Shown: positions 1-64,000 of the stretch, one piece after another
How positions within the stretch are numbered: the first letter of the stretch is position 1
Layout: each line of letters starts with the position of its first letter
From: Babesia bovis T2Bo
Taxonomy: Eukaryota > Apicomplexa > Aconoidasida > Piroplasmida > Babesiidae
Reading direction: 5' to 3'
Length of the DNA stretch: 64,000 nt
Assembly: GCF_000165395.2 (NCBI RefSeq)
Contig: NC_010574.1
Span: 1,426,001-1,490,000, forward strand
The notes under the pieces: generated by a model
The model's database searches: none
Told to the model about the DNA's origin: nothing
Seen by the model: the letters and a program-made list of their open reading frames with translations, nothing else
Translations under genes and position numbers: made by a program

Positions 1-1
1 A

Positions 2-1162
2 AGTGACATCTTGCCAAATACCATGGTCATGGCAATTACAGTGGCGGCAACCACTTCATCGGGGTCATACCTGTCATCACATGTACTAAAAGAGGTGTGT
101 TGCATCCCCGTTGAACGTGATCATTAACACAGGTACTTGCAGCGTGTAACGAGGGGATGATACTGGCAGACTTCAGGAATGACGTAAGTCTAGCTGCAGT
201 GCCATAATATGCACCAGATATTGGTATACCTAGAAACACGAATGGCGCTTTTGGCGCCAAATGTCAGTGCGATCATTGGCACTGCCCTTGCAGCCAGGTT
301 GATCACGCAGGCTGGTGGGCTGACCACGCTGGCCAAAATGCCATCGCAGAATATAATGCTCGTTGGGGGCAACAGGAAGGGTACAGTGGTACCAGGGGTA
401 ATATACTCCTGCGATATCATACAAAACGCACCTTCGGCGGTGAAGCACCGCGCTGTAAAGCTAGTATCGGGGAAATTGTCACTTGCAGCCAAGATTGATA
501 TGTTCAAGGAAGCCACAGACGGAAGTATGGGCGCGGAATATCGCAATATGATAGAGCAGGCATTGCAGAAGGTATGTAGCTATGTATACTAGTGAATTGT
601 TACAGGCACAGGAGCCACCACCAGCACCTCTAAAGAAATCACTGCCGGTACCCGAAGAACGCAAGTCCACCAAACGTGGAGGAAAACGATTAAGAAAGGC
701 TAAGGAAAGACTAGCAGTCAGCGAGTTTAGGAAGTATGCAAATAGACTAAAGTTTGGAGAGGAAGCAGAAGAGGAATATGGCCTCGAAAGTGGTATGTCT
801 AGTCGATGACAGATAACGCATCACAGGTGATGGCTTCGGAATGCTAGGAAAACATACAGGATATGGAAAGCTAAGATTGCAACATAAACAGCAGAAACTA
901 CAATTGCGTAAGTTTAGCAGATTGAATGATATTCGCGCAGCGAAGAAACGGCAAATAGCAATACAAAGCAGCGGCGCCACCAATGGAATGTCGTCATCAC
1001 TAGTGTTCACACCACTACAAGGTAAGTGGTCTTGACAAAACCCAATCATACATAGGCATCGAGTTGTGTAACCCAGAGGCGGCAAAACCAGCGCCAAAGA
1101 AAAAAAATGCAATCCTAGACAACTCGGGAGGATTCTTCAAAGTTGGCAATAATGCCAAGTAG
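2..1162 (+). CDS. PRP31: Pre-mRNA processing factor PRP31, 5' end outside the window
   Basis: PRP31 is a U4/U6 snRNP protein that bridges U4/U6 to U5 in the tri-snRNP in the nucleus. The visible part holds the Nop domain: ILPNTMVMAITVAATT near the left edge, then APNVSAIIGTALAARLITQAGG and KMPSQNIMLVGG, followed by the basic C-terminal PRP31 region with FTPLQGIELCNP. I read six exons. Introns are at 95-132, 184-217, 572-605, 793-826 and 1022-1055, all 34-38 bases and all keeping frame; the stop is TAG at 1160-1162. The N-terminal part lies before base 1. The gene converges on the NEDD8-like gene with only 8 bases between the stop codons. Family assignment is secure; exact splice sites are inferred. 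Confidence 0.93.
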
Positions 1163-1170
1163 ATCAGCAC

Positions 1171-1474
1171 CTAGCCACCGCGAAGTTGGAGAACCATGTG
1201 GATGGTAGAGCCGGGAATAACCTTGTAGTCACGAAGTGTTAACTCGTCGCTCAAATGACGGCCTAGATATAATGTATATACCTATGACATACCCACCAGA
1301 ATAAATTAAACGCATTTGACGGAGATCAAATGATGCTGAGGTAATCATGTGTATCGATGGCAACAACATACGCTCATTTTCATGGATGCTGCGCTTAACC
1401 TGAGCTATAGTGTCACCAGGCTCAAAGTCAAATGGTACACGCTGACCACTCAATGTCTTGATTAAAACTTGCAT
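1171..1474 (-). CDS. Ubiquitin-like modifier, NEDD8/Rub1-like
   Basis: This is a 77-residue ubiquitin-fold protein that begins MQVLIKTLSGQRVPFDFEP and ends LRGG directly before the stop, so no tail needs removing. Two introns (1336-1371 and 1263-1296) give an ungapped core, including RLIYSGRHLSDELTLRDY. The residue at the ubiquitin-72 position is Gln (VLQLRGG). Ubiquitin has Arg there and NEDD8/Rub1 have Ala/Thr, so I favour a NEDD8-like cullin modifier over ubiquitin. For the second intron I chose the donor GTGGGTATG because it restores the ubiquitin spacing; the neighbouring GTATG donor breaks the frame. The ATG lies 12 bases after the CWC27 stop and in the same frame. Which E1/E2 system it uses cannot be seen. 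Confidence 0.82.
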
Positions 1475-1486
1475 TTTATATACACA

Positions 1487-3122
1487 CTACCAGCGCGAAC
1501 TGTCTAAATTGTCCCCCGTGGTGTGACCCTTCTGACGCTAGGAATCGTCATATACACACTGCAATCAACACACCTTACGCTTCAAATTGGCAATGAACTC
1601 TAAGCGGTTGTCCTTGTCACCCAGAGGGTCAAACACAGTCAGCTGTAACCTGATGTGCCGAGCAAAAACATAAACACACCGTATCCTTCCCAGCGTCGGC
1701 TTCGTATGCCTATAGACATTTTTACAGTACTCCATAAACAAACCTTCACGGAATCAACGGAAAATTGTAATTTCCGACCGGCAAACCAAGATCCGTCAGC
1801 AAGGTCTACCAACGGTGAACGTTCCACTAGACAAACGTACCCTCATCGGTTTCAGTACCTTCCTTGGATAAAAGCGAGGTATTCCTAGATATCTCGGACA
1901 GTCGCTTGGTAAATTGGGTAAACCGTGCCATTGTATCCGTTTTACTGCCACTTTTACGTTGCTCCTTGCGTGTCAAGTACTTGACACCGTCGTGGCCAAC
2001 GATACCAACTTTGTCGCCACGACGCAATTCAGATTCCAGTAACGCTATTTCACGCTTACGATCGTTTGCAGTTCCCTGCTCCACAGGCACTGGCATATCA
2101 ACACTGTGGTCACTGCTAGAGCCCTCATCCTCACTGGGTTCGGAAACATGCTCCACAGTGACGCTCTCCCGAGAGAGCTTCGGATCAGATAGTAGCTCGT
2201 GGGCACTTTTCACACGTGGCAATGCCACAGTGGCTTTTTCCTCATCACTGTAACCACCATCGTCAAAAGAAAGTAAGCATTTCTTCCTGTGATCATATAA
2301 AACAATGCTGAAGACCTACTTCACAGCACTAGGCGCTGGTTTAACGGGGACGTCCTCTTCATCAGTCAGCTCGGAATGGGCGATTAATCGGGGTTGGATA
2401 TCAGGAAATGGGTTATTCACAACCTCAACATGTGTTATGCGAGGTGGGTTTTTAGGACGGTCGGTATTGGGATTAACCTCGGATTGGCCAATCTTAATTA
2501 AGTTGTAAACAGTGTTCCCCTCTATCTTCCCAAATAAAGTGTACTTGCCATTCAAACAGTCAGCGCGTTCTGAAATAGATATTGTAATGCAATGGATATA
2601 CCAAGTGGGTCAACTATGAGAACATAATAGACAGGTGACTATGTCCCGTAGATCAGTGATGACATAAGATAGCATAAAACGGACTGCAGTAGTCACTTAC
2701 CTAATGTAATGAAAAACTGACTGCCATTGGTACGTTTGCCACCAGTGTTTGCCATGCCAACAAGGCCTGTTAAATATATACAGTTTCTATATTGCCTACC
2801 GCGATAACGGAACTTAAGTCTAGATACAATCTCATTCTCGAAGCATTCTCCATAGATAGATTCACCTCCTATAGCACATAAATAACTGGACTACTAAAAT
2901 ACCGTGACCAGTTCCTGTAGGATCGCCGGTTTGTACCATAAATTGAGGGATTATGCGATGAAAGATGCAGTTGTTGTAGTAACCCTCAAGACACAACTGC
3001 ACAAAGTTCCGAACGGCCAAAGGACATTGCGAACTCCAAAGACGAACGTCAAGCTCACCCTCACTGGTGTGTAGAATCACACGACCGCGACATGGAGGCT
3101 CAAGAGTATACACCTCAGACAT
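1487..3122 (-). CDS. CWC27: Spliceosome-associated cyclophilin CWC27
   Basis: This is a cyclophilin-type protein of the spliceosome (CWC27/NY-CO-10 family). The N-terminus (MSEVYTLEPPCRGRVILHT) matches the family start. It continues through IFHRIIPQFMVQTGDPTGTG, GESIYGE, LVGMANTGG, NGSQFFITL and LNGKYTLFGKI, the conserved core of the isomerase fold. A charged Ser/Glu/Lys-rich tail ends RQKGHTTGDNLDSSRW. I read nine exons, about 420 residues in all, with introns mostly 34-37 bases; the one at 2570-2700 is 131 bases. Whether it keeps prolyl-isomerase activity cannot be judged by eye, since some CWC27 members have lost it. It starts 2 bases after the TBCE stop and ends 12 bases before the NEDD8-like ATG. 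Confidence 0.9.
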
Positions 3123-3124
3123 TA

Positions 3125-5030
3125 CTATCGAGTTACTTTATTAGAACTAGCTGCATTAACGCCACGACGTAAACGAATGTCATTTATAGTACGCGACTGA
3201 GCACGAATCTGATACCCGTCAGAAAAACCATACAAAAATAAATCACTATCATTGTCTATCATACGCTCGCTTATAGGCATCGACTGAAAAATATGTATCC
3301 AGAAACAATAAACTCACCCCGTTGTTGTATACTAATATGATATCACGCATGTCCATACCAAACAACTTGGAGCACAGCATCTTCACGTCCATCACAGTTG
3401 TCGACAATGGTAGCCTACGCTTGACTGCGGGCTTCAAAAAGCTGTCAGAGTCGCCATCGGGGATCAACGACACCTCAACTGATCGAATGGCTGATGTTGA
3501 AGCAGTACTCTGGCCAGGGTCACGAGAGCCATGAATAGCAGATAAACGACTCAAATGCGATATCGGAAGTCCAACGTGAGCGTTGGTGTCATCAAAAACA
3601 GCACGACCGCTGTGCTCAAGAGTGATGTAGTAACGCTCAGCATTGATGCGATCGAATTTATTAATCTCAACACCGTTAAGGACCTCCAGGTTGGGGAATA
3701 TGGCAATCAATACCTGACGATCGAGGCTGTCAAAAGTATCACTAGTCTTGTTACCCAGTGTACAGTGGTTAAACCTTAATACACGTAACCCCTGGAATAA
3801 AACAGATAACTCACAAACGGTCTTCCAGTCGTAGATGTAGTTGTCATCCAAATAGAGCTCACGTAAATGAGTATACGCATCACGATTACCACCACTTAGC
3901 TGCATCCCAGCGGTGTATATAGATAGCTGGGAACGAGTAGCAGGGTCCATGCAAACGTTAGATAGCTTGTTATTGGATAGAACCAACTTGGTCAAGCTTT
4001 TAGACGAACTTACCAAGTTGAGTACAGACCACCAGTTCCATATATAATTTTCACTGCAATCCAGAGATGATAGGTGCAATGTTTCCATGAAAGTTGGCAA
4101 CTCGGTAAAAGCGTTGTTACACAGAACAAGGGTGTCAAGCGATGGTAATCCATTGAGTAGTATCTCAAGGTCAGATGACGATACCATAGTCCTGGATAGT
4201 ACAAGCGTTTTTAGTTTATCGGATACAATAGGGCCCTTATTTGTTGATATCAAGTTGCCACTCAGGTTCAAGGTTGATGTACGTGGGATCAATGATAGAA
4301 CTTTACGTACGAAATCCCAGTCATAGATTAAATTGTACGATAGGTTAATATCACGCAAACGAGTAAACTTATATTCACTGCAATCACCCAAATGTGATAT
4401 CCGACGGCGTTCAAGTCCCAAACTGACTAAATTAGAAGTGTCACTGAAAAATGAAAGTGCATCTGAACGACCTACAAACTCATGACCAATTTGACCCGCG
4501 CCATGAGGAGTCTTGTCTAAAGTATCCGCATTCTCAACGTCATCGCAGACGTAACAGTCATATATAGCAGATGAAAGTGATATCCCAGTGTCAACCTTAG
4601 ATGCCTCAACAAAGGAGCACGTACTGCCACCATAGTTACGAACCATACTCTCAGCAGGAGTCATCCATATATTATCACGAATCCAGTCGTTACCATGGTC
4701 TATATAGACGTTATATACCTCTGCTATAGCACGCTGAAATGCCAGAGCTAGCCTAGGAGAAAAGTAAAAGGTGCCATCAACAGTGCCATTATGGTTACCA
4801 AATCGGAAAATGTCCCATTCAACACCAATAACACTTATTTCATCGGTTTCCAGATCTGATTCGGGCTCGGAAACGCCGTCAAGTGAACCCTTGCAAGAAT
4901 CGCCATGGTCATAGCGGTTTAATACAGACCTAGGGACCTTACCCTGCCAAAGTACTGAACACACCCGGCCTAAAATAGTAACACGTTGATTAATATCAAC
5001 ACTAGAGCAACCGGTTACCATAGATTCCAT
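3125..5030 (-). CDS. TBCE: Tubulin-specific chaperone E (TBCE)
   Basis: TBCE is a cofactor that helps assemble and dissociate alpha/beta-tubulin dimers in the cytosol. The order of domains is diagnostic. A CAP-Gly-like N-terminus (GRVCSVLWQGKVP ... GVEWDIFRFGNHNGTVDGTFYF) comes first, then leucine-rich repeats over roughly residues 210-430 (for example LSYNLIYDW, LVLSNNKLS, LYLDDNYIYDW), then a ubiquitin-like end. The long reading frame runs to 3249, but a 34-base intron at 3284-3317 joins YNNG to SMPISERMIDNDSDLFLYGFSDGYQI. That completes the ubiquitin-like fold and gives 623 residues. The CAP-Gly domain carries an acidic insert of about 35 residues and lacks an obvious GGSFIRP end. The gene ends 2 bases before CWC27. 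Confidence 0.87.
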
Positions 5031-5306
5031 TGTAAATTAAACGGACACAAACAATGTGTACACAACAGCGGCGCCACTTCAGCACAGACATGTCTAAAAA
5101 CTGCGTAGACATAACAAGACGTGCGGTATGCAGGTGTAACTATATCAAAAATATATAAATACCAACTTAATGCGATGTGTATCTAAATCCTTGAAATGTA
5201 AGCAACAATATCGCTCTAGTCACAAAAGGGTTCAATCCATATATCCAATAAAAAATGGGCATACCAGTTTCCAGAGAAACTACAGCCCATATTAAAAGCA
5301 ATATCG

Positions 5307-6181
5307 TCAATCCTCAATGTTAGGAGCTAAATAAAAGTTGATAAAAGAGTCACCGTCATTCATAGCCAAAGAATCAGCAAAGTTGAATTTCACACTCAAT
5401 GGGATCCCAGCAGATAGATTAATGGATACATCCTGAGCCAAGGCAGTGGCCTTGGAAAATAATACCAAATAACGTGTAGCAAACATCTGCGATAAAGGCT
5501 CAGTGGACATTACACGAACGTCACCAACACCGTCGTGGAATGTCTTGGATGCCTTAATGCCGTCACCCTCAGCCTCAAGCTTAATCACGTCCTTGTTCAT
5601 GGATATAACGACAGTGTCACCAATGGAATGTAAATACTTGGCAAATTCCTGGAAACGACGAGAGTTCATTACACATTTACACGTGTACTCACAGTCGGGA
5701 ATGTCCAAATGCTCACGCTCAACGTCAATCATCTTCACCTGAGCCTCCAAAGCATCGCTCTCAGCCTCTGGAAAATTGTCGTAACCACAAACAAAACAAA
5801 GCACACACAATGGAATACTGCAGATACCTATGCATACAAAAACTTACCATCGTAACCGCCAGCCTCAATGATACGAACAAATAAAACAGGGTCCTCACTG
5901 TCGTCACCACGAGCAAGGTATATCACACTCTTCTCACGAACAACAGCCAATATCTTCAACATAAAAGATATATTCAAACCCAAAGTACAGGGGGTATCGC
6001 AACGATAAAGCTGGAAGAAATCTGGAGCTAGACAAAGGTGAATCAACGATATGTGACTGTTGTCCATAGCTTGCATGGATAGACCATCCTCGGAACAGTC
6101 AATGCTGACATCGTTGCATATCTCACGTAAAGCCTCAAAGAGACGACGTAAAAACATACCATCCAAACGACATTCAAACAT
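5307..6181 (-). CDS. PCNA: Proliferating cell nuclear antigen (PCNA)
   Basis: PCNA is the sliding clamp that tethers DNA polymerases and repair factors to DNA in the nucleus. The protein begins MFECRLDGMFLRRLFEALRE and shows LSMQAMDNSHISLIHLCL, the central-loop region ALEAQVKMIDVEREHLDIP and the C-terminal FYLAPNIED. One 80-base intron (5768-5847) separates two exons, giving 264 residues against about 260 usual for the family. Piroplasms and other apicomplexans often carry two PCNA paralogues; I cannot tell which this is. It is transcribed away from the 6522 gene, so 6182-6521 probably holds both promoters. Confidence 0.95.
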
Positions 6182-6521
6182 CGTGACGTAGTACTAACAC
6201 ACAACTAGACACACTAACGAGATTGGATATATAACCGACCCAACAGTAAAGAAACACTATATATACACAATGTGTTATGAAATATAAGCTAGAGAAGCTA
6301 AAATATGCTCTAGATAAACCAAAAAATAAGGTAATTGAACCCCCACACCAGGGGTTATTAATATTGCGAATATAACAATATGTACGCTAGCTAACACATT
6401 AATACCATGCCAGAAACAAGAGCAACAACTGGCCAATTTGTTGCTGATAGTATCTGATGAAGGCACGAACCAGGAATCTCTAACGCCCAGCCAAGGCTCT
6501 AGGCAACGTACAAACGAAAAT
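6182..6521 (+). promoter_or_regulatory. Shared upstream region of PCNA and the 6522 gene
   Basis: This 340-base stretch separates two divergent start codons. It is AT-rich, with no open reading frame of note on either strand. It probably contains both promoters and 5' UTRs. No defined motif is claimed. Confidence 0.4.
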
Positions 6522-8474
6522 ATGGAGTGTATAATACAAGCAGTGGTTGAAGAGCCCTCAGGAGCTAATACGGAATACATACGCCTCTACGATGCGCGGA
6601 AGCGGCATCTGGGCATGCCAGTTAGGATCAAATGGACGTTTTCCCAAGGCTTCAGAGCTATCGCGAGGGCTTTTCTACCAATAGAGTCTATATGGGATAA
6701 TATGGTTCAGCTGTTTGAGTCATATTACTTAGCAGCAGAAAGACCAGCTCTGCTGGATATGCAAACAACACTCAACGCGTTGGTACAGTCTATACTGACA
6801 GGACTGAAGTATACATACAGACTGTGCAGATGTACCTCATCAAGGTACAGGCGCGCTATCGCATCAATATCGCTAGACAATGCAACTGAACTGGGCACGA
6901 AGAAAATTGTATTCAAATATGGATACTTCGGCCATGGATTGGATATAAAAGTAGGCATGAAGAGTAATGGAGTACTTATCGCAGAAGCACTTGATCAAGG
7001 TAGTATCAATGTATCATACGAAAAAGTGGTACATCGGGGGTTACTGCAGCTGACAAGAGCTTACGAAACACCAATGGAAACAACATCTCACGCATTAGGA
7101 TTCGATAATGGGCATGCAGATGCCAATAGATTTATTACCTGTGTCTCCATGGACCCAATGCCATGCTTCGGGAGTACTATACTGCTATGTTACTCAACAG
7201 GGGAAGCAGAAATATGGAAAGAAAGCGTTTCAATGACAGAGCTTAGGGAGGCGCTTTGCGAAGCTGTGGCACAATGCAAGTTGCAAGGTTACCCGTTCTA
7301 TTGCGCATTCAGCCCAGCTGGAGAGCTTGCTGTTGTGCTCACAACTGAGAATATGTACATAATGGAGTGGAATGGATCTGCATTGACAGGTATTAAACTG
7401 GTAAATGGCACATCAGCAGATATCTGGACAAGGCCTACATCCAACGTCCTGGCAGCTGAATGGCTGAATATACATGAAATACTGAGTCTAACGGATCATG
7501 GTGAGTTGTGGCTCTCCAGGAGAGGTGAGATGGGCTACTGGCAAAGAATCACACAGTATATACTCAGGGAGTCCTTACCACAGGATGTGGGAATTACCAC
7601 CTGGATAAGTAGGATGCAGTACGATACCAGGGGGCTGCTCTACCTAAAGATGTATGGTACCGACCAACTGCTACAACTGAAGTGGGATAAAACGCCGTTA
7701 CCAGAGTTAATAAGCGTTGAACTGCCACCCAGAGAGAGCGGGACTAGACTTAAAACAAATGCCCAAAAAAGTGATAGTGTACCAGTAGCTGATTTTGCAA
7801 TTGAACAGCATTCGTCAATCATGGCAGTGGTCATCAGTGACAGGTCTATGGTGTACGTATACACGTACCCCAACCCAAAGTTCATGCACGCCGTAGGACC
7901 ACCGAAACCACACCTCAAAGTAGGAGGATTGAAGTTTGTAACAGCAGGGAATAACACTAACCCAAATGCATACTTAGCTATCAAATGGGTGGAAATAGGA
8001 ATTGAAACATTCAAGCAAAGGCATGACTATGATATAGACCATAGAATTGAACGGAAACATGAACAATGCGCAAGAGTCACTGTATTGTACGCAATCAATA
8101 CAATACACACGCCGCAAAAAGATTGGAGTGAACAGTCACTTGCAGATATACTCTCAGAAAGCGATGTCACAATGTATCCCATCAAACATAAACAAACATT
8201 CCTAAGAAGACATGGACTAGGTGTACCGGAACCAGTACCAAGATTAAGCGTGTTCAGACCCAACTTCCCAGATAAAATTCCAGGAGGAACACAAAATAAT
8301 GTCATGTTCAGAGATGCTTTCGCACAAAGGAGACATATATTCAACAAACACGCTACAAATACGGACTTAGGAACTACTGGAATATCGCAAAGAAGCCTAG
8401 ACAAGGATCTACACCCAGAGACGCCAGTATACTCAATGGAAGAGTTCGCCCGCAGGAAAAGAGCGACGTTCTAG
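6522..8474 (+). CDS. Conserved-looking hypothetical protein, possibly a beta-propeller
   Basis: I do not recognise the family. The open frame runs from 6438 without a break, but the first ATG is at 6522 (MECIIQAVVEEPSG), giving 650 residues in one exon. Residues about 210-380 have short hydrophobic strands ending in Trp and small residues, such as LLCYSTGEAEIW, YCAFSPAGELAVVLTTENMYIMEWN and EILSLTDHGELWLSRRG. That pattern suggests a WD40-like propeller. The C-terminal 120 residues are basic and end RRKRATF. There is no signal peptide or membrane segment. A nuclear role is possible from the basic tail but unproven. It lies between divergently transcribed PCNA and the thioredoxin gene on the same strand. 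Confidence 0.8.
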   Translation: MECIIQAVVEEPSGANTEYIRLYDARKRHLGMPVRIKWTFSQGFRAIARAFLPIESIWDNMVQLFESYYLAAERPALLDMQTTLNALVQSILTGLKYTYRLCRCTSSRYRRAIASISLDNATELGTKKIVFKYGYFGHGLDIKVGMKSNGVLIAEALDQGSINVSYEKVVHRGLLQLTRAYETPMETTSHALGFDNGHADANRFITCVSMDPMPCFGSTILLCYSTGEAEIWKESVSMTELREALCEAVAQCKLQGYPFYCAFSPAGELAVVLTTENMYIMEWNGSALTGIKLVNGTSADIWTRPTSNVLAAEWLNIHEILSLTDHGELWLSRRGEMGYWQRITQYILRESLPQDVGITTWISRMQYDTRGLLYLKMYGTDQLLQLKWDKTPLPELISVELPPRESGTRLKTNAQKSDSVPVADFAIEQHSSIMAVVISDRSMVYVYTYPNPKFMHAVGPPKPHLKVGGLKFVTAGNNTNPNAYLAIKWVEIGIETFKQRHDYDIDHRIERKHEQCARVTVLYAINTIHTPQKDWSEQSLADILSESDVTMYPIKHKQTFLRRHGLGVPEPVPRLSVFRPNFPDKIPGGTQNNVMFRDAFAQRRHIFNKHATNTDLGTTGISQRSLDKDLHPETPVYSMEEFARRKRATF

Positions 8475-8646
8475 TAACAACGCAATGTCTAATTGTAATC
8501 TAACCAATAGTCGCTGTTTGAGGTGGGGGTTCCACAACGCTCCGCGACGCTGCAGAGAATAGGCACTATAACACGTCATTCTAATATAACTAACGTTAAC
8601 AATCAGATGTGTAGCATATAAAGATAAACTGCAGTCGAATTTAGCC

Positions 8647-9356
8647 ATGAAGGTCGTTTTATCCATCGTGGTCGCTGTATGCACCGTTATGGGCGTTCAA
8701 GCCGATCAAGTAACAAACGTAAAAGTTAACGCCGAAGCAAGTGCCGTTGTACAGTTAACTGACTCCAATTTCGAAAAGCTAACCCAGGCCAGCACTGGAG
8801 CCACCACCGGTAAGACATTTACCTTGTTAAACATACACACACAGGACCATGGTTCGTCAAATTCTACGCTCCCTGGTGCTCACACTGTAGGCAAATGGCA
8901 CCAGCATGGGAAAGACTCGCTAAAGAGCTTAAAGGTGTAGTGAACGTAGCAGATTTGGATGCTACACGCGCACCAAATGTAGCAAAGAGATTCGCCATCA
9001 AGGGATACCCAACACTGCTACTTATCGACAAGGGACGTATGTACCAATACAAAAACGGAGATAGAAGCACCGAGAAACTAGCAGCATTCGCCACCAACGA
9101 TTACAAAAAGGCACTTTCTAACCCAGTACCTGCGCCGTTGACCTTCGTAGGAGTAACAATCGACTTCTTCGTAACAGGAACACAGGAAGCACAACGCATC
9201 TATGATGTAGCCTTCAGAGGATTCTTTGTTATCAGCACATTTGCATTCCTGGGAGGTATACTCATGGGAATGGTCATCGCTGTCATTGCATTATCCAAAG
9301 GTAACTCAACAGCACATGGCAACAAAAGCCCAAGGAACGCCCGCAAGCAGGATTAA
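8647..9356 (+). CDS. Membrane-anchored thioredoxin / PDI-like protein
   Basis: The protein is 224 residues after one 35-base intron (8810-8844). It has a signal peptide (MKVVLSIVVAVCTVMGVQA), a thioredoxin domain (residues about 35-155) and one membrane segment near residues 180-205 (FFVISTFAFLGGILMGMVIAV). The redox motif is WCSHC in WFVKFYAPWCSHC, and GYPTLLLI carries the usual cis-Pro. These features place it among TMX-like protein disulfide isomerases that act in the ER or secretory pathway. The short cytosolic tail is basic. The splice is fixed by the need to join ATTG to PWFVKFYAP. Its substrates are unknown. Confidence 0.88.
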
Positions 9357-9646
9357 ACATTTAATTAACAACTAATAACATGCTGAAATATTTCTAAAAA
9401 TAAACTCTTTGGTGTGATTTTTAACGTTGCGCAAAATGAGTGCTTTTGAATAGGAACTAGTGGCGTTGGTGTATCAATACTGTTTTGTAACCCTGCTAAC
9501 ATGGGTCTAGAATTGTAATCAAGTGCCACACTAATATATACAATGACTGGATGCTATACCCCAAGTGTATAGTTGCAAAGAATCTATGTATTGATGTTGG
9601 CCTATAGTGAATCTAGGATATGACAAAAAAGCAATACTATACATTA

Positions 9647-11680
9647 TCATTTGTCCTTCAATCGTAGCTTCTTGCGTGCAAATGGAATGGCGTCAAAGGG
9701 CATCAACGGCTCACGCATATACACCCCAACGCCAGAACATGTCTCTATACAAATACTAAGCTCCAAAGCACCAGCTAATGCAATGAAACCCAGGCCTTTG
9801 AAACATAAGTCAGACGTAGCATGGTCCCAGCCACTGCCGACAACATTAACCTGATGTCTAGTGGTATCTACCCGATTAGGCAACACATGTTTCCTTATGT
9901 CGTCCACCGAGCCTTCGAGAGGCCCCTCCCGATCTGACGTGTTGCTCTCATCCGATGTCAATATACCATCTTCACACTCCGTGCCATAAAATATACGGGC
10001 ATCACCAAATGGTGATTTAGAAAGAAACTGAGCAATACGATTAGTACGAACAACTGCAACCTTAACACGCTTAGAAAAGTAAGGGGTAAAAAACCAAGGA
10101 CGACCTTTAGTAACATCGATGCGTACAAATGGGCCTATCAACAAACTGCTGCCACAAGCTACACGAAGTGGTTTAGCAGCACCCAAAGAAGCAGGTACAG
10201 CCATCTTCAACTCATCGGGAGTCAAATAGGATGTGAAGGCATTAGGAACAACTATACCAGGAGTGTCATACATCTCAAACCCAGGACCCGTGTCAATGCG
10301 TAACGGCCTTAAAGTAGTACCCGGCACCACGCTAGTCGATAACAAGGCACGCTTAGAAGCAGCGATATCAGACTTGCGTTCATCCGAACACGATACCAAA
10401 TTTGATAAACGATTGATAAACGTTGATTTGCCAGTATTTGTAGCACCAACGAAGAATATCTTGCTGCGCCTCCGGTAAGCGTCGTCCAATAGAACACTTA
10501 GAAATAAATTAACACCAGAACCGGTACGCGAGCTCAATAAAAATATGTGACGTGGTTTAAGACCTAAATCGGGAGCACGTGATTTAACATAGCGGTGTAC
10601 ATAAGCTATCAAACGCTTACGACTGTGAGGTGGAAGCAAGTCAACCTTGTTCAGTACTATGTAAAAATGGCTATCAGAAGTCCGCTGAGCACGACGTGAT
10701 GCTATGAGCTCTGCTAAACCATCTTCAAAATGTATATCCAACGCATCTAACATATAGACAACAGTTACGTTCCTAGTGGCATTCAGAGAAAGCGCATTGC
10801 GAATTATAGCAACAGTCTCCCGAGCGGCATCCGTGGCATCAGCGCCAACAGCGATGTCTGAATTGTTAAAAATTAAACCGCTACTCATACTGGAACAACG
10901 ACGACATCGAGCGTGACCACCAGATTCACGAATGGAGGCCATCACTAAAGGGTCAATGTAACCAGGAGATTGCAAGTTCCCACTTTGTAAACGAATGCCA
11001 CAACCAATGCAAGTAGAAGCATCAGTAGCAATGTCAAATTGCTGTACCAGGTTTTTCCAAGCGTCGCCACTCGGTTTCACACGGGGTTCCTCCAATGAGG
11101 CAATGAGTTCCTTCATATTAGGGCCTTCCATACGCTCACGCCTGAGCTCGGCTTGAGCGATGCCCACCATCTCCTCATTACTGATGTCATCAACCAACTC
11201 GCCACTGTTGCGGTATCGATTGGCATCGGATCCCCAATGAGTAGCGGCAAGTAAGGTATCATCGACGTCGGAACTAAAAGGGATGTCTGTGCATTCATCT
11301 CCATATTGACTGCGATATTTGTCAGCGTCACTGAGAACAGGCGATGCAGTGTCTGATAGGGCTGAATCATCTAGGGATTCCTTGGTCACGGACCCTGGAG
11401 ATATGTCTCCTGAAATCTTGTGAATGGAGGCATAGGAACCACCCAAACCACGGTCTACATGTATCTCAGGAGATTCAGTGTCCGATATGTCCAAGTCGCC
11501 CTCTAACTCCGATATTCGCTGGAGGATATCAGGAGTTAAAGGCGACCTTCCATGCCTATTGTGACGAATGGCACGTGAAAATGCTAAATGTAACCCACTG
11601 TCAACAGTATAACGACTACCCAAGGCTGATGCTAGACTGGAGAATAAGGAAACAGATGTAAGGGTTATATTGATACACAT
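9647..11680 (-). CDS. Circularly permuted GTPase, YqeH/NOA1-like
   Basis: YqeH/NOA1 GTPases assist small-subunit ribosome assembly in bacteria and organelles. The permuted order of GTPase motifs is visible: NKVDLLP (G4) and the SSRTGSGV region (G5-like) come before GATNTGKSTFIN (P-loop, G1) and DTPG (G3). A zinc-ribbon-like motif with CIGCG and CRRC lies upstream near residues 215-260. The upstream 200 residues are acidic and low in complexity. The open frame extends to 11746, but its first codon there is TTG; the first in-frame ATG is at 11680 (MCINITLTSVSLFSSLASALG), a hydrophobic start that could be an organelle signal. An additional 5' intron is possible. The length of about 677 residues is longer than bacterial YqeH because of the acidic insert. 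Confidence 0.85.
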   Translation of the reverse strand: MCINITLTSVSLFSSLASALGSRYTVDSGLHLAFSRAIRHNRHGRSPLTPDILQRISELEGDLDISDTESPEIHVDRGLGGSYASIHKISGDISPGSVTKESLDDSALSDTASPVLSDADKYRSQYGDECTDIPFSSDVDDTLLAATHWGSDANRYRNSGELVDDISNEEMVGIAQAELRRERMEGPNMKELIASLEEPRVKPSGDAWKNLVQQFDIATDASTCIGCGIRLQSGNLQSPGYIDPLVMASIRESGGHARCRRCSSMSSGLIFNNSDIAVGADATDAARETVAIIRNALSLNATRNVTVVYMLDALDIHFEDGLAELIASRRAQRTSDSHFYIVLNKVDLLPPHSRKRLIAYVHRYVKSRAPDLGLKPRHIFLLSSRTGSGVNLFLSVLLDDAYRRRSKIFFVGATNTGKSTFINRLSNLVSCSDERKSDIAASKRALLSTSVVPGTTLRPLRIDTGPGFEMYDTPGIVVPNAFTSYLTPDELKMAVPASLGAAKPLRVACGSSLLIGPFVRIDVTKGRPWFFTPYFSKRVKVAVVRTNRIAQFLSKSPFGDARIFYGTECEDGILTSDESNTSDREGPLEGSVDDIRKHVLPNRVDTTRHQVNVVGSGWDHATSDLCFKGLGFIALAGALELSICIETCSGVGVYMREPLMPFDAIPFARKKLRLKDK

Positions 11681-11747
11681 TAGCTTAAAGTGACCTACAC
11701 ACCTCAAACACCATGACAGAGCATATCGCAACTTAGAAACACACAAA

Positions 11748-12691
11748 ATGGATTGGATACAATCAGCATTGAATCAATCTGATAGTAGCGATGAAGAAGA
11801 TGTGGAATCCTCATTAGTAGCCCCGGAAAATGCAAATCCAGTGCAACTCAATCGCGATGTTAACCTGGAAACTAGTAATGACGATATACAGACAGATAGA
11901 GGTTCCGTGTCCACGGAGAGTGCTAATACATTGCCAGGAGGACCTATGTTCACTATAGCAACAGCTACAAGGAAAGTAGATGACTTCACCAAAGCTGAGC
12001 ATATCAAAATCAATCTACCAACGGATGACCTGTTGCAACAAAGTGAACAAACACCAATATCGCAAACGAATGCCAGCAAAACCACTAATCACGCTCCACC
12101 TAAAATCATAACGGCAAATGACTTGGAAGCTACCTCATCACTAGTTGAAGATACCGAAACGAATATACAAGAACCCGAAATTACAACATCAATGGATACA
12201 CTAGAAATCATGCAAAGATTTAACATGATGCATAGCGATTCTAAAGTTAAAGCACCCAAACGAGGAGATGTAGGTTCTATTGCACAAGGATTACATAGTT
12301 ACAGTGGTTTGGAGGTAATATAAAGATAACGGAAATACACGCAGACGACCTGCGAATGGGTAGCACGTAAGTATAGATGAAACGTGATATCAGCACTCAG
12401 AGAGAAAAATGCCAGATACTCCACCTCAAAAGCAGCGTTGCTAGAAGGAAGAACTGCTTTTAAAGCACCCACAAGGCAACTTGAAACAGATGATGGACAT
12501 GTGCTGACATCAAATGTATTGAGGAAAACATCTAAACGTAAACATCAGGTAGGATACATATAATAGACTCAAAATCGTAACAGATAAGCTGGTTAGCAGC
12601 AGATGCACAAGAACGTGAGCTGGAGCTACTAGAACGTACTGCACAAGCACGTAAAACTAAACATGAAACACAAATGAAATACGGTTGGTAG
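11748..12691 (+). CDS. PRCC-like protein (splicing / mitotic checkpoint family)
   Basis: The long first exon encodes an acidic Ser/Asp/Thr-rich stretch (MDWIQSALNQSDSSDEEDVE). The last exon, after the intron ending at about 12585, encodes ISWLAADAQERELELLERT and then KTKHETQMKYGW-stop. That closely resembles the C-terminal box of PRCC proteins, which ends in a short QAKYG(F/W) motif. The middle exon (LREKNARYSTSKAALLEGRTAF) has the conserved basic character. I read four exons; the first intron, about 12308-12345, has ambiguous borders. Human PRCC associates with splicing factors, and the role here is inferred only. The start codon is 67 bases from the divergent YqeH ATG, so a shared promoter is likely. 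Confidence 0.68.
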
Positions 12692-12779
12692 TAATACTAC
12701 ACCGTGAACTCAACATTTTTAATGTACATATGTAGCCACCTAGGATATGTATTATCAAAAAACCTTAAGATACTGCGAT

Positions 12780-13851
12780 TTATGGCATAGGCATCGGAAG
12801 AGGTGGCATGAAACCTTGAGAAGGCGGCATGCCCATGCCACCAGGAGGGTAGAATGGACCTGCACTATCCAGAGGACCCGGAGGTGGCATACCATAAGAG
12901 TAACTAGGAGGTGCAGGCCGATACCCAGATGGATTGCTATACGATGCACGACGAGTGCGAGTAAAATAATTCTTTCGTGGACGACGAGGGCTATAGTAAC
13001 GCGATAACAAGCTCCGCGAAGTGCTGCGAGGGAAGTACCACGAAACGTGGAAGTAAAACATATCCATTAAACGGGCATTCTTGGCATCTCGAATGTATAT
13101 GCGACGACGCATGTAGTCATAAGCGTCAATGTCCAGGAACTTAACCATATATATCGGTGGCATCTCCTTAGACAACTCCTCATAAGTGAAAATGTCATAA
13201 GTGGACTCGTCAATGTACGACGACATGTACGTCCGTAATGTACCAATAAGTTCAGTACTTGGCAAATGACGTGATGTATCAAATACACGGAATAACATAT
13301 ACATCGATGCCTTCATTTCATCAGTGGTATTGCCAGCGCCAGGGTAAGATGAAGTGGACCAGTTGCTACCCGATAGGTCAATACTCCTAAATGAGTTGGT
13401 CGACGTAGCATCGCCAGCGAGTTCATCCTCATCATTGTTGTCCACAGCACTGGAATGTGCATAATCCAGAGCCTTATCTCCAACCTCTACATTGTCAGTT
13501 GAGACTGTGGAATCATCTTGATATTCAGAGTCTGGAGAGGCATTGTCTTCCTCTGGATTGGATGCAGTCACGACCTCTGTTGTAACAGTAGATTTTGATT
13601 TGGGCCTGGCCTGCATAGTGTCATCATGTCTAAATCAAACAAAATACCAAAATTGACGTAAATCGAGTTCCATGTCCATTGAAACGTGAAGTATCACTAA
13701 ATGTGTAAGCTTCAAGTGAATGTGGAGCACGGAATCCAGTGTTGTACAATGAACTAGATATATGGATACCAGAATTACCACACCTAAATGCAACAATAGT
13801 TCGCAAGAATAACAATAAATGTAAATATATCAATGTGGCGACCAACGCCAT
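12780..13851 (-). CDS. Secreted proline-rich protein, unknown family
   Basis: Two exons joined across a 37-base intron (13611-13647) give about 344 residues. Exon 1 encodes a signal peptide (MALVATLIYLHLLLFLRTIVA) followed by FRCGNSGIHISSSLYNTGF. I chose ATG 13851 because the frame upstream has only non-ATG codons. A long acidic Ser/Thr/Asp region follows, then a likely folded segment (MYMLFRVFDTSRHLPSTELIG ... IDAYDYMRRRIYIRDAKNA), a basic patch rich in Arg and Ser, and a Pro/Gly/Met-rich tail (PPGGMGMPPSQGFMPPLPMP). There is no transmembrane segment after the signal, so the product is probably secreted into an organelle or the host. I recognise no family. Confidence 0.75.
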
Positions 13852-14096
13852 AATCAACTATACGTTTCTCGTACATTATAATCTAGACAGGAAGCTATAG
13901 CTACATACATACGCACACCATAATACCGTTCGTTCAAGGGAACCATGGGGGATTGCCATGTAACTACAATAGGATAACACATATAGTTTCACTCGCTTAC
14001 ACATTTTAATAAACACATAGATAGTATCTGTACCGCGCGAAACAGTGTTGATTCGGCGCGCATGAGGCCAGCAGTGTCCTCGCAAAACTTGGACTA

Positions 14097-15209
14097 ATGG
14101 AATCCGATGACGCAACCCCTTTGAATTTCGATGAATGGAATGGTGGGTCTATATGTATTCTAGTAATGGTGCCCAGGAGATTGTACACTATGGCAGCATG
14201 CCATCTGCGGAAGTGCAGCTGGAGTCATGGAGCATACACTCCTGTTCCCACTGGATACACTGAAAACAAGACTACAATGCGGATGGTGTAACCAAGAACG
14301 TAAAACTATAGCTTCTGTGTTAGAACGGGGGTTTGGTGCGTGCTCCCTGAGTCCTCCGCAAACAAGAATATACGGACAACTATACAGAGGATGTAATATA
14401 ATGGCCGTAGGATGTATACCAGCACACGTGCTGTACTTCACAGCATACGAAGTATTGAAAAAAGTGGTAAACGTGCCCATGGCAGGAGCTATCGCCACCG
14501 TATGCCATGATGCAATATTGACCCCGGCTGACGTTATTAAACAGCGCCTTCAAGTAGGATCGTATCGCAATTCATTCCACTGCGTAGCACAAATCATGCG
14601 CTACGAGGGTATCAAGTCATTTTATCGCAGTTTGCCAGTGGCACTATTCATGAACATGCCATACAACGCAGTCTTGGTAGGCATCAATGACTTCTTGCTA
14701 AATCGCCACCCCGGAGGGGCCAATAACCGCAGCATCCGAACTTACTTCCTATATGCAGGTAAGTAGATATATAACTAAACCCGGTAGCGTGTATATGAAA
14801 ATATGTGATTGCGATAATTATGTGTCAATGTTAACTGTGGATATGCCCTCATTATCGGCCTTGAATGCCGACAAAGTTGGCTGCTAATTTATCACAGGCA
14901 TCGGAGGAGCTGTGGCAGGAGCTATTACTAACCCAATCGATGTCATCAAAACACATATGCAGACGCAACAGTGCTACCGAAAGGACAAAGATCCAAGTAG
15001 ACCTGTATATACCGTAAGTTGTGCTATATATACTATATAACGCGCAGAACCCAGCAAACACAGCTCTCGCATTATATCGAGAGTATGGATTCCGCATCTT
15101 CTGGAGAGGTACCGTTACACGAATGTGTATATGTCTCCCGGCAGCAGCCATATCATGGGGAACGTACTCAACACTAAAAAACGCATTCCGCAATTTTAAT
15201 AACGGGTGA
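14097..15209 (+). CDS. Mitochondrial carrier, mitoferrin-like
   Basis: This is an SLC25 carrier of the inner mitochondrial membrane. The three carrier signatures are FPLDTLKTRLQ, TPADVIKQRLQ and NPIDVIKTHMQ, one per repeat. The second repeat shows FYRSLPVALFMNMPYNAV, which resembles the MNIPF motif of iron carriers (mitoferrin/MRS3-4); the substrate is therefore a guess. Four exons: introns at 14163-14196 (34), 14759-14897 (139) and 15014-15047 (34). The first intron is needed to join ICIL to HAICGSAAGVMEH. The length is about 300 residues, normal for the family. The stop lies 4 bases from the stop of the opposing 15214 gene. Confidence 0.87.
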
Positions 15210-15213
15210 CATA

Positions 15214-15588
15214 CTATAGCTTAATCACGCCACTATCTAACGCGCGCTTGACACCTGCGATAACCTCAAGGGTAGCCTCATCACTGGGCTTTAAAAACTC
15301 GCCAGGCTTCTTAGGCTTAGAGCCCTTGGCTTTCCCAGGACCGTTAGCCTTAACGACCTTGTGCGATTTGGTACGCTTAGCACGTAAAGCATTTGCAACA
15401 CGAGCTGCATCCTCAATAGAAGTTGCCTTGCGACGTTCAATCTCTGATACTAAACGACGAGGTAAACCGCGCTTGACTTTTGCAAGCTCTTGATATGCAG
15501 CAACGGGGTCAACGGATACAGAAGATACCGATGGGTCAGAGTGCCTTGAGACACCGGAAGCCACAGATGTGCGCGTACGTGGTGCCAT
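15214..15588 (-). CDS. Small basic hypothetical protein
   Basis: A 124-residue protein starting MAPRTRTSVASGVSRH at ATG 15588. The frame is open to 15708, but the upstream part looks like untranslated sequence and has only non-ATG starts. It is Lys/Arg/Ala-rich, including RRLVSEIERRKATSIEDAARV and HKVVKANGPGKAKGSKPKKPGEF, which suggests a nucleic-acid-associated protein. No domain is recognised and there is no signal peptide. Coding use is regular and the frame is clean, so I think it is real. Its stop faces the mitoferrin-like stop 4 bases away, and it is divergent from the 14-3-3 gene. Confidence 0.65.
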   Translation of the reverse strand: MAPRTRTSVASGVSRHSDPSVSSVSVDPVAAYQELAKVKRGLPRRLVSEIERRKATSIEDAARVANALRAKRTKSHKVVKANGPGKAKGSKPKKPGEFLKPSDEATLEVIAGVKRALDSGVIKL

Positions 15589-15984
15589 AGTAACGCAATA
15601 AGTATAAGAAAATAAATGTAGACAGAGCTTATAACATATAGGAACAATGTGTAGACAACAGATAAATATACCCGTTGGAAGATGAATCAAGCCACACACT
15701 AGTACCAACTGTTACCATATTCAGTAACTAAATGCAAGCAAAAGGAGCATCGTGAATCGAGTCTCAACCTCAGCCAACGACAGCGTGAGAGCAACGTTAA
15801 AGCGCTGTGTGGCATCCCCACTGAGTCACTCGAGGAGGGTATCCATGTATCAACTCACAATACTGGAAAACGGGACGCCACACTCCGATTTTTACAGAAG
15901 CTGGTATTTTAAAGCGAAATAAAGCAGTAGACTCACAGGAATCTACACCAGCGTAGTACACTGTATAGGATTTAACACGTCAAA
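15589..15984 (+). promoter_or_regulatory. Divergent upstream region of 15214 gene and 14-3-3
   Basis: 396 bases between divergent ATG codons. The frame upstream of the small basic gene is open to 15708 but looks untranslated. The part near 15740-15860 is comparatively GC-rich. No motif is claimed; promoter function follows only from the divergent arrangement. Confidence 0.35.
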
Positions 15985-16828
15985 ATGGCCGAAGAGATCA
16001 CACAGCGCCTGAAGCTTACCTGCAGCGCCAAGCTCGCAGAACAGGCGGAACGTTACGATGGTAATTCAATTACACATTTGAAGTAGTCATACGACTTAGA
16101 AATGGCTGATGCCATGAAGGCATTGGTGGAAACTTGCATCACCGGTAAAGAGGAACTGACCGTTGAAGAGCGTAACCTACTCGTAAGTCAGTGTAACAAT
16201 TCTTGATACCATCCAGTCTGTCGCATACAAGAACGCTGTGGGATCCAGACGCGCTTCATGGCGTATTGTCAGTGGCGTTGAGCAGAAGGAAGCCAGCAAG
16301 AACAACGTCGTCCAGCAGAATCTGGCTGCGACGTACAGACTCAAAATTGAAAAGGAACTGACACAAATATGTTCCAACATATTGACATTGCTCAACGACC
16401 GTTTGATTCCAGCCACCACCGATAGCGAGAGCCAGGTGTTCTACCACAAGATGAAGGGTGACTACTACCGCTACATCAGCGAGTTCTCATGTGATCAGGA
16501 GAAGGCCCAGGCATCTGCATCGGCCAAGGAGTCTTACCAAAAGGCTACTGAGATCGCAGAAACTGAATTGAAGTCAACCCATCCCATCAGGTTGGGTCTT
16601 GCACTCAATTTCTCCGTGTTCTTCTACGAAATTCTCAACAAGCCTCATGAAGCCTGCGAAATGGCTAAACGCGCATTCGACGAGGCCATCACAGAGTTTG
16701 ACAGTGTCAGCGAGGACAGTTACAAAGATAGCACACTTATCATGCAGCTGCTCCGCGACAACCTTACATTATGGGCAACCGACATCCAAAACGATGCCGT
16801 TGGAGACAAGCCCAAAGCAGAGGAGTAA
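15985..16828 (+). CDS. 14-3-3 phosphoserine/phosphothreonine-binding protein
   Basis: 14-3-3 dimers bind phosphorylated partners in the cytosol and nucleus. Hallmarks are [23 protein letters not shown], the helix [15 protein letters not shown], the groove segment [19 protein letters not shown] and the C-terminal [12 protein letters not shown]. Three exons: introns at 16061-16099 (39 bases) and 16183-16216 (34). The first exon ([11 protein letters not shown]) carries the dimerisation helix. The product is about 257 residues, normal for the family, and ends with a short acidic tail. No key residue appears to be missing. Confidence 0.96.
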
Positions 16829-17026
16829 TGTAACCCCTGCCTAAATATACAAAAGAGATCTTAAACCTGGAGAAATACCGGACCCAGTAGCTCTCATAAA
16901 ACAGAATAAAAAATATAGACACAGAGGCTATGTCCAGCAAGCTTGCCCTTAATGTAACAGCTAGGCAACCTAAAATTAAACAGAGTGCGCTTTAATTAGA
17001 CACCAACTACAAATATTGATAAAAGT

Positions 17027-17775
17027 TCAACGTGAAGTGATAGACATGGGAATGCGCTCAATAGCATACTTGTGGTTAGCGACGTACATTATAGGCACAC
17101 CAGGAATCCTACGAATGCGACGCTTCAAGTCGCGGTCGTTAGTAGCCACGATGTAACACTTGTGCTGAACATTTTTTAACCAGTAACAACAAAACATACA
17201 GTAGTCACACGCTCAACAATGCAGTCGTCCGCGTAAGTACCAGTGTGAACACAAGTAAGACGAGAAACACGAGGATCCTTCACTAGCTGTAGAGCTAATC
17301 TGTAACGGTGACCTAGCTTCTCAAGCTCAGCAATAACACAATCAGTGACACACACAATGCCTGGAAGATATTAGACAACCCTGATATAACATACACTTGG
17401 CAATTAGGCAGTCCAACATCCCCTTGTGGAGATCTAACTTGTTCTGAATAGAGGCATTCACAAAGTTAGTGTCAACGATAACTTGATATGGTGGCACGAG
17501 GTTCTCATTATAATTAAAGAACATGCCAGAGTGCACCTTAGGGCTGTGTATAGATGTACACAGAAACCTCCAAACCTACGCTTCAACCAGTGGTTCTACC
17601 TTGTCCTCCTTAACAATAGCCTTCACATTAGCACTGGAACAGGTGTTATGAGTGGAACAACAAAACCCACATTCGAGAATCCTTAGGGCTCATACGACGC
17701 TTAACCTCAGCAAACTTGCGAGTCTTCTTTGCCTTGCCCTAGAGAAATTGTGTAGTCATTTTTTTAACATACCAT
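17027..17775 (-). CDS. FCF1: FCF1 (Utp24) PIN-domain rRNA processing nuclease
   Basis: FCF1 is the small-subunit processome nuclease that cleaves pre-rRNA at sites A1/A2 in the nucleolus. The start is [23 protein letters not shown]. The PIN domain follows: [22 protein letters not shown], then [18 protein letters not shown] sequence, [32 protein letters not shown] and [14 protein letters not shown]. The acidic residues of VDTNF, TDC, YADD and NDRD match the PIN active site. The gene is split into at least five small exons and has about 195 residues. Exon 1 is the ATG alone (17773-17775), followed by a 34-base intron (17739-17772). Only fragments of it sit in open frames, so it is easy to miss. 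Confidence 0.88.
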
Positions 17776-17850
17776 AATGTAAATTATGGGTGGCCAGTAA
17801 AATATAGACTGCCAAGCACTACCAAATGAAACAAGCACGTCGCGCGGGTA

Positions 17851-18349
17851 CTAAAAATTGCGGTGTAAGCTCTTCAGACGACTAGATATGTCCCTTAATA
17901 AACCTTCATTGCTGTCATAACACTGAACGGCACACCTCTCCATAGAAACTGATGCTGATTCGGTATCACCTGAGCCCTTGCTCGAGTACTTTTCCACACA
18001 ACGCTAACATGAATTATGCCATGTAAATATATACACATACCTTCTGGCAACTTAAAAGAGCATCCTGAAGCTGGTTCAACTCTGTCTGAACAGCATTACC
18101 AAAACGCTCCGGGCGTTCCTGGCACTGCTTAACACAGTCACCAATCTTCTCGAGATTATCGTCACCAGTGTCAAAACAACGCACACAACATTCAAAAGCG
18201 CCTTTCTGGAGAGGTAGGCTCATACGAGTTACCTCACCAAGCATGGCGTCCACCTCTTTCTGGAAGGCTTCCGCGCGTCCCATGAGACCCACGGAACTGC
18301 CAGAACTAGAGGACGATGCCCCGCTATCTGAAGAACTAAACCAACCCAT
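17851..18349 (-). CDS. FAM136A/DUF842-like cysteine protein
   Basis: Two exons joined over a 37-base intron (18004-18040) give 153 residues. The body shows paired cysteines in CCVRCFDTGDDNLEKIGDCVKQC and, in exon 2, RCAVQCYDSNEGLLRDI. This is the CxxxC pattern of FAM136A (DUF842), a small, mainly mitochondrial family of unknown biochemical role. The first 25 residues are a Ser-rich linker (MGWFSSSDSGASSSSSG). MGWFSS could offer an N-terminal glycine for myristoylation, but this is speculative. It lies between FCF1 and H2A.Z on the same strand. Confidence 0.75.
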
Positions 18350-18458
18350 CTAAACAAGATTACTAATAACAGTTTTAAATTTGTCGGGTAATCCACTGAA
18401 ACTACGGCACACAGTGAAGCTCAGTCGGGAGGGCTAAAGCGCCTTCTAATAAATAGGC

Positions 18459-18984
18459 CTACACGCGACGTGGAGGTTGAGGCTGTGGAGGCTTAACAAG
18501 AACCTGAGGAGGAACCTTGTTCATCAAAGCCTTGTGAATGTGAGGAATGACACCACCACCAGCAATAGTAGCCTTGATCAATGTGTCCAACTCTTCATCA
18601 CCCCTAATGGCCAACTGCAAGTGACGAGGAGTAATACGCTTGACCTTCAAATCCTTAGAAGCGTTACCAGCCAACTCCAACACCTCAGCAGTCAAATACT
18701 CCAAAATGGCACTGGTGTACACAGCAGCAGTGGAACCCACACGACCGTCAGCGGAAATGCGAGACTTGAGCATACGGTGAACCCTACCAACAGGGAACTG
18801 AAGACCAGCACGTGCAGCACGACTCATAGGAGTCTTCTTGCCCTTGCCAGCACCTAAAAGCAATATGACAAAACAGAAATAAAATAAACACACCAGCCTT
18901 GCCTTTACCACCCTTACCCAAACCGCCAACCTTACCACCTATCTTGCCACCAATTTTACCACCAATCTTGCCGCCGGCGTCCAT
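18459..18984 (-). CDS. H2A.Z: Histone variant H2A.Z
   Basis: This is a histone H2A family core ([54 protein letters not shown]) with H2A.Z marks: the [26 protein letters not shown] docking region and a short Pro-rich tail. The N-terminal tail has four GGK-type repeats (residues about 4-20), as in other apicomplexan H2A.Z; these lysines are acetylation targets in relatives. One 40-base intron (18854-18893) splits the tail from the fold. Unlike replication-type histones in many eukaryotes, the gene has an intron, consistent with a variant. Confidence 0.93.
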
Positions 18985-19307
18985 TTTTATAATAAGCTAC
19001 TTGGTACCCGAAATATGGCTAGTGGGATAGATAGCACACACGATGCAAATTTGTGTGAGATAAATGAAATTTGACGTGTAACGTTTAGTAATTATGCACA
19101 CACGAATAGATGTGTAAAAATTACGTTTTAATTTAGAATGAATAATAGAACACCGTGCAGGATGCAAATAGCCAATTCACCACAGGAGGATACCACCCTA
19201 CATATTACACCCCTCAGGCACCAATTTAACAAATAAAAATAAAGTGTGTTGAATCATAATATTGGTTAATTTTATTTTAGTATAATGTCATATAGGTGTC
19301 CAATAAC
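18985..19307 (-). other. Intergenic: H2A.Z upstream / TRAPPC5 downstream
   Basis: 323 bases, AT-rich, between the H2A.Z start and the TRAPPC5-like stop, on the same strand. It should hold the H2A.Z promoter and the TRAPPC5 3' end. I see no gene. Confidence 0.4.
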
Positions 19308-20065
19308 CTAACATTCGCGATCAATCACACTCTGCTCAAATTGAATAAGAAGAGTTACGATATGAGCTTGGCTGCTATCTTGAATATTATACGCAGAGAC
19401 AGTTGCAGGCTTCATATAAAATAAATTCCCAAAAGGTGCTATTCAACTTACAAATTCAGACCATCTCAATATTCCCTCAACTATGCCAGCCACAAAAGAT
19501 GCGCAACTAGTGTGCTGAAGATCCTGCACTAATTTAATAGTTATATCTCATCTTTACCTTGGGTGTACTGATGTACTTGGTGATCTGCAGGTCGCCATCG
19601 TTGATCATATCTTAACAAGTGTGCAGCCATAATAGATTCACACTTACACTCACTAGGGTCGTCCTTGCCTTTTAGCAGGATTGCATGGTGATTGAAAAGA
19701 TGCTTCCACACAGTTGTTGATATAAATGATAAAATAGACACTATGTTTGTGTAACGCTTGGTGCAACGCTCACGAGTGCTCAGCATCTCGAGAAGACGAG
19801 GTCCAATGTCTACTCCCAGCCCGTGAAGCCTGTAATGTGTCATATATTATCCCAGTGGACACACCGCTGTGTAAAGCTGGAATCACGCGTGGCAGTGTAC
19901 ATACAATACTGGACCATCTCACTGAATAAAAAGCAATAGGCACTCAAGCTAACCTAAACAAGGTGCACATTAGATATACAAATTATATACCTTCGTCTTA
20001 GGACGGACGAGAGGCTCGCCCAAAACGTGACGGACGGAAGGTCCGTCAGTACCACTAGCGTCCAT
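19308..20065 (-). CDS. TRAPP complex subunit TRAPPC5/Trs31-like
   Basis: TRAPPC5 is a core subunit of the TRAPP tethering complex at the Golgi. Six exons joined by 34-42-base introns encode about 190 residues. Exon 2 reads VSLSAYCFLFSEMVQYC, exon 3 VDIGPRLLEMLSTRER and SILSFISTTVWKHLF, and exon 4 YMINDGDLQITKYISTPK. Exon 5 reads CASFVAGIVEGILR and the last exon ends HIVTLLIQFEQSVIDREC. These match in order the conserved blocks of the Trs31 family. I fixed the exon borders by keeping frame: for example the donor after GAG-T gives SEYMIND, and an acceptor at TGCAG gives PKDLQHTS. Open frames alone show only the third exon. Confidence 0.82.
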
Positions 20066-20111
20066 CACACATAAGACAAGGAAATATAATTACAGTCTAA
20101 CAGTCTGAAAA

Positions 20112-21523
20112 TCAACAGTAAAGTGCAGGATCTATAGTGGCCGGAGTAGCCTTAATCTCTGTACCCAGCTCCTCCTCAATCCTAAAGCACTATATAACAC
20201 AATGACGCGCGGACATACCTGAAAAGTGCCTCCTTGTCTGCAAGTGTCACCAAATTAATGGCCAAACCAAGATGACCAAAACGACCTGAACGGCCAATGC
20301 GATGAAGGTAAGTCGCAGAAGTCTTAGGGAAGTCGAAATTTATAACCACGTTCACAAAACGAAAGTCAATACCACGAGTAAATAAATCAGAAGATACCAA
20401 ACAACGACAGGCACCGTTGCGGAAGTCATGGAAAACACGATTGCGGTGAGCTTGTAACATACGAGCATGAATGTAAAAACAACTGAAACCTAATTCAGTA
20501 ATCTTCTTAGCCAGAAGCTCAACACGACTCACACTGTTGCAAAATATAATAGCCTGGTTAATTTGAAGACGAGAGAATAAAGTACTCAAACAATGGATTT
20601 TCTGACGCTCTTCCACATAAGCATAATACTGAGTTATTCCCTTAAGAGTAAGCTCATCCATCAAGTTGATCTCATGAGCATTAGGTAAATAAGACTCCTT
20701 GAACTTCTGAACTGACATTGGAAACGTAGCAGAATATAAAATCATCTGCTTTTCAGTAGGTAAAAATCGTAATAAAGCCTCAATTATTGGCTGGAATTCA
20801 GCAGATAACATCTTGTCGGCCTCATCCAATATTACAACGTGGCATTTAGATAAATCAGCAACATTCTTGTTTGTCAAATCCAATATGCGACCTGGAGTAC
20901 CACATAAAACATGTACAGGCTTGTAGAGACGCACAATATCATTGCGCAACGATGTACCACCAGTGGATACCATACATTGGACATCTAAGTACTTCCCCAA
21001 CTCCTTCACAACAGCCGATGTCTGTAAAGCAAGCTCACGTGTAGGCAGCAATATCAATCCCTGGATATGGTTATTGCTAGTGTTCAGCTTCTCCAAAAGA
21101 GGGATTACAAAAGCAGCCGTTTTGCCTAAAGACATGTACAATATATATAATCAACCATACCCGTTCCGTTTTTAGCACGAGCTAATATGTCGTGACCCGC
21201 AAGAGCTACGGGAATACTCTCCTCTTGAATAGGCGATGGCTTCTCAAAACCCTTCTCAAATATGCCCATTAAAAGCTCACGCTTAAGGAAGTAGTCCTCA
21301 AACTCACTACCCCTTGTCTTAGTTACATCCTATAGTAATAATACACCTTGAAACTATATATACAAACCTCAGTCTTATAACGCTTGTCTGCATTCTTCTC
21401 CAAAATGTCCTTCTTCCACTCTGGATCAATCACTGGACGGTCACCAGATGAACGGCGACCATTGTCAGATCGGTCTGATACACCTGCCGAATCAGAAGGC
21501 TTAGTATCACGATCTTTAACCAT
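20112..21523 (-). CDS. DEAD-box RNA helicase DDX6/DHH1 (DOZI-like)
   Basis: This is a DDX6-family helicase of P-bodies and translational repression; in Plasmodium the homologue DOZI stores mRNAs in female gametocytes. Motifs in order: the Q-motif region [16 protein letters not shown], motif [32 protein letters not shown], the FCNSV region, RGID and [10 protein letters not shown]. The DDX6 signature [24 protein letters not shown] is present. Four exons: a short Ser/Arg-rich first exon, then introns near 21331-21367, 21130-21162 and 20183-20219. About 433 residues, usual for the family. The C-terminus ends [18 protein letters not shown]. Confidence 0.93.
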
Positions 21524-21859
21524 ATTTAGTTAGTAATTACCGATATGAAGAAAACTACCATGCCAATTGACCTCTCAGAGAAAGGCAACGGCGTTGTTAC
21601 ACAAATTGGGCAATTTTTAACACCGAAAATAGTAAATACGATATTTTTCAAGAGTATAAATAGTCTCATGCGGTTTCATGGAAATAAAATGTATCAACAC
21701 AACCAACGCGTCAACACTAATAACCTACGTCAACCTCACAAATGTAACACCAAATGAGATAATCAAACGTATTTTGCCAATATTATTGCGTAATTAAATT
21801 GCATCGTGATATGTTTAATTAAACAAGAGCCATGGAGCTGAGGAAGCAGTATGCAGACA
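21524..21859. other. Intergenic upstream of DDX6
   Basis: 336 bases, AT-rich, between the DDX6 ATG and the stop of the hypothetical 21860 gene. A 70-codon plus-strand frame (from 21545) lies here but has random composition and no support. Likely the DDX6 promoter. Confidence 0.4.
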
Positions 21860-22267
21860 CTACGATCTGCCCATGTCCCTACTAGAATCAACATGATTGT
21901 CGCCAAAATTATTGCATTCTCGTAAGTCATTTGGCATGGGTATAGACACCATGGATGTGTTCAATGATACGTTGGCGCCATCTAGAATCGATCCCTTGTC
22001 AGCGTAGTTCTGGCTTCCACTGGACATCGCACATAACTGCTGCCAGCAACCACGGAATACATCGCTCTCCCAGTCGTACACATTGCGCAAACGAATTAAT
22101 AAAGGAATGCCAATGCCATCAGCAACGCTGACATAAAAATATGTTCTGGACCCTGTATCTATATCCAGTGGTACACCACCAAAGGATACATTATCTATAC
22201 TAGGGTATGTTAACTCTAACAGGTAGAACACAGGTATGTCCCTGGATTGACTTCCAACGTCCTGCAT
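21860..22267 (-). CDS. Hypothetical protein, possible
   Basis: A clean 135-residue frame from ATG 22267 (MQDVGSQSRDIPVFYLLEL) to 21860, not overlapped by another gene. The first 90 residues contain alternating hydrophobic strands (NVSFGGVPLDIDTG, TYFYVSVADGIGIPLLIRL) as in a folded beta-rich domain. The end is polar and ends DSSRDMGRS. I recognise no family. The ATG is followed by CAG and could instead be an acceptor of a longer spliced gene reaching into 22268-22600. The coding call rests only on length, composition and isolation. Confidence 0.45.
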   Translation of the reverse strand: MQDVGSQSRDIPVFYLLELTYPSIDNVSFGGVPLDIDTGSRTYFYVSVADGIGIPLLIRLRNVYDWESDVFRGCWQQLCAMSSGSQNYADKGSILDGANVSLNTSMVSIPMPNDLRECNNFGDNHVDSSRDMGRS

Positions 22268-23343
22268 GGCCGTACTTCTTATGTTATGTATTATACAATG
22301 AAATACCGCATAAACGGGGTCTACTGTGATTCAATTACTAAGATAACGAGATCGGCCCCGATACGGTATAAAGCACTAGGCTACGAAAAAAAAGAGCCAT
22401 AGGGATTCTAACGGTATCCAGTAAATAACTGCATAGAGTTACATGGCAAGTGAAATGGTACTACTTCTATCACTGTAATGAATGTATTAATACTAGATCA
22501 TATCAAACGCAATAGACAACAAAATTAGTACAAATAAGATATGCCCATTAAAAGAATATATAAACTGCGTATCAAAGGAAATAGCCATAGATATACAATA
22601 GATAATATGTGTTTTAAATTAAGGACTAATTATAGGTGGATTATAGACACAATAAGACAATATGCCATATGAGCCAAAATGACCAAATAGCATTATCAGC
22701 TGCTCAGCTGCATAAATATACTCATAAGTTACATTATGCAAGACTGAAATACAATGAATAACCATAGCATAGATCAAGACGCCCGTCAGTGTGTGGCGTC
22801 ACAAAACCAACATAAAGAGACCAAGTAACGATGTAATAATATGTAATAACATATAAGATTATTGACAATAAGGTATATATTGGATAATGTCAAATATATC
22901 GTGAATAGTGCGCATATCACACTGATTAATGGCAGCAATATATATTCCACAAAACTGGAATCCAATTGTATCAATTTCTACGCTATAGAAGACGTTATAA
23001 AGGATCTTAATAACTGTAGTCATATCGCAAGTGGGCTGTGTAAATTGGGAAAAGGCGTTGGAGTAAAATTGTAATATCTTGTACAAGCAAGCATCTTGCT
23101 TAATTGGATATATGTAAATATTTTTTGCCAGGCTAGCCTAAATGGTGTGACAAGAATGCACTATTAATGGATATATAACTGTTGTACATTAAAAGGTCAA
23201 TCAATGCATGTATCCTGTCATGAAAATGCAAAAGCTATACACTGCTGGATTGAACTAAAAGTACTATCTTGCGAACATATAGCTTCTTTCAATAGACTTT
23301 CTTGCCATATTTTGTACCTATATTTGTAAAACATATCTCAAAA
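22268..23343. other. Long AT-rich gene-poor stretch
   Basis: 1.08 kb with only short random frames, the largest about 75 codons and overlapping one another on opposite strands (22859-23086). I see no tRNA, repeat or recognised RNA. It separates a minus-strand hypothetical from the plus-strand RING gene and thus may hold two promoters. An exon of the 21860 gene or a noncoding RNA could be hidden here. Confidence 0.5.
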
Positions 23344-24782
23344 ATGACGCCTAACGATAGCCGAGGCGATTCGCCATCACTCTCGGAACAGCTGGAGCAG
23401 GCTGTGAATTCTCCAGTGGAGAGACAGCCCTCTAGGGTCGTCACGTCTAGTCCGACTTCACATTTATATCCAATTGATACACCTAGCTGGAGGACTAACA
23501 GCTATCAACGCCCTTGCGAAGGGACGAATAACATGCAATGCGAGTACTGCCAAGATATTAGCGCACTAACACATCATGCCAGTCAATGTGAAAGCAGGAC
23601 TATATCACGATTTGGATTGACGAATAGTCATCAACCACTGGTGTATAGAGGTTCCATGCCATCAACATGGACATCATCACAAAGTAACCACCATGGAGGA
23701 GATAGCTTCTACAGTAATGATACATTAGGAACGAGATCACAGACCACAGATATCATCTTAGGGTCACCTCGATTAACTCGAACACAAAGATCATGTATGT
23801 TTTTTTCTATATCAGTGGCTATATTACGTAGATATCAACGCAAGCCCACCTAGCGCTAGAGAGGCGCTTACAATGCGATTTATCAAAGCTAACATGACAA
23901 GGACCACAAGTAGAGATAGTGCGTCTCCGACGCCACGCACCGACTCCATAACACAACCAGCACCACCCCTGATGAGAAGTAGGTTTATATCTACAAAATA
24001 GTGACCCCTTTCCAGACTGCTCCGCACCAGTTACAGGAGTGCTATCGAGAACAACATCGATACAGCCAGACTTTGTTACTGAACGGCGATTTAGACAACG
24101 CCCTGCATATGTAACACGTAGAGGGAATAGATATGTGACGCAACAGAGGCAGATAAGCGAACCCGTAGGACTAAGGGAAGATGACAACGCCTCTATCATG
24201 CAGGGTGATCTTGATGCACTCAACCAGGCATTACATGAATTCCAACATAACTTCACCATATCACCGAGAGTAAGTAAATAAAAATGTAAGATCATAAGGT
24301 CACAGGATGGGCGTACCAGACACACTGGTGAGGAGGAGTACCTACCAAGCGAACAAGTTGCCGAAATACGTAGCCTATATGGTCCTATTATAGAGGGAAA
24401 TGTCACCAGTAGCTATGTTGAAGAGTTGCTTGAAGGAGCTAACACACCACGAGGAGAAATGGATTATGAAGACTTTGAATACGGCGGACCTGAACCAGAC
24501 TACTACGAAGAGTCGGACTCATATGAATATGAACCAGAATTACTAGGACTACCAGATGATATCGTCTCGCAATTCCCAGTGACAGATTTCGATGCCACTG
24601 CCGCGGAAAGTTGGAATGAAGATGCAAAGCAATGCTCAATTTGCCTGGAAGGATATGAACAGTCACAACTTATACGAAGGCTAGCCTGCACACACGGATA
24701 CCACAAAGCCTGTATAGATCAATGGCTTTCAAGGAGTACCGTATGCCCAATTTGCAAGTTCGACTACCGAATTATGATGTAA
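23344..24782 (+). CDS. RING-H2 finger protein, putative E3 ubiquitin ligase
   Basis: Four exons joined across 34-39-base introns near 23793-23829, 23981-24017 and 24271-24306 encode about 440 residues. The first 340 are disordered, Ser/Thr/Pro-rich and then acidic (YEESDSYEYEPE). The C-terminal RING-H2 domain begins CSICLEGYEQSQLIRRLAC and continues with HGYHKACIDQWL and CPIC; the C3H2C3 order of zinc ligands is intact. Such proteins usually pass ubiquitin from an E2 to a substrate. There is no transmembrane segment. ATG 23344 is chosen because the frame upstream holds only a non-ATG start. An early CEYC motif is probably not a second zinc finger. Confidence 0.82.
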
Positions 24783-24987
24783 CAACAACGGCATATGCCG
24801 ATGTCGTCTGGAGTGGGGAATCAAAAAGTCTATCCCAAACACAGTAATGACAATACACATTCACGTAAACGACTAGCCAGACTCCAACACACATATAATA
24901 CAGCCGCGTGCATAGCACGCCCAGCCGATGCCTTTGGCTACAAAGCTGGTACACATCAGTGTCGTGTGAGAGGATGACCGCAACAAA

Positions 24988-27900
24988 ATGAATATATTAC
25001 TAATATTCACGCTTCTCACATTCTCGCCATCGGCTGCACAGAGGACACGTACCCATGACAATGTCTATTGCAACCATACGGTATTGAAAGACACTGGCAC
25101 ACTATCGGTACAGCAATGCAAAGAACTTTGTCTAAGGAAGGCTAATTTGTGTAAATCAGACACTGGAACTACACATACAGGAACAACTGTTGGATCTATA
25201 CCAGTTGATGTGAACTGTTTCAATATTAAACATGAAGATCTTAGCCCAAACTGTATATTCTCCTTCCAGGCTAATGTCAAGGCTGACATGCAAGTAGCGT
25301 CAGGAATTACAAAAATAAGGTCAAGAGCAAGGAAAACAGTTACCTTCAAACGTGTACCAAAACCAGTGGTATTTGCACAAGTGCTCACGGGAATCGATAA
25401 TCCACAACATGGCCATATTGTAGTACATGATATACAAGAAACTGCAGCTGTTCTAGGGGTAGAGTCTGTGACCAATATAGATGATGATACGGAATATGAT
25501 GGTGAGTTCTACGTTGCATGGTTTGTTATCGGAGATGATAATATGTTCAAAGATTTCGGATCGTACCATGTACACCTAGTGAAAGAAAATTTGAATGGCC
25601 CAGGATATCGCAACGTAGTTGTAAAAAAGAATCCAAAAACAACTGAAAAGTGGCCTAGCAATATAGCGCTATTTGCGCAATCACAGGCACCAAATATAGA
25701 CATAACAGCGAAACTAACGGTTGGAGAGCAAATAAACATAAATATTACCGCTAAAAACAATGATAGAGAAACTTTAACATCAGGAAGGAGAGCTCCAATG
25801 GATGTAGCACTCCTACTGGTTGATCTAGATCACTTCAAAGATGGAAATGTAGTGGAATTTGGTAATATGGCGATCACATCACCAATAACTAAATTCGACG
25901 GCGGCATGCTAAACCTTAATGTGGCGGAACTAAAACAGCCACTTGTATTCTTCACACCATACTATAACAGAAGTCATGAACAACATCCTAGAGCTACATG
26001 CTGGTCAGATGGGTCAACAAAGGAAAGCACTAACTTCAAGTGTAAAGTTGAACCTGAAACAATGGTTACGCCACCATATACTGGTAAACTCAACGTTGCA
26101 TTCTTAGCCGTAGAAAAGATGAGTGAAGATGATCAAAAGTTATACCTACAGTTCCAATATAACCAATGTGCCACAGCTTACGCTACCGCCAACGCCACGT
26201 CGGACTCCGAACCAATACTTAGGATGAAACCTGAAGATATGCTGTGTAAAGATAGATGCTTCCAATATAGAGCCCCGTGCAATGGAAACGTAAATTGTAT
26301 ACAGTCGTACTTGGGAGGAAAATGCTCCATAGAAGGAGTTAAATATATGAAACATGAACAAAAGCAAAAGTCACATATATTTATGGACGCAATTAGACTA
26401 CTCAACTTTGAAATTAGAGGTGCTGTATGCACAGGAATGTACGATGCCGTGAGTATAGACAGCGTCATGGAACGACATTCAGATTGGGCAGGAGCAGCAA
26501 TGGATATCTGTGTACACAATCAACAAAGAGATAAAGTAATGGTAGTAATCGATGAACATGTTTCGTTTAACTTCTGTGAAGCACACATGGGAATGAGGGT
26601 ACAACTAAAATGGCAACCACTGTCCGAACTCAAAGATAAATACACCAAAGACGGAAAACCGTTACCATTGAAGGAAGTGTTCAAGGATAAAATAGTATAT
26701 GGTATATGCCAGTACCAAGACAAAGTAGAGATTAAGCAATATCATCCATACCCAGAAACTGTGTACGAAGAAGATGATCTTGAACCGACAAACGCAGACT
26801 GTGTTGAATCGCAATGGGAAGAATGGGGAAGTTGTAGCCTTGATTGCATCCCAGAAAATGGAGAAGTTGTAAAAAAACGCTCGAGATACATCATCAGACC
26901 GGCATATGGTACTGGAAAGAAGTGTGTCACAGAAGAAACGAAACAATGCACATTAAAAGAATTACCTTCTTGTAACGAGGTATGTCTAATTACACAATGG
27001 ACCGATTGGGGACATTGCATCAATTATCAACGAAAGAGAGAACGCTATGTCATGCATTATTCCAAAGTATGTGATAGCATGGTACTCACCGAAACACAAG
27101 TTTGTGTCGTAAATGACGTACTACCAGGATGGGATGACGAAGATGATGTAGATGGCCAAGATTATGATGCATCCATGCCATTGCATAGGTTGGGAATACA
27201 TGATGCAGATACCCGATTCAAAAGGAAAAGATCACGACCAGCAGCATACCCAACACGCAGACGACATTCATCAAGCTCATCAGAAGGTGAAGAAGAAATG
27301 GAAGATGAAGGTGAAGATGAGAAAGAGGAAGAAGAAGAGGAGGAGGAGGAAGAGGAAGAAGAATATGTAGATGCAAGTGATACTTTTGATGATCCATCTG
27401 CCGGAGAAGAAACAGAGGATTTATATTCCGCTTTCAAAGACATAGAAGATGACTCCATGCATGACGAATCAGATGATCGAAGTAAGCAACAAACAGATTG
27501 TCTGCTGTGGTCAGAGTGGTCAGGATGCTCAACAGCTTGCGATGATACCATCGGACACCAGTATAGAATATCAAGCACCTGTGATGCACATAATACCTAT
27601 GAACTTAATCGAAATGTACAATCACGCAGGTGCACTGCTACAAATCAATGTGAAATCGGAGGTAAAATAAACTGTCTAGATGTCAGAAGCGTTTTCTACT
27701 CTGAAGCAGATGACCAAACTTGCAGAGAGGAATGCACGCAACTGCTGCAAATATGTAAAGACAACGAAGAAGTAAATGAAACACTATGTTTTGCAAGACT
27801 TAAAGCAGAGTCAGCAGACGCAGGTGGATTCTTCTTCAAGTGTATGTTCCCCGAAGAACGAGAGTCAACTATAGCATTGATGCATTCACTCTTCAAAAAC

Positions 27901-29601
27901 AAATGTTTCCTCTCTAAGGCAATATACTCTACCACAGACAACTCTTGGGTAAACAAAAATACACAAAGCTGCCATTGCGCAATACCAGGATCTATACCAT
28001 GCACAGCAAAAGATATACATATTACACGAAATGACATATACAAGGATCTTATAGAGTCAGGGTTTTGCCCTACTATGAACTATAAGCAGGGTCTCTTTAA
28101 CTTAAAGAAAGGATCTACCGCACCAGATTCACTAACTTACGTATCACTGGCAAACAACAATAGGCTGCATTGCCCATTGGGTATAAATGAAGAAGTATTC
28201 ACATACACTGAGTTCAAGGGAGAAGAACTTAAAGATTACTGCCAAAGAGGGCCTATATATGCAGCCCTGAAACCAACGGTCACGCAACCTGTCACCCAAT
28301 ACGCCCATAACTATGACTGTAATACCGCAGTCAGCACAGGAAATGCAAGTAATATGGAATGTGTTAACCTTTGCAAGACATTGAGAACAAGGTGCTTATC
28401 ATACCAGGAAAAATACTTCCAATGTATCAAACAGAGACTGACGCTTGACTTCCAGTATGAGTCAGACCTGTTTACTACATACAACTGTAGACTTCCGCCA
28501 ACACTCGATGCATATTTTGATGTGGACTACTACGCATTCTATATATCCACCTTTGACAGCGAACACATGGACAAAAAGGCCTGCACTATCCTAGTGCAAA
28601 ATGCAATTCTACAGTGCGAAGCAAACGAACTTTTGGAAAACAATAACTCGTTTATATGGTGCATGGCATCTGCACTAGGTGACCTGGAACCTACAACACA
28701 AGCATCACCAAAATCACCGTTCGAAACACAACCACTGGCAGCATCACGATTTAAAGAAAAGTGTAAATTTCAACCATCACTTAAAGCGGGAAGTGGATAC
28801 GTCATGTGCAGATTCCCAGCAGAAATGCCAACGTACGCTAATTGGGACGAATGGTCACCATGTACAGCACAGTGCAATGAATTTGATAGTGTCGCAACGA
28901 GATATAGAACAAGAAAACTAATAGATGGGAAAGAAACGGCATTCTACCACATAGAGGATGGTACATTACAATTTGAAATGTGCCTGCACCTGCCAGGGTG
29001 TGAACAGGGAAGGTGGGTAGACAGCCTAAATGATGGCGACGGTAAAATACATATATTGGACCACGAAGCATATAAAGATACTAGCAGCGAAACAACGAAT
29101 ATATGGCTGGAACAAACATACATGCAACACCCGGAACTAAGAAATGCCGTTGGTAAAAATGCAAAGTGTCATATTTTTAAATCGCATAAAATATTATCGT
29201 CAAAGGGGGTAACCTGTGGATGCCCTAGAGGACATAAAGCATGCTCTTTCACAACCGCAATGACAGATCAACTGTGGAAAATGGGAATGCACAACTTCTG
29301 TAGAGATCGACCATTGGCATCCATACGATTCGAAGGAGAAACAAGCGACTATGTCTACCATTGTAAAATCGGAATGCTGCTGAAACATACAGCAGAAAGC
29401 GGCGCACTGGGATGCGATTATTATGACAACAACGAATACGTAGCATGCGAAGAAACAGAAAGTAAACCACTCATCCTGAGATCAAAACACTTCACCCTGA
29501 TGGGTGTATGCCTAGGAATTGTCTTCTGCCTGTATACGACAATACGACACATCCTGAAGAAACGACGTATACGCATTAATGAACAGAAAAAAGACGAATA
29601 A
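24988..29601 (+). CDS. Large secreted type I membrane protein with thrombospondin type 1 repeats (paralogue A)
   Basis: A single-exon frame of 1,537 residues. It starts with a signal peptide (MNILLIFTLLTFSPSAAQ), is cysteine-rich throughout, and ends with a membrane segment (FTLMGVCLGIVFCLYTTI) and a 16-residue basic cytosolic tail. Thrombospondin type 1-like modules are visible at about residues 605-655 (SQWEEWGSCSLDC), 665-710 (TQWTDWGHC), 830-885 (WSEWSGCSTAC) and 1280-1330 (WDEWSPCTAQC). A poly-Glu tract near residues 770-790 separates the N- and C-terminal halves. A Cys-rich unit containing CKELCLRKANLC-like or CVNLCKTLRTRC motifs recurs. No von Willebrand A domain is seen, so it is not TRAP/MIC2. 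The tail has no C-terminal Trp of the TRAP type. It is a paralogue of the 31418-36018 gene. A role in adhesion or gliding is inferred only. Confidence 0.88.
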   Translation: MNILLIFTLLTFSPSAAQRTRTHDNVYCNHTVLKDTGTLSVQQCKELCLRKANLCKSDTGTTHTGTTVGSIPVDVNCFNIKHEDLSPNCIFSFQANVKADMQVASGITKIRSRARKTVTFKRVPKPVVFAQVLTGIDNPQHGHIVVHDIQETAAVLGVESVTNIDDDTEYDGEFYVAWFVIGDDNMFKDFGSYHVHLVKENLNGPGYRNVVVKKNPKTTEKWPSNIALFAQSQAPNIDITAKLTVGEQININITAKNNDRETLTSGRRAPMDVALLLVDLDHFKDGNVVEFGNMAITSPITKFDGGMLNLNVAELKQPLVFFTPYYNRSHEQHPRATCWSDGSTKESTNFKCKVEPETMVTPPYTGKLNVAFLAVEKMSEDDQKLYLQFQYNQCATAYATANATSDSEPILRMKPEDMLCKDRCFQYRAPCNGNVNCIQSYLGGKCSIEGVKYMKHEQKQKSHIFMDAIRLLNFEIRGAVCTGMYDAVSIDSVMERHSDWAGAAMDICVHNQQRDKVMVVIDEHVSFNFCEAHMGMRVQLKWQPLSELKDKYTKDGKPLPLKEVFKDKIVYGICQYQDKVEIKQYHPYPETVYEEDDLEPTNADCVESQWEEWGSCSLDCIPENGEVVKKRSRYIIRPAYGTGKKCVTEETKQCTLKELPSCNEVCLITQWTDWGHCINYQRKRERYVMHYSKVCDSMVLTETQVCVVNDVLPGWDDEDDVDGQDYDASMPLHRLGIHDADTRFKRKRSRPAAYPTRRRHSSSSSEGEEEMEDEGEDEKEEEEEEEEEEEEEYVDASDTFDDPSAGEETEDLYSAFKDIEDDSMHDESDDRSKQQTDCLLWSEWSGCSTACDDTIGHQYRISSTCDAHNTYELNRNVQSRRCTATNQCEIGGKINCLDVRSVFYSEADDQTCREECTQLLQICKDNEEVNETLCFARLKAESADAGGFFFKCMFPEERESTIALMHSLFKNKCFLSKAIYSTTDNSWVNKNTQSCHCAIPGSIPCTAKDIHITRNDIYKDLIESGFCPTMNYKQGLFNLKKGSTAPDSLTYVSLANNNRLHCPLGINEEVFTYTEFKGEELKDYCQRGPIYAALKPTVTQPVTQYAHNYDCNTAVSTGNASNMECVNLCKTLRTRCLSYQEKYFQCIKQRLTLDFQYESDLFTTYNCRLPPTLDAYFDVDYYAFYISTFDSEHMDKKACTILVQNAILQCEANELLENNNSFIWCMASALGDLEPTTQASPKSPFETQPLAASRFKEKCKFQPSLKAGSGYVMCRFPAEMPTYANWDEWSPCTAQCNEFDSVATRYRTRKLIDGKETAFYHIEDGTLQFEMCLHLPGCEQGRWVDSLNDGDGKIHILDHEAYKDTSSETTNIWLEQTYMQHPELRNAVGKNAKCHIFKSHKILSSKGVTCGCPRGHKACSFTTAMTDQLWKMGMHNFCRDRPLASIRFEGETSDYVYHCKIGMLLKHTAESGALGCDYYDNNEYVACEETESKPLILRSKHFTLMGVCLGIVFCLYTTIRHILKKRRIRINEQKKDE

Positions 29602-29704
29602 CACTATAATAATGTTTGTAAAATACTCATAATTTAACACATGTAACAGCATCATGGGGGAGAGTATATGAGTCGACCGCAGTCAAAAATAGATACTCAG
29701 CAAA

Positions 29705-30448
29705 ATGAGCTGTAATATACTACTAGAAAGGGCTCTGCCGCTAGGCAGGAGCGTTTGTAATCGATTTATGAACCGTATACAGCCAGTGGCGGTAGTAAAA
29801 AGATACGCGCACACATTCCATGAACCTCCACACTTTAAATACCAAGGAGACGGACTTCCACCTATATCCTGTGAACAGATACAACAAATGGTACACATGA
29901 ACGAACGTATGGCACATGGAAGACTGGCACCCATGAGACCGGCCACAACACCGCTACGCGAGTCGGAGTGTTCAGTAGAAGGACAAAACCTAGAACTTTT
30001 TGAAGACTTGAAAGAACTACATGATTGCGTACTCGCAGCTAATTGGCATAATTCAATGTTGATGACCATGAACGCCGATATATGGGAAGCTAGACTAGCA
30101 CATCTCAAGGAATTGGCTGAAGATGTACCAGATATGCAAGTACAAATCATGTTGAGCAAAACACTGGAACTTTTCGATGCACTATACAAAGCAGAAGATG
30201 TGCAAGATCACATATTTGAACTAGTTGAGGAACTACCTCACTTTGGAGGGAAACCAGCATCAGGAGCACCTATTGCCACAGGAAACCTAGATAAACATAT
30301 CAAATTAGTATTAGAAAGATACGCTAAATTAAAGAAGGAACATCCAAGATATACAGCAAAAATACAAGATTCAGTGGGATACTCACTGGCGCTGCTAAGG
30401 CAAAGATATACGTTCAGCTGGCCAGAGGAACACAAGTATTTCTATTAA
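29705..30448 (+). CDS. Probable mitochondrial protein of unknown family
   Basis: 247 residues in one exon from ATG 29705. The first 37 residues (LLERALPLGRSVCNRFMNRI ... VVKRYAHTF) are rich in Arg, Leu and Ser and lack acids, like a mitochondrial presequence. The body is helical and acidic (ELFEDLKELHDCVLAANWH, LSKTLELFDALYKAEDVQDH), with the conserved-looking end RQRYTFSWPEEHKYFY. I recognise no family; a subunit of the divergent apicomplexan respiratory chain or ATP synthase is one possibility, without direct evidence. It sits on the same strand as the upstream TSP1 gene and converges on the 30541 gene with about 90 bases between stops. Confidence 0.75.
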   Translation: MSCNILLERALPLGRSVCNRFMNRIQPVAVVKRYAHTFHEPPHFKYQGDGLPPISCEQIQQMVHMNERMAHGRLAPMRPATTPLRESECSVEGQNLELFEDLKELHDCVLAANWHNSMLMTMNADIWEARLAHLKELAEDVPDMQVQIMLSKTLELFDALYKAEDVQDHIFELVEELPHFGGKPASGAPIATGNLDKHIKLVLERYAKLKKEHPRYTAKIQDSVGYSLALLRQRYTFSWPEEHKYFY

Positions 30449-30540
30449 TACAAAAATTGAACTCCATAAATTTGGATTTGTAACATCGGGGAGATGCTTA
30501 TGAAATTGACGCCGTATTTTTCGGCGCACCATATTTGTCA

Positions 30541-31310
30541 TTAACCAGCACTTTGTGCCGCAGCCCGAAGGCCCTGGTCTATGTAACGTGAATTCATCTT
30601 GAGGTTTGGGAATATCGGTATGAAACCTATAGTCACTCCAGCTAACATGCAGAGGATACCTTCCACTATTATGGCGCTTGCAGAGCCGGAGTGAATCACA
30701 CCAAGGGTTAAACCAACCATAAGGCCGCCAACTGTACCCAAAATGGCACCGCGACGTCCAATGTAAATTATCGAAGCGCCGAGTAACATAAACCCAGAGA
30801 AAAAATAAGGGATGTAATATGAGTTTAATGTAAAACCAAGGCTCACACCAAGCACAATGCCACAACCAGCGCCTCCAAGAACCCAGTAACCGCCACCGCG
30901 TAAAAATTTGCGACTCCACATACCCTAAAAACATTCGTCTAAAATTAATGGACACCAACCTGAGAAAATAGCCGCCCTGCTTGCTGCATACTGAGGAAAA
31001 GAAGACACAAACTCCCGATAATACAAAGAATACTGTTCACAATGTGTACAATGAGACGCCATCGGGACTCCGATTCCGCTGTCTCCTGTATTAGAGCCAT
31101 TAAATCCCACGTCCTCTGAGAAGGAAGATGATTGTCCGTAGCGTTGACAGTACGCAGTTTTCCATGAGGTGTAGGATGCACGCCTGCAACTGGAGTTGAC
31201 GGGCCTGCATGGTGGCTGCGGAGACCAACGGAAGAATGACCGGAATTCCGGTCGGCCACTACCGAATGCAAAAGCATATAAATACCACATAACAAAGCAT
31301 AAGCAGTCAT
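30541..31310 (-). CDS. Multispan membrane protein with signal peptide, unknown family
   Basis: Two exons across a 35-base intron (30925-30959) give 244 residues. ATG 31310 begins a signal peptide (MTAYALLCGIYMLLHSVVA). A luminal His/Ser/Pro-rich stretch of about 65 residues follows. After this there is a membrane segment at IVHIVNSILCIIGSLCLLFL, then four or more Gly-rich segments in exon 2 (YWVLGGAGCGIVLGVSLGF, IPYFFSGFMLLGASIIYI, ILGTVGGLMVGLTLGVI, IIVEGILCMLAGVTIGFIPIF). Many GxxxG motifs suggest packed helices. The family is not recognised; TMEM198-like proteins have a similar look, but I cannot confirm this. Confidence 0.75.
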
Positions 31311-31417
31311 CTTCAATGTATTTCAGTTGCAAGTGTGTAACCTGTATACGTGGCAAGCGCCATTGATGTGCCTTCATGTTACGTCATGAGTCCAAAGAGT
31401 AGCACCAAACATCTGAG

Positions 31418-34400
31418 TCATACAAAAGATGAACGTTTGTACGTGTACACAAAGATGATCGTCGACGTGAGACCACCTAATACAGCAGAAAGTACCGTGA
31501 AAATGTACAAACTCCTGCTTTTAGGTACACCGTAGCAACTGACAAAAGAAGTGTTACCTCCCTCGTTACACAATTCATTGTGTGCGTCAAAGTCTTGGCG
31601 CAAAAAACTGCGTGTCAGACAACTGTAACGATAGAAACCCGTGGGTTGATTGAACAATACAGAACGCATCTCGTTTTCCCGGCACAACAACTGCAACATG
31701 TCAAACCACCCAAACGAATGTACAGATTCCATTACAGAACACGGGGTTGTATTTGTTGGACATGAGCAACTGCTTTTCTGCGTATTTTGTAGGCAACGAT
31801 GTTTTAAGACATACCTGATAGATAATGTTGTTTTTAGTAACATCACGCTGGCCACTGTAAAGAGTGCAGTGATGGTCTACACTGCTCTCACCCTGACGTG
31901 AATCGTTCAGAACCCATCCCTGTAGGTCCCAAGTACTCTCTATCACCTGTTCACGAGCCAAATGTGAACGATGAGTTGAAATCTCTTTACGAATCGCAGG
32001 GTCATCAGGACATTGGGGTAGCCAAAGACAATCTACAGTCTCTTTCAAAACAACGCCCTTTGAGATACACTCATCAATGTTAACCCCGTTAGTTACCTTT
32101 AAACGCCGCGTACGCGTCCTGCTGGGCATAAATACTCTGCCGTCCCTAACGTAAATGCATGTTTGAGAACAGAGACTCCATTGACTCCAAGGTTCAGTAT
32201 CACAAATTAATTTGCGCTTCTTACAATACACTAAACCAGCACCCATCAGCTTGGTACGCTTAAAGACACAGTGTAAACCAAATTCAACCTTTTGATCAGC
32301 TTTCATGTTAACGTCATTGTATTTTACATGATCTAAGATGCATCGTCTAATCTTGGCCTCACGGGAATGCTCCAGCAATGTCTTGCACATATTGACTAAA
32401 CGACGGCACAACATAGTGCATTGGCGTGTTAACTTGATGTTTTTCTCAACAATATCACACATCTCCGCCTCCGTGAGAGCTGAAGTGGTCAAAGGGTCAC
32501 TACATCCATTGAATTTGTGATTTAACACAAAAATATTAGTGGGAAAATGACGAATACGGTCACTTACACAGCGACCAATTTCGGCTATATGGACCGCTGG
32601 TATATCAATTTCACATGTCCTACGCATGATTTTGCAACGATCCTGACAATGAAAATCATGACGATAGTCATATGACACAGCCAAACGACAGTCAACCCAT
32701 AATATATCCTCAGCAAAGTTGTTTAACTCAACATTACCAGTTGCGCAATAATTGTCAATATCACCTTGCTTGAATTGGTCGTAAGCTACATCCCTCACAA
32801 CGTCAGTTGGTAATTCTATGCGGTGGTAATTGGCCAATGATATATGCAACTGATAAGGAGTTGCTCGCACCAAGTGTTCTAAGTAACCTTCATTGTCAGT
32901 AGAAACGAGCTCAGTGGAATCACCCAAAACATGTACCTCTTCAGCAGAACATGCAACACCGTCTTCACACATACAGGCTCCATCCTTACTCCAACTTCCT
33001 ATAGAAACATCATAAAATGAGTAATTCAACACGCAAGTATTGTAATCGGGTTTAGATTTCAACTCTTCTTCTGTCGGGCATACATGAAGCTTGCGCCTAC
33101 AAGGACGACGGTGGTCGTAACATACAATCGGCACACGTAAGTACTCAGTGATGGTATCGTCTATCTTCTTTGCACACGGGGCATTACACGCAGACCAGTT
33201 GTTAGGATCTTCACAACGTTTGTCGTATCGATCAGAGTTGGTAGTACCAAATTGGGCCTGTGCTTCCGGAAGACCGGGACGATTTTGCGTAGTTCCCATA
33301 CGCGTAACAATAGCTGATTCATGCTTAGATCCAGGAATAAACTGGAAATTCTCCTTTTCAACGTCGTGATCAGCGTAAATATCTACGCACTTATCAGACC
33401 AGATGTAAAAGTATTTCTGCTGGAATACATTAGGATCGCCTGATCCTTCACGAGAATAACAAAACTCAGAACACGGTGGTACATTTGTACATTCCCGGGT
33501 TTCAACAGTCGAACATGATGAAGAAGTCAGACCGACCTTGTTTGCATATACAGGACGTCGACGGGTCTGTACTGTTGCAAGTCTTCCCGATGAACATTTG
33601 TTGCTACATGCTGACCATTCACCCCAAGGACCTGGAATGCAATCACGATCCATAACGATTTCACCGTCATAATATGAATCTGTATGACGATCGTCAACTT
33701 TCGCTGGGCTATTATTTGTTTTCGATTCGTCCCCATCATCAGCTGGATTCTCTGGTTCTTTATTGCCTGGGTTATTCATACCAGAATCTATATCTCGTTT
33801 TTTCATAAATGTAATGTACTGGTTGATCAGGCTATTCATGCCAGGTGCTTCTATGACACACTGCGGGCGTTTTTTATGAAAGCATTCAATTAAGTCATCA
33901 TCGTATATGCAACTCTGTATACCATCGGCGCTAAGACAGCTGTCGTAACAACTACGACTTAAATGTCGATAACCCTTCTTCTGTGAATATGTACAAATTT
34001 CCTCTGCCATGGCACTACCCATATCCTGAATAACAAAACCAAATACACGAGTCATATGTAACCTATGTGTTGCCAAAATGGCAACGATAGTAATATCAGT
34101 TGAAAAATCATAATTTAATGCCTCCGAACTCACAGCAGGAGCTTCTCCAAAGACATTTAATCGTAATGAAGCAGAGGGCAGATTTTTTTCATCTTGTTCC
34201 TCCCCTTCCAAACATACTTTGACATAAGAAAAAACATTCTTAGGATAAGGCCACGTATACGGCAAACTTAATGAAACTTTAGCCACGCCACGGAAATCTG
34301 GTTTTTCATCAAATGTCATTATTCTCAACCTATGTAATCGAATTTCACGACGATTCTCTATTGCCAGATAGCCAAGTTTTATCGTTTGGGGCGATGATTT

Positions 34401-36018
34401 CCCCAATTCGTTAACAACAAAATGAACTCTGTAATTTCTCTTGCCTTTTACAAGTATTGGAATATGTATAGAAGCGGTCTGACCATTATCTCTATCATTT
34501 GTATGGTTTGTGTCACCCTGATTCTGTAATATTACAATCCAATTGCGCAAAGGATCAATCGGCAGTCTCACATGTCCATCTGTGTTGCAGCTAACAACCC
34601 CCGCTCTTATACTATTGTTTGGATCTGGAGAATGATCACCTTTGCTAAGACCAATCCATTGTATTGTATGCTTTACATCACTATGTATTTTAACGCAATA
34701 GATAGTGCAGCTTAGCATATAGCTGGTTATCCAGAACCCAGTTGAAGACACATCTGAGACTTCGACATGCAATAGATCGTGGTCTGTCTGAGGAGTTGAT
34801 GTATAAATTATAGGGCTATCTATGGGATTAGTAAACTTCACTTCAGTCCATGTACCATTGGTAACTTCCACTTCGTTGATTTCATACTCTGTTATCGCTC
34901 GATATGGTTAATATGTATCACTTACTGGGATCGAAGTATTCTTCCGCATATTGTAAATCATGCATGTCCACCTGATCTACAAAATGTAGGCAACATATCG
35001 GGCACCTTACCAAAAATATATCTACATCTTTGATCAAAAACATTTGTCTTAAACAAGCTGGCCACACATTTAAGTCGTTCCAATCTTGTCAGAGGCATAC
35101 TAGAATCAGTACATTGCTTCATAAAGTGCATACAAGTATGCAAACAAAAGGTTCTATCATCTGGTGATATGGCATTGAATAGGATGCAATCGAAAGCATG
35201 AACTACATAGTGATAAAATGTATAAAGATCCAGCTAACCCTTTATACAGAAATGCTCTAATAACTTCACGTTCCACCGTTGTCTACACGGACCTAGTAGT
35301 TTATACTTAATGGAACAACTGTTGTGATATCCACATCGATCCCATGCCAATGTGGTGAATACCCTAGGTGTTGTAATGCACTGAGCAACAGCATCGAGGA
35401 ATCCAATCACATGACCGGAAGGGCAACTAACGTTCAAACTACTGTTGAGTATGTATTTCCTCTCGGATACTTCATCTAAACTTGTACGTTGTGGATCTGA
35501 GTATTATATCATCTCATTTGTTTGTTGTGCTCTTTTGAAAATAATACATTATATATCAAATGAAATATATACCAATGCAATCATATTATAGAAGAAATGT
35601 CTGAATTGATCATACCTTTATCTGGTGACACCGGAGCATCTGGTGATTTTGGAGTAACGGGATCGTCCTGTCCTGGCGGTGGTGTTATTGCTTTATCACT
35701 GCTGTTATCATCAAAAGTTAAACGGGTGGCGTCAGCTTCATCCGTGTCTGGCAATTTCGGCGCCTTCACCCTTGAGGCGATTGCAACCAAATCCTTGTAA
35801 CGCGATCTCACTTTATCGAATGGATTACGAAATAATGTCAAACTGTTATATCATCTCTTATAATAAACACGCACCGACCTCGGTTTAGAAGAGGTAGGTG
35901 CAGGGGGTATTGGAGCACATACCACATGAGTGATACCTATTCCATGGTACTTATGGAAAAGGAAAAGCGTCACTATAGCAAGTGATAGCCTAACATTGAA
36001 TGGTGAATTAAGTCTCAT
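31418..36018 (-). CDS. Large secreted type I membrane protein with thrombospondin type 1 repeats (paralogue B)
   Basis: About 1,450 residues in seven exons. ATG 36018 encodes a signal peptide (LSLAIVTLFLFHKYHGIG). A Pro/Asp-rich exon follows, then one (about 35246-35505) with CPSGHVIGFLDAVAQCIT and GPCRQRWNVKLLEHFCI. This resembles a SUEL/galactose-binding lectin fold. Exons of 34-37-base introns (for example 34889-34925 and 31778-31814) lead to a main exon of about 3 kb. TSP1-like modules there include PWGEWSACSNKC, NNWSACNAPC and PWSQWSLCSQTC. The C-terminus has a membrane segment (LYIFTVLSAVLGGLTSTIIFV) and a tiny basic tail. The long frame appears to start at 34871, but that codon is GTG and the frame is spliced upstream. 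Architecture and many Cys motifs match paralogue A. Confidence 0.83.
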
Positions 36019-36490
36019 TGTTATGGTTCAGTGGGTTGCGATACTGGGATTAAAGTCTACGTCAACAATCTGGATGCATATTCGGTCATATTCATGTACT
36101 TAGGTACAATTAAGTAAGCCTATTGTTGGTATAGCATTACAAAGTGAAGCTATAAGTGTGTAAACGATACGTAGTGGCGCAGTGTCTAAAAAGCAAAGCA
36201 TACCTAGGTTGGAAACTTAATTTCCGGGATCATAGGTGATCTGCTGCGCATAGGAAACGTATAATGCGCCTTCCTATCAACGTACGTGTATAAAACAGTA
36301 ATGATGTGCATTCCCATCCTGTATTTAGATTCTGTACACATTATCATTGCAATATGAAGTGATGTGTAGCCACGTGTGGCAACCGTTTAGAAGGTTAGGA
36401 CCCACCCAAAATCACCATAATAAATGTGGACTATTCACACATTTGCATTTGTGCAAATTAATCGCATAAGCAAAAACTAAAAGAATAGTA
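36019..36490. promoter_or_regulatory. Divergent upstream region of TSP1 paralogue B and bL32
   Basis: 472 bases between divergent start codons, with no supported reading frame. It probably carries both promoters; no defined element is seen. Confidence 0.4.
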
Positions 36491-36828
36491 ATGGCGGTAC
36501 CGAAAAACAAACGAAGCAAGGCAAAGGTCAAGCAACGCGGCAACATTATATTTTTTGATCAGCTTTGTGGTAACTGGTTACGTTATAGGGATTGGTAAGT
36601 TTGTGTGTTGTTATATGTAAACATTATAATCTATAGGTTCTACCGAGGACTATCGGCACAAAGGAGGCTACCTAAGAGTTTCGAAGGCCTCAGTCCACCT
36701 ATTCAACGACCTGTATTATTCAGTGGATTTTGGTCACCCAGGTGTGTGTTTAAAGTTCCAATTAATTAACGTTGTGTTTTAGTTTCGTCTCTGCAGCCTT
36801 CCGCGGCATAAAGAAGACTGCGCGCTAA
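36491..36828 (+). CDS. Organellar ribosomal protein bL32
   Basis: A small gene of three exons: 36491-36594, 36637-36741 and 36783-36828, with introns of 42 and 41 bases. It encodes 84 residues and ends AAFRGIKKTAR. The start MAVPKNKRSKAKVKQRGN is characteristic of bacterial-type L32 (AVPKRRTSK-like), so it should join the large subunit of the mitochondrial or apicoplast ribosome. The remainder is diverged from bacterial L32 and no zinc-binding cysteines are obvious. There is no signal peptide, which favours the mitochondrion. No exon is long enough to stand out as an open frame. Confidence 0.68.
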
Positions 36829-36948
36829 CCAATTTATATGATCGGTGGTTTTCAAGCTCAAATAACAAAACAGAACATAAGGATAATATTTAATTAATCA
36901 CAGATGTGTAAAAAGTGCATGATAACGCACTGATGGGGTGGCTCCGCG

Positions 36949-37495
36949 ATGCAACTTCAACTATATAATGGCCTTTTTAGTCCAATTAAGGCTAAAATGA
37001 GAGTATTAAGAACATATATAAGGGGGTTTGACGTTTCTGCATCATGTCTACCTTCATCATCGCATATACAGAGCCAGCGCAGGTGGCTTGGCCAGGCGCC
37101 ATCAGGACGCAAGATCGATTCCGTAAGTCTACTTTTTTGCCTTTTAAAACTATATTATATGACCAATAACTGGTGTGTAGGTCGATGCTGCTTGGGATGA
37201 GGCAAAGAAGTTGTTTTACAAGCCCAGCATGGGATACTCCGAGTTCGCCAAGCGTGTTGATGCACTTAGGATATTCGCCTTTTGGGCTATGATTACAGGA
37301 TTGAGTATAGATCTTATTATAAATCCTCCACAAAGCGCATACTGGTCAAAGTGGAACGTTTTAAAGATGCCTTCAAGGTTGATGGATAAATTTGGCCATA
37401 AATCTAAGCAAGACGTAATGAGCAATGCAGTTGAATTGGACCAGGACCACCTAACTGAGGCTGTCAGGGAGTACCACCGTGTTTGCAATGTATAA
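36949..37495 (+). CDS. Probable mitochondrial single-span membrane protein
   Basis: Two exons joined over a 58-base intron (37123-37180) give 162 residues if ATG 36949 is used; a second ATG 17 codons further (MRVLRTYIRGF) may be the true start. The N-terminal 55 residues are basic, Ser-rich and lack acids (SSSHIQSQRRWLGQAPSGRK), typical of an import presequence. One membrane segment (IFAFWAMITGLSIDLII) follows, then a 75-residue hydrophilic tail (KMPSRLMDKFGHKSKQDVM). No family is recognised. It lies head-to-tail with bL32 and convergent with the DnaJ gene, with about 67 bases between stops. Confidence 0.7.
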
Positions 37496-37562
37496 GACAT
37501 GCCACAGCGTTTGTACAACTAACATTAATACTAAAAGATATTTGTTACATGCGGTTTTTTGA

Positions 37563-38688
37563 TTAACCCAACTCATTGAATACAGCAATCATTTGCTTCT
37601 TCTGCTCCGGAGTTAGCGTCCGCGGGAACGTAATGTCAAATTCCAATATGAGATCTCCACGGTGGGAGGGCGACTTCGAAATTGGCATTCCTTCGTTCGG
37701 GATGACTTTCCGGTACGACGGTGAAACAACGTCGACAATTCGGGTTGTTACCCTGCGATTGTCCAGTGTAGTAAGAGTTGCCTGGAATCCAGTCAAAGCC
37801 TTTACCAAAGGCACTGTGAACTTGTATATTAAGTTGTTACCGTCACGCGTAAATCTTGGGTGTGGCTTTGATCTTATGATAAATATAAGATCGCCCGGAG
37901 GGCTCGTAGGTGACGCTTGGTCACCTTCATGTGCAAAAGTCAATTTTGTTCCGTCCTTCCAACCCTATACATAATGTATACCAGGTAACAGTGACTTACC
38001 GCCTTGACGTCGACCTTAAGGATCTGTTCTTCCTTGTACTCAGTGTTGCCTGAGAAGCGTTTACGCGTTATCTTCATTTTCTTCGTGGTGCCAGTGTAGA
38101 GCTCCTCTAGTGTGACCGGTAGATCTAGCTCGTAATTAACAGACTTGGAGGGACGTGAATGAGTTGTATGATGCATTTGAAAAGCATCGCCGAAACCACC
38201 CATATCATCACCAAAATTGCCATTGAACATGAAGCCGCGGTCAGTGGAAAAGAATCTCTTGAACAACTCCGATGGGTCCACACCAGTATCTGGCAATCGA
38301 TGAGACATTAAGCAGTAATAAACAACTTACAAACATATTGAGTTGTACCGGCTCCTTGGTTTGGACCACCGGCGGTGCCTTTCAAACCCTCCTCTCCAAA
38401 CTGGTCATATATCTTCCGTTTTTCAGGATCAGAAAGAACGTCATATGCCTCGGAGACATTTTTGAACATATCCTCCGCCTGCAAACTATGTCCAATGATC
38501 TCGACAAACACACCTTTTGTTTGGCAACAGGATCAGGATGTTTGTCTGGATGCCATTGCATGGCCAGCTTACGATAGGCTTTTTTCAACTCGGCATCGTT
38601 GGATCCACGGCTTACACCGAGAATTGAGTAATAATCCTATAAACACATTATTCACAATAATGTTCAAGTTCGCACTTACCTTGCCCAT
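37563..38688 (-). CDS. DnaJ/HSP40 co-chaperone, type II (DNAJB/Sis1-like)
   Basis: DnaJ proteins stimulate HSP70 ATP hydrolysis. The J domain carries HPD in [13 protein letters not shown] and ends [24 protein letters not shown] Gly/Phe region ([18 protein letters not shown]) and the two C-terminal substrate-binding domains follow ([55 protein letters not shown]). There is no zinc-finger CxxCxGxG, so it is type II. Exon 1 is only nine bases (MGK, 38680-38688), and four further exons follow, about 320-330 residues in all. There is no signal peptide; it is cytosolic. Confidence 0.92.
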
Positions 38689-39402
38689 TGTGACTAAGCA
38701 GATGAATATACACCGAAAGGTCTAGGCCGATGTGCAGCGCACAAGCCTGTTAAATGTTGTGCCTCTCGCTGTGATCTATATAGCAGATACACCGGAGTTT
38801 ATGCACATTAGCATTTTGCAGTCAGTATTTTCTATTGCGTTGCCGTCAATCAAATGTGACAGGCCCAAGTGTACTCGGGCGCGGCGGGCTCGTTGTCCCC
38901 CTGTTGTCAGTGTATAATCTGGACTAACATGTAAACTCCAGCGTACATCTAAGACATTAGAGTGGAGTCATTAGGTTCTATGGGACATTTTTTAAATACA
39001 ACGCACGAGCTGTGCAACGTTGAATCACTGCATTAGTACCGTGTTGATATATTATTTTTTCATCAAGCCGCGATATGCTGGATTTAAATGTTACATTGAA
39101 ATTATACTATTATGCCTATTTCCCAAAAACTCATGTAACCGCTGACTCGTCACCACGTGCCGTAATTCGGTTTGTCACATGGCAAGCCACTGCTTATGCA
39201 CGGTAAGGTACATATAAAAATGAAATATCGCGCACATTCATTCCATATATAATTAAAGTATTGAAACATTTTTCATGTGTTTTCTGGAGTGAAGTCCAGC
39301 AGGCGTCGAATCTACAATATGCCTACACAGCAGCTAATGATGTGCATGGGTGACTGGTCCATCTTGATATTAAATTAAGGCCCCGTCTGGTGTTTTATGG
39401 TT
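38689..39402. other. Gene-free stretch upstream of DnaJ
   Basis: 714 bases between the DnaJ start and the stop of the 39403 gene. A 61-codon frame (38732-38917) has no support. The part near 38870-38910 is GC-rich compared with its surroundings. No tRNA cloverleaf was recognised by eye. Probably the DnaJ promoter and the 3' region of the next gene. Confidence 0.4.
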
Positions 39403-39939
39403 TCAAAAATCTATACCACGGCGAATTGAGTCGTCTATGATGGTTACCGGCCTTGCAGCTTGTACTGCGGAGGCAGCCGCTTCAACCTTTTTAGCTAAAA
39501 CGGCGTAAGGCGCGGTTTCCTCGTATTTGTCCAGTGAGTCATCATATTTCCATAGACGTAGCTAAAACGATTGGTAAATATAATCACAGTAAAGACTTAC
39601 CTGGAGATAGTGTGGATAAGGTTCGTCCCAATTGACTGCCTTGTATAAACGAGTGTAACTATAGTCAGGTCTTCTCTGAGCATGTCGTGCTAATCGATTC
39701 CAGCTACTTTCAAAGTCTTGAATCGATGAAGTGTTATAAGCGACCAACTCCAAGTTATCGCTGAATTCACCGGAAGCCACCCTTTTTCTACGTATTTTAG
39801 TACCTACAATGGCTCCCAAGACCGCTCCTGCACATATCATTACCATGTGTTGCTGTTTTAGCGTGGCATATGCATAGAAGTCTAGCAACTCCTCGGCGAA
39901 GTTCCTGGAGCAACGCGACACACGCGAAAAGATACTCAT
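39403..39939 (-). CDS. Small membrane protein of unknown function
   Basis: Two exons with a 39-base intron (39562-39600) give 165 residues. One membrane segment (MVMICAGAVLGAIVGTKI) lies near residue 35, followed at once by a basic KIRRKR, so the C-terminal part probably faces the cytosol or matrix. The start MSIFSRVSRCSRNFAEELL has an amphipathic, arginine-bearing look consistent with a mitochondrial protein. The C-terminal segment (AKKVEAAASAVQAARPVTII) looks helical. No family is recognised. It ends before a gene-poor stretch and starts 137 bases from the stop of the transferase gene. Confidence 0.7.
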
Positions 39940-40076
39940 TGCGATATCATGTTTGTCTAATGCAAGGTAATATATTATTACTACATTTATTTCTGAAACC
40001 CGCGTTATTTCGCAGCGGGTATAGCTTTATTATGTGGCTTTTGTGTAGTTGGAAGGACTTGGCGCCTGCCATGTTA

Positions 40077-41593
40077 TTAAACAACTCCGCATCGGCGTTG
40101 CTCATTTTCGAATTCTTCCAATAAAGCGACTCCATTAGCGTGATCTCGGAAGCGCTGAGGTATCTCAAATGTCCGTTCCTAGTTGATATGGGTACTTAAA
40201 AGACCGACACACCTGTCTCTTGGCATTTGTAAAGGCGTCAATGAATGCGCCACGAGATATTACATTAGCGCCTAGACTGCGTTTATACGGTATATCCATA
40301 CCTAGGTCCCAAAAATCAATGCCTAAATGTAATGTGTACGATACAAGTCCACTTACCCTGGAAATGTAAAATAGCAGCCAGAGAGTACATTTGGAAAGTT
40401 CCTGATGAGGATACGGTATGGAATCCAGTTACACTGGTATACACACCGCCGGTGATAACTGTGTCATCTCAACAAATCAACGATTCACCTACAACCGATT
40501 TCACCGGCGACCAATTCTCTTCCTTGCCACACCTCCACAGAGTGTAATGTAGTACCTTCTACCTCGTAACGATGTTTTTGGTAGTACATTTGATTGAATT
40601 CACGTTGCATTTCGGGATACATCCAATTTTCACCGTGTTGGCGTACGATTCCTTTGATCACCTGAATATTATTAGAACTTTACATAACGGCCAAATGGTG
40701 TTATATAAATATATATACCTACTCGATTAAACACGGTATCCAGTGTTATTCTCATATGCTTCGCCGCATTCTTTCCACGCTTTGTCATACGTATATGTAA
40801 GGGTCTAAGGTAACAACGATCGGTATGCATTTTAGGTATCAGCAGTCGCTTATGATGATCCAGCGCTTCTACACTCACGGCGACTGTAATAAACCCTCTC
40901 GATGCTAAGCGATACATCAGTTCCCCTTCCACGTATGGTGACCAAGCAGTCTCACCTGAGACGTACATACGATTCTAGTGAGAGTCACCTACCATCAAGT
41001 CCTTCTTGTTGAAATATATCCAATGCATCGTCTAAGCTGCTATATGGAGTTATCAAGGGACTCAGATTAATGCGGCAATTTTCATCAGCCAAACGACGCA
41101 AAAAACAACATGCATCTATATCTCTTGCCAATTGCATCAGCCTGGAGTACCATGGAGCTTGAGTAAGTGTGTGGTTGTTCCAAATTAGAAATATTAGACC
41201 ACGTACAAGCTGTTGCCTCAACACGGTACTATTGTTACCAAATAAGAGAATCTCTACCTTTACCAACTCACTCATAGTATCATGAGCAACCACAGCAGTT
41301 TGCGTGGCTTTAGAATCCTGTATGGCACTAACCAAGCGCCTCCAGCGATCGCTGTGCACAGAACTTGCAAAACATGAACCATGTTCCAAGACATCAGGGT
41401 CCAGCGACGGTATGTCTGTACACTCGAAGCAATGCCCTCTTAATTCCAAGTCAGTACGAGAGCTAGTCTCAATTAGCATTCTATCCCACTCTCGATTCTT
41501 TTGTTCCGCAAGCTCCCATCGAGTGACTGGTGTAGGTTGACCAGGGTAGAATCCATCATCAGGATCCGAAAGAAGTCCACCCATATCATCCAT
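40077..41593 (-). CDS. Leucyl/phenylalanyl-tRNA-protein transferase-like protein (bacterial Aat fold)
   Basis: The enzyme class transfers an amino acid from aminoacyl-tRNA to a protein N-terminus, marking it for degradation. The catalytic half, built from exons between 40969 and 40077, shows WSPYVEGELMYRLASRGFI, the segment from LLIPKMHTDRCYL, then QHGENWMYPEM, TLHSVEVWQGRELVAGEI, GGVYTSVTGFH and IDFWDLGMDIPYKRSLGA. The order matches bacterial Aat (HSVEVW...ELVGG...). About 200 N-terminal residues (41593-40996, MDDMGGLLSDPDDGFY) are an extension joined across a 37-base intron; they could be a separate gene. Six exons. Plasmodium has a known L/F-transferase relative with altered specificity (ATEL1), so this is probably its piroplasm counterpart. 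The specificity is not predictable here. Confidence 0.78.
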
Positions 41594-41784
41594 GTATAAA
41601 ATCCTTATAATGTCGCATATTCATATGTAATATTAAATTTAATATGTGTTTTCATTTTAGGCTCCGCAAGGTAAGTGTGTACGGTTTGTGTCTAGGGGCT
41701 TGGGATACAACAACAAAGTTATACAGGGTCCATACTACATTCTATGTGCAATGATGTGGTACCATTGGTGATATACATTGGGTG

Positions 41785-44700
41785 ATGGAATCTTCCGAAA
41801 CACTAAGTGGCCTGCAGTTGGCCGGGTGTATCGTAAAGCGAGATTTTCAAACTGTCTGCCCATCGGACAACTCCGGGGGTGTATATCAATCGCGCGCAAA
41901 AAAGGCTAAGAAGGCTACCCATGTACAGGAACAATCGTTTTATCGCCCATTTGGCGACGACGTATCGGCCATTCAGCGTTACCTTGAAGTATCTCCCAGG
42001 GCAGTAGAGATTATTGACCTGCTGGCAATCGATGATGCATCCACCAGGAGAGTTGGATTGGCGTTACTGTGGTCTGTGTTTCACCATGCTCATCTAGAGG
42101 AGACACGTCAACATATTGTAGATCATGTACTCACTCGATTGGGTGAGCAGATGCCAGATTTGGTTACGCTTGGAGATATAGCTTTGCATTATTTACTTAA
42201 TACGGTAATAGAATGCATAAGAATAGCTCCAGTGGATAAAGTGCGTGTATTTCTGTCAACATTCAGTTTCTACAAGTTTTTTGGTAAGAACAGTGTACCC
42301 AAAGGTGATTCAGAAGCGTTCTCCGTTGCCGCATTCCACTGTTATCTTGCGGAACATGGTGTCGTGGAAGATTTGGGAATTTCAAAGTTTGCTCCACCAT
42401 CCCGCATCGTATTTGCTGAAGTTTCAGATCCAACTAAACTTGGATGCTCCAATTACAAGAAGCAACTGTGTATACTGCTCTTATTAGGGTTGAAAGGATT
42501 CAACATAATTAGCAAACAACAGGTTGTGCGTCAAGTTCTCACACATATTAAACAGGATGACATCATAGACGCTATATGTACCATTAGGCTGTTCATCTTG
42601 GTAATATCTAGCTTCATGAACGCTCACTGCGCCAGGATTGCACTCAGTCTCCGTGATCCACATTGGTCAGACGTCCCAGAACCTGTTATTATTTCGACCG
42701 CTTTGGCAATATCGAACGTCCTAGTTCGAATCTCATCGGAAGAAGCGACGGATCCTGAACACTTGGTACGCCTCAATGGCCTTGCTACAAGGATATGCAC
42801 TGAATTTATCAATGAGCTGGAGAATATATGTGATGATTCTACGATGGCGTCAGTGCTTCTTAAATTGGATGCTACGCAATTGACTACAGTTGAGATTTTG
42901 TTACCGGTACTGCAGCGTAATGCCACTATAGGTCCCTTGTACATGCCATCTTTTAAAGTCAGTCACAATGGTCCATTAGAGTACATGACTCTATTGAAGC
43001 TGCTTACCATGTGGTTCCACCATGCATCTAGTTTGAAGGTCAAGGCGGATAAATGTATGCTTTATATACCGCCAATGTTGACACCCGTTTTTTTCAATAG
43101 TGGGTTACTCTCTGGCGATCAGATGACTACACGGGCTACATTGCGCATGTTATCTGAGTTGCTCAAATTCCTTGTTGGTTCCTTTGAGAACGAAGTTGAC
43201 AGGAATATTCCAAGTGATATATGGAAGCGTATATCGGGTGTGATCCCCGATTTCAAAACTCTCGTAAATGCGAAGACAGCTCTGCGTACACGGCGAAATG
43301 AAGAAGGCGATATTATGATTAACATTAAGAACCATACTCGATCCATGGTATCCAGTGAGCTTGGTCTCGTGGTGACACACGAGAACAAATGGTTGATACT
43401 TGGAATCGACGCTGGAGTTGACCCACTTGCTGATTGGTTGGACTGCCTACATCTTTATGCCACTTTTGTGGGTGCTGGAGATGGCAAGAACATGTACGAT
43501 CCATGCAAGTTATTGAAGGAAGATGTAATCGCGAGGAATATAGATGAAATAGCTTCTGTGCTAACTGCTACATCATATGATAATGACAAGTTTTTGAGAG
43601 CCTTAAAGCTAGATATGGCATTGATCGAGTGTCTGTACTGTTTGGGCATCGGTGAGGTATACTCAGGCGTTGCTCTTACCAAGGTGCAAAGCGTCTGTTT
43701 CGAATATATCCTAAAGCGATATGTTGAACTAAAGCTGGCATTCACTAGGCACTCGTGGGACTTGGCATCTGTAAAGGATTACTTGGATCGATGCCAGCGC
43801 TATCTAGTGCTTGTAGTCAACAAAACAGGGTTATTCTCTGAAGATACAGCACAATGGTTCCTTGTCATGAATGACTACAACGACTTTCACATTTTCCAAC
43901 ATTTGTTCCATCAGTGCTTGGAAAACCCTCTAGAAGCGTTGTTAGGCAGCCTGTCGTCAAAGGCGATGCCTGAAGCATTGATCAGCTACAAGTGTACCTC
44001 TTGCATGTTCATTCCGGAGTTCAAAGGTCCGTTGTTCCTACGTATGGTCTTTGAATTCTTGCTACACCTATCGAAAGATTATGAAAAGGATTTGCACTGT
44101 GAGGAGTGCAATATACGACAAGTGAACTTAGTAAAGGGATTTATGAAAAGGAGCGTGGATGCCTTAGATCCAGTATCTGCCGCCAAATATATAATCCAGG
44201 TCTGCCATAGCATTCGCCTCGGGCCATCTGCCATAACGGCTAAACGCATTATGCAAATGGTCATAGATAAGCATGAAATTAAAATGGAGCCGTTGGACAT
44301 GGGAATAAATGTGAATGCAAGAAAGGAAACACCTGCTGTCGATTCTCCAGCTGTACAAGTGGAACTTGCGCACCAGTGCAAGCCAAACGACAACTACCTG
44401 GTTGCATGTAAAGCATTGATAGAGTCGATCCAAGGATATAATCAGGATGTTTGTAGAATTAAGCGGCTCTGTTCAGCAATTGTCAGCACACTCGACATCA
44501 AAGTCGCATCTGGGAATATCATTGAAAAAGGATATCCCACACAAAATATTCCACAATGGACCACTTTTGTTACCTTGGAAGATACAGTGCTTTATACATA
44601 TCTGTTTTACATGATTACTAAAATAATGGATATTGGCAGTGTTCCTGCCGATTTGTCTTATCTTTTCCAGGATCTAAGTTTCGAAGACGAATTAAGGTAA

Positions 44701-47296
44701 GTGTGACACTAGTAGTAATTAATGTCAATACAGATGGGCCCAATTGTATTATTTGAAACTGCGCCTGTTTAACGCCAAGGATACAGGAGCTGAAGAACGC
44801 CTTGTAAAGATATTGCATCGCGTATGTACTGGTTCTGGTATAGAACCTGCTTCTAGAATACCGTTGGTTATTACCATGGCAATAGTGTCTACTGTGATAC
44901 CAGAGGAGGTGTTACACAACGATGCGGCTATGCTTTTAGAGCAGGTTCTGGACTGTATTCACCTACCACTGGAATGTACCAACTGTAAAGATCTATTCTC
45001 ATGTAATCTCGGTTATAGCAATGGCATGCTAATGATAGGTATACAGCTGGCCAAAATGTTACCGGAATCGCAAAATGTATTTGTTGCAAAGCTGATACAA
45101 TCGCCACGGATACTCGAAATCTCACAATCGATTTGTGAATCAAATAGTTATAGGTATTTCCACGGCGACACTATTGAATCAAGTTTACTTCTATCGCATT
45201 TGAGGTTACTACAATCTTTGTTGCTCCATATAGATACTTCAAAACTTACCCCTTTGGCGCTCAATCAAGTGGAGTTGTATCGCCTGTTAAATGCTGTTGC
45301 CGGAGTTTACAGGTGTTCATATACCGAATGTGACCAAGTATTGAAAGATTTAATAATCCGCATTGTTACTGTACTAGGGCATTTGGCAAATGATACAAGG
45401 TCGATCTACCTGAGGTTACCGCCTTTTAAAGATTTCGCATGTATATCAGAGCCTTCATGGACTGTAAACAATAGGGCGCCCAAGTCTAATGGTACACCAA
45501 GTACTGGCTGTACATGCAAAGCACCTTGTAATCATGATATTGTGAGCCATGGAATCACACGTGGATGGCCAACTATGACGCAAGGTTTTTCTATGATCTC
45601 TTCAAACTCTAATTGGTTATGCCTAGACTCTAAACGGGTATTGGCAACTTGTTTGTCGTTTCCATCTTGGGAGAAAAACAAAAAAGAAGGCTTGCATAGC
45701 ATTTGTCGTAAAATAGCAATACTCTACCCATCGTCATCGCAAAGTTCAATCCATCGCAACGATACTATATTCAATACGCTTACAAGATTGAAGAAGTTCT
45801 TGGGGAACAACAGCAATATTCTAGAAAAGGTATTCTTAGGTGACCCTTATGTTTATGATGTATCATATTTGATACCTTTCTTCGTCAGTCGTTTGTGTTC
45901 CATGCTTCATGACCAACTATATCAATACAAGCATGAACTGGAAGATAGATTTAAAATTCTCAAGGAAATGGTAATCGATCCTAGTGAAGTGGCTGCCAAC
46001 AGATTCAGCAGGACTGTATCAACAGCTGACGCCCGATGCGCAGGTGAAAGGCTATATTCGCAACTGGAAGGTTTGAATTTTGATATATCGATGGGCGAAG
46101 TATTTAGTCCTGTGTTTATGGAGCAAATAGTAAACAACGGGGTCCTAGAAATATGTATACTCGGATTGCTATCTAAATGTTGTCGTAAGGATGCTATTAA
46201 GGCTTTGTCCCTTATTATAAAACTTGTGTACAATATGATAGATGCTGCTATTGTGCGCTCCGTAATTCCTGAAAGGCCTGGCCCTTATAAACTAAGAAGG
46301 ATAGGGCTATTTGGTATACAGCAGGTGCATTCGCTTTTGTGCTTTTTACAAAGATGCAAATATTATGCAAATGATGGCGATCCTGCTCTACTCATGGTCC
46401 TTGCATCCAACATGGTACGCCATATTACCAATCCTGAGGACCGCTTATATCAGCTAGGAAATAGGTTTTTTATCGCAAAATATCAGCCTAAGATGGATGA
46501 GGTTCCGTTGTTTTTTGAATGTTTTAACGTGCAGGGAGCCGCTGACAGAGTGCATTTCCTGACGTTCATATTGCAAGTAATATTGAGTTCTGCGCATTTA
46601 CTAGCTGACAACAATGTTTTCATACGTCGCCGAGTAATTCAGCAATTAATGTCATTTGCATTCGTTGATACAACGCGTTTTGAACATAGGGTACAAATAG
46701 CAGAATTCCTATATCGGAATGTTGAAGTCAACCCAACCGTTGTTTATGAGCTATATGCATCAGGTATCGCACCGTGGATCAGTGCCATGTCTACATGGCT
46801 GACTGGAATAAACTTCTCAGAAGCTAAAATGGTGGTATTTAGCACTATGTTACTGTCTTCTCTAACCCAATTGATTAGGTCTCTAGGGCGTGCAATCTGT
46901 ACTCCATTCAAAGAAAATGTTATTGAAAACGATTCGAGGCAAGCATCTAAAGGAGTTGATAATGATCAGGAACTGGTGAAGAATGATTCTGGGACTAGTG
47001 CAACAGATGAAAACGTTAGAGAAATAGTTACCACAGTTGAAGCGCTAAAACGAATAGCAGAAGGATGGTCGCACATATTAAGCTATATACCGAAAGATAA
47101 AGTGGGATGCTTGCAAATTGAAGGATACATGGAATATTATCTGATTATGGAAGAAGTGATGGCTAACATTCGTTACCGTTTTGCAAACGAATCAGGTGTT
47201 TCTAATCACAGAGTCAATAAACTATCGTTGGTAACCATGGAAATGGCAAATGATGCTCTCAGAAAATTTAGATTGAACATCTCTGAAACCAACTAA
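41785..47296 (+). CDS. URB1/Npa1-like ribosome assembly protein
   Basis: Two very long exons joined by one 37-base intron (44697-44733) give 1,824 residues. The sequence is an alpha-helical solenoid with leucine-rich helices. The second exon contains the blocks NPEDRLYQLGNRFFIAKYQP, DEVPLFFECFN and, after RRRVIQQLMSFAFVDTTRF, a segment from LYRNVEVNPTVVYELYASGI to ISAM. These resemble the NopRA1 domain of URB1, needed for early 60S ribosome assembly in the nucleolus. The N-terminal half is weakly conserved; it contains Cys-rich CKAPCNH-like inserts whose role is unclear. The frame opens at GTG 41782, so I use ATG 41785. It is divergent from the transferase gene with a 191-base gap. Confidence 0.72.
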
Positions 47297-47393
47297 GGTC
47301 TAATGGATGTCTATGATCTGTGACATTATACTTAAATAGCGTGAGTTTTATATTACAGTATAGTCGTCTTCCCTATAGCAGGTTTTATTTTCC

Positions 47394-49190
47394 CTAGAAT
47401 CTCGTAGGCTTTAGCATGTCATTCCATTGACGGCGCAAATTTGATGGCCTCTGTAAATTGAGTGTGATACTTGCTCTAACACGCCCTTCTTTATCGAGAC
47501 AACGGCACATGAGCTCTACTGAAGAGTATCGTATATGATCCCGGTTACTCGTTGACGTATGGAAATCCGCAACCTTTATATGCCGCCCTTCCAATGCTCT
47601 GGCCAGTGGTTCGAAATCAGATAGTGGCACCACGACCTCCTTATCTTTGTGAAGCATCTCACTGAAGCAGTTGGGTGGCTCCAGCACGAAACCTTCAGGA
47701 CAGTAAAATCCAACAGGACTAGATAAGTAAGGATTGACCTTGCAATGCGTAACCTTCCGACCTCTCCCTTCTTGTTTCAACTGAAATCCAGTGTCTCTAA
47801 ATAAATCGGCACTATCAACACCACAACCATAGGTATAGGGATCTGTAGGCATAATGTTGAACCCTACTTTCAGTATTCCGTTGACAGCGACTTCACCAGG
47901 AACACCATTGACTTTCCAGTTGTAAAACATAAATGGTGTGTTTGATTTCAAAACTAGCAATGCATCATCAGCATACTTGACTTTGTAGACCATTTTATCT
48001 TTAACCTTAGTGTATGTTATATCAACTCCCCTGGAACCAATAAAATCCTTGATTGGGGTAGGCGGGTTCGATTCTACAGGCAATCCATTGAAAGCGGTGG
48101 TATCAGGATTTGTTGGTCTGAGTTGACCTGTGACCTTTCTTCCACGAGATAGAAACACCTCACCGTCCGGAACATACTTTACCGTAATATTGTTACCAGG
48201 ATTCATGTTCATTATCACCTCCTTGATCGTTGGCATCAGATCCGCCTTCATATTATTGGTTTGTTTCGATGCATTAACTACAACATTCCCTAGCATGTTT
48301 ACATATAGGATTCGCGTTGTTTTGTCATAAGCACCAACGCATGCGCAACTCAAGTCAACAGAATTAGGAAGTTGGCCATCATGCACTTTAAACAGTCTAA
48401 ATCTCGTGGAAAGTGTACTTGCAGGATTAGCGTTTGCAGCGAATTTTGGTATATATGGCGTGATTGCTCCGTTGTAATCTGATAATTCTTCATCAGAGAA
48501 GCATTCACCTGGGTCTAAACGTTCTCCAGCCTTACAATATATACCAAAAATCATCCCAGGTTCAATGTCAACAGAACATGAGGCAATTTGCAGATTTAAA
48601 ATATTTGGAATTATAGGCCTACTGTTTTTAAACAACATATTATTTCCTGTCTCACAACCATATGCCATAGGGTATACAGCTTCGAATTTGATAGTGACCC
48701 ATTTGTAAACTGGAGCATTGCTACCATCCTTGGATTGATACTTGCAAGCAAAGTTGAGACTAAAGTTCTCAGGATCCTTAGCCATGATCAATGTATCCAC
48801 AGTCCTAGAAATCTTCACAGAAACTGGGACGTCCTTGGCCTTCTTCACCTCAAAATTCAAGTCGCTGCTACGATAGAAACTATGTGAAGCCACCTCCTTC
48901 TCAACAGCACTGGTGAAATCGTTGCCTTCCGGTGGCAGCAACATCTTGCTCACAGGGTCACTGGGATACATTGTATGTTCCACATCTTCGTCCCTACCAT
49001 TGCCACAGGTTATCACCACCTCCTTTGGACCTGCCACAATAACCTCGTTAACAGAAAAATCGTCATACTGCTTGTTATTATGCGACAAATCTAAATGAAT
49101 GCTTGGGGTGGCAGTGGCTATTAAAAGATTTTTGCAAAAAACTATAAAGCATGCCAACGCTAGCCTATTTAATGTGTTTTGGATATCCAT
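47394..49190 (-). CDS. 6-Cys (s48/45) surface protein, array copy 1
   Basis: 6-Cys proteins are apicomplexan secreted or surface proteins, in Plasmodium active in gamete fertilisation and host interaction. This 598-residue single-exon copy has a signal peptide (LNRLALACFIVFCKNLLIATA). Its first s48/45 domain has Cys in VVITCGNG, NFACKYQ, AYGCETG, SCSVDIEPG, GIYCKAGERLDPGECF and LSCACVG. The second domain has YGCGVDSADLF, THCKVNP, FYCPEG, NCFSEM and LMCRCLD. No hydrophobic C-terminal tail is present (ends LRRQWNDMLKPTRF), so no GPI or TM anchor is predicted. Bases 48623-49117 are identical to copy 2 and 47492-47744 to copy 4. The middle, about residues 200-450, is unique. Confidence 0.93.
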   Translation of the reverse strand: MDIQNTLNRLALACFIVFCKNLLIATATPSIHLDLSHNNKQYDDFSVNEVIVAGPKEVVITCGNGRDEDVEHTMYPSDPVSKMLLPPEGNDFTSAVEKEVASHSFYRSSDLNFEVKKAKDVPVSVKISRTVDTLIMAKDPENFSLNFACKYQSKDGSNAPVYKWVTIKFEAVYPMAYGCETGNNMLFKNSRPIIPNILNLQIASCSVDIEPGMIFGIYCKAGERLDPGECFSDEELSDYNGAITPYIPKFAANANPASTLSTRFRLFKVHDGQLPNSVDLSCACVGAYDKTTRILYVNMLGNVVVNASKQTNNMKADLMPTIKEVIMNMNPGNNITVKYVPDGEVFLSRGRKVTGQLRPTNPDTTAFNGLPVESNPPTPIKDFIGSRGVDITYTKVKDKMVYKVKYADDALLVLKSNTPFMFYNWKVNGVPGEVAVNGILKVGFNIMPTDPYTYGCGVDSADLFRDTGFQLKQEGRGRKVTHCKVNPYLSSPVGFYCPEGFVLEPPNCFSEMLHKDKEVVVPLSDFEPLARALEGRHIKVADFHTSTSNRDHIRYSSVELMCRCLDKEGRVRASITLNLQRPSNLRRQWNDMLKPTRF

Positions 49191-49601
49191 GTTAGGTATT
49201 TAAATTCTACAATAAATTCGATTAATGGAGTGTTTAATTAGTGCCACCATAACTATATTATTTTCTTTGATGAATCATCTGTGATCTTCAAGGCCGCTTA
49301 TTATTGCAGTGGTGCATCAATATGGAATATATTGGCTCATAGGTCATCTTCCTATTTTACAAGGTTCCTATGGGATGCTCTTGAGGATCTCCATATATAC
49401 ATGATCTGTGGCGTTGTCTTATGTGCCAAATAAAAGAAATTCGTACCTAGAATATGAACGCATGTGAAATGTGACATTACTTTATGAGCTTAGTAACCAT
49501 AGACTTTGAGAATGTGAAATCTCTTATGAATTCCTCAGAAACATTTGTCATTAAAATAATTACAAAGATTAATTTGGATTACAGCCACTTATAGATGTGG
49601 T
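49191..49601. other. Spacer between 6-Cys copies 1 and 2
   Basis: 411 bases, AT-rich, no reading frame of note. It should contain the promoter of copy 1 and the 3' end of copy 2. Confidence 0.4.
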
Positions 49602-51386
49602 TTAATCAGCGTACTCCTCTATAACCTCAGAATCCATGGGATTCCTAAGGTCGAGCACTATTCTTGCTCGCACTTCACCATTCTTGTCTCTACATCTACA
49701 ACTCAACATATCCTTGTTATATATTATCTCCTTTTTCATTTTCTTTGGCAAATTAAAATCGACGATTCTTATGTTCTTCGACTCGACGGTTCTGGCAAGA
49801 GGTGCGAAATCAGATAATTTTACCTTTTCATTATTTGTTGCATTAATCATCTCTTCAAAACAATTGGAAGGTTCCAGTGTATGATCTTTGGGGCAGTAAA
49901 ATCCAACAGGACTAGTTAAATAAGGATTAACCTTGCATTCAGTCACATCTTCATCTTCTGTATTTGTTGATAGTTTAAACCCATCCTTTCGGAATAGGTC
50001 AGCACTATCAACACCACAACCATAGGTATAGGGATCAGAAGGTAATATATTGAGCATCAATGTGAAAGTATATTCCCTTATTTTGGTTGTAAACAGTGGA
50101 GTTAACAACCATTGAATATACATAGAAGGCGACTCAGTTTTAGCAACGAGAGTAGAATCCTTTTTATAGTTGAACGTATATTTCATTTTTCCTTTATACT
50201 TCGTGTAAGATATTCCCACGCCATCATAGCCAATAAACTGACGAAGCCTTGAGAGAACAAACGGGGATGAACCCAAACTATAGTAAGCATTATATGTTAG
50301 ATTTGACGGGAATATTCTACCAGACACCATACCAAATGAACCCAGTTTAAATGTTCCACTTAAAGGAATATTAAAACCATTTTTAGATCCAGGTTCCAAA
50401 TATTCCATCCTATGGAATACACTCGCATCATTTTTATCAGCAGTACTCAATAAACGATAAAAATCAATACTTTTGTTAACCAATTTCTTTATTGTTATTT
50501 TACGAGTTATTCTTTCCTTATTCTGACAATAACAATGAATATTTATATTCTTTACAATCTCATTGGGCGACACCTGGAATAGTTTAAACCTCGGGGATAA
50601 TCTGCTCATACTTCTGTAGACAGTTGGAGACCATGGTAAAGAATAAGAAGAAATAGCATGGTTCATCTTCTTGTAGTCATCATCATTGATACAATTTTTA
50701 GGCCAAATCCGTTCACCCTTTTCACAGAATATACCAAATAACATGTTCGGTTCAAGTGTGATTAGACACTCCTCTTCTACATCATCATGATTCAACCAAT
50801 CTAGTTTCGGTATTGTGTTTTTAAACAACATATTATTTCCTGTCTCACAACCATATGCCATAGGGTATACAGCTTCGAATTTGATAGTGACCCATTTGTA
50901 AACTGGAGCATTGCTACCATCCTTGGATTGATACTTGCAAGCAAAGTTGAGACTAAAGTTCTCAGGATCCTTAGCCATGATCAATGTATCCACAGTCCTA
51001 GAAATCTTCACAGAAACTGGGACGTCCTTGGCCTTCTTCACCTCAAAATTCAAGTCGCTGCTACGATAGAAACTATGTGAAGCCACCTCCTTCTCAACAG
51101 CACTGGTGAAATCGTTGCCTTCCGGTGGCAGCAACATCTTGCTCACAGGGTCACTGGGATACATTGTATGTTCCACATCTTCGTCCCTACCATTGCCACA
51201 GGTTATCACCACCTCCTTTGGACCTGCCACAATAACCTCGTTAACAGAAAAATCGTCATACTGCTTGTTATTATGCGACAAATCTAAATGAATGCTTGGG
51301 GTGGCAGTGGAACATAGAGATGATGTTGTTAAGAAAACACTTAGGAATGTTATCGAGAATATATTAAGTAAGTTTAATTGCGACAT
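49602..51386 (-). CDS. 6-Cys (s48/45) surface protein, array copy 2
   Basis: 594 residues from ATG 51386 (MSQLNLLNIFSITFLSVFL signal peptide); the frame is open six bases upstream but begins with TTG. The first domain up to MLFKN is base-for-base identical to copy 1 over 50816-51310, whereas the signal peptide is unrelated. The middle is distinct and Lys-rich (CYCQNKERITRKITIKKLVNKS). The second domain carries YGCGVDSADLF, TECKVNP, FYCPKDH, NCFEEM and LSCRCRDK. Bases 49800-49928 are identical to 52736-52864 of copy 3. It is single-exon and has no C-terminal anchor (ends DSEVIEEYAD). Function beyond the family is not visible. Confidence 0.93.
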   Translation of the reverse strand: MSQLNLLNIFSITFLSVFLTTSSLCSTATPSIHLDLSHNNKQYDDFSVNEVIVAGPKEVVITCGNGRDEDVEHTMYPSDPVSKMLLPPEGNDFTSAVEKEVASHSFYRSSDLNFEVKKAKDVPVSVKISRTVDTLIMAKDPENFSLNFACKYQSKDGSNAPVYKWVTIKFEAVYPMAYGCETGNNMLFKNTIPKLDWLNHDDVEEECLITLEPNMLFGIFCEKGERIWPKNCINDDDYKKMNHAISSYSLPWSPTVYRSMSRLSPRFKLFQVSPNEIVKNINIHCYCQNKERITRKITIKKLVNKSIDFYRLLSTADKNDASVFHRMEYLEPGSKNGFNIPLSGTFKLGSFGMVSGRIFPSNLTYNAYYSLGSSPFVLSRLRQFIGYDGVGISYTKYKGKMKYTFNYKKDSTLVAKTESPSMYIQWLLTPLFTTKIREYTFTLMLNILPSDPYTYGCGVDSADLFRKDGFKLSTNTEDEDVTECKVNPYLTSPVGFYCPKDHTLEPSNCFEEMINATNNEKVKLSDFAPLARTVESKNIRIVDFNLPKKMKKEIIYNKDMLSCRCRDKNGEVRARIVLDLRNPMDSEVIEEYAD

Positions 51387-52540
51387 TTTCAATATGGAAG
51401 GTTAATGAATCTTTCTTTACAATAACATATATGCTGATAATTTTACTATAATGTCGATTTAAAACAACCATGTTGTTGATTCATGGCTCAACGTGCTTTT
51501 TGAGCCTAGACAACATTCACGTCAAGTTTGTTATATCTTTAACTATCATAATGCTGTTTATAGGTAGGCTGCATATTTAACTGAATAACAAATAAATGCC
51601 ATATATTATTTCCAAATTTTGGAATCAATATTTTCTAGAATCTATATTATTAAGGATATCTTTCATCAATGAATGTGGTTAATGGCAATTTTAGTGTTCA
51701 TTATAATATTAAATTATTGCAACTATATGATTCAAATTCTCGGGGAAATAAAAAATGATCCAAAAGATTGAATTCAACTGAATAACAGTATAATCAGTAA
51801 ATCATTTTTACAAGAAGTTTTGTTGATTTTATGAATCCACTCAACAGAACATATTATAATCATTCAACATAATATCGATGGATAATGTTTCCATTTCATG
51901 CATAGAAGTACTACCATTGATTCGTTTAGAGGTACCCTGAATGTAAGAGGATTGTATAAATGCGCATAATTACATTTTATTGGCAATCATAGTAACGATT
52001 TTTCAGGCATAAGAAGTCTGATATCAGAAAGAAGGTAGCTCTACCCTTTCGTTATAACTAAAGCATGGACAATTTTCTACCGTTTAATTTACGGATTCCA
52101 TAAATTTAATGACATAAAAATGTTAATAAAACTAACCTATAATCAATAATAGTGATATCAGTAGTATAGTTTAAATTTACAACAGCAACTTCTAATAAAA
52201 ACATTAACCGGATATAGCCCTCCATAAAAAAGCTTCGTTTTATATGTTGCCATAGCGATATGTCAACAAATATCAACACAATAACATTATCTCATTTTAT
52301 CGCATTATAGTACAAGTATTTTACCAGAAGATGGCTGGCCTTTTGGGGTTCTAAGTATCAATTACAAAATAATCCTAATGACGGCATTTATATCTTTACG
52401 TTTATGGTTCAATGCATATATAATGATGCCTGGGATGGTTATAATCTCCTATGTAGATGTGGCCTAAAGAAAATAAATTTTTACATTAGGTTACAAAACT
52501 GTTATTATACATATTACGTGTTGCATCGGCAAACAGATTA
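51387..52540. other. Spacer between 6-Cys copies 2 and 3
   Basis: 1.15 kb of strongly AT-rich sequence without supported frames on either strand. No remnant of a 6-Cys motif (YGC, FYCP) was seen. It is one of the largest spacers in the window. Confidence 0.45.
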
Positions 52541-54316
52541 CTAGGCGTATTCACCAATAACTGCAGGGTCCATTGGGTTACGGAGATCAAGGGTAATGAC
52601 AGCTCGTGTGTTACCCTCTTTGTCAATGCAGCTGCATTTTAGTTCTGTATCAGTGTATTTTGTGTCCTTTTTCATACGGGGCGACATGTGGAAGTCTGCA
52701 ACCTTCAAATTCGTACTCTCAACCGACCGGGCAAAAGGTGCGAAATCAGATAATTTTACCTTTTCATTATTTGTTGCATTAATCATCTCTTCAAAACAAT
52801 TGGAAGGTTCCAGTGTATGATCTTTGGGGCAGTAAAATCCAACAGGACTAGTTAAATAAGGATTGATCTTGCATTTTGTAATGCTAACGTGTTCCTCTTG
52901 CTTAGATATTTGGAAGCCATCAGTCCTGAACAGGTCGGTGCTTTCCACTCCACAACCATAGGTGTAGGGATCTGTTGGCATGAGGTAAAATAGGAGTCTC
53001 ATGTTAGCGTCTACCCGAACGCCATGGTGACGTTTAAGAACCCAATCATAATATAAGAGAGGAGTGTCTACCTTAAGAACCACGATACCGTTGCTTCGGT
53101 AAATGAGACTACGAATTCTATCAGGACCCATGACTTTAGTCAATACGTCGAAGTGCTTTGATCCAAAGATATCATTGAAATGTAAAGCGTCATTATACCT
53201 ATAAGGATTCCCCGTGTATATTTTTTGAAAATTAGTAGGTACCATCCTCTGTCTGACTTTCCCTAACAGTCCAACATCAAGCCAATCACGCCAAGGTGCA
53301 ACAACGTGGTACATCATCCCTGGATATAAGTTGTAGACGACGTACCTTGTTTCCTGTGGATGAGTTACATGTTGCGCCATATATTCCTGCGGCAGGATAT
53401 GACTATGGATATGGTTCACTATGCTGAGTACTTTTGTAGATCCTTGTGGACCTTGGCAGTAACAATGGTGATAGAAATGTGTTCTGACTCCCTTATCTGA
53501 CACTACAAATAGTTGAAACCTAGAATTTATCTTCCTACGACTATCGTAAAATTCGGTTTCATTTGCATAAGGTGTAATGTCACCATTCAACTCTTGCAAT
53601 CTTTTCCCGGGAAAACAGTGATCAGGCATTAATTGCTCCCCCGGTTTACAATATATACCAAAAATCATACCAGGTTCCAAGGTTAATGAACAATCAACTC
53701 TGTCAACGTCTGAAACTTTAAACCCTGGTACAAATGGTGCTGTGTTTTTAAACAACATATTATTTCCTGTCTCACAACCATATGCCATAGGGTATAGAGC
53801 GTCAAATCTTACTTTCAACCACCGGTAAAATGGTTTCTCATTTTTATTCCTTGGCATATATTTACAAGCAAGGTTGAGACTAAAGTTTTCAGGATCTTTG
53901 GCCAACAGAACTCCATTTATACCGTAATGTATATTTATATAATTATCTTCATGGCCACCTCTGGAAAACTTTATAGTTAACCCATCACTTCGAAATCTAT
54001 CCCGTAAAGCAACCTCTTTCAGAACAGCAGATTCAAAATCTTCGTCCTCAATGGGCAACAATAATCGCTCTTGCGGATTGCTGGGATACATTGTATACGC
54101 ACCTTCGGGATCTTTACCTGATCCACATACAAAACTTAAATGAGCACCTGGTGCCAAATATGTTTCATCTTTTACAAAACTTTTGTCATCCCTTAAAGAA
54201 GGAAGTGATGGTGGGTTTACTGCACCGGCTAACCATCGTGGCATGCTGCTATATATGGTAAAGATGGTAACACCATATACCAACAATGGTATGTTGGAAA
54301 CGCGAAGTTGTTTCAT
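52541..54316 (-). CDS. 6-Cys (s48/45) surface protein, array copy 3
   Basis: 591 residues. The signal peptide is the hydrophobic stretch IPLLVYGVTIFTIYSSM, ending near WLAGAV. Domain 1 has FVCGSGKD, NLACKYM, AYGCETGNNMLFKNT, DCSLTLEPG, GIYCKPGEQLMPDHCF and HCYCQGP. Domain 2 has YGCGVESTDLF, TKCKINP, FYCPKDH, NCFEEM and LKCSCID. About 55 bases around 53742-53796 match copies 1 and 2 (the YGCETGNNMLFKN segment), and 52736-52864 is identical to copy 2. Its middle region is unique (RYVVYNLYPGMMYHVV). There is no membrane anchor. A spacer of 1.1 kb separates it from copy 2. Confidence 0.93.
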   Translation of the reverse strand: MKQLRVSNIPLLVYGVTIFTIYSSMPRWLAGAVNPPSLPSLRDDKSFVKDETYLAPGAHLSFVCGSGKDPEGAYTMYPSNPQERLLLPIEDEDFESAVLKEVALRDRFRSDGLTIKFSRGGHEDNYINIHYGINGVLLAKDPENFSLNLACKYMPRNKNEKPFYRWLKVRFDALYPMAYGCETGNNMLFKNTAPFVPGFKVSDVDRVDCSLTLEPGMIFGIYCKPGEQLMPDHCFPGKRLQELNGDITPYANETEFYDSRRKINSRFQLFVVSDKGVRTHFYHHCYCQGPQGSTKVLSIVNHIHSHILPQEYMAQHVTHPQETRYVVYNLYPGMMYHVVAPWRDWLDVGLLGKVRQRMVPTNFQKIYTGNPYRYNDALHFNDIFGSKHFDVLTKVMGPDRIRSLIYRSNGIVVLKVDTPLLYYDWVLKRHHGVRVDANMRLLFYLMPTDPYTYGCGVESTDLFRTDGFQISKQEEHVSITKCKINPYLTSPVGFYCPKDHTLEPSNCFEEMINATNNEKVKLSDFAPFARSVESTNLKVADFHMSPRMKKDTKYTDTELKCSCIDKEGNTRAVITLDLRNPMDPAVIGEYA

Positions 54317-54771
54317 TGTTGCTAAATTAGACCACCGTCCATAGAATCATACCAAAATGTAGTTTGAGTGTTGTTTGAATCCTTGTTAGTATGTTTCATT
54401 TAGCGGATTCGAAATTGAACATTCACAGTTGAGTCTAGACATGTGATTTATAGCATGAAGTTACCACAATGATTTTGTGTCCTACTATAACAGATATTAA
54501 AACTATTCGCAGCTTGTTGGTTTTTAAGTCGCGATTGAAGTATATAACAGGCATATCTGCTTTTATCATTATTATTTTAAATAACTATTAATTTTATATA
54601 GGGAAGAGCATATTATTTTATACTCTTACTCGTTGCGAAATATGGCGTGTCCATGCTCATCGCTGTTTTAATGAAGTTTATTTAGAATTCATGATACTAT
54701 ATTTATCAAGCACACCGCATGCTAACAAATGTGCCTGATATGTAAAGCCAATCCCTATCATTTTGTATTTA
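54317..54771. other. Spacer between 6-Cys copies 3 and 4
   Basis: 455 bases, AT-rich, no gene seen. Likely the promoter of copy 3 and the 3' end of copy 4. Confidence 0.4.
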
Positions 54772-56610
54772 TTAAAATGCTTTATTGATGTTCCCCAGTT
54801 GCCTTGTCCTCGGTTTACGAAGGTCTAGAGTTATGCTGGCATGTACTTTCCCTTCTCTATCGAGACAACGGCACATGAGCTCTACTGAAGAGTATCGTAT
54901 ATGATCCCGGTTACTCGTTGACGTATGGAAATCCGCAACCTTTATATGCCGCCCTTCCAATGCTCTGGCCAGTGGTTCGAAATCAGATAGTGGCACCACG
55001 ACCTCCTTATCTTTGTGAAGCATCTCACTGAAGCAGTTGGGTGGCTCCAGCACGAAACCTTCAGGACAGTAAAATCCAACAGGACTAGATAAGTAAGGAT
55101 TGACCTTGCATTTAGTTACAGGCACTTGATCATATTCGAATGATAAGAGAAATCCTTCTTTATGAAATAGATCAGCACTATCAACACCACAACCATAGGT
55201 ATAGGGATCTGTAGGCACTATATACATAGCCAGCGCTAAACCTAAATGCGTACGAGCATTGTTTCTGCTGTCTAGCATAACCCAACCGTATGAAATTACT
55301 CTGTCAGGCTTTTTTAGAACGACAATGCCATTATCGTCGTATACAAATCTATAACTTACACCATTGTACAGTTCTGTTCTTCCAACGTAAAACCCTTTAC
55401 TTCCAATAGCATCGCTCAACGGTATCTCAACTAGTTTACCGTCATCAGCAATCATTCCAATATCCTGTACGGCATTCTTAGGTGATATCCAACCATATGC
55501 CTCTTCACCATTGCGTAGTTTTATTGAACTGTTGTTAACCAAAAATGTAAGATGCATTCCTGGGGAAAGTATATATGATAGTAAATATGGTGGCTTGTTC
55601 AAACTTACAATGCCACGATTCACCAGATTCATAATGTTTACTTCTGCATTCTTAGGCTTTTCAATTATTAGCTTTTTTGTCATTTTTCCGTTCCTATCGA
55701 CGCACGAACAGGATATAGGAGCTTTTTTGTCAAAATCATGGCTAAGCTTGATAAGCCTGAATCTTTCCGGGAATTCCTGATACGGAAAATCGGGGTCAAT
55801 ATAACTCTTATTGAAGCGGATGGTGAATCCTTGGGCATCTAAAACAGCTTCTTGGAAACATCTTGAAGGATATAAATGGTCTCCTGGCTTACAATAAATG
55901 CCAATAATCATATTTGGGATGGGGTCTATATAGCAGAGTCGCCTTTGACGTTTGATACTGATTGATTCATCCTCTTGTGGTATGCCATTTAGAAACAGAG
56001 CACTATCACTACTCTCACAACCATATGCCATGGGATATACGTCATCAAACCTTACTTCTAAAAATTTGAAACTAGCTGGTTTTGTATCATCATGAGGTTG
56101 GTACTTACAAGCGTAGTTGAGTGTAAAGTTATCTGGCCTTTTAGCCATGATAACGGCACTACTTGGATATTTAATTCGTAATCTCGTGCCATTGTGTTCA
56201 TCCTCGTACGACGATATGATATCTACATCACTACGAAATATATTGTGGTTAGGAAGTTCATGAGCAAGTCCTTTTGTTCCTTCGTACTCACCTTGAGATG
56301 GTAAGGTGTATTTTAAGGGGTTTTTTGGAAAACGTTCAACGGTTCCGTTTTTGAATATATCATCTGATCCACAAGTGAAAAACAAAGTATCTCCCTTTTC
56401 AAGTCGAACCACTTGATGTAGATTGTCACCAGGATTCAAATCAGTTTCATTGGAGAAGAAGTCTACCCTATTGGTTTTCCCTGTTTTTTGTGACGTTGTT
56501 ACATGAGATAGAGTGATATTTTCTACATTGGAAATCTTTAGCAATGTGAATAACAAGGAAAATGTAAATAGGCTTAAATATGAGCCATTTTGGTGGAGTT
56601 GTGACACCAT
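54772..56610 (-). CDS. 6-Cys (s48/45) surface protein, array copy 4
   Basis: 612 residues from ATG 56610 (MVSQLHQNGSYLSLFTFSLL); the frame upstream contains only a TTG start. Domain 1 shows FFTCGSDD, NYACKYQP, AYGCESSDSALF, LCYIDPIPN, GIYCKPGDHLYPSRCF and ISCSCVDR. Domain 2 shows YGCGVDSADLF, TKCKVNP, FYCPEG, NCFSEM and LMCRCLDR. Bases 54858-55110, most of domain 2, are identical to 47492-47744 of copy 1, although copies 2 and 3 lie between them. Outside that block the protein is well diverged. The C-terminus (ends RQLGNINKAF) has no anchor. Confidence 0.93.
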   Translation of the reverse strand: MVSQLHQNGSYLSLFTFSLLFTLLKISNVENITLSHVTTSQKTGKTNRVDFFSNETDLNPGDNLHQVVRLEKGDTLFFTCGSDDIFKNGTVERFPKNPLKYTLPSQGEYEGTKGLAHELPNHNIFRSDVDIISSYEDEHNGTRLRIKYPSSAVIMAKRPDNFTLNYACKYQPHDDTKPASFKFLEVRFDDVYPMAYGCESSDSALFLNGIPQEDESISIKRQRRLCYIDPIPNMIIGIYCKPGDHLYPSRCFQEAVLDAQGFTIRFNKSYIDPDFPYQEFPERFRLIKLSHDFDKKAPISCSCVDRNGKMTKKLIIEKPKNAEVNIMNLVNRGIVSLNKPPYLLSYILSPGMHLTFLVNNSSIKLRNGEEAYGWISPKNAVQDIGMIADDGKLVEIPLSDAIGSKGFYVGRTELYNGVSYRFVYDDNGIVVLKKPDRVISYGWVMLDSRNNARTHLGLALAMYIVPTDPYTYGCGVDSADLFHKEGFLLSFEYDQVPVTKCKVNPYLSSPVGFYCPEGFVLEPPNCFSEMLHKDKEVVVPLSDFEPLARALEGRHIKVADFHTSTSNRDHIRYSSVELMCRCLDREGKVHASITLDLRKPRTRQLGNINKAF

Positions 56611-57441
56611 GTTGCAAAAACATGTTATGAAGTTGTGTCCTGTAGCATAATATGTGAACAATTAGGTACCATGAAGATTTAAATCACCTGTTGCGATTCA
56701 TGTTGTGTAAGGAGTCAAAATTTTTCGTAGGCTATTAAAAGAAAAAATCAAAACAATCAATCCAATTCGGATTTTAATAGTAATGTTTATGATTCTCTAA
56801 GAGCCAGATTTCGTCCAATGGGATGATGAATTGTCTATACTCATTGGGACGTATTTTAGAAAATACATCATAGTCACTTGAACCACCACGGTACTACATT
56901 CGGCATGTTGTATTCCACTGCTGAGCAATTTTTATGGTTGCTTATAGCAATTTTGCTAGACTGCTAAAGAATGGCATATGATCATATGAGTTATATTTAG
57001 GTATAGTCAAAACGACATCTTCATATTCTTCAATGCCACACGCATGTATGTTCGGTTTATGCATTCGACGTAATTTTCCAGCTTGAATTTAGATACATTG
57101 ATTTTAACATTGACATAAACTGTAGTTAAAGAGAGTAGCTTTAACGTTAAAGTGCCAGGGATAGATAACCGGAAATAACAGACTGCTTGTAAGAAATAGA
57201 CAAGAATAATCTATTATAAGCATGCAGATATCAAACATAAATTGTCTTCCTCAACATATTGCTCGTTTTATAATGATTTGCTATGCTCGTATGCTGTCTG
57301 GCCATACACTAATAGAAAGGGCAATATTTGCACAGTTACAGTTGAATAAATGAATATTTTACGTAAGACTAATTACTACATATTACAATATTGCCTTAAC
57401 TTTTACAGCTATAAATGGGCATTTGTAAGTTTTTAATCTTC
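56611..57441. other. Spacer between 6-Cys copies 4 and 5
   Basis: 831 bases, AT-rich, no supported frame and no recognisable decayed 6-Cys copy. Likely the promoter of copy 4. Confidence 0.4.
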
Positions 57442-59289
57442 TTATTTATCACGTGGCCTACCTAGGTCAATGGTAATAGTGGCCATGACGGTACCATCTC
57501 TACGACGGCATCTACATTGTAAAGATTCTTCTAAATATTTTTTCGTATATTTCACCGATTTAGGACCGGTGAAATCAATGATCCTTAAATTGGGGGAATT
57601 TAACACACGCCCTTGAGGAGCATATTCATCTAAGCGAACTACGTGATTAGTGGAGACCAAATACGCACTATTAAAGCAATCCGCTGGCTCTAATACATAC
57701 TGCTTTGGGCAATAGAAACCTATTGGGCTATTTTTCCAGGCATTCAAAGTACATTTGACTTCTGTATGGTAATGTGCTCCTTTTTGAATATGTTGATTAT
57801 TAAATACAACTCCTTTTGTATTGAAAATGTCCGGATTCTCTGCACCACATCCATATGTATAAGGATCAGTTGGTACAATGTCAATAGTGATCATCGTATT
57901 CTTTTTCGTCAGAGGTCCCGAAAATCGGTCATAGTATTCATAAAGATAAGATAGACTGGCAATCCGTCGCTTCATAACAATAACAGAGTTTTCAGTAGTA
58001 GAGAATTCAAAGGTGTAGTTGTTAATGTTTTCAATCTTGTTCATTTTTAATCCAACATATCCTATTATACGATTGATCCTTATTTCTCTTAAGTGGGACA
58101 TGTTCGTAGTAGGGTTGTATGCTACGACACCAAAGTTTTCTGGATATAATAACAGACCACCAGCATCATTTCTATGATTGGCAATGCCATCCGATTTTGG
58201 AATGATAATTTTAATAACTTTATTAGTTGACAACGTTTTACGACATACCTTACGGGGCCAATTTCCATATCTGCGGTATATATCCATAATTTGGACAAAA
58301 TCGCACGTTTCCGTTTTTCTTAGGTTAACCTTCATGATTGATGTGATTTTATCGTCTTTGTTTCTGCATTGGCATGAAAAGGACATATCATGATTAAAAG
58401 CCTTGGGACTTAATTTCATAAGCCTCATATTACCATCAATCAGGTTGTGAGGGAAACTGTACTCCCGAAATTGATTGAACATAATTCTCTTACCATCCAT
58501 CCCTATTACCTGACGGAAGCAGTCATCAGGGTATACATAATCATCCTTTGAACAATATATACCTAGTATCATATTTGGTTCTGCTTCTATTTCACATTGA
58601 GCCGCTTCTAAAACTTTATCATGTGGCGTATCCGGGCCTATGGGTATTGAATTTTTAAACATATGATAACCAGCGCTGCCACAGCCATATGGTATGGGTA
58701 AAACATTTTTGAAGTTGATTTGCAACCAACGGAATTTTGCTGAGCCATTTACATCTGAAGGTATAAAAATACACAGCAGATTCAAGCTAAAATTCTTATT
58801 GTCTTTCGCTACAATTTTGGTGTCACGGGCGTAATCGATGAGCAGGTGGTCAAGTCCCATACTTCGGAAGGTACTTATCACCAATTCCCTATCCGAACGG
58901 TAGATGGTGTGATTAGGATAAACACGATTTGATGCTACATCTACTGGTTCATCCCCTTTCGGAAGTAGAATATGGGTTTTGGGGTTAGAGGGATGTAACA
59001 TAAATGTTCCCATAGTAGAGGACGCTTCTTTTCCACACGAATATTTCAAAGAGTCTCCTGGGTATAAATCTACAACTCGTAAAATATCATCCTCAGGCTC
59101 GAAATCTTCCGGCTTAACATACTGGATTGTTTTGGCTTCGAATACATACTCATTTACGGCTCTGAATGCATTAGTGATTGTATCATTAATACCCTTAGCG
59201 GCATACACTCCGTCCGTTGCATTGTGGAACAGTGCCAACGCAACAGCAGCTGTAATCAGCGTGGTATTGTGTACGATATTTCGCTTCAT
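57442..59289 (-). CDS. 6-Cys (s48/45) surface protein, array copy 5
   Basis: 615 residues from ATG 59289 (MKRNIVHNTTLITAAVALALF signal peptide). It is the most diverged copy. Domain 1 has KYSCGKEA, NLLCIFIP, PYGCGSAG, QCEIEAEPN, GIYCSKDD, DDCFRQ and FSCQCRN. Domain 2 has YGCGAENPDIF, KCTLNAW, FYCPKQ, ADCFNS and LQCRCRRR, plus two extra Cys (TCDF, VCRKT) between the domains. No long blocks are identical to other copies, so it seems to have escaped conversion; it may approximate the founder or have a separate role. The C-terminus (ends TIDLGRPRDK) has no anchor. Confidence 0.92.
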   Translation of the reverse strand: MKRNIVHNTTLITAAVALALFHNATDGVYAAKGINDTITNAFRAVNEYVFEAKTIQYVKPEDFEPEDDILRVVDLYPGDSLKYSCGKEASSTMGTFMLHPSNPKTHILLPKGDEPVDVASNRVYPNHTIYRSDRELVISTFRSMGLDHLLIDYARDTKIVAKDNKNFSLNLLCIFIPSDVNGSAKFRWLQINFKNVLPIPYGCGSAGYHMFKNSIPIGPDTPHDKVLEAAQCEIEAEPNMILGIYCSKDDYVYPDDCFRQVIGMDGKRIMFNQFREYSFPHNLIDGNMRLMKLSPKAFNHDMSFSCQCRNKDDKITSIMKVNLRKTETCDFVQIMDIYRRYGNWPRKVCRKTLSTNKVIKIIIPKSDGIANHRNDAGGLLLYPENFGVVAYNPTTNMSHLREIRINRIIGYVGLKMNKIENINNYTFEFSTTENSVIVMKRRIASLSYLYEYYDRFSGPLTKKNTMITIDIVPTDPYTYGCGAENPDIFNTKGVVFNNQHIQKGAHYHTEVKCTLNAWKNSPIGFYCPKQYVLEPADCFNSAYLVSTNHVVRLDEYAPQGRVLNSPNLRIIDFTGPKSVKYTKKYLEESLQCRCRRRDGTVMATITIDLGRPRDK

Positions 59290-61948
<2,659 letters not shown>

Positions 61949-62088
61949 GTTTAATAATATCGCTAAATTATTAATGTCTATAAAGTCTTCTAAGACGTTG
62001 GTCACAGGGTGTGGAGTGTACTTTATGCCACGCACCCTTATATTAAGCTCAATATTAATTTAAATAGATAGACCAAAATGCGGTAAAA

Positions 62089-63059
62089 ATGGCGCATAAT
62101 CATGCCATTTCAACGATGGCCGCTATGGCTTCGCGGAACACAAAAGCCGCTAACCGTGCTAAGGCTTCAATGAAGCGTTTTCGTACGGCTGTAACAAAGA
62201 TTCTGAATGAGGTATGTATACCATTTGTATATAAACGCTATATGTTACAGGTTGAAGAATCAGACGCGGATACTTTGGACAGCGTCAGTGTGTAGGTGGC
62301 TCTGATCATTTCGTAATCTGACGACAGAGCTGACGCCATTAAACGTGTAAAGGCAGATGCCACTGAAGTGCTTACGGACTTGCATGGGTATTCCGAGGAG
62401 ATAACTGCAACGAAGGTATACTATATGCCAAGATCCATCATCATTATTAGGCATCTGATGAGCTATATAACTCCTTGTTAACGGAGCTAAAGGGTTACTT
62501 AGATAAGATTGATGCCGTGCAATCTCGTTTATCTATGGTAGAATCTGATCCTAGTGAGGCTACTGCGTCTAATGAGACTCCAACAGTAGTAAAGAGCGTG
62601 AAAATAGCCTCAAGCCCTCGTGAAACTGCTCAAAGTAGCAATGTACAAAGGCAGCTACAGCAGCAATTGGCTCCTCCTAGGTATGAGCAATATGCGATCG
62701 TTTATATTTATTTACAGTTTCATATCTCCAATTGATTCCACCATTTTCAACGAACGTTCTGAGCAGATCAGTCATTTACGTTCAAGTGTCTACGACATCC
62801 ATGACATATATGTTCAAATTGGCGATATAGCAGAGCAACAAGGAGACCAATTGGGTATGTGTACATGCATAATCTAATATAGTGGCATACAGACAACATC
62901 GAGATGAACATGATACGGACGCTTGGTGACACACTGGAAACCAATGTAGCTATACAAAACACGGCTGATCGTGAAAGCACATCATGGAGGCACAGATTTG
63001 TGATATGTGTATTGCTACTATGCTTGATTGTCATCATTTTCAAGTATCGATCTCTTTGA
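62089..63059 (+). CDS. Syntaxin-like SNARE with C-terminal anchor
   Basis: Six short exons joined across 34-42-base introns encode about 240 residues. The last two exons read NERSEQISHLRSSVYDIHDI, then VQIGDIAEQQGDQLDNIEMNM: heptad hydrophobics around a central Gln (the V-Q-I-G layer), as in Q-SNAREs. They end in a membrane anchor RFVICVLLLCLIVIIFKYRSL. Upstream exons (KASMKRFRTAVTKILNE, TKASDELYNSLLTELKGY) form helices like a syntaxin N-terminal domain. It should mediate fusion on a secretory or endosomal membrane. The exact syntaxin class is not assigned. The splice at about 62290-62331 has alternative borders. Confidence 0.75.
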
Positions 63060-63253
63060 GTTCCCAGTGGCAACTACTGGAACATTGGCACCAATTAAAT
63101 TACAACAATGCAGTTTTAATATGGAAATTATTTGTGTCTGTGCGATTTTATCCATATTGTTTATTTTCCCCCTTGGGGGAGAATTATGTGTTATAAATGG
63201 TAACACAACTATCCCATCATTTTACAGAAGCATCCTATAAGTCCAAAAATGGC

Positions 63254-63952
63254 TTAAACGGTTAAAACAACTTTAATATGCGCCTTGGGTTTTCTTATGA
63301 TATCGCATCTACCTTTCGCACGAAAGAGTGGCTTTTTAATGAACCCTCCGTTGGTTGCTGTTAATTCTCTAAATTTGGGGGCCAAAGGTACATTATCATC
63401 ACCGTACATCCGTTGAGCATTGGTTAGGGCAGATTTAATTAGCTTGTAAATAGCTACTGCGTAACGATTAGCTCCCCGTTGTGCTAAATCGCCCATGGCA
63501 ACCATTACAGGCAGTTTTTTTATTTGTCTGAATATTTTGTTAACTTTAATGGGCGATAATAGCTGCCAACGTGCAACTGCTTGGACTCTTCTTTCAAGCT
63601 GAATCTTGTCTAATCTGCCGCCCTTATGTCGCTTACGATAAGGCCAATTATACTCACGTCGATATGCTTCATCAAGCATGATCTTTTTCCACTGCTTTAA
63701 CGAATTAGCCACCATACGATCACATGGACTATCTCCTTTGTAATTCCTTCTAGGAAATGGTGAGTTGATTCTTTGAACCTATGTAATATAACCAAGGGTA
63801 ATAACACTACTTACTATTTCCATTTTCTTGGATCTTGAGGTACGTAAAATAGCGCCCAATGGCTGGATCCCATGATTACCTGAATCATTGATCACAAATG
63901 CAATGATATGGACAGATGTGGCTAACTGGAAAACCCAAATCCAAGAATGCAT
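63254..63952 (-). CDS. Organellar ribosomal protein uL22
   Basis: The main exon holds the L22 signature: AVARWQLLSPIKVNKIFRQI, the helix YKLIKSALTNAQ, and RAKGRCDIIRKPKAHIKVVL at the end. One 36-base intron (63779-63814) adds the upstream exon with VQRINSPFPRRNYKGD. ATG 63952 gives a hydrophobic start (MHSWIWVFQLATSVHIIAFVI), like a signal peptide, followed by a basic region. That is the bipartite targeting pattern of nuclear-encoded apicoplast proteins. The frame stays open toward the right edge, so a further upstream start is possible. About 220 residues. The apicoplast assignment is inferred from the leader only. Confidence 0.78.
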
Positions 63953-64000
63953 TGCATTTTTCTTAGAACGCAACGAGCGATTGGTCGGCGTTGCTCTCTC

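What the first reader, a model, noticed from the sequence alone, without database searches (positions are those of the whole stretch)
47394..59289. Five-copy 6-Cys array built as conversion mosaics
Pairs of copies share blocks of perfect base identity, but different blocks pair different copies (1-2, 1-4, 2-3), while the segments between are strongly diverged. A plain duplication history would give one tree for the whole gene. This pattern needs repeated, local exchange that homogenises the structured ends of the two domains and leaves the middles variable. It could let a parasite reshuffle surface proteins.
Basis: seen in the sequence. Interest (0 to 1): 0.8.

Follow-up and report, generated by a model that had tools for sequence, protein, structure and literature searches.

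The report
Babesia 6-Cys genes swap outer domains
In a tick-stage surface-protein gene cluster of the cattle parasite Babesia bovis, neighbouring genes keep copying their first and last protein domains from one another while their middles stay different, and a similar split is seen at nearly the same places in related species.

Summary
These are the published Babesia bovis genes Bbo 6-Cys A-E. A-B share 495 bp, A-D 253 bp and B-C 129 bp of perfect DNA identity; synonymous divergence is zero in these blocks and mostly near saturation elsewhere, and 0 of 2000 site permutations reach these runs. E takes no part.

Relatives show the cause. The protein cores group with orthologues in other species, while first and last domains resemble neighbours in the same genome. 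Exchange thus followed speciation: gene conversion, not recent duplication. Long shared stretches occur in five species; 0 of 27 stretches in 15 within-species pairs enters the core, whose limit (columns 241-544) I set after seeing them.

The model has four domains, A1-B1-A2-B2; exchange homogenises A1 and B2 and spares the B1-A2 core. The second array, F-G-H, is mosaic too but does not follow that rule. Reshuffling of surface proteins is not supported: neighbours become alike, and published work finds tick-stage expression and purifying selection. Whether selection or lack of homology protects the core is open. The A-B stretch was published, but read as duplication.

The parts
47394..49190 (-). 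copy 1 = Bbo 6-Cys A (BBOV_II006600), 598 aa
   Evidence: coordinates equal Table 1 of PMC5036836 after adding 1426000
49602..51386 (-). copy 2 = Bbo 6-Cys B (BBOV_II006610), 594 aa
52541..54316 (-). copy 3 = Bbo 6-Cys C (BBOV_II006620), 591 aa
54772..56610 (-). copy 4 = Bbo 6-Cys D (BBOV_II006630), 612 aa
57442..59289 (-). copy 5 = Bbo 6-Cys E (BBOV_II006640), 615 aa; takes no part in the exchange
   Evidence: no significant run with any other copy; of 11 pairs of E with its own neighbours in four species, 1 has a shared stretch of score 12 and 0 one of score 20 or more
48623..49117 (-). A1 block in A, identical over 495 bp to B (A residues 26-189 complete)
   Evidence: pS 0.00
50816..51310 (-). 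A1 block in B, identical over 495 bp to A
47492..47744 (-). B2 block in A, identical over 253 bp to D (A residues about 483-567); the surrounding 371 columns are 91.4% identical
54858..55110 (-). B2 block in D, identical over 253 bp to A
49800..49928 (-). B2 block in B, identical over 129 bp to C; the surrounding 249 columns are 83.9% identical
52736..52864 (-). B2 block in C, identical over 129 bp to B
53741..53796 (-). boundary patch 1 in C (codes YPMAYGCETGNNMLFKN), identical to B over 56 bp and to A over 54 bp
50814..50869 (-). boundary patch 1 in B, partner of the 56-bp patch in C
47809..47851 (-). boundary patch 2 in A (codes PTDPYTYGCGVDSADLF), identical to D over 43 bp and, in part, to B over 35 bp
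49999..50036 (-). boundary patch 2 in B, identical to D over 38 bp (B-D run not significant across all pairs)
55172..55217 (-). boundary patch 2 in D, partner of the patches in A and B
47852..48622 (-). diverged core of A (most of B1 and A2), no block shared with a neighbour; orthologous to the core of B. ovis BaOVIS_023480
50037..50813 (-). diverged core of B, orthologous to the core of B. ovis BaOVIS_023490 (limits approximate)
55218..55985 (-). diverged core of D, orthologous to the core of B. ovis BaOVIS_023520 (limits approximate)

Best explanation
These are the B. bovis subfamily-1 6-Cys genes. Each protein is modelled as four beta-sandwich domains, A1-B1-A2-B2. Ectopic (interlocus) gene conversion among the neighbours A, B, C and D repeatedly copies A1 with the start of B1, and separately B2 or part of it, from one gene into another. 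Tracts stop at or near the conserved starts of the two B domains, so the B1-A2 core keeps the identity of each paralogue. A like regime has acted since speciation in at least five Babesia species. Shown: the blocks, zero synonymous change in them, conflicting histories of core and ends, and the similar limits of the stretches. Inferred: that the copying is gene conversion at the molecular level, and that selection purges tracts that enter the core, because the core carries what is specific to each paralogue (recognition in the tick) while A1 and B2 serve a shared job such as a common partner. The confidence given is for conversion limited to the outer domains; for the selection step alone it is about 0.5.
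For: Blocks in register, within coding sequence, flanked on both sides by homologous but strongly diverged sequence. Permutation 0 of 2000 for A-B, A-D, B-C and A-C. Core tree: A-ovi_480, B-ovi_490, D-ovi_520, big_540-ova_8 and big_570-ova_7 each 100/99, so these paralogues predate the species splits; the trees of the ends group A with B, A with D, B with C, and the two B. bigemina and the two B. ovata genes with each other. AU test rejects in the core all six within-species pairs tried: A+B (1.3e-5), A+D (2.6e-48), B+C (0.0018), the two of B. bigemina (9.3e-67), the two of B. ovata (4.5e-56) and cab_050+cab_030 (1.0e-4). Shared stretches of score 30 or more in 8 of 15 within-species pairs, in five species, against 2 of 133 cross-species non-orthologue pairs (both B. 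bigemina x B. ovata in A1) and 0 of 11 pairs of E with its own neighbours. None of 27 within-species stretches (score 12 or more) enters columns 241-544; 7 of 24 do in 11 orthologue pairs. Alleles unlike the window carry the blocks.
Against: The limit of the core at columns 241-544 was set after seeing the stretches; by the limits first used (columns 238-545) five of the 27 reach in by 1-3 columns. Stretches of score 12-19 prove little: 66 of 133 cross-species pairs have at least one stretch of 12 or more, and 7 of their 97 stretches touch the core. The AU groups were chosen after the trees were seen. In the last domain two tests do not reject an orthologue pair: D+ovi_520 p 0.113, B+ovi_490 p 0.052; there the DNA identity carries the case. 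Tests in A1 could not be run because A and B are identical there. Donor and recipient are unresolved (p 0.109-0.492). 3 of 15 within-species pairs show no shared stretch and B. divergens only short ones. The F-G-H array of the same genome has tracts in the middle of F and H and running about 630 bp past the stops of G and H, so the outer-domain rule is not general for 6-Cys genes, and unequal crossing-over is not excluded there. For other species only proteins were available, no DNA.
Confidence: 0.85

Rival explanations
1. Passive homology threshold (a rival to the selection step only). Conversion happens wherever paralogues are still alike; the cores diverged first and can no longer pair, the conserved B-domain starts are the last anchors, so tracts end there without any selection on function.
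For: Tract edges coincide with two of the best conserved motifs; patches of 35-56 bp sit on those motifs; core DNA is near saturation between copies.
Against: A1 of A and D, or of C and D, is 27-32% identical, about as diverged as B1 (23-37% among A-D), so the ends are not generally better matched; segmental conversion of ves genes in the same parasite is reported with 2-35 bp of local homology or none (PMC7485966 passages).
Confidence: 0.35
2. Recent duplication of A and B from one gene (and of part of D), with later divergence of the middle, as PMC5036836 proposes for A and B.
For: Tandem, head-to-tail genes; A and B are the closest pair of the subfamily at 53%; the paper suggests they arose by duplication of one ancestral gene.
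Against: The core is near saturation at synonymous sites while the adjoining block has no change; the cores of A and B each have their own orthologue in B. ovis (100/99) and A+B is rejected; different blocks pair different copies.
Confidence: 0.03
3. Purifying selection or a conserved nucleotide element keeps the blocks alike.
For: The domains hold invariant cysteines and motifs.
Against: Synonymous sites are identical in A-B but 0.66 different in A-C over the A1 segment, and identical in A-D but 0.70 different in A-B over the last-domain segment.
Confidence: 0.01
4. Assembly artefact (collapse or mis-join of repeats).
For: One assembly; perfect identity over up to 495 bp between copies 2.2 kb apart.
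Against: No block extends into the flanks of the copies; alleles differing from the window at 25 (A), 3 (B) and 6 (D) residues carry the blocks: A allele against B allele 3 mismatches in 164 residues, A allele against D allele 1 in 85, B allele against the window's C 0 in 43; a like layout in proteins of four other species.
Confidence: 0.02
5. Antigenic variation: mosaics are made to diversify proteins seen by the bovine immune system, as with ves1 segmental gene conversion.
For: The same parasite makes mosaics of ves genes by segmental gene conversion (PMC6630957, PMC7485966 passages); one allele of A is uneven, 19 of its 25 differences lying in residues 194-330; anti-E antibodies are reported to inhibit blood-stage growth (PMC5414359 abstract).
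Against: Exchange homogenises; strains are 96-100% identical with dN/dS below 1 and no transcript was found in blood stages (PMC5036836); PMC6630957 files 6-cys under variable, not variant, families.
Confidence: 0.04

Closest known systems
Bbo 6-Cys A-E (subfamily 1), PMC5036836
   Same: These are the same genes; the paper already reports a fully conserved 164-aa stretch shared by A and B, identity of a G and an H domain, and 100% identity within a domain of B. bigemina relatives.
   Different: The passages read suggest duplication for A and B; the words recombination and conversion occur 0 times in its text. The A-D and B-C blocks, the orthologous cores and the common limits are not described in the parts I read (2, 3 and 5 of 7).
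Segmental gene conversion of ves1 genes in B. bovis (PMC6630957, PMC7485966)
   Same: Same parasite; conversion tracts produce mosaic members of a surface-protein family.
   Different: Ves tracts average about 109 bp in wild type and modify the actively transcribed locus; here perfect blocks reach 495 bp, the genes are few and reported as tick-stage, and the result is homogenisation of two domains.
Divergence islands within converting paralogues, e.g. GOT1 of Tigriopus (PMC3728101, abstract)
   Same: Conversion keeps parts alike while regions of high divergence persist, which the abstract says can point to selection.
   Different: Here the limits lie near domain starts and recur in several species, and ends pair with different partners.
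Tandem 6-Cys proteins of Plasmodium: Pf12, Pf12p, Pfs230, Pfs48/45
   Different: Homogenisation of terminal domains was not tested in Plasmodium. A-E have two A-B pairs in my model and no predicted GPI anchor.

Membership tests
6-Cys (s48/45) family, PF07422 | s48/45 Pfam domain above the curated cut-off | tested here: met
   five of five proteins, 57.8-82.5 bits against a cut-off of 24, two stretches each
6-Cys (s48/45) family, PF07422 | six positionally conserved cysteines in the domain | tested here: met
   six cysteines in each of the two B domains of all five proteins; 10 of these 12 positions are invariant over 26 rows, one is nearly so
6-Cys (s48/45) family, PF07422 | tandem A-B beta-sandwich fold | tested here: met
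6-Cys (s48/45) family, PF07422 | role in sexual stages in the vector | not tested
   expression in tick midgut and kinetes reported in PMC5036836; D was not detected there
interlocus gene conversion / concerted evolution | paralogues within a species more alike than orthologues, locally | tested here: met
   A1: A-B 100%, against 42% (A-ovi_480) and 48% (B-ovi_490); core: A-B 31 and 23% in B1 and A2, against 37 and 37% (A-ovi_480) and 38 and 45% (B-ovi_490)
interlocus gene conversion / concerted evolution | synonymous divergence near zero in tract, high outside | tested here: met
   B. bovis only; other species had no DNA
interlocus gene conversion / concerted evolution | conflicting trees for tract and flank | tested here: met
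   two last-domain tests not significant (p 0.113, 0.052), A1 not testable by AU
interlocus gene conversion / concerted evolution | non-reciprocal transfer, donor unchanged | tested here: inconclusive
   donor not resolved
ves1 segmental gene conversion | genes belong to the ves family | tested here: not met
   the only Pfam family above its cut-off is s48/45
ves1 segmental gene conversion | short tracts (mean about 109 bp in PMC7485966) | tested here: inconclusive
   perfect blocks of 495, 253 and 129 bp and patches of 35-56 bp; block length is not tract length
ves1 segmental gene conversion | persists without Rad51 | not testable with these tools
   needs the mutant line

The most novel reading that the evidence does not exclude
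Babesia 6-Cys arrays of this kind are kept, over several speciations, as proteins with a shared shell and a private core: conversion limited by selection to the outer domains A1 and B2 keeps them matched to one common partner, while the inner B1-A2 pair carries separate recognition in the tick. If so, the natural conversion limits themselves map which part of each protein does what.
Probability: 0.35. Interest if true: 0.7.

Novelty: new variant of a known kind. Interest (0 to 1): 0.55.

Why it matters
6-Cys A and B are studied as candidates for vaccines that block transmission by ticks (PMC8056569 abstract; there antibodies to the whole recombinant proteins did not block, antibodies to chosen peptides did in vitro). 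This work shows that their first domain is one sequence shared by exchange and that the core is what differs, which bears on reading antibody and knockout results. It also shows how whole-gene matching can misname orthologues: PMC9806345 labels BBBOND_0103540 as 6-Cys D and BBBOND_0103570 as 6-Cys A, but their cores group with two B. ovata genes and not with D or A of B. bovis. The recurrence of similar limits in several species gives a natural experiment on which domains must match and which must differ.

Tried and rejected
A special DNA motif at the limits: the 10-mer TATGGTTGTG occurs 8 times in the window, all at the two B-domain starts of A-D and none in E (0.28 expected; places also). 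Not taken as evidence of a hotspot: it encodes the conserved Tyr-Gly-Cys, copies are partly shared by exchange, and other invariant runs (SPVGF) are just as identical in codons (38 of 117 invariant codons, Met and Trp left out, are identical in A-D). It does not occur in the two fetched F-G-H stretches.

Dating: 99 synonymous sites in the A-B block without a change give dS below about 0.030; with the average between-strain dS of PMC5036836 (0.0376 for A, 0.0488 for B) zero changes has probability 0.024 and 0.008. Suggestive of exchange younger than the average strain split; A-D (0.122, 0.065) and B-C (0.381, 0.286) are not informative.

Donor direction: not resolved. Tests of A1 groupings, and two of the last domain, failed because rows are identical. 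Rows dropped: Theileria annulata P0021 from all trees and counts; B. ovis P0022 (450 aa, lacks the start) from the A1 tree. P0001, P0002, P0004 and P0015 are B. bovis alleles or the window's own protein and were not rows of the trees. The protein collection shows one representative per 90% cluster, so other strain alleles were not seen; the strains of P0001, P0002 and P0015 are not known from my calls. The unevenness of the A allele was tested on a region chosen after looking. Gaps in gene numbers (BBBOND_0103550 and 0103560, BaOVIS_023500 and 023510) may be further paralogues that three protein searches did not return; this was not checked.

Papers: PMC5036836 abstract, parts 2, 3 and 5 of 7 and passages; PMC6630957, PMC5660447, PMC9806345, PMC8541370, PMC7485966, PMC8956091 passages; PMC5414359 and PMC3728101 abstract and outline; PMC8056569 abstract, outline and passages. 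All others only as search listings, among them several that hold both 6-cys and gene conversion (such as PMC6988112) and were not opened. That conversion among Babesia 6-Cys genes is not in print therefore rests on searches of one open-access library and is not firm.
Full report
What it is. The window lies at bases 1426001-1490000 of contig 2 of an 8.23-Mb genome of eight contigs. Adding this offset, the five genes fall exactly on the coordinates printed for Bbo 6-Cys A-E (BBOV_II006600 to BBOV_II006640) of Babesia bovis in Table 1 of PMC5036836; this is how the organism is identified. All five are intact single-exon genes on the minus strand, each with two s48/45 stretches and a score above the Pfam cut-off. 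The nearest neighbours are unrelated: a NopRA1-domain protein on one side and KRR1 on the other.

Observation. In a codon alignment of the five genes the longest perfect stretches are A-B 495 bp, A-D 253 bp and B-C 129 bp, with patches of 35-56 bp on the two conserved B-domain starts. In 40-codon windows pS is 0.00 within the blocks and mostly 0.5-1.0 in other windows and pairs; over the A1 segment it is 0.00 in A-B and 0.66 in A-C. In 2000 permutations of 1372 polymorphic sites the longest agreeing run in any pair never exceeded 23; observed runs are 375, 174, 80 and 26 for A-B, A-D, B-C and A-C. The B-D run (12) is not significant across pairs, and neither C-D nor any pair with E is. A repeat scan of the whole window (80 nt or more, ungapped) returned four families, all within these genes.

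Relatives. Three protein searches gave 22 proteins in all. With the window's five genes, 22 subfamily-1 proteins of eight Babesia species and one of Theileria annulata were aligned; the latter was left out of trees and counts. Cut at the limits of the B. bovis blocks, the parts tell different histories. In the core (B1 and A2) A groups with ovi_480, B with ovi_490, D with ovi_520, big_540 with ova_8 and big_570 with ova_7, each at 100/99. In the first domain A and B are identical, as are the two B. bigemina genes, and the two B. ovata genes are 99% alike, although B1 and A2 of these three pairs are 23-34% identical. In the last domain A groups with D (100/97), B with C (94/92), the three B. 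caballi genes together (99/98), the two B. bigemina genes are identical and the two B. ovata genes group at 98/97. AU tests reject all six within-species pairs tried in the core (p from 0.0018 to 9e-67). In the last domain A+ovi_480 (p 0.0077) and D+ovi_520+cab_030 (2.4e-4) are rejected, but D+ovi_520 (0.113) and B+ovi_490 (0.052) are not; six further tests, four in A1 and two in the last domain, could not be run because rows are identical. The groups were chosen after seeing the trees.

Limits. With a simple score (+1 identity, -3 mismatch) 27 shared stretches of score 12 or more were found in 12 of 15 within-species pairs without E; 0 of 27 enters alignment columns 241-544. That limit was set after seeing them; by the limits (238-545) five reach in by 1-3 columns. 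Seven stretches end at columns 237-240 (LFKN and the next residues), in B. bovis, B. ovis, B. bigemina, B. ovata and B. caballi; of the other 20, 18 begin at columns 545-549 (PTDP) or 588-595, and two of B. caballi lie at the far end of the last domain. Controls: at score 30 or more, 8 of 15 within-species pairs against 2 of 133 cross-species non-orthologue pairs (both B. bigemina x B. ovata in A1, expected if A1 was homogenised within each) and 0 of 11 pairs of E with its own neighbours. At score 12 the cross-species pairs also show stretches (66 of 133 pairs, 97 stretches, 7 touching the core), so the short ones reflect conserved motifs. In 11 orthologue pairs (five, and six of E with E) 7 of 24 stretches touch the core. 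Residues shared by two rows and by no other of 22: A-B 28 of 163 in A1 and 2 of 255 in the core; the control mean is about 0.5% in A1.

Domains. AlphaFold2 on A with 26 rows gave pLDDT 79.6 and pTM 0.50. Residues 30-301 and 297-585 each align to a tandem pair of Plasmodium 6-Cys domains, with high rmsd, and 300-451 alone to Pfs230 D1 at 3.2 A; the first domain is covered by few rows, and Toxoplasma SAG proteins score nearly as high. By sequence the profile matches Pfs230, Pf12 and Pf12p. I therefore name the domains A1, B1, A2, B2, with limits near residues 175, 300 and 450 (my reading of the ranges). The A-B block covers residues 26-189, that is A1 and the start of B1; the A-D block lies in B2. 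The signal peptide is not part of the block in B. bovis (pS 0.69), while in the B. bigemina and B. ovata pairs the shared stretch runs from the first residue.

Alleles. P0002 (A), P0001 (B) and P0015 (D) differ from the window at 25, 3 and 6 residues. Between them the A-B block has 3 mismatches in 164 residues and the A-D block 1 in 85, and P0001 against the window's C has 0 in 43. So the blocks do not depend on one assembly. Of the 25 differences in A, 19 lie in residues 194-330, just past the block, in B1 and the start of A2 (binomial 3e-8 for even spread, region chosen afterwards).

Second array. F and H share 575 bp without a difference, beginning near a B-domain start, and G and H share 1312 bp at 99.2%, of which about 630 bp lie past the stop codons. 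PMC5036836 notes the G-H domain identity. So mosaics occur in both 6-Cys arrays of this genome, but the F-G-H tracts do not follow the outer-domain rule.

Mechanism. Shown: local, repeated, in-register sharing of DNA among A-D after speciation, at the outer domains, in B. bovis; the same at protein level in four more species. Inferred: gene conversion as the molecular route, since flanks on both sides stay distinct. Not decided: why the core is spared. Selection for private cores is my preferred reading, because limits recur and because conversion in this parasite seems to need little homology (2-35 bp or none at ves breakpoints, PMC7485966 passages), but a homology threshold would give nearly the same picture.

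Function. PMC5036836 reports transcription of A, B and E in infected tick midgut and of A, B, C and E in kinetes, none of D there, none of the family in blood stages, 96-100% protein identity among five strains and dN/dS of 0.16-0.53 for A-E. An earlier report of E in merozoites was not confirmed by its authors, and anti-E antibodies inhibited blood-stage growth (PMC5414359 abstract). PMC9806345 cites up-regulation of all ten genes in kinetes, strongest for C, A, B and E. A and B together, and E, are listed as dispensable in blood culture (PMC8541370). This fits a role in the tick, and speaks against immune-driven reshuffling in cattle, less firmly for E, which takes no part in the exchange.

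Known and new. The A-B identical stretch and the tandem array are published; the authors suggest duplication. In the listings and passages I saw, no paper describes conversion among 6-Cys genes of Babesia; several papers holding both terms were not opened. Interlocus conversion with diverged regions left standing is a known kind (PMC3728101 abstract). New here, as far as I could see, are the orthologous cores, the recurrence in several species and the common limits near domain starts.

Noticed in passing
contig 2 of the same genome, 298633-309191 (loci L009, L010): The second 6-Cys array F-G-H is mosaic too: F-H 575 bp at 100%, G-H 1312 bp at 99.2% including about 630 bp of 3' flank.
   Followed up: yes
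protein P0002 against window 47394-49190: Another allele of 6-Cys A has 19 of its 25 residue differences in residues 194-330 (B1 and the start of A2), just beyond the converted block.
   Followed up: partly
window 24988-29601 (+) and 31701-34718 (-): Two large open frames with thrombospondin type 1 domains lie about 2 kb apart.
   Followed up: no
window 1-32000 against 32001-64000: AT skew is +0.09 to +0.25 in each 2-kb step of the first 32 kb and -0.07 to +0.03 afterwards, a sharp change in strand composition.
   Followed up: no
BBBOND_0103540, BBBOND_0103570 (P0005, P0006): Published labels 6-Cys D and 6-Cys A for these B. bigemina genes are not supported by the core tree; shared ends may have misled whole-gene matching.
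   Followed up: partly
window 47822, 48653, 50015, 50846, 52951, 53773, 55188, 56016: The 10-mer TATGGTTGTG (minus strand) occurs in the window only at the two B-domain starts of A-D; probably coding constraint plus exchange.
   Followed up: yes
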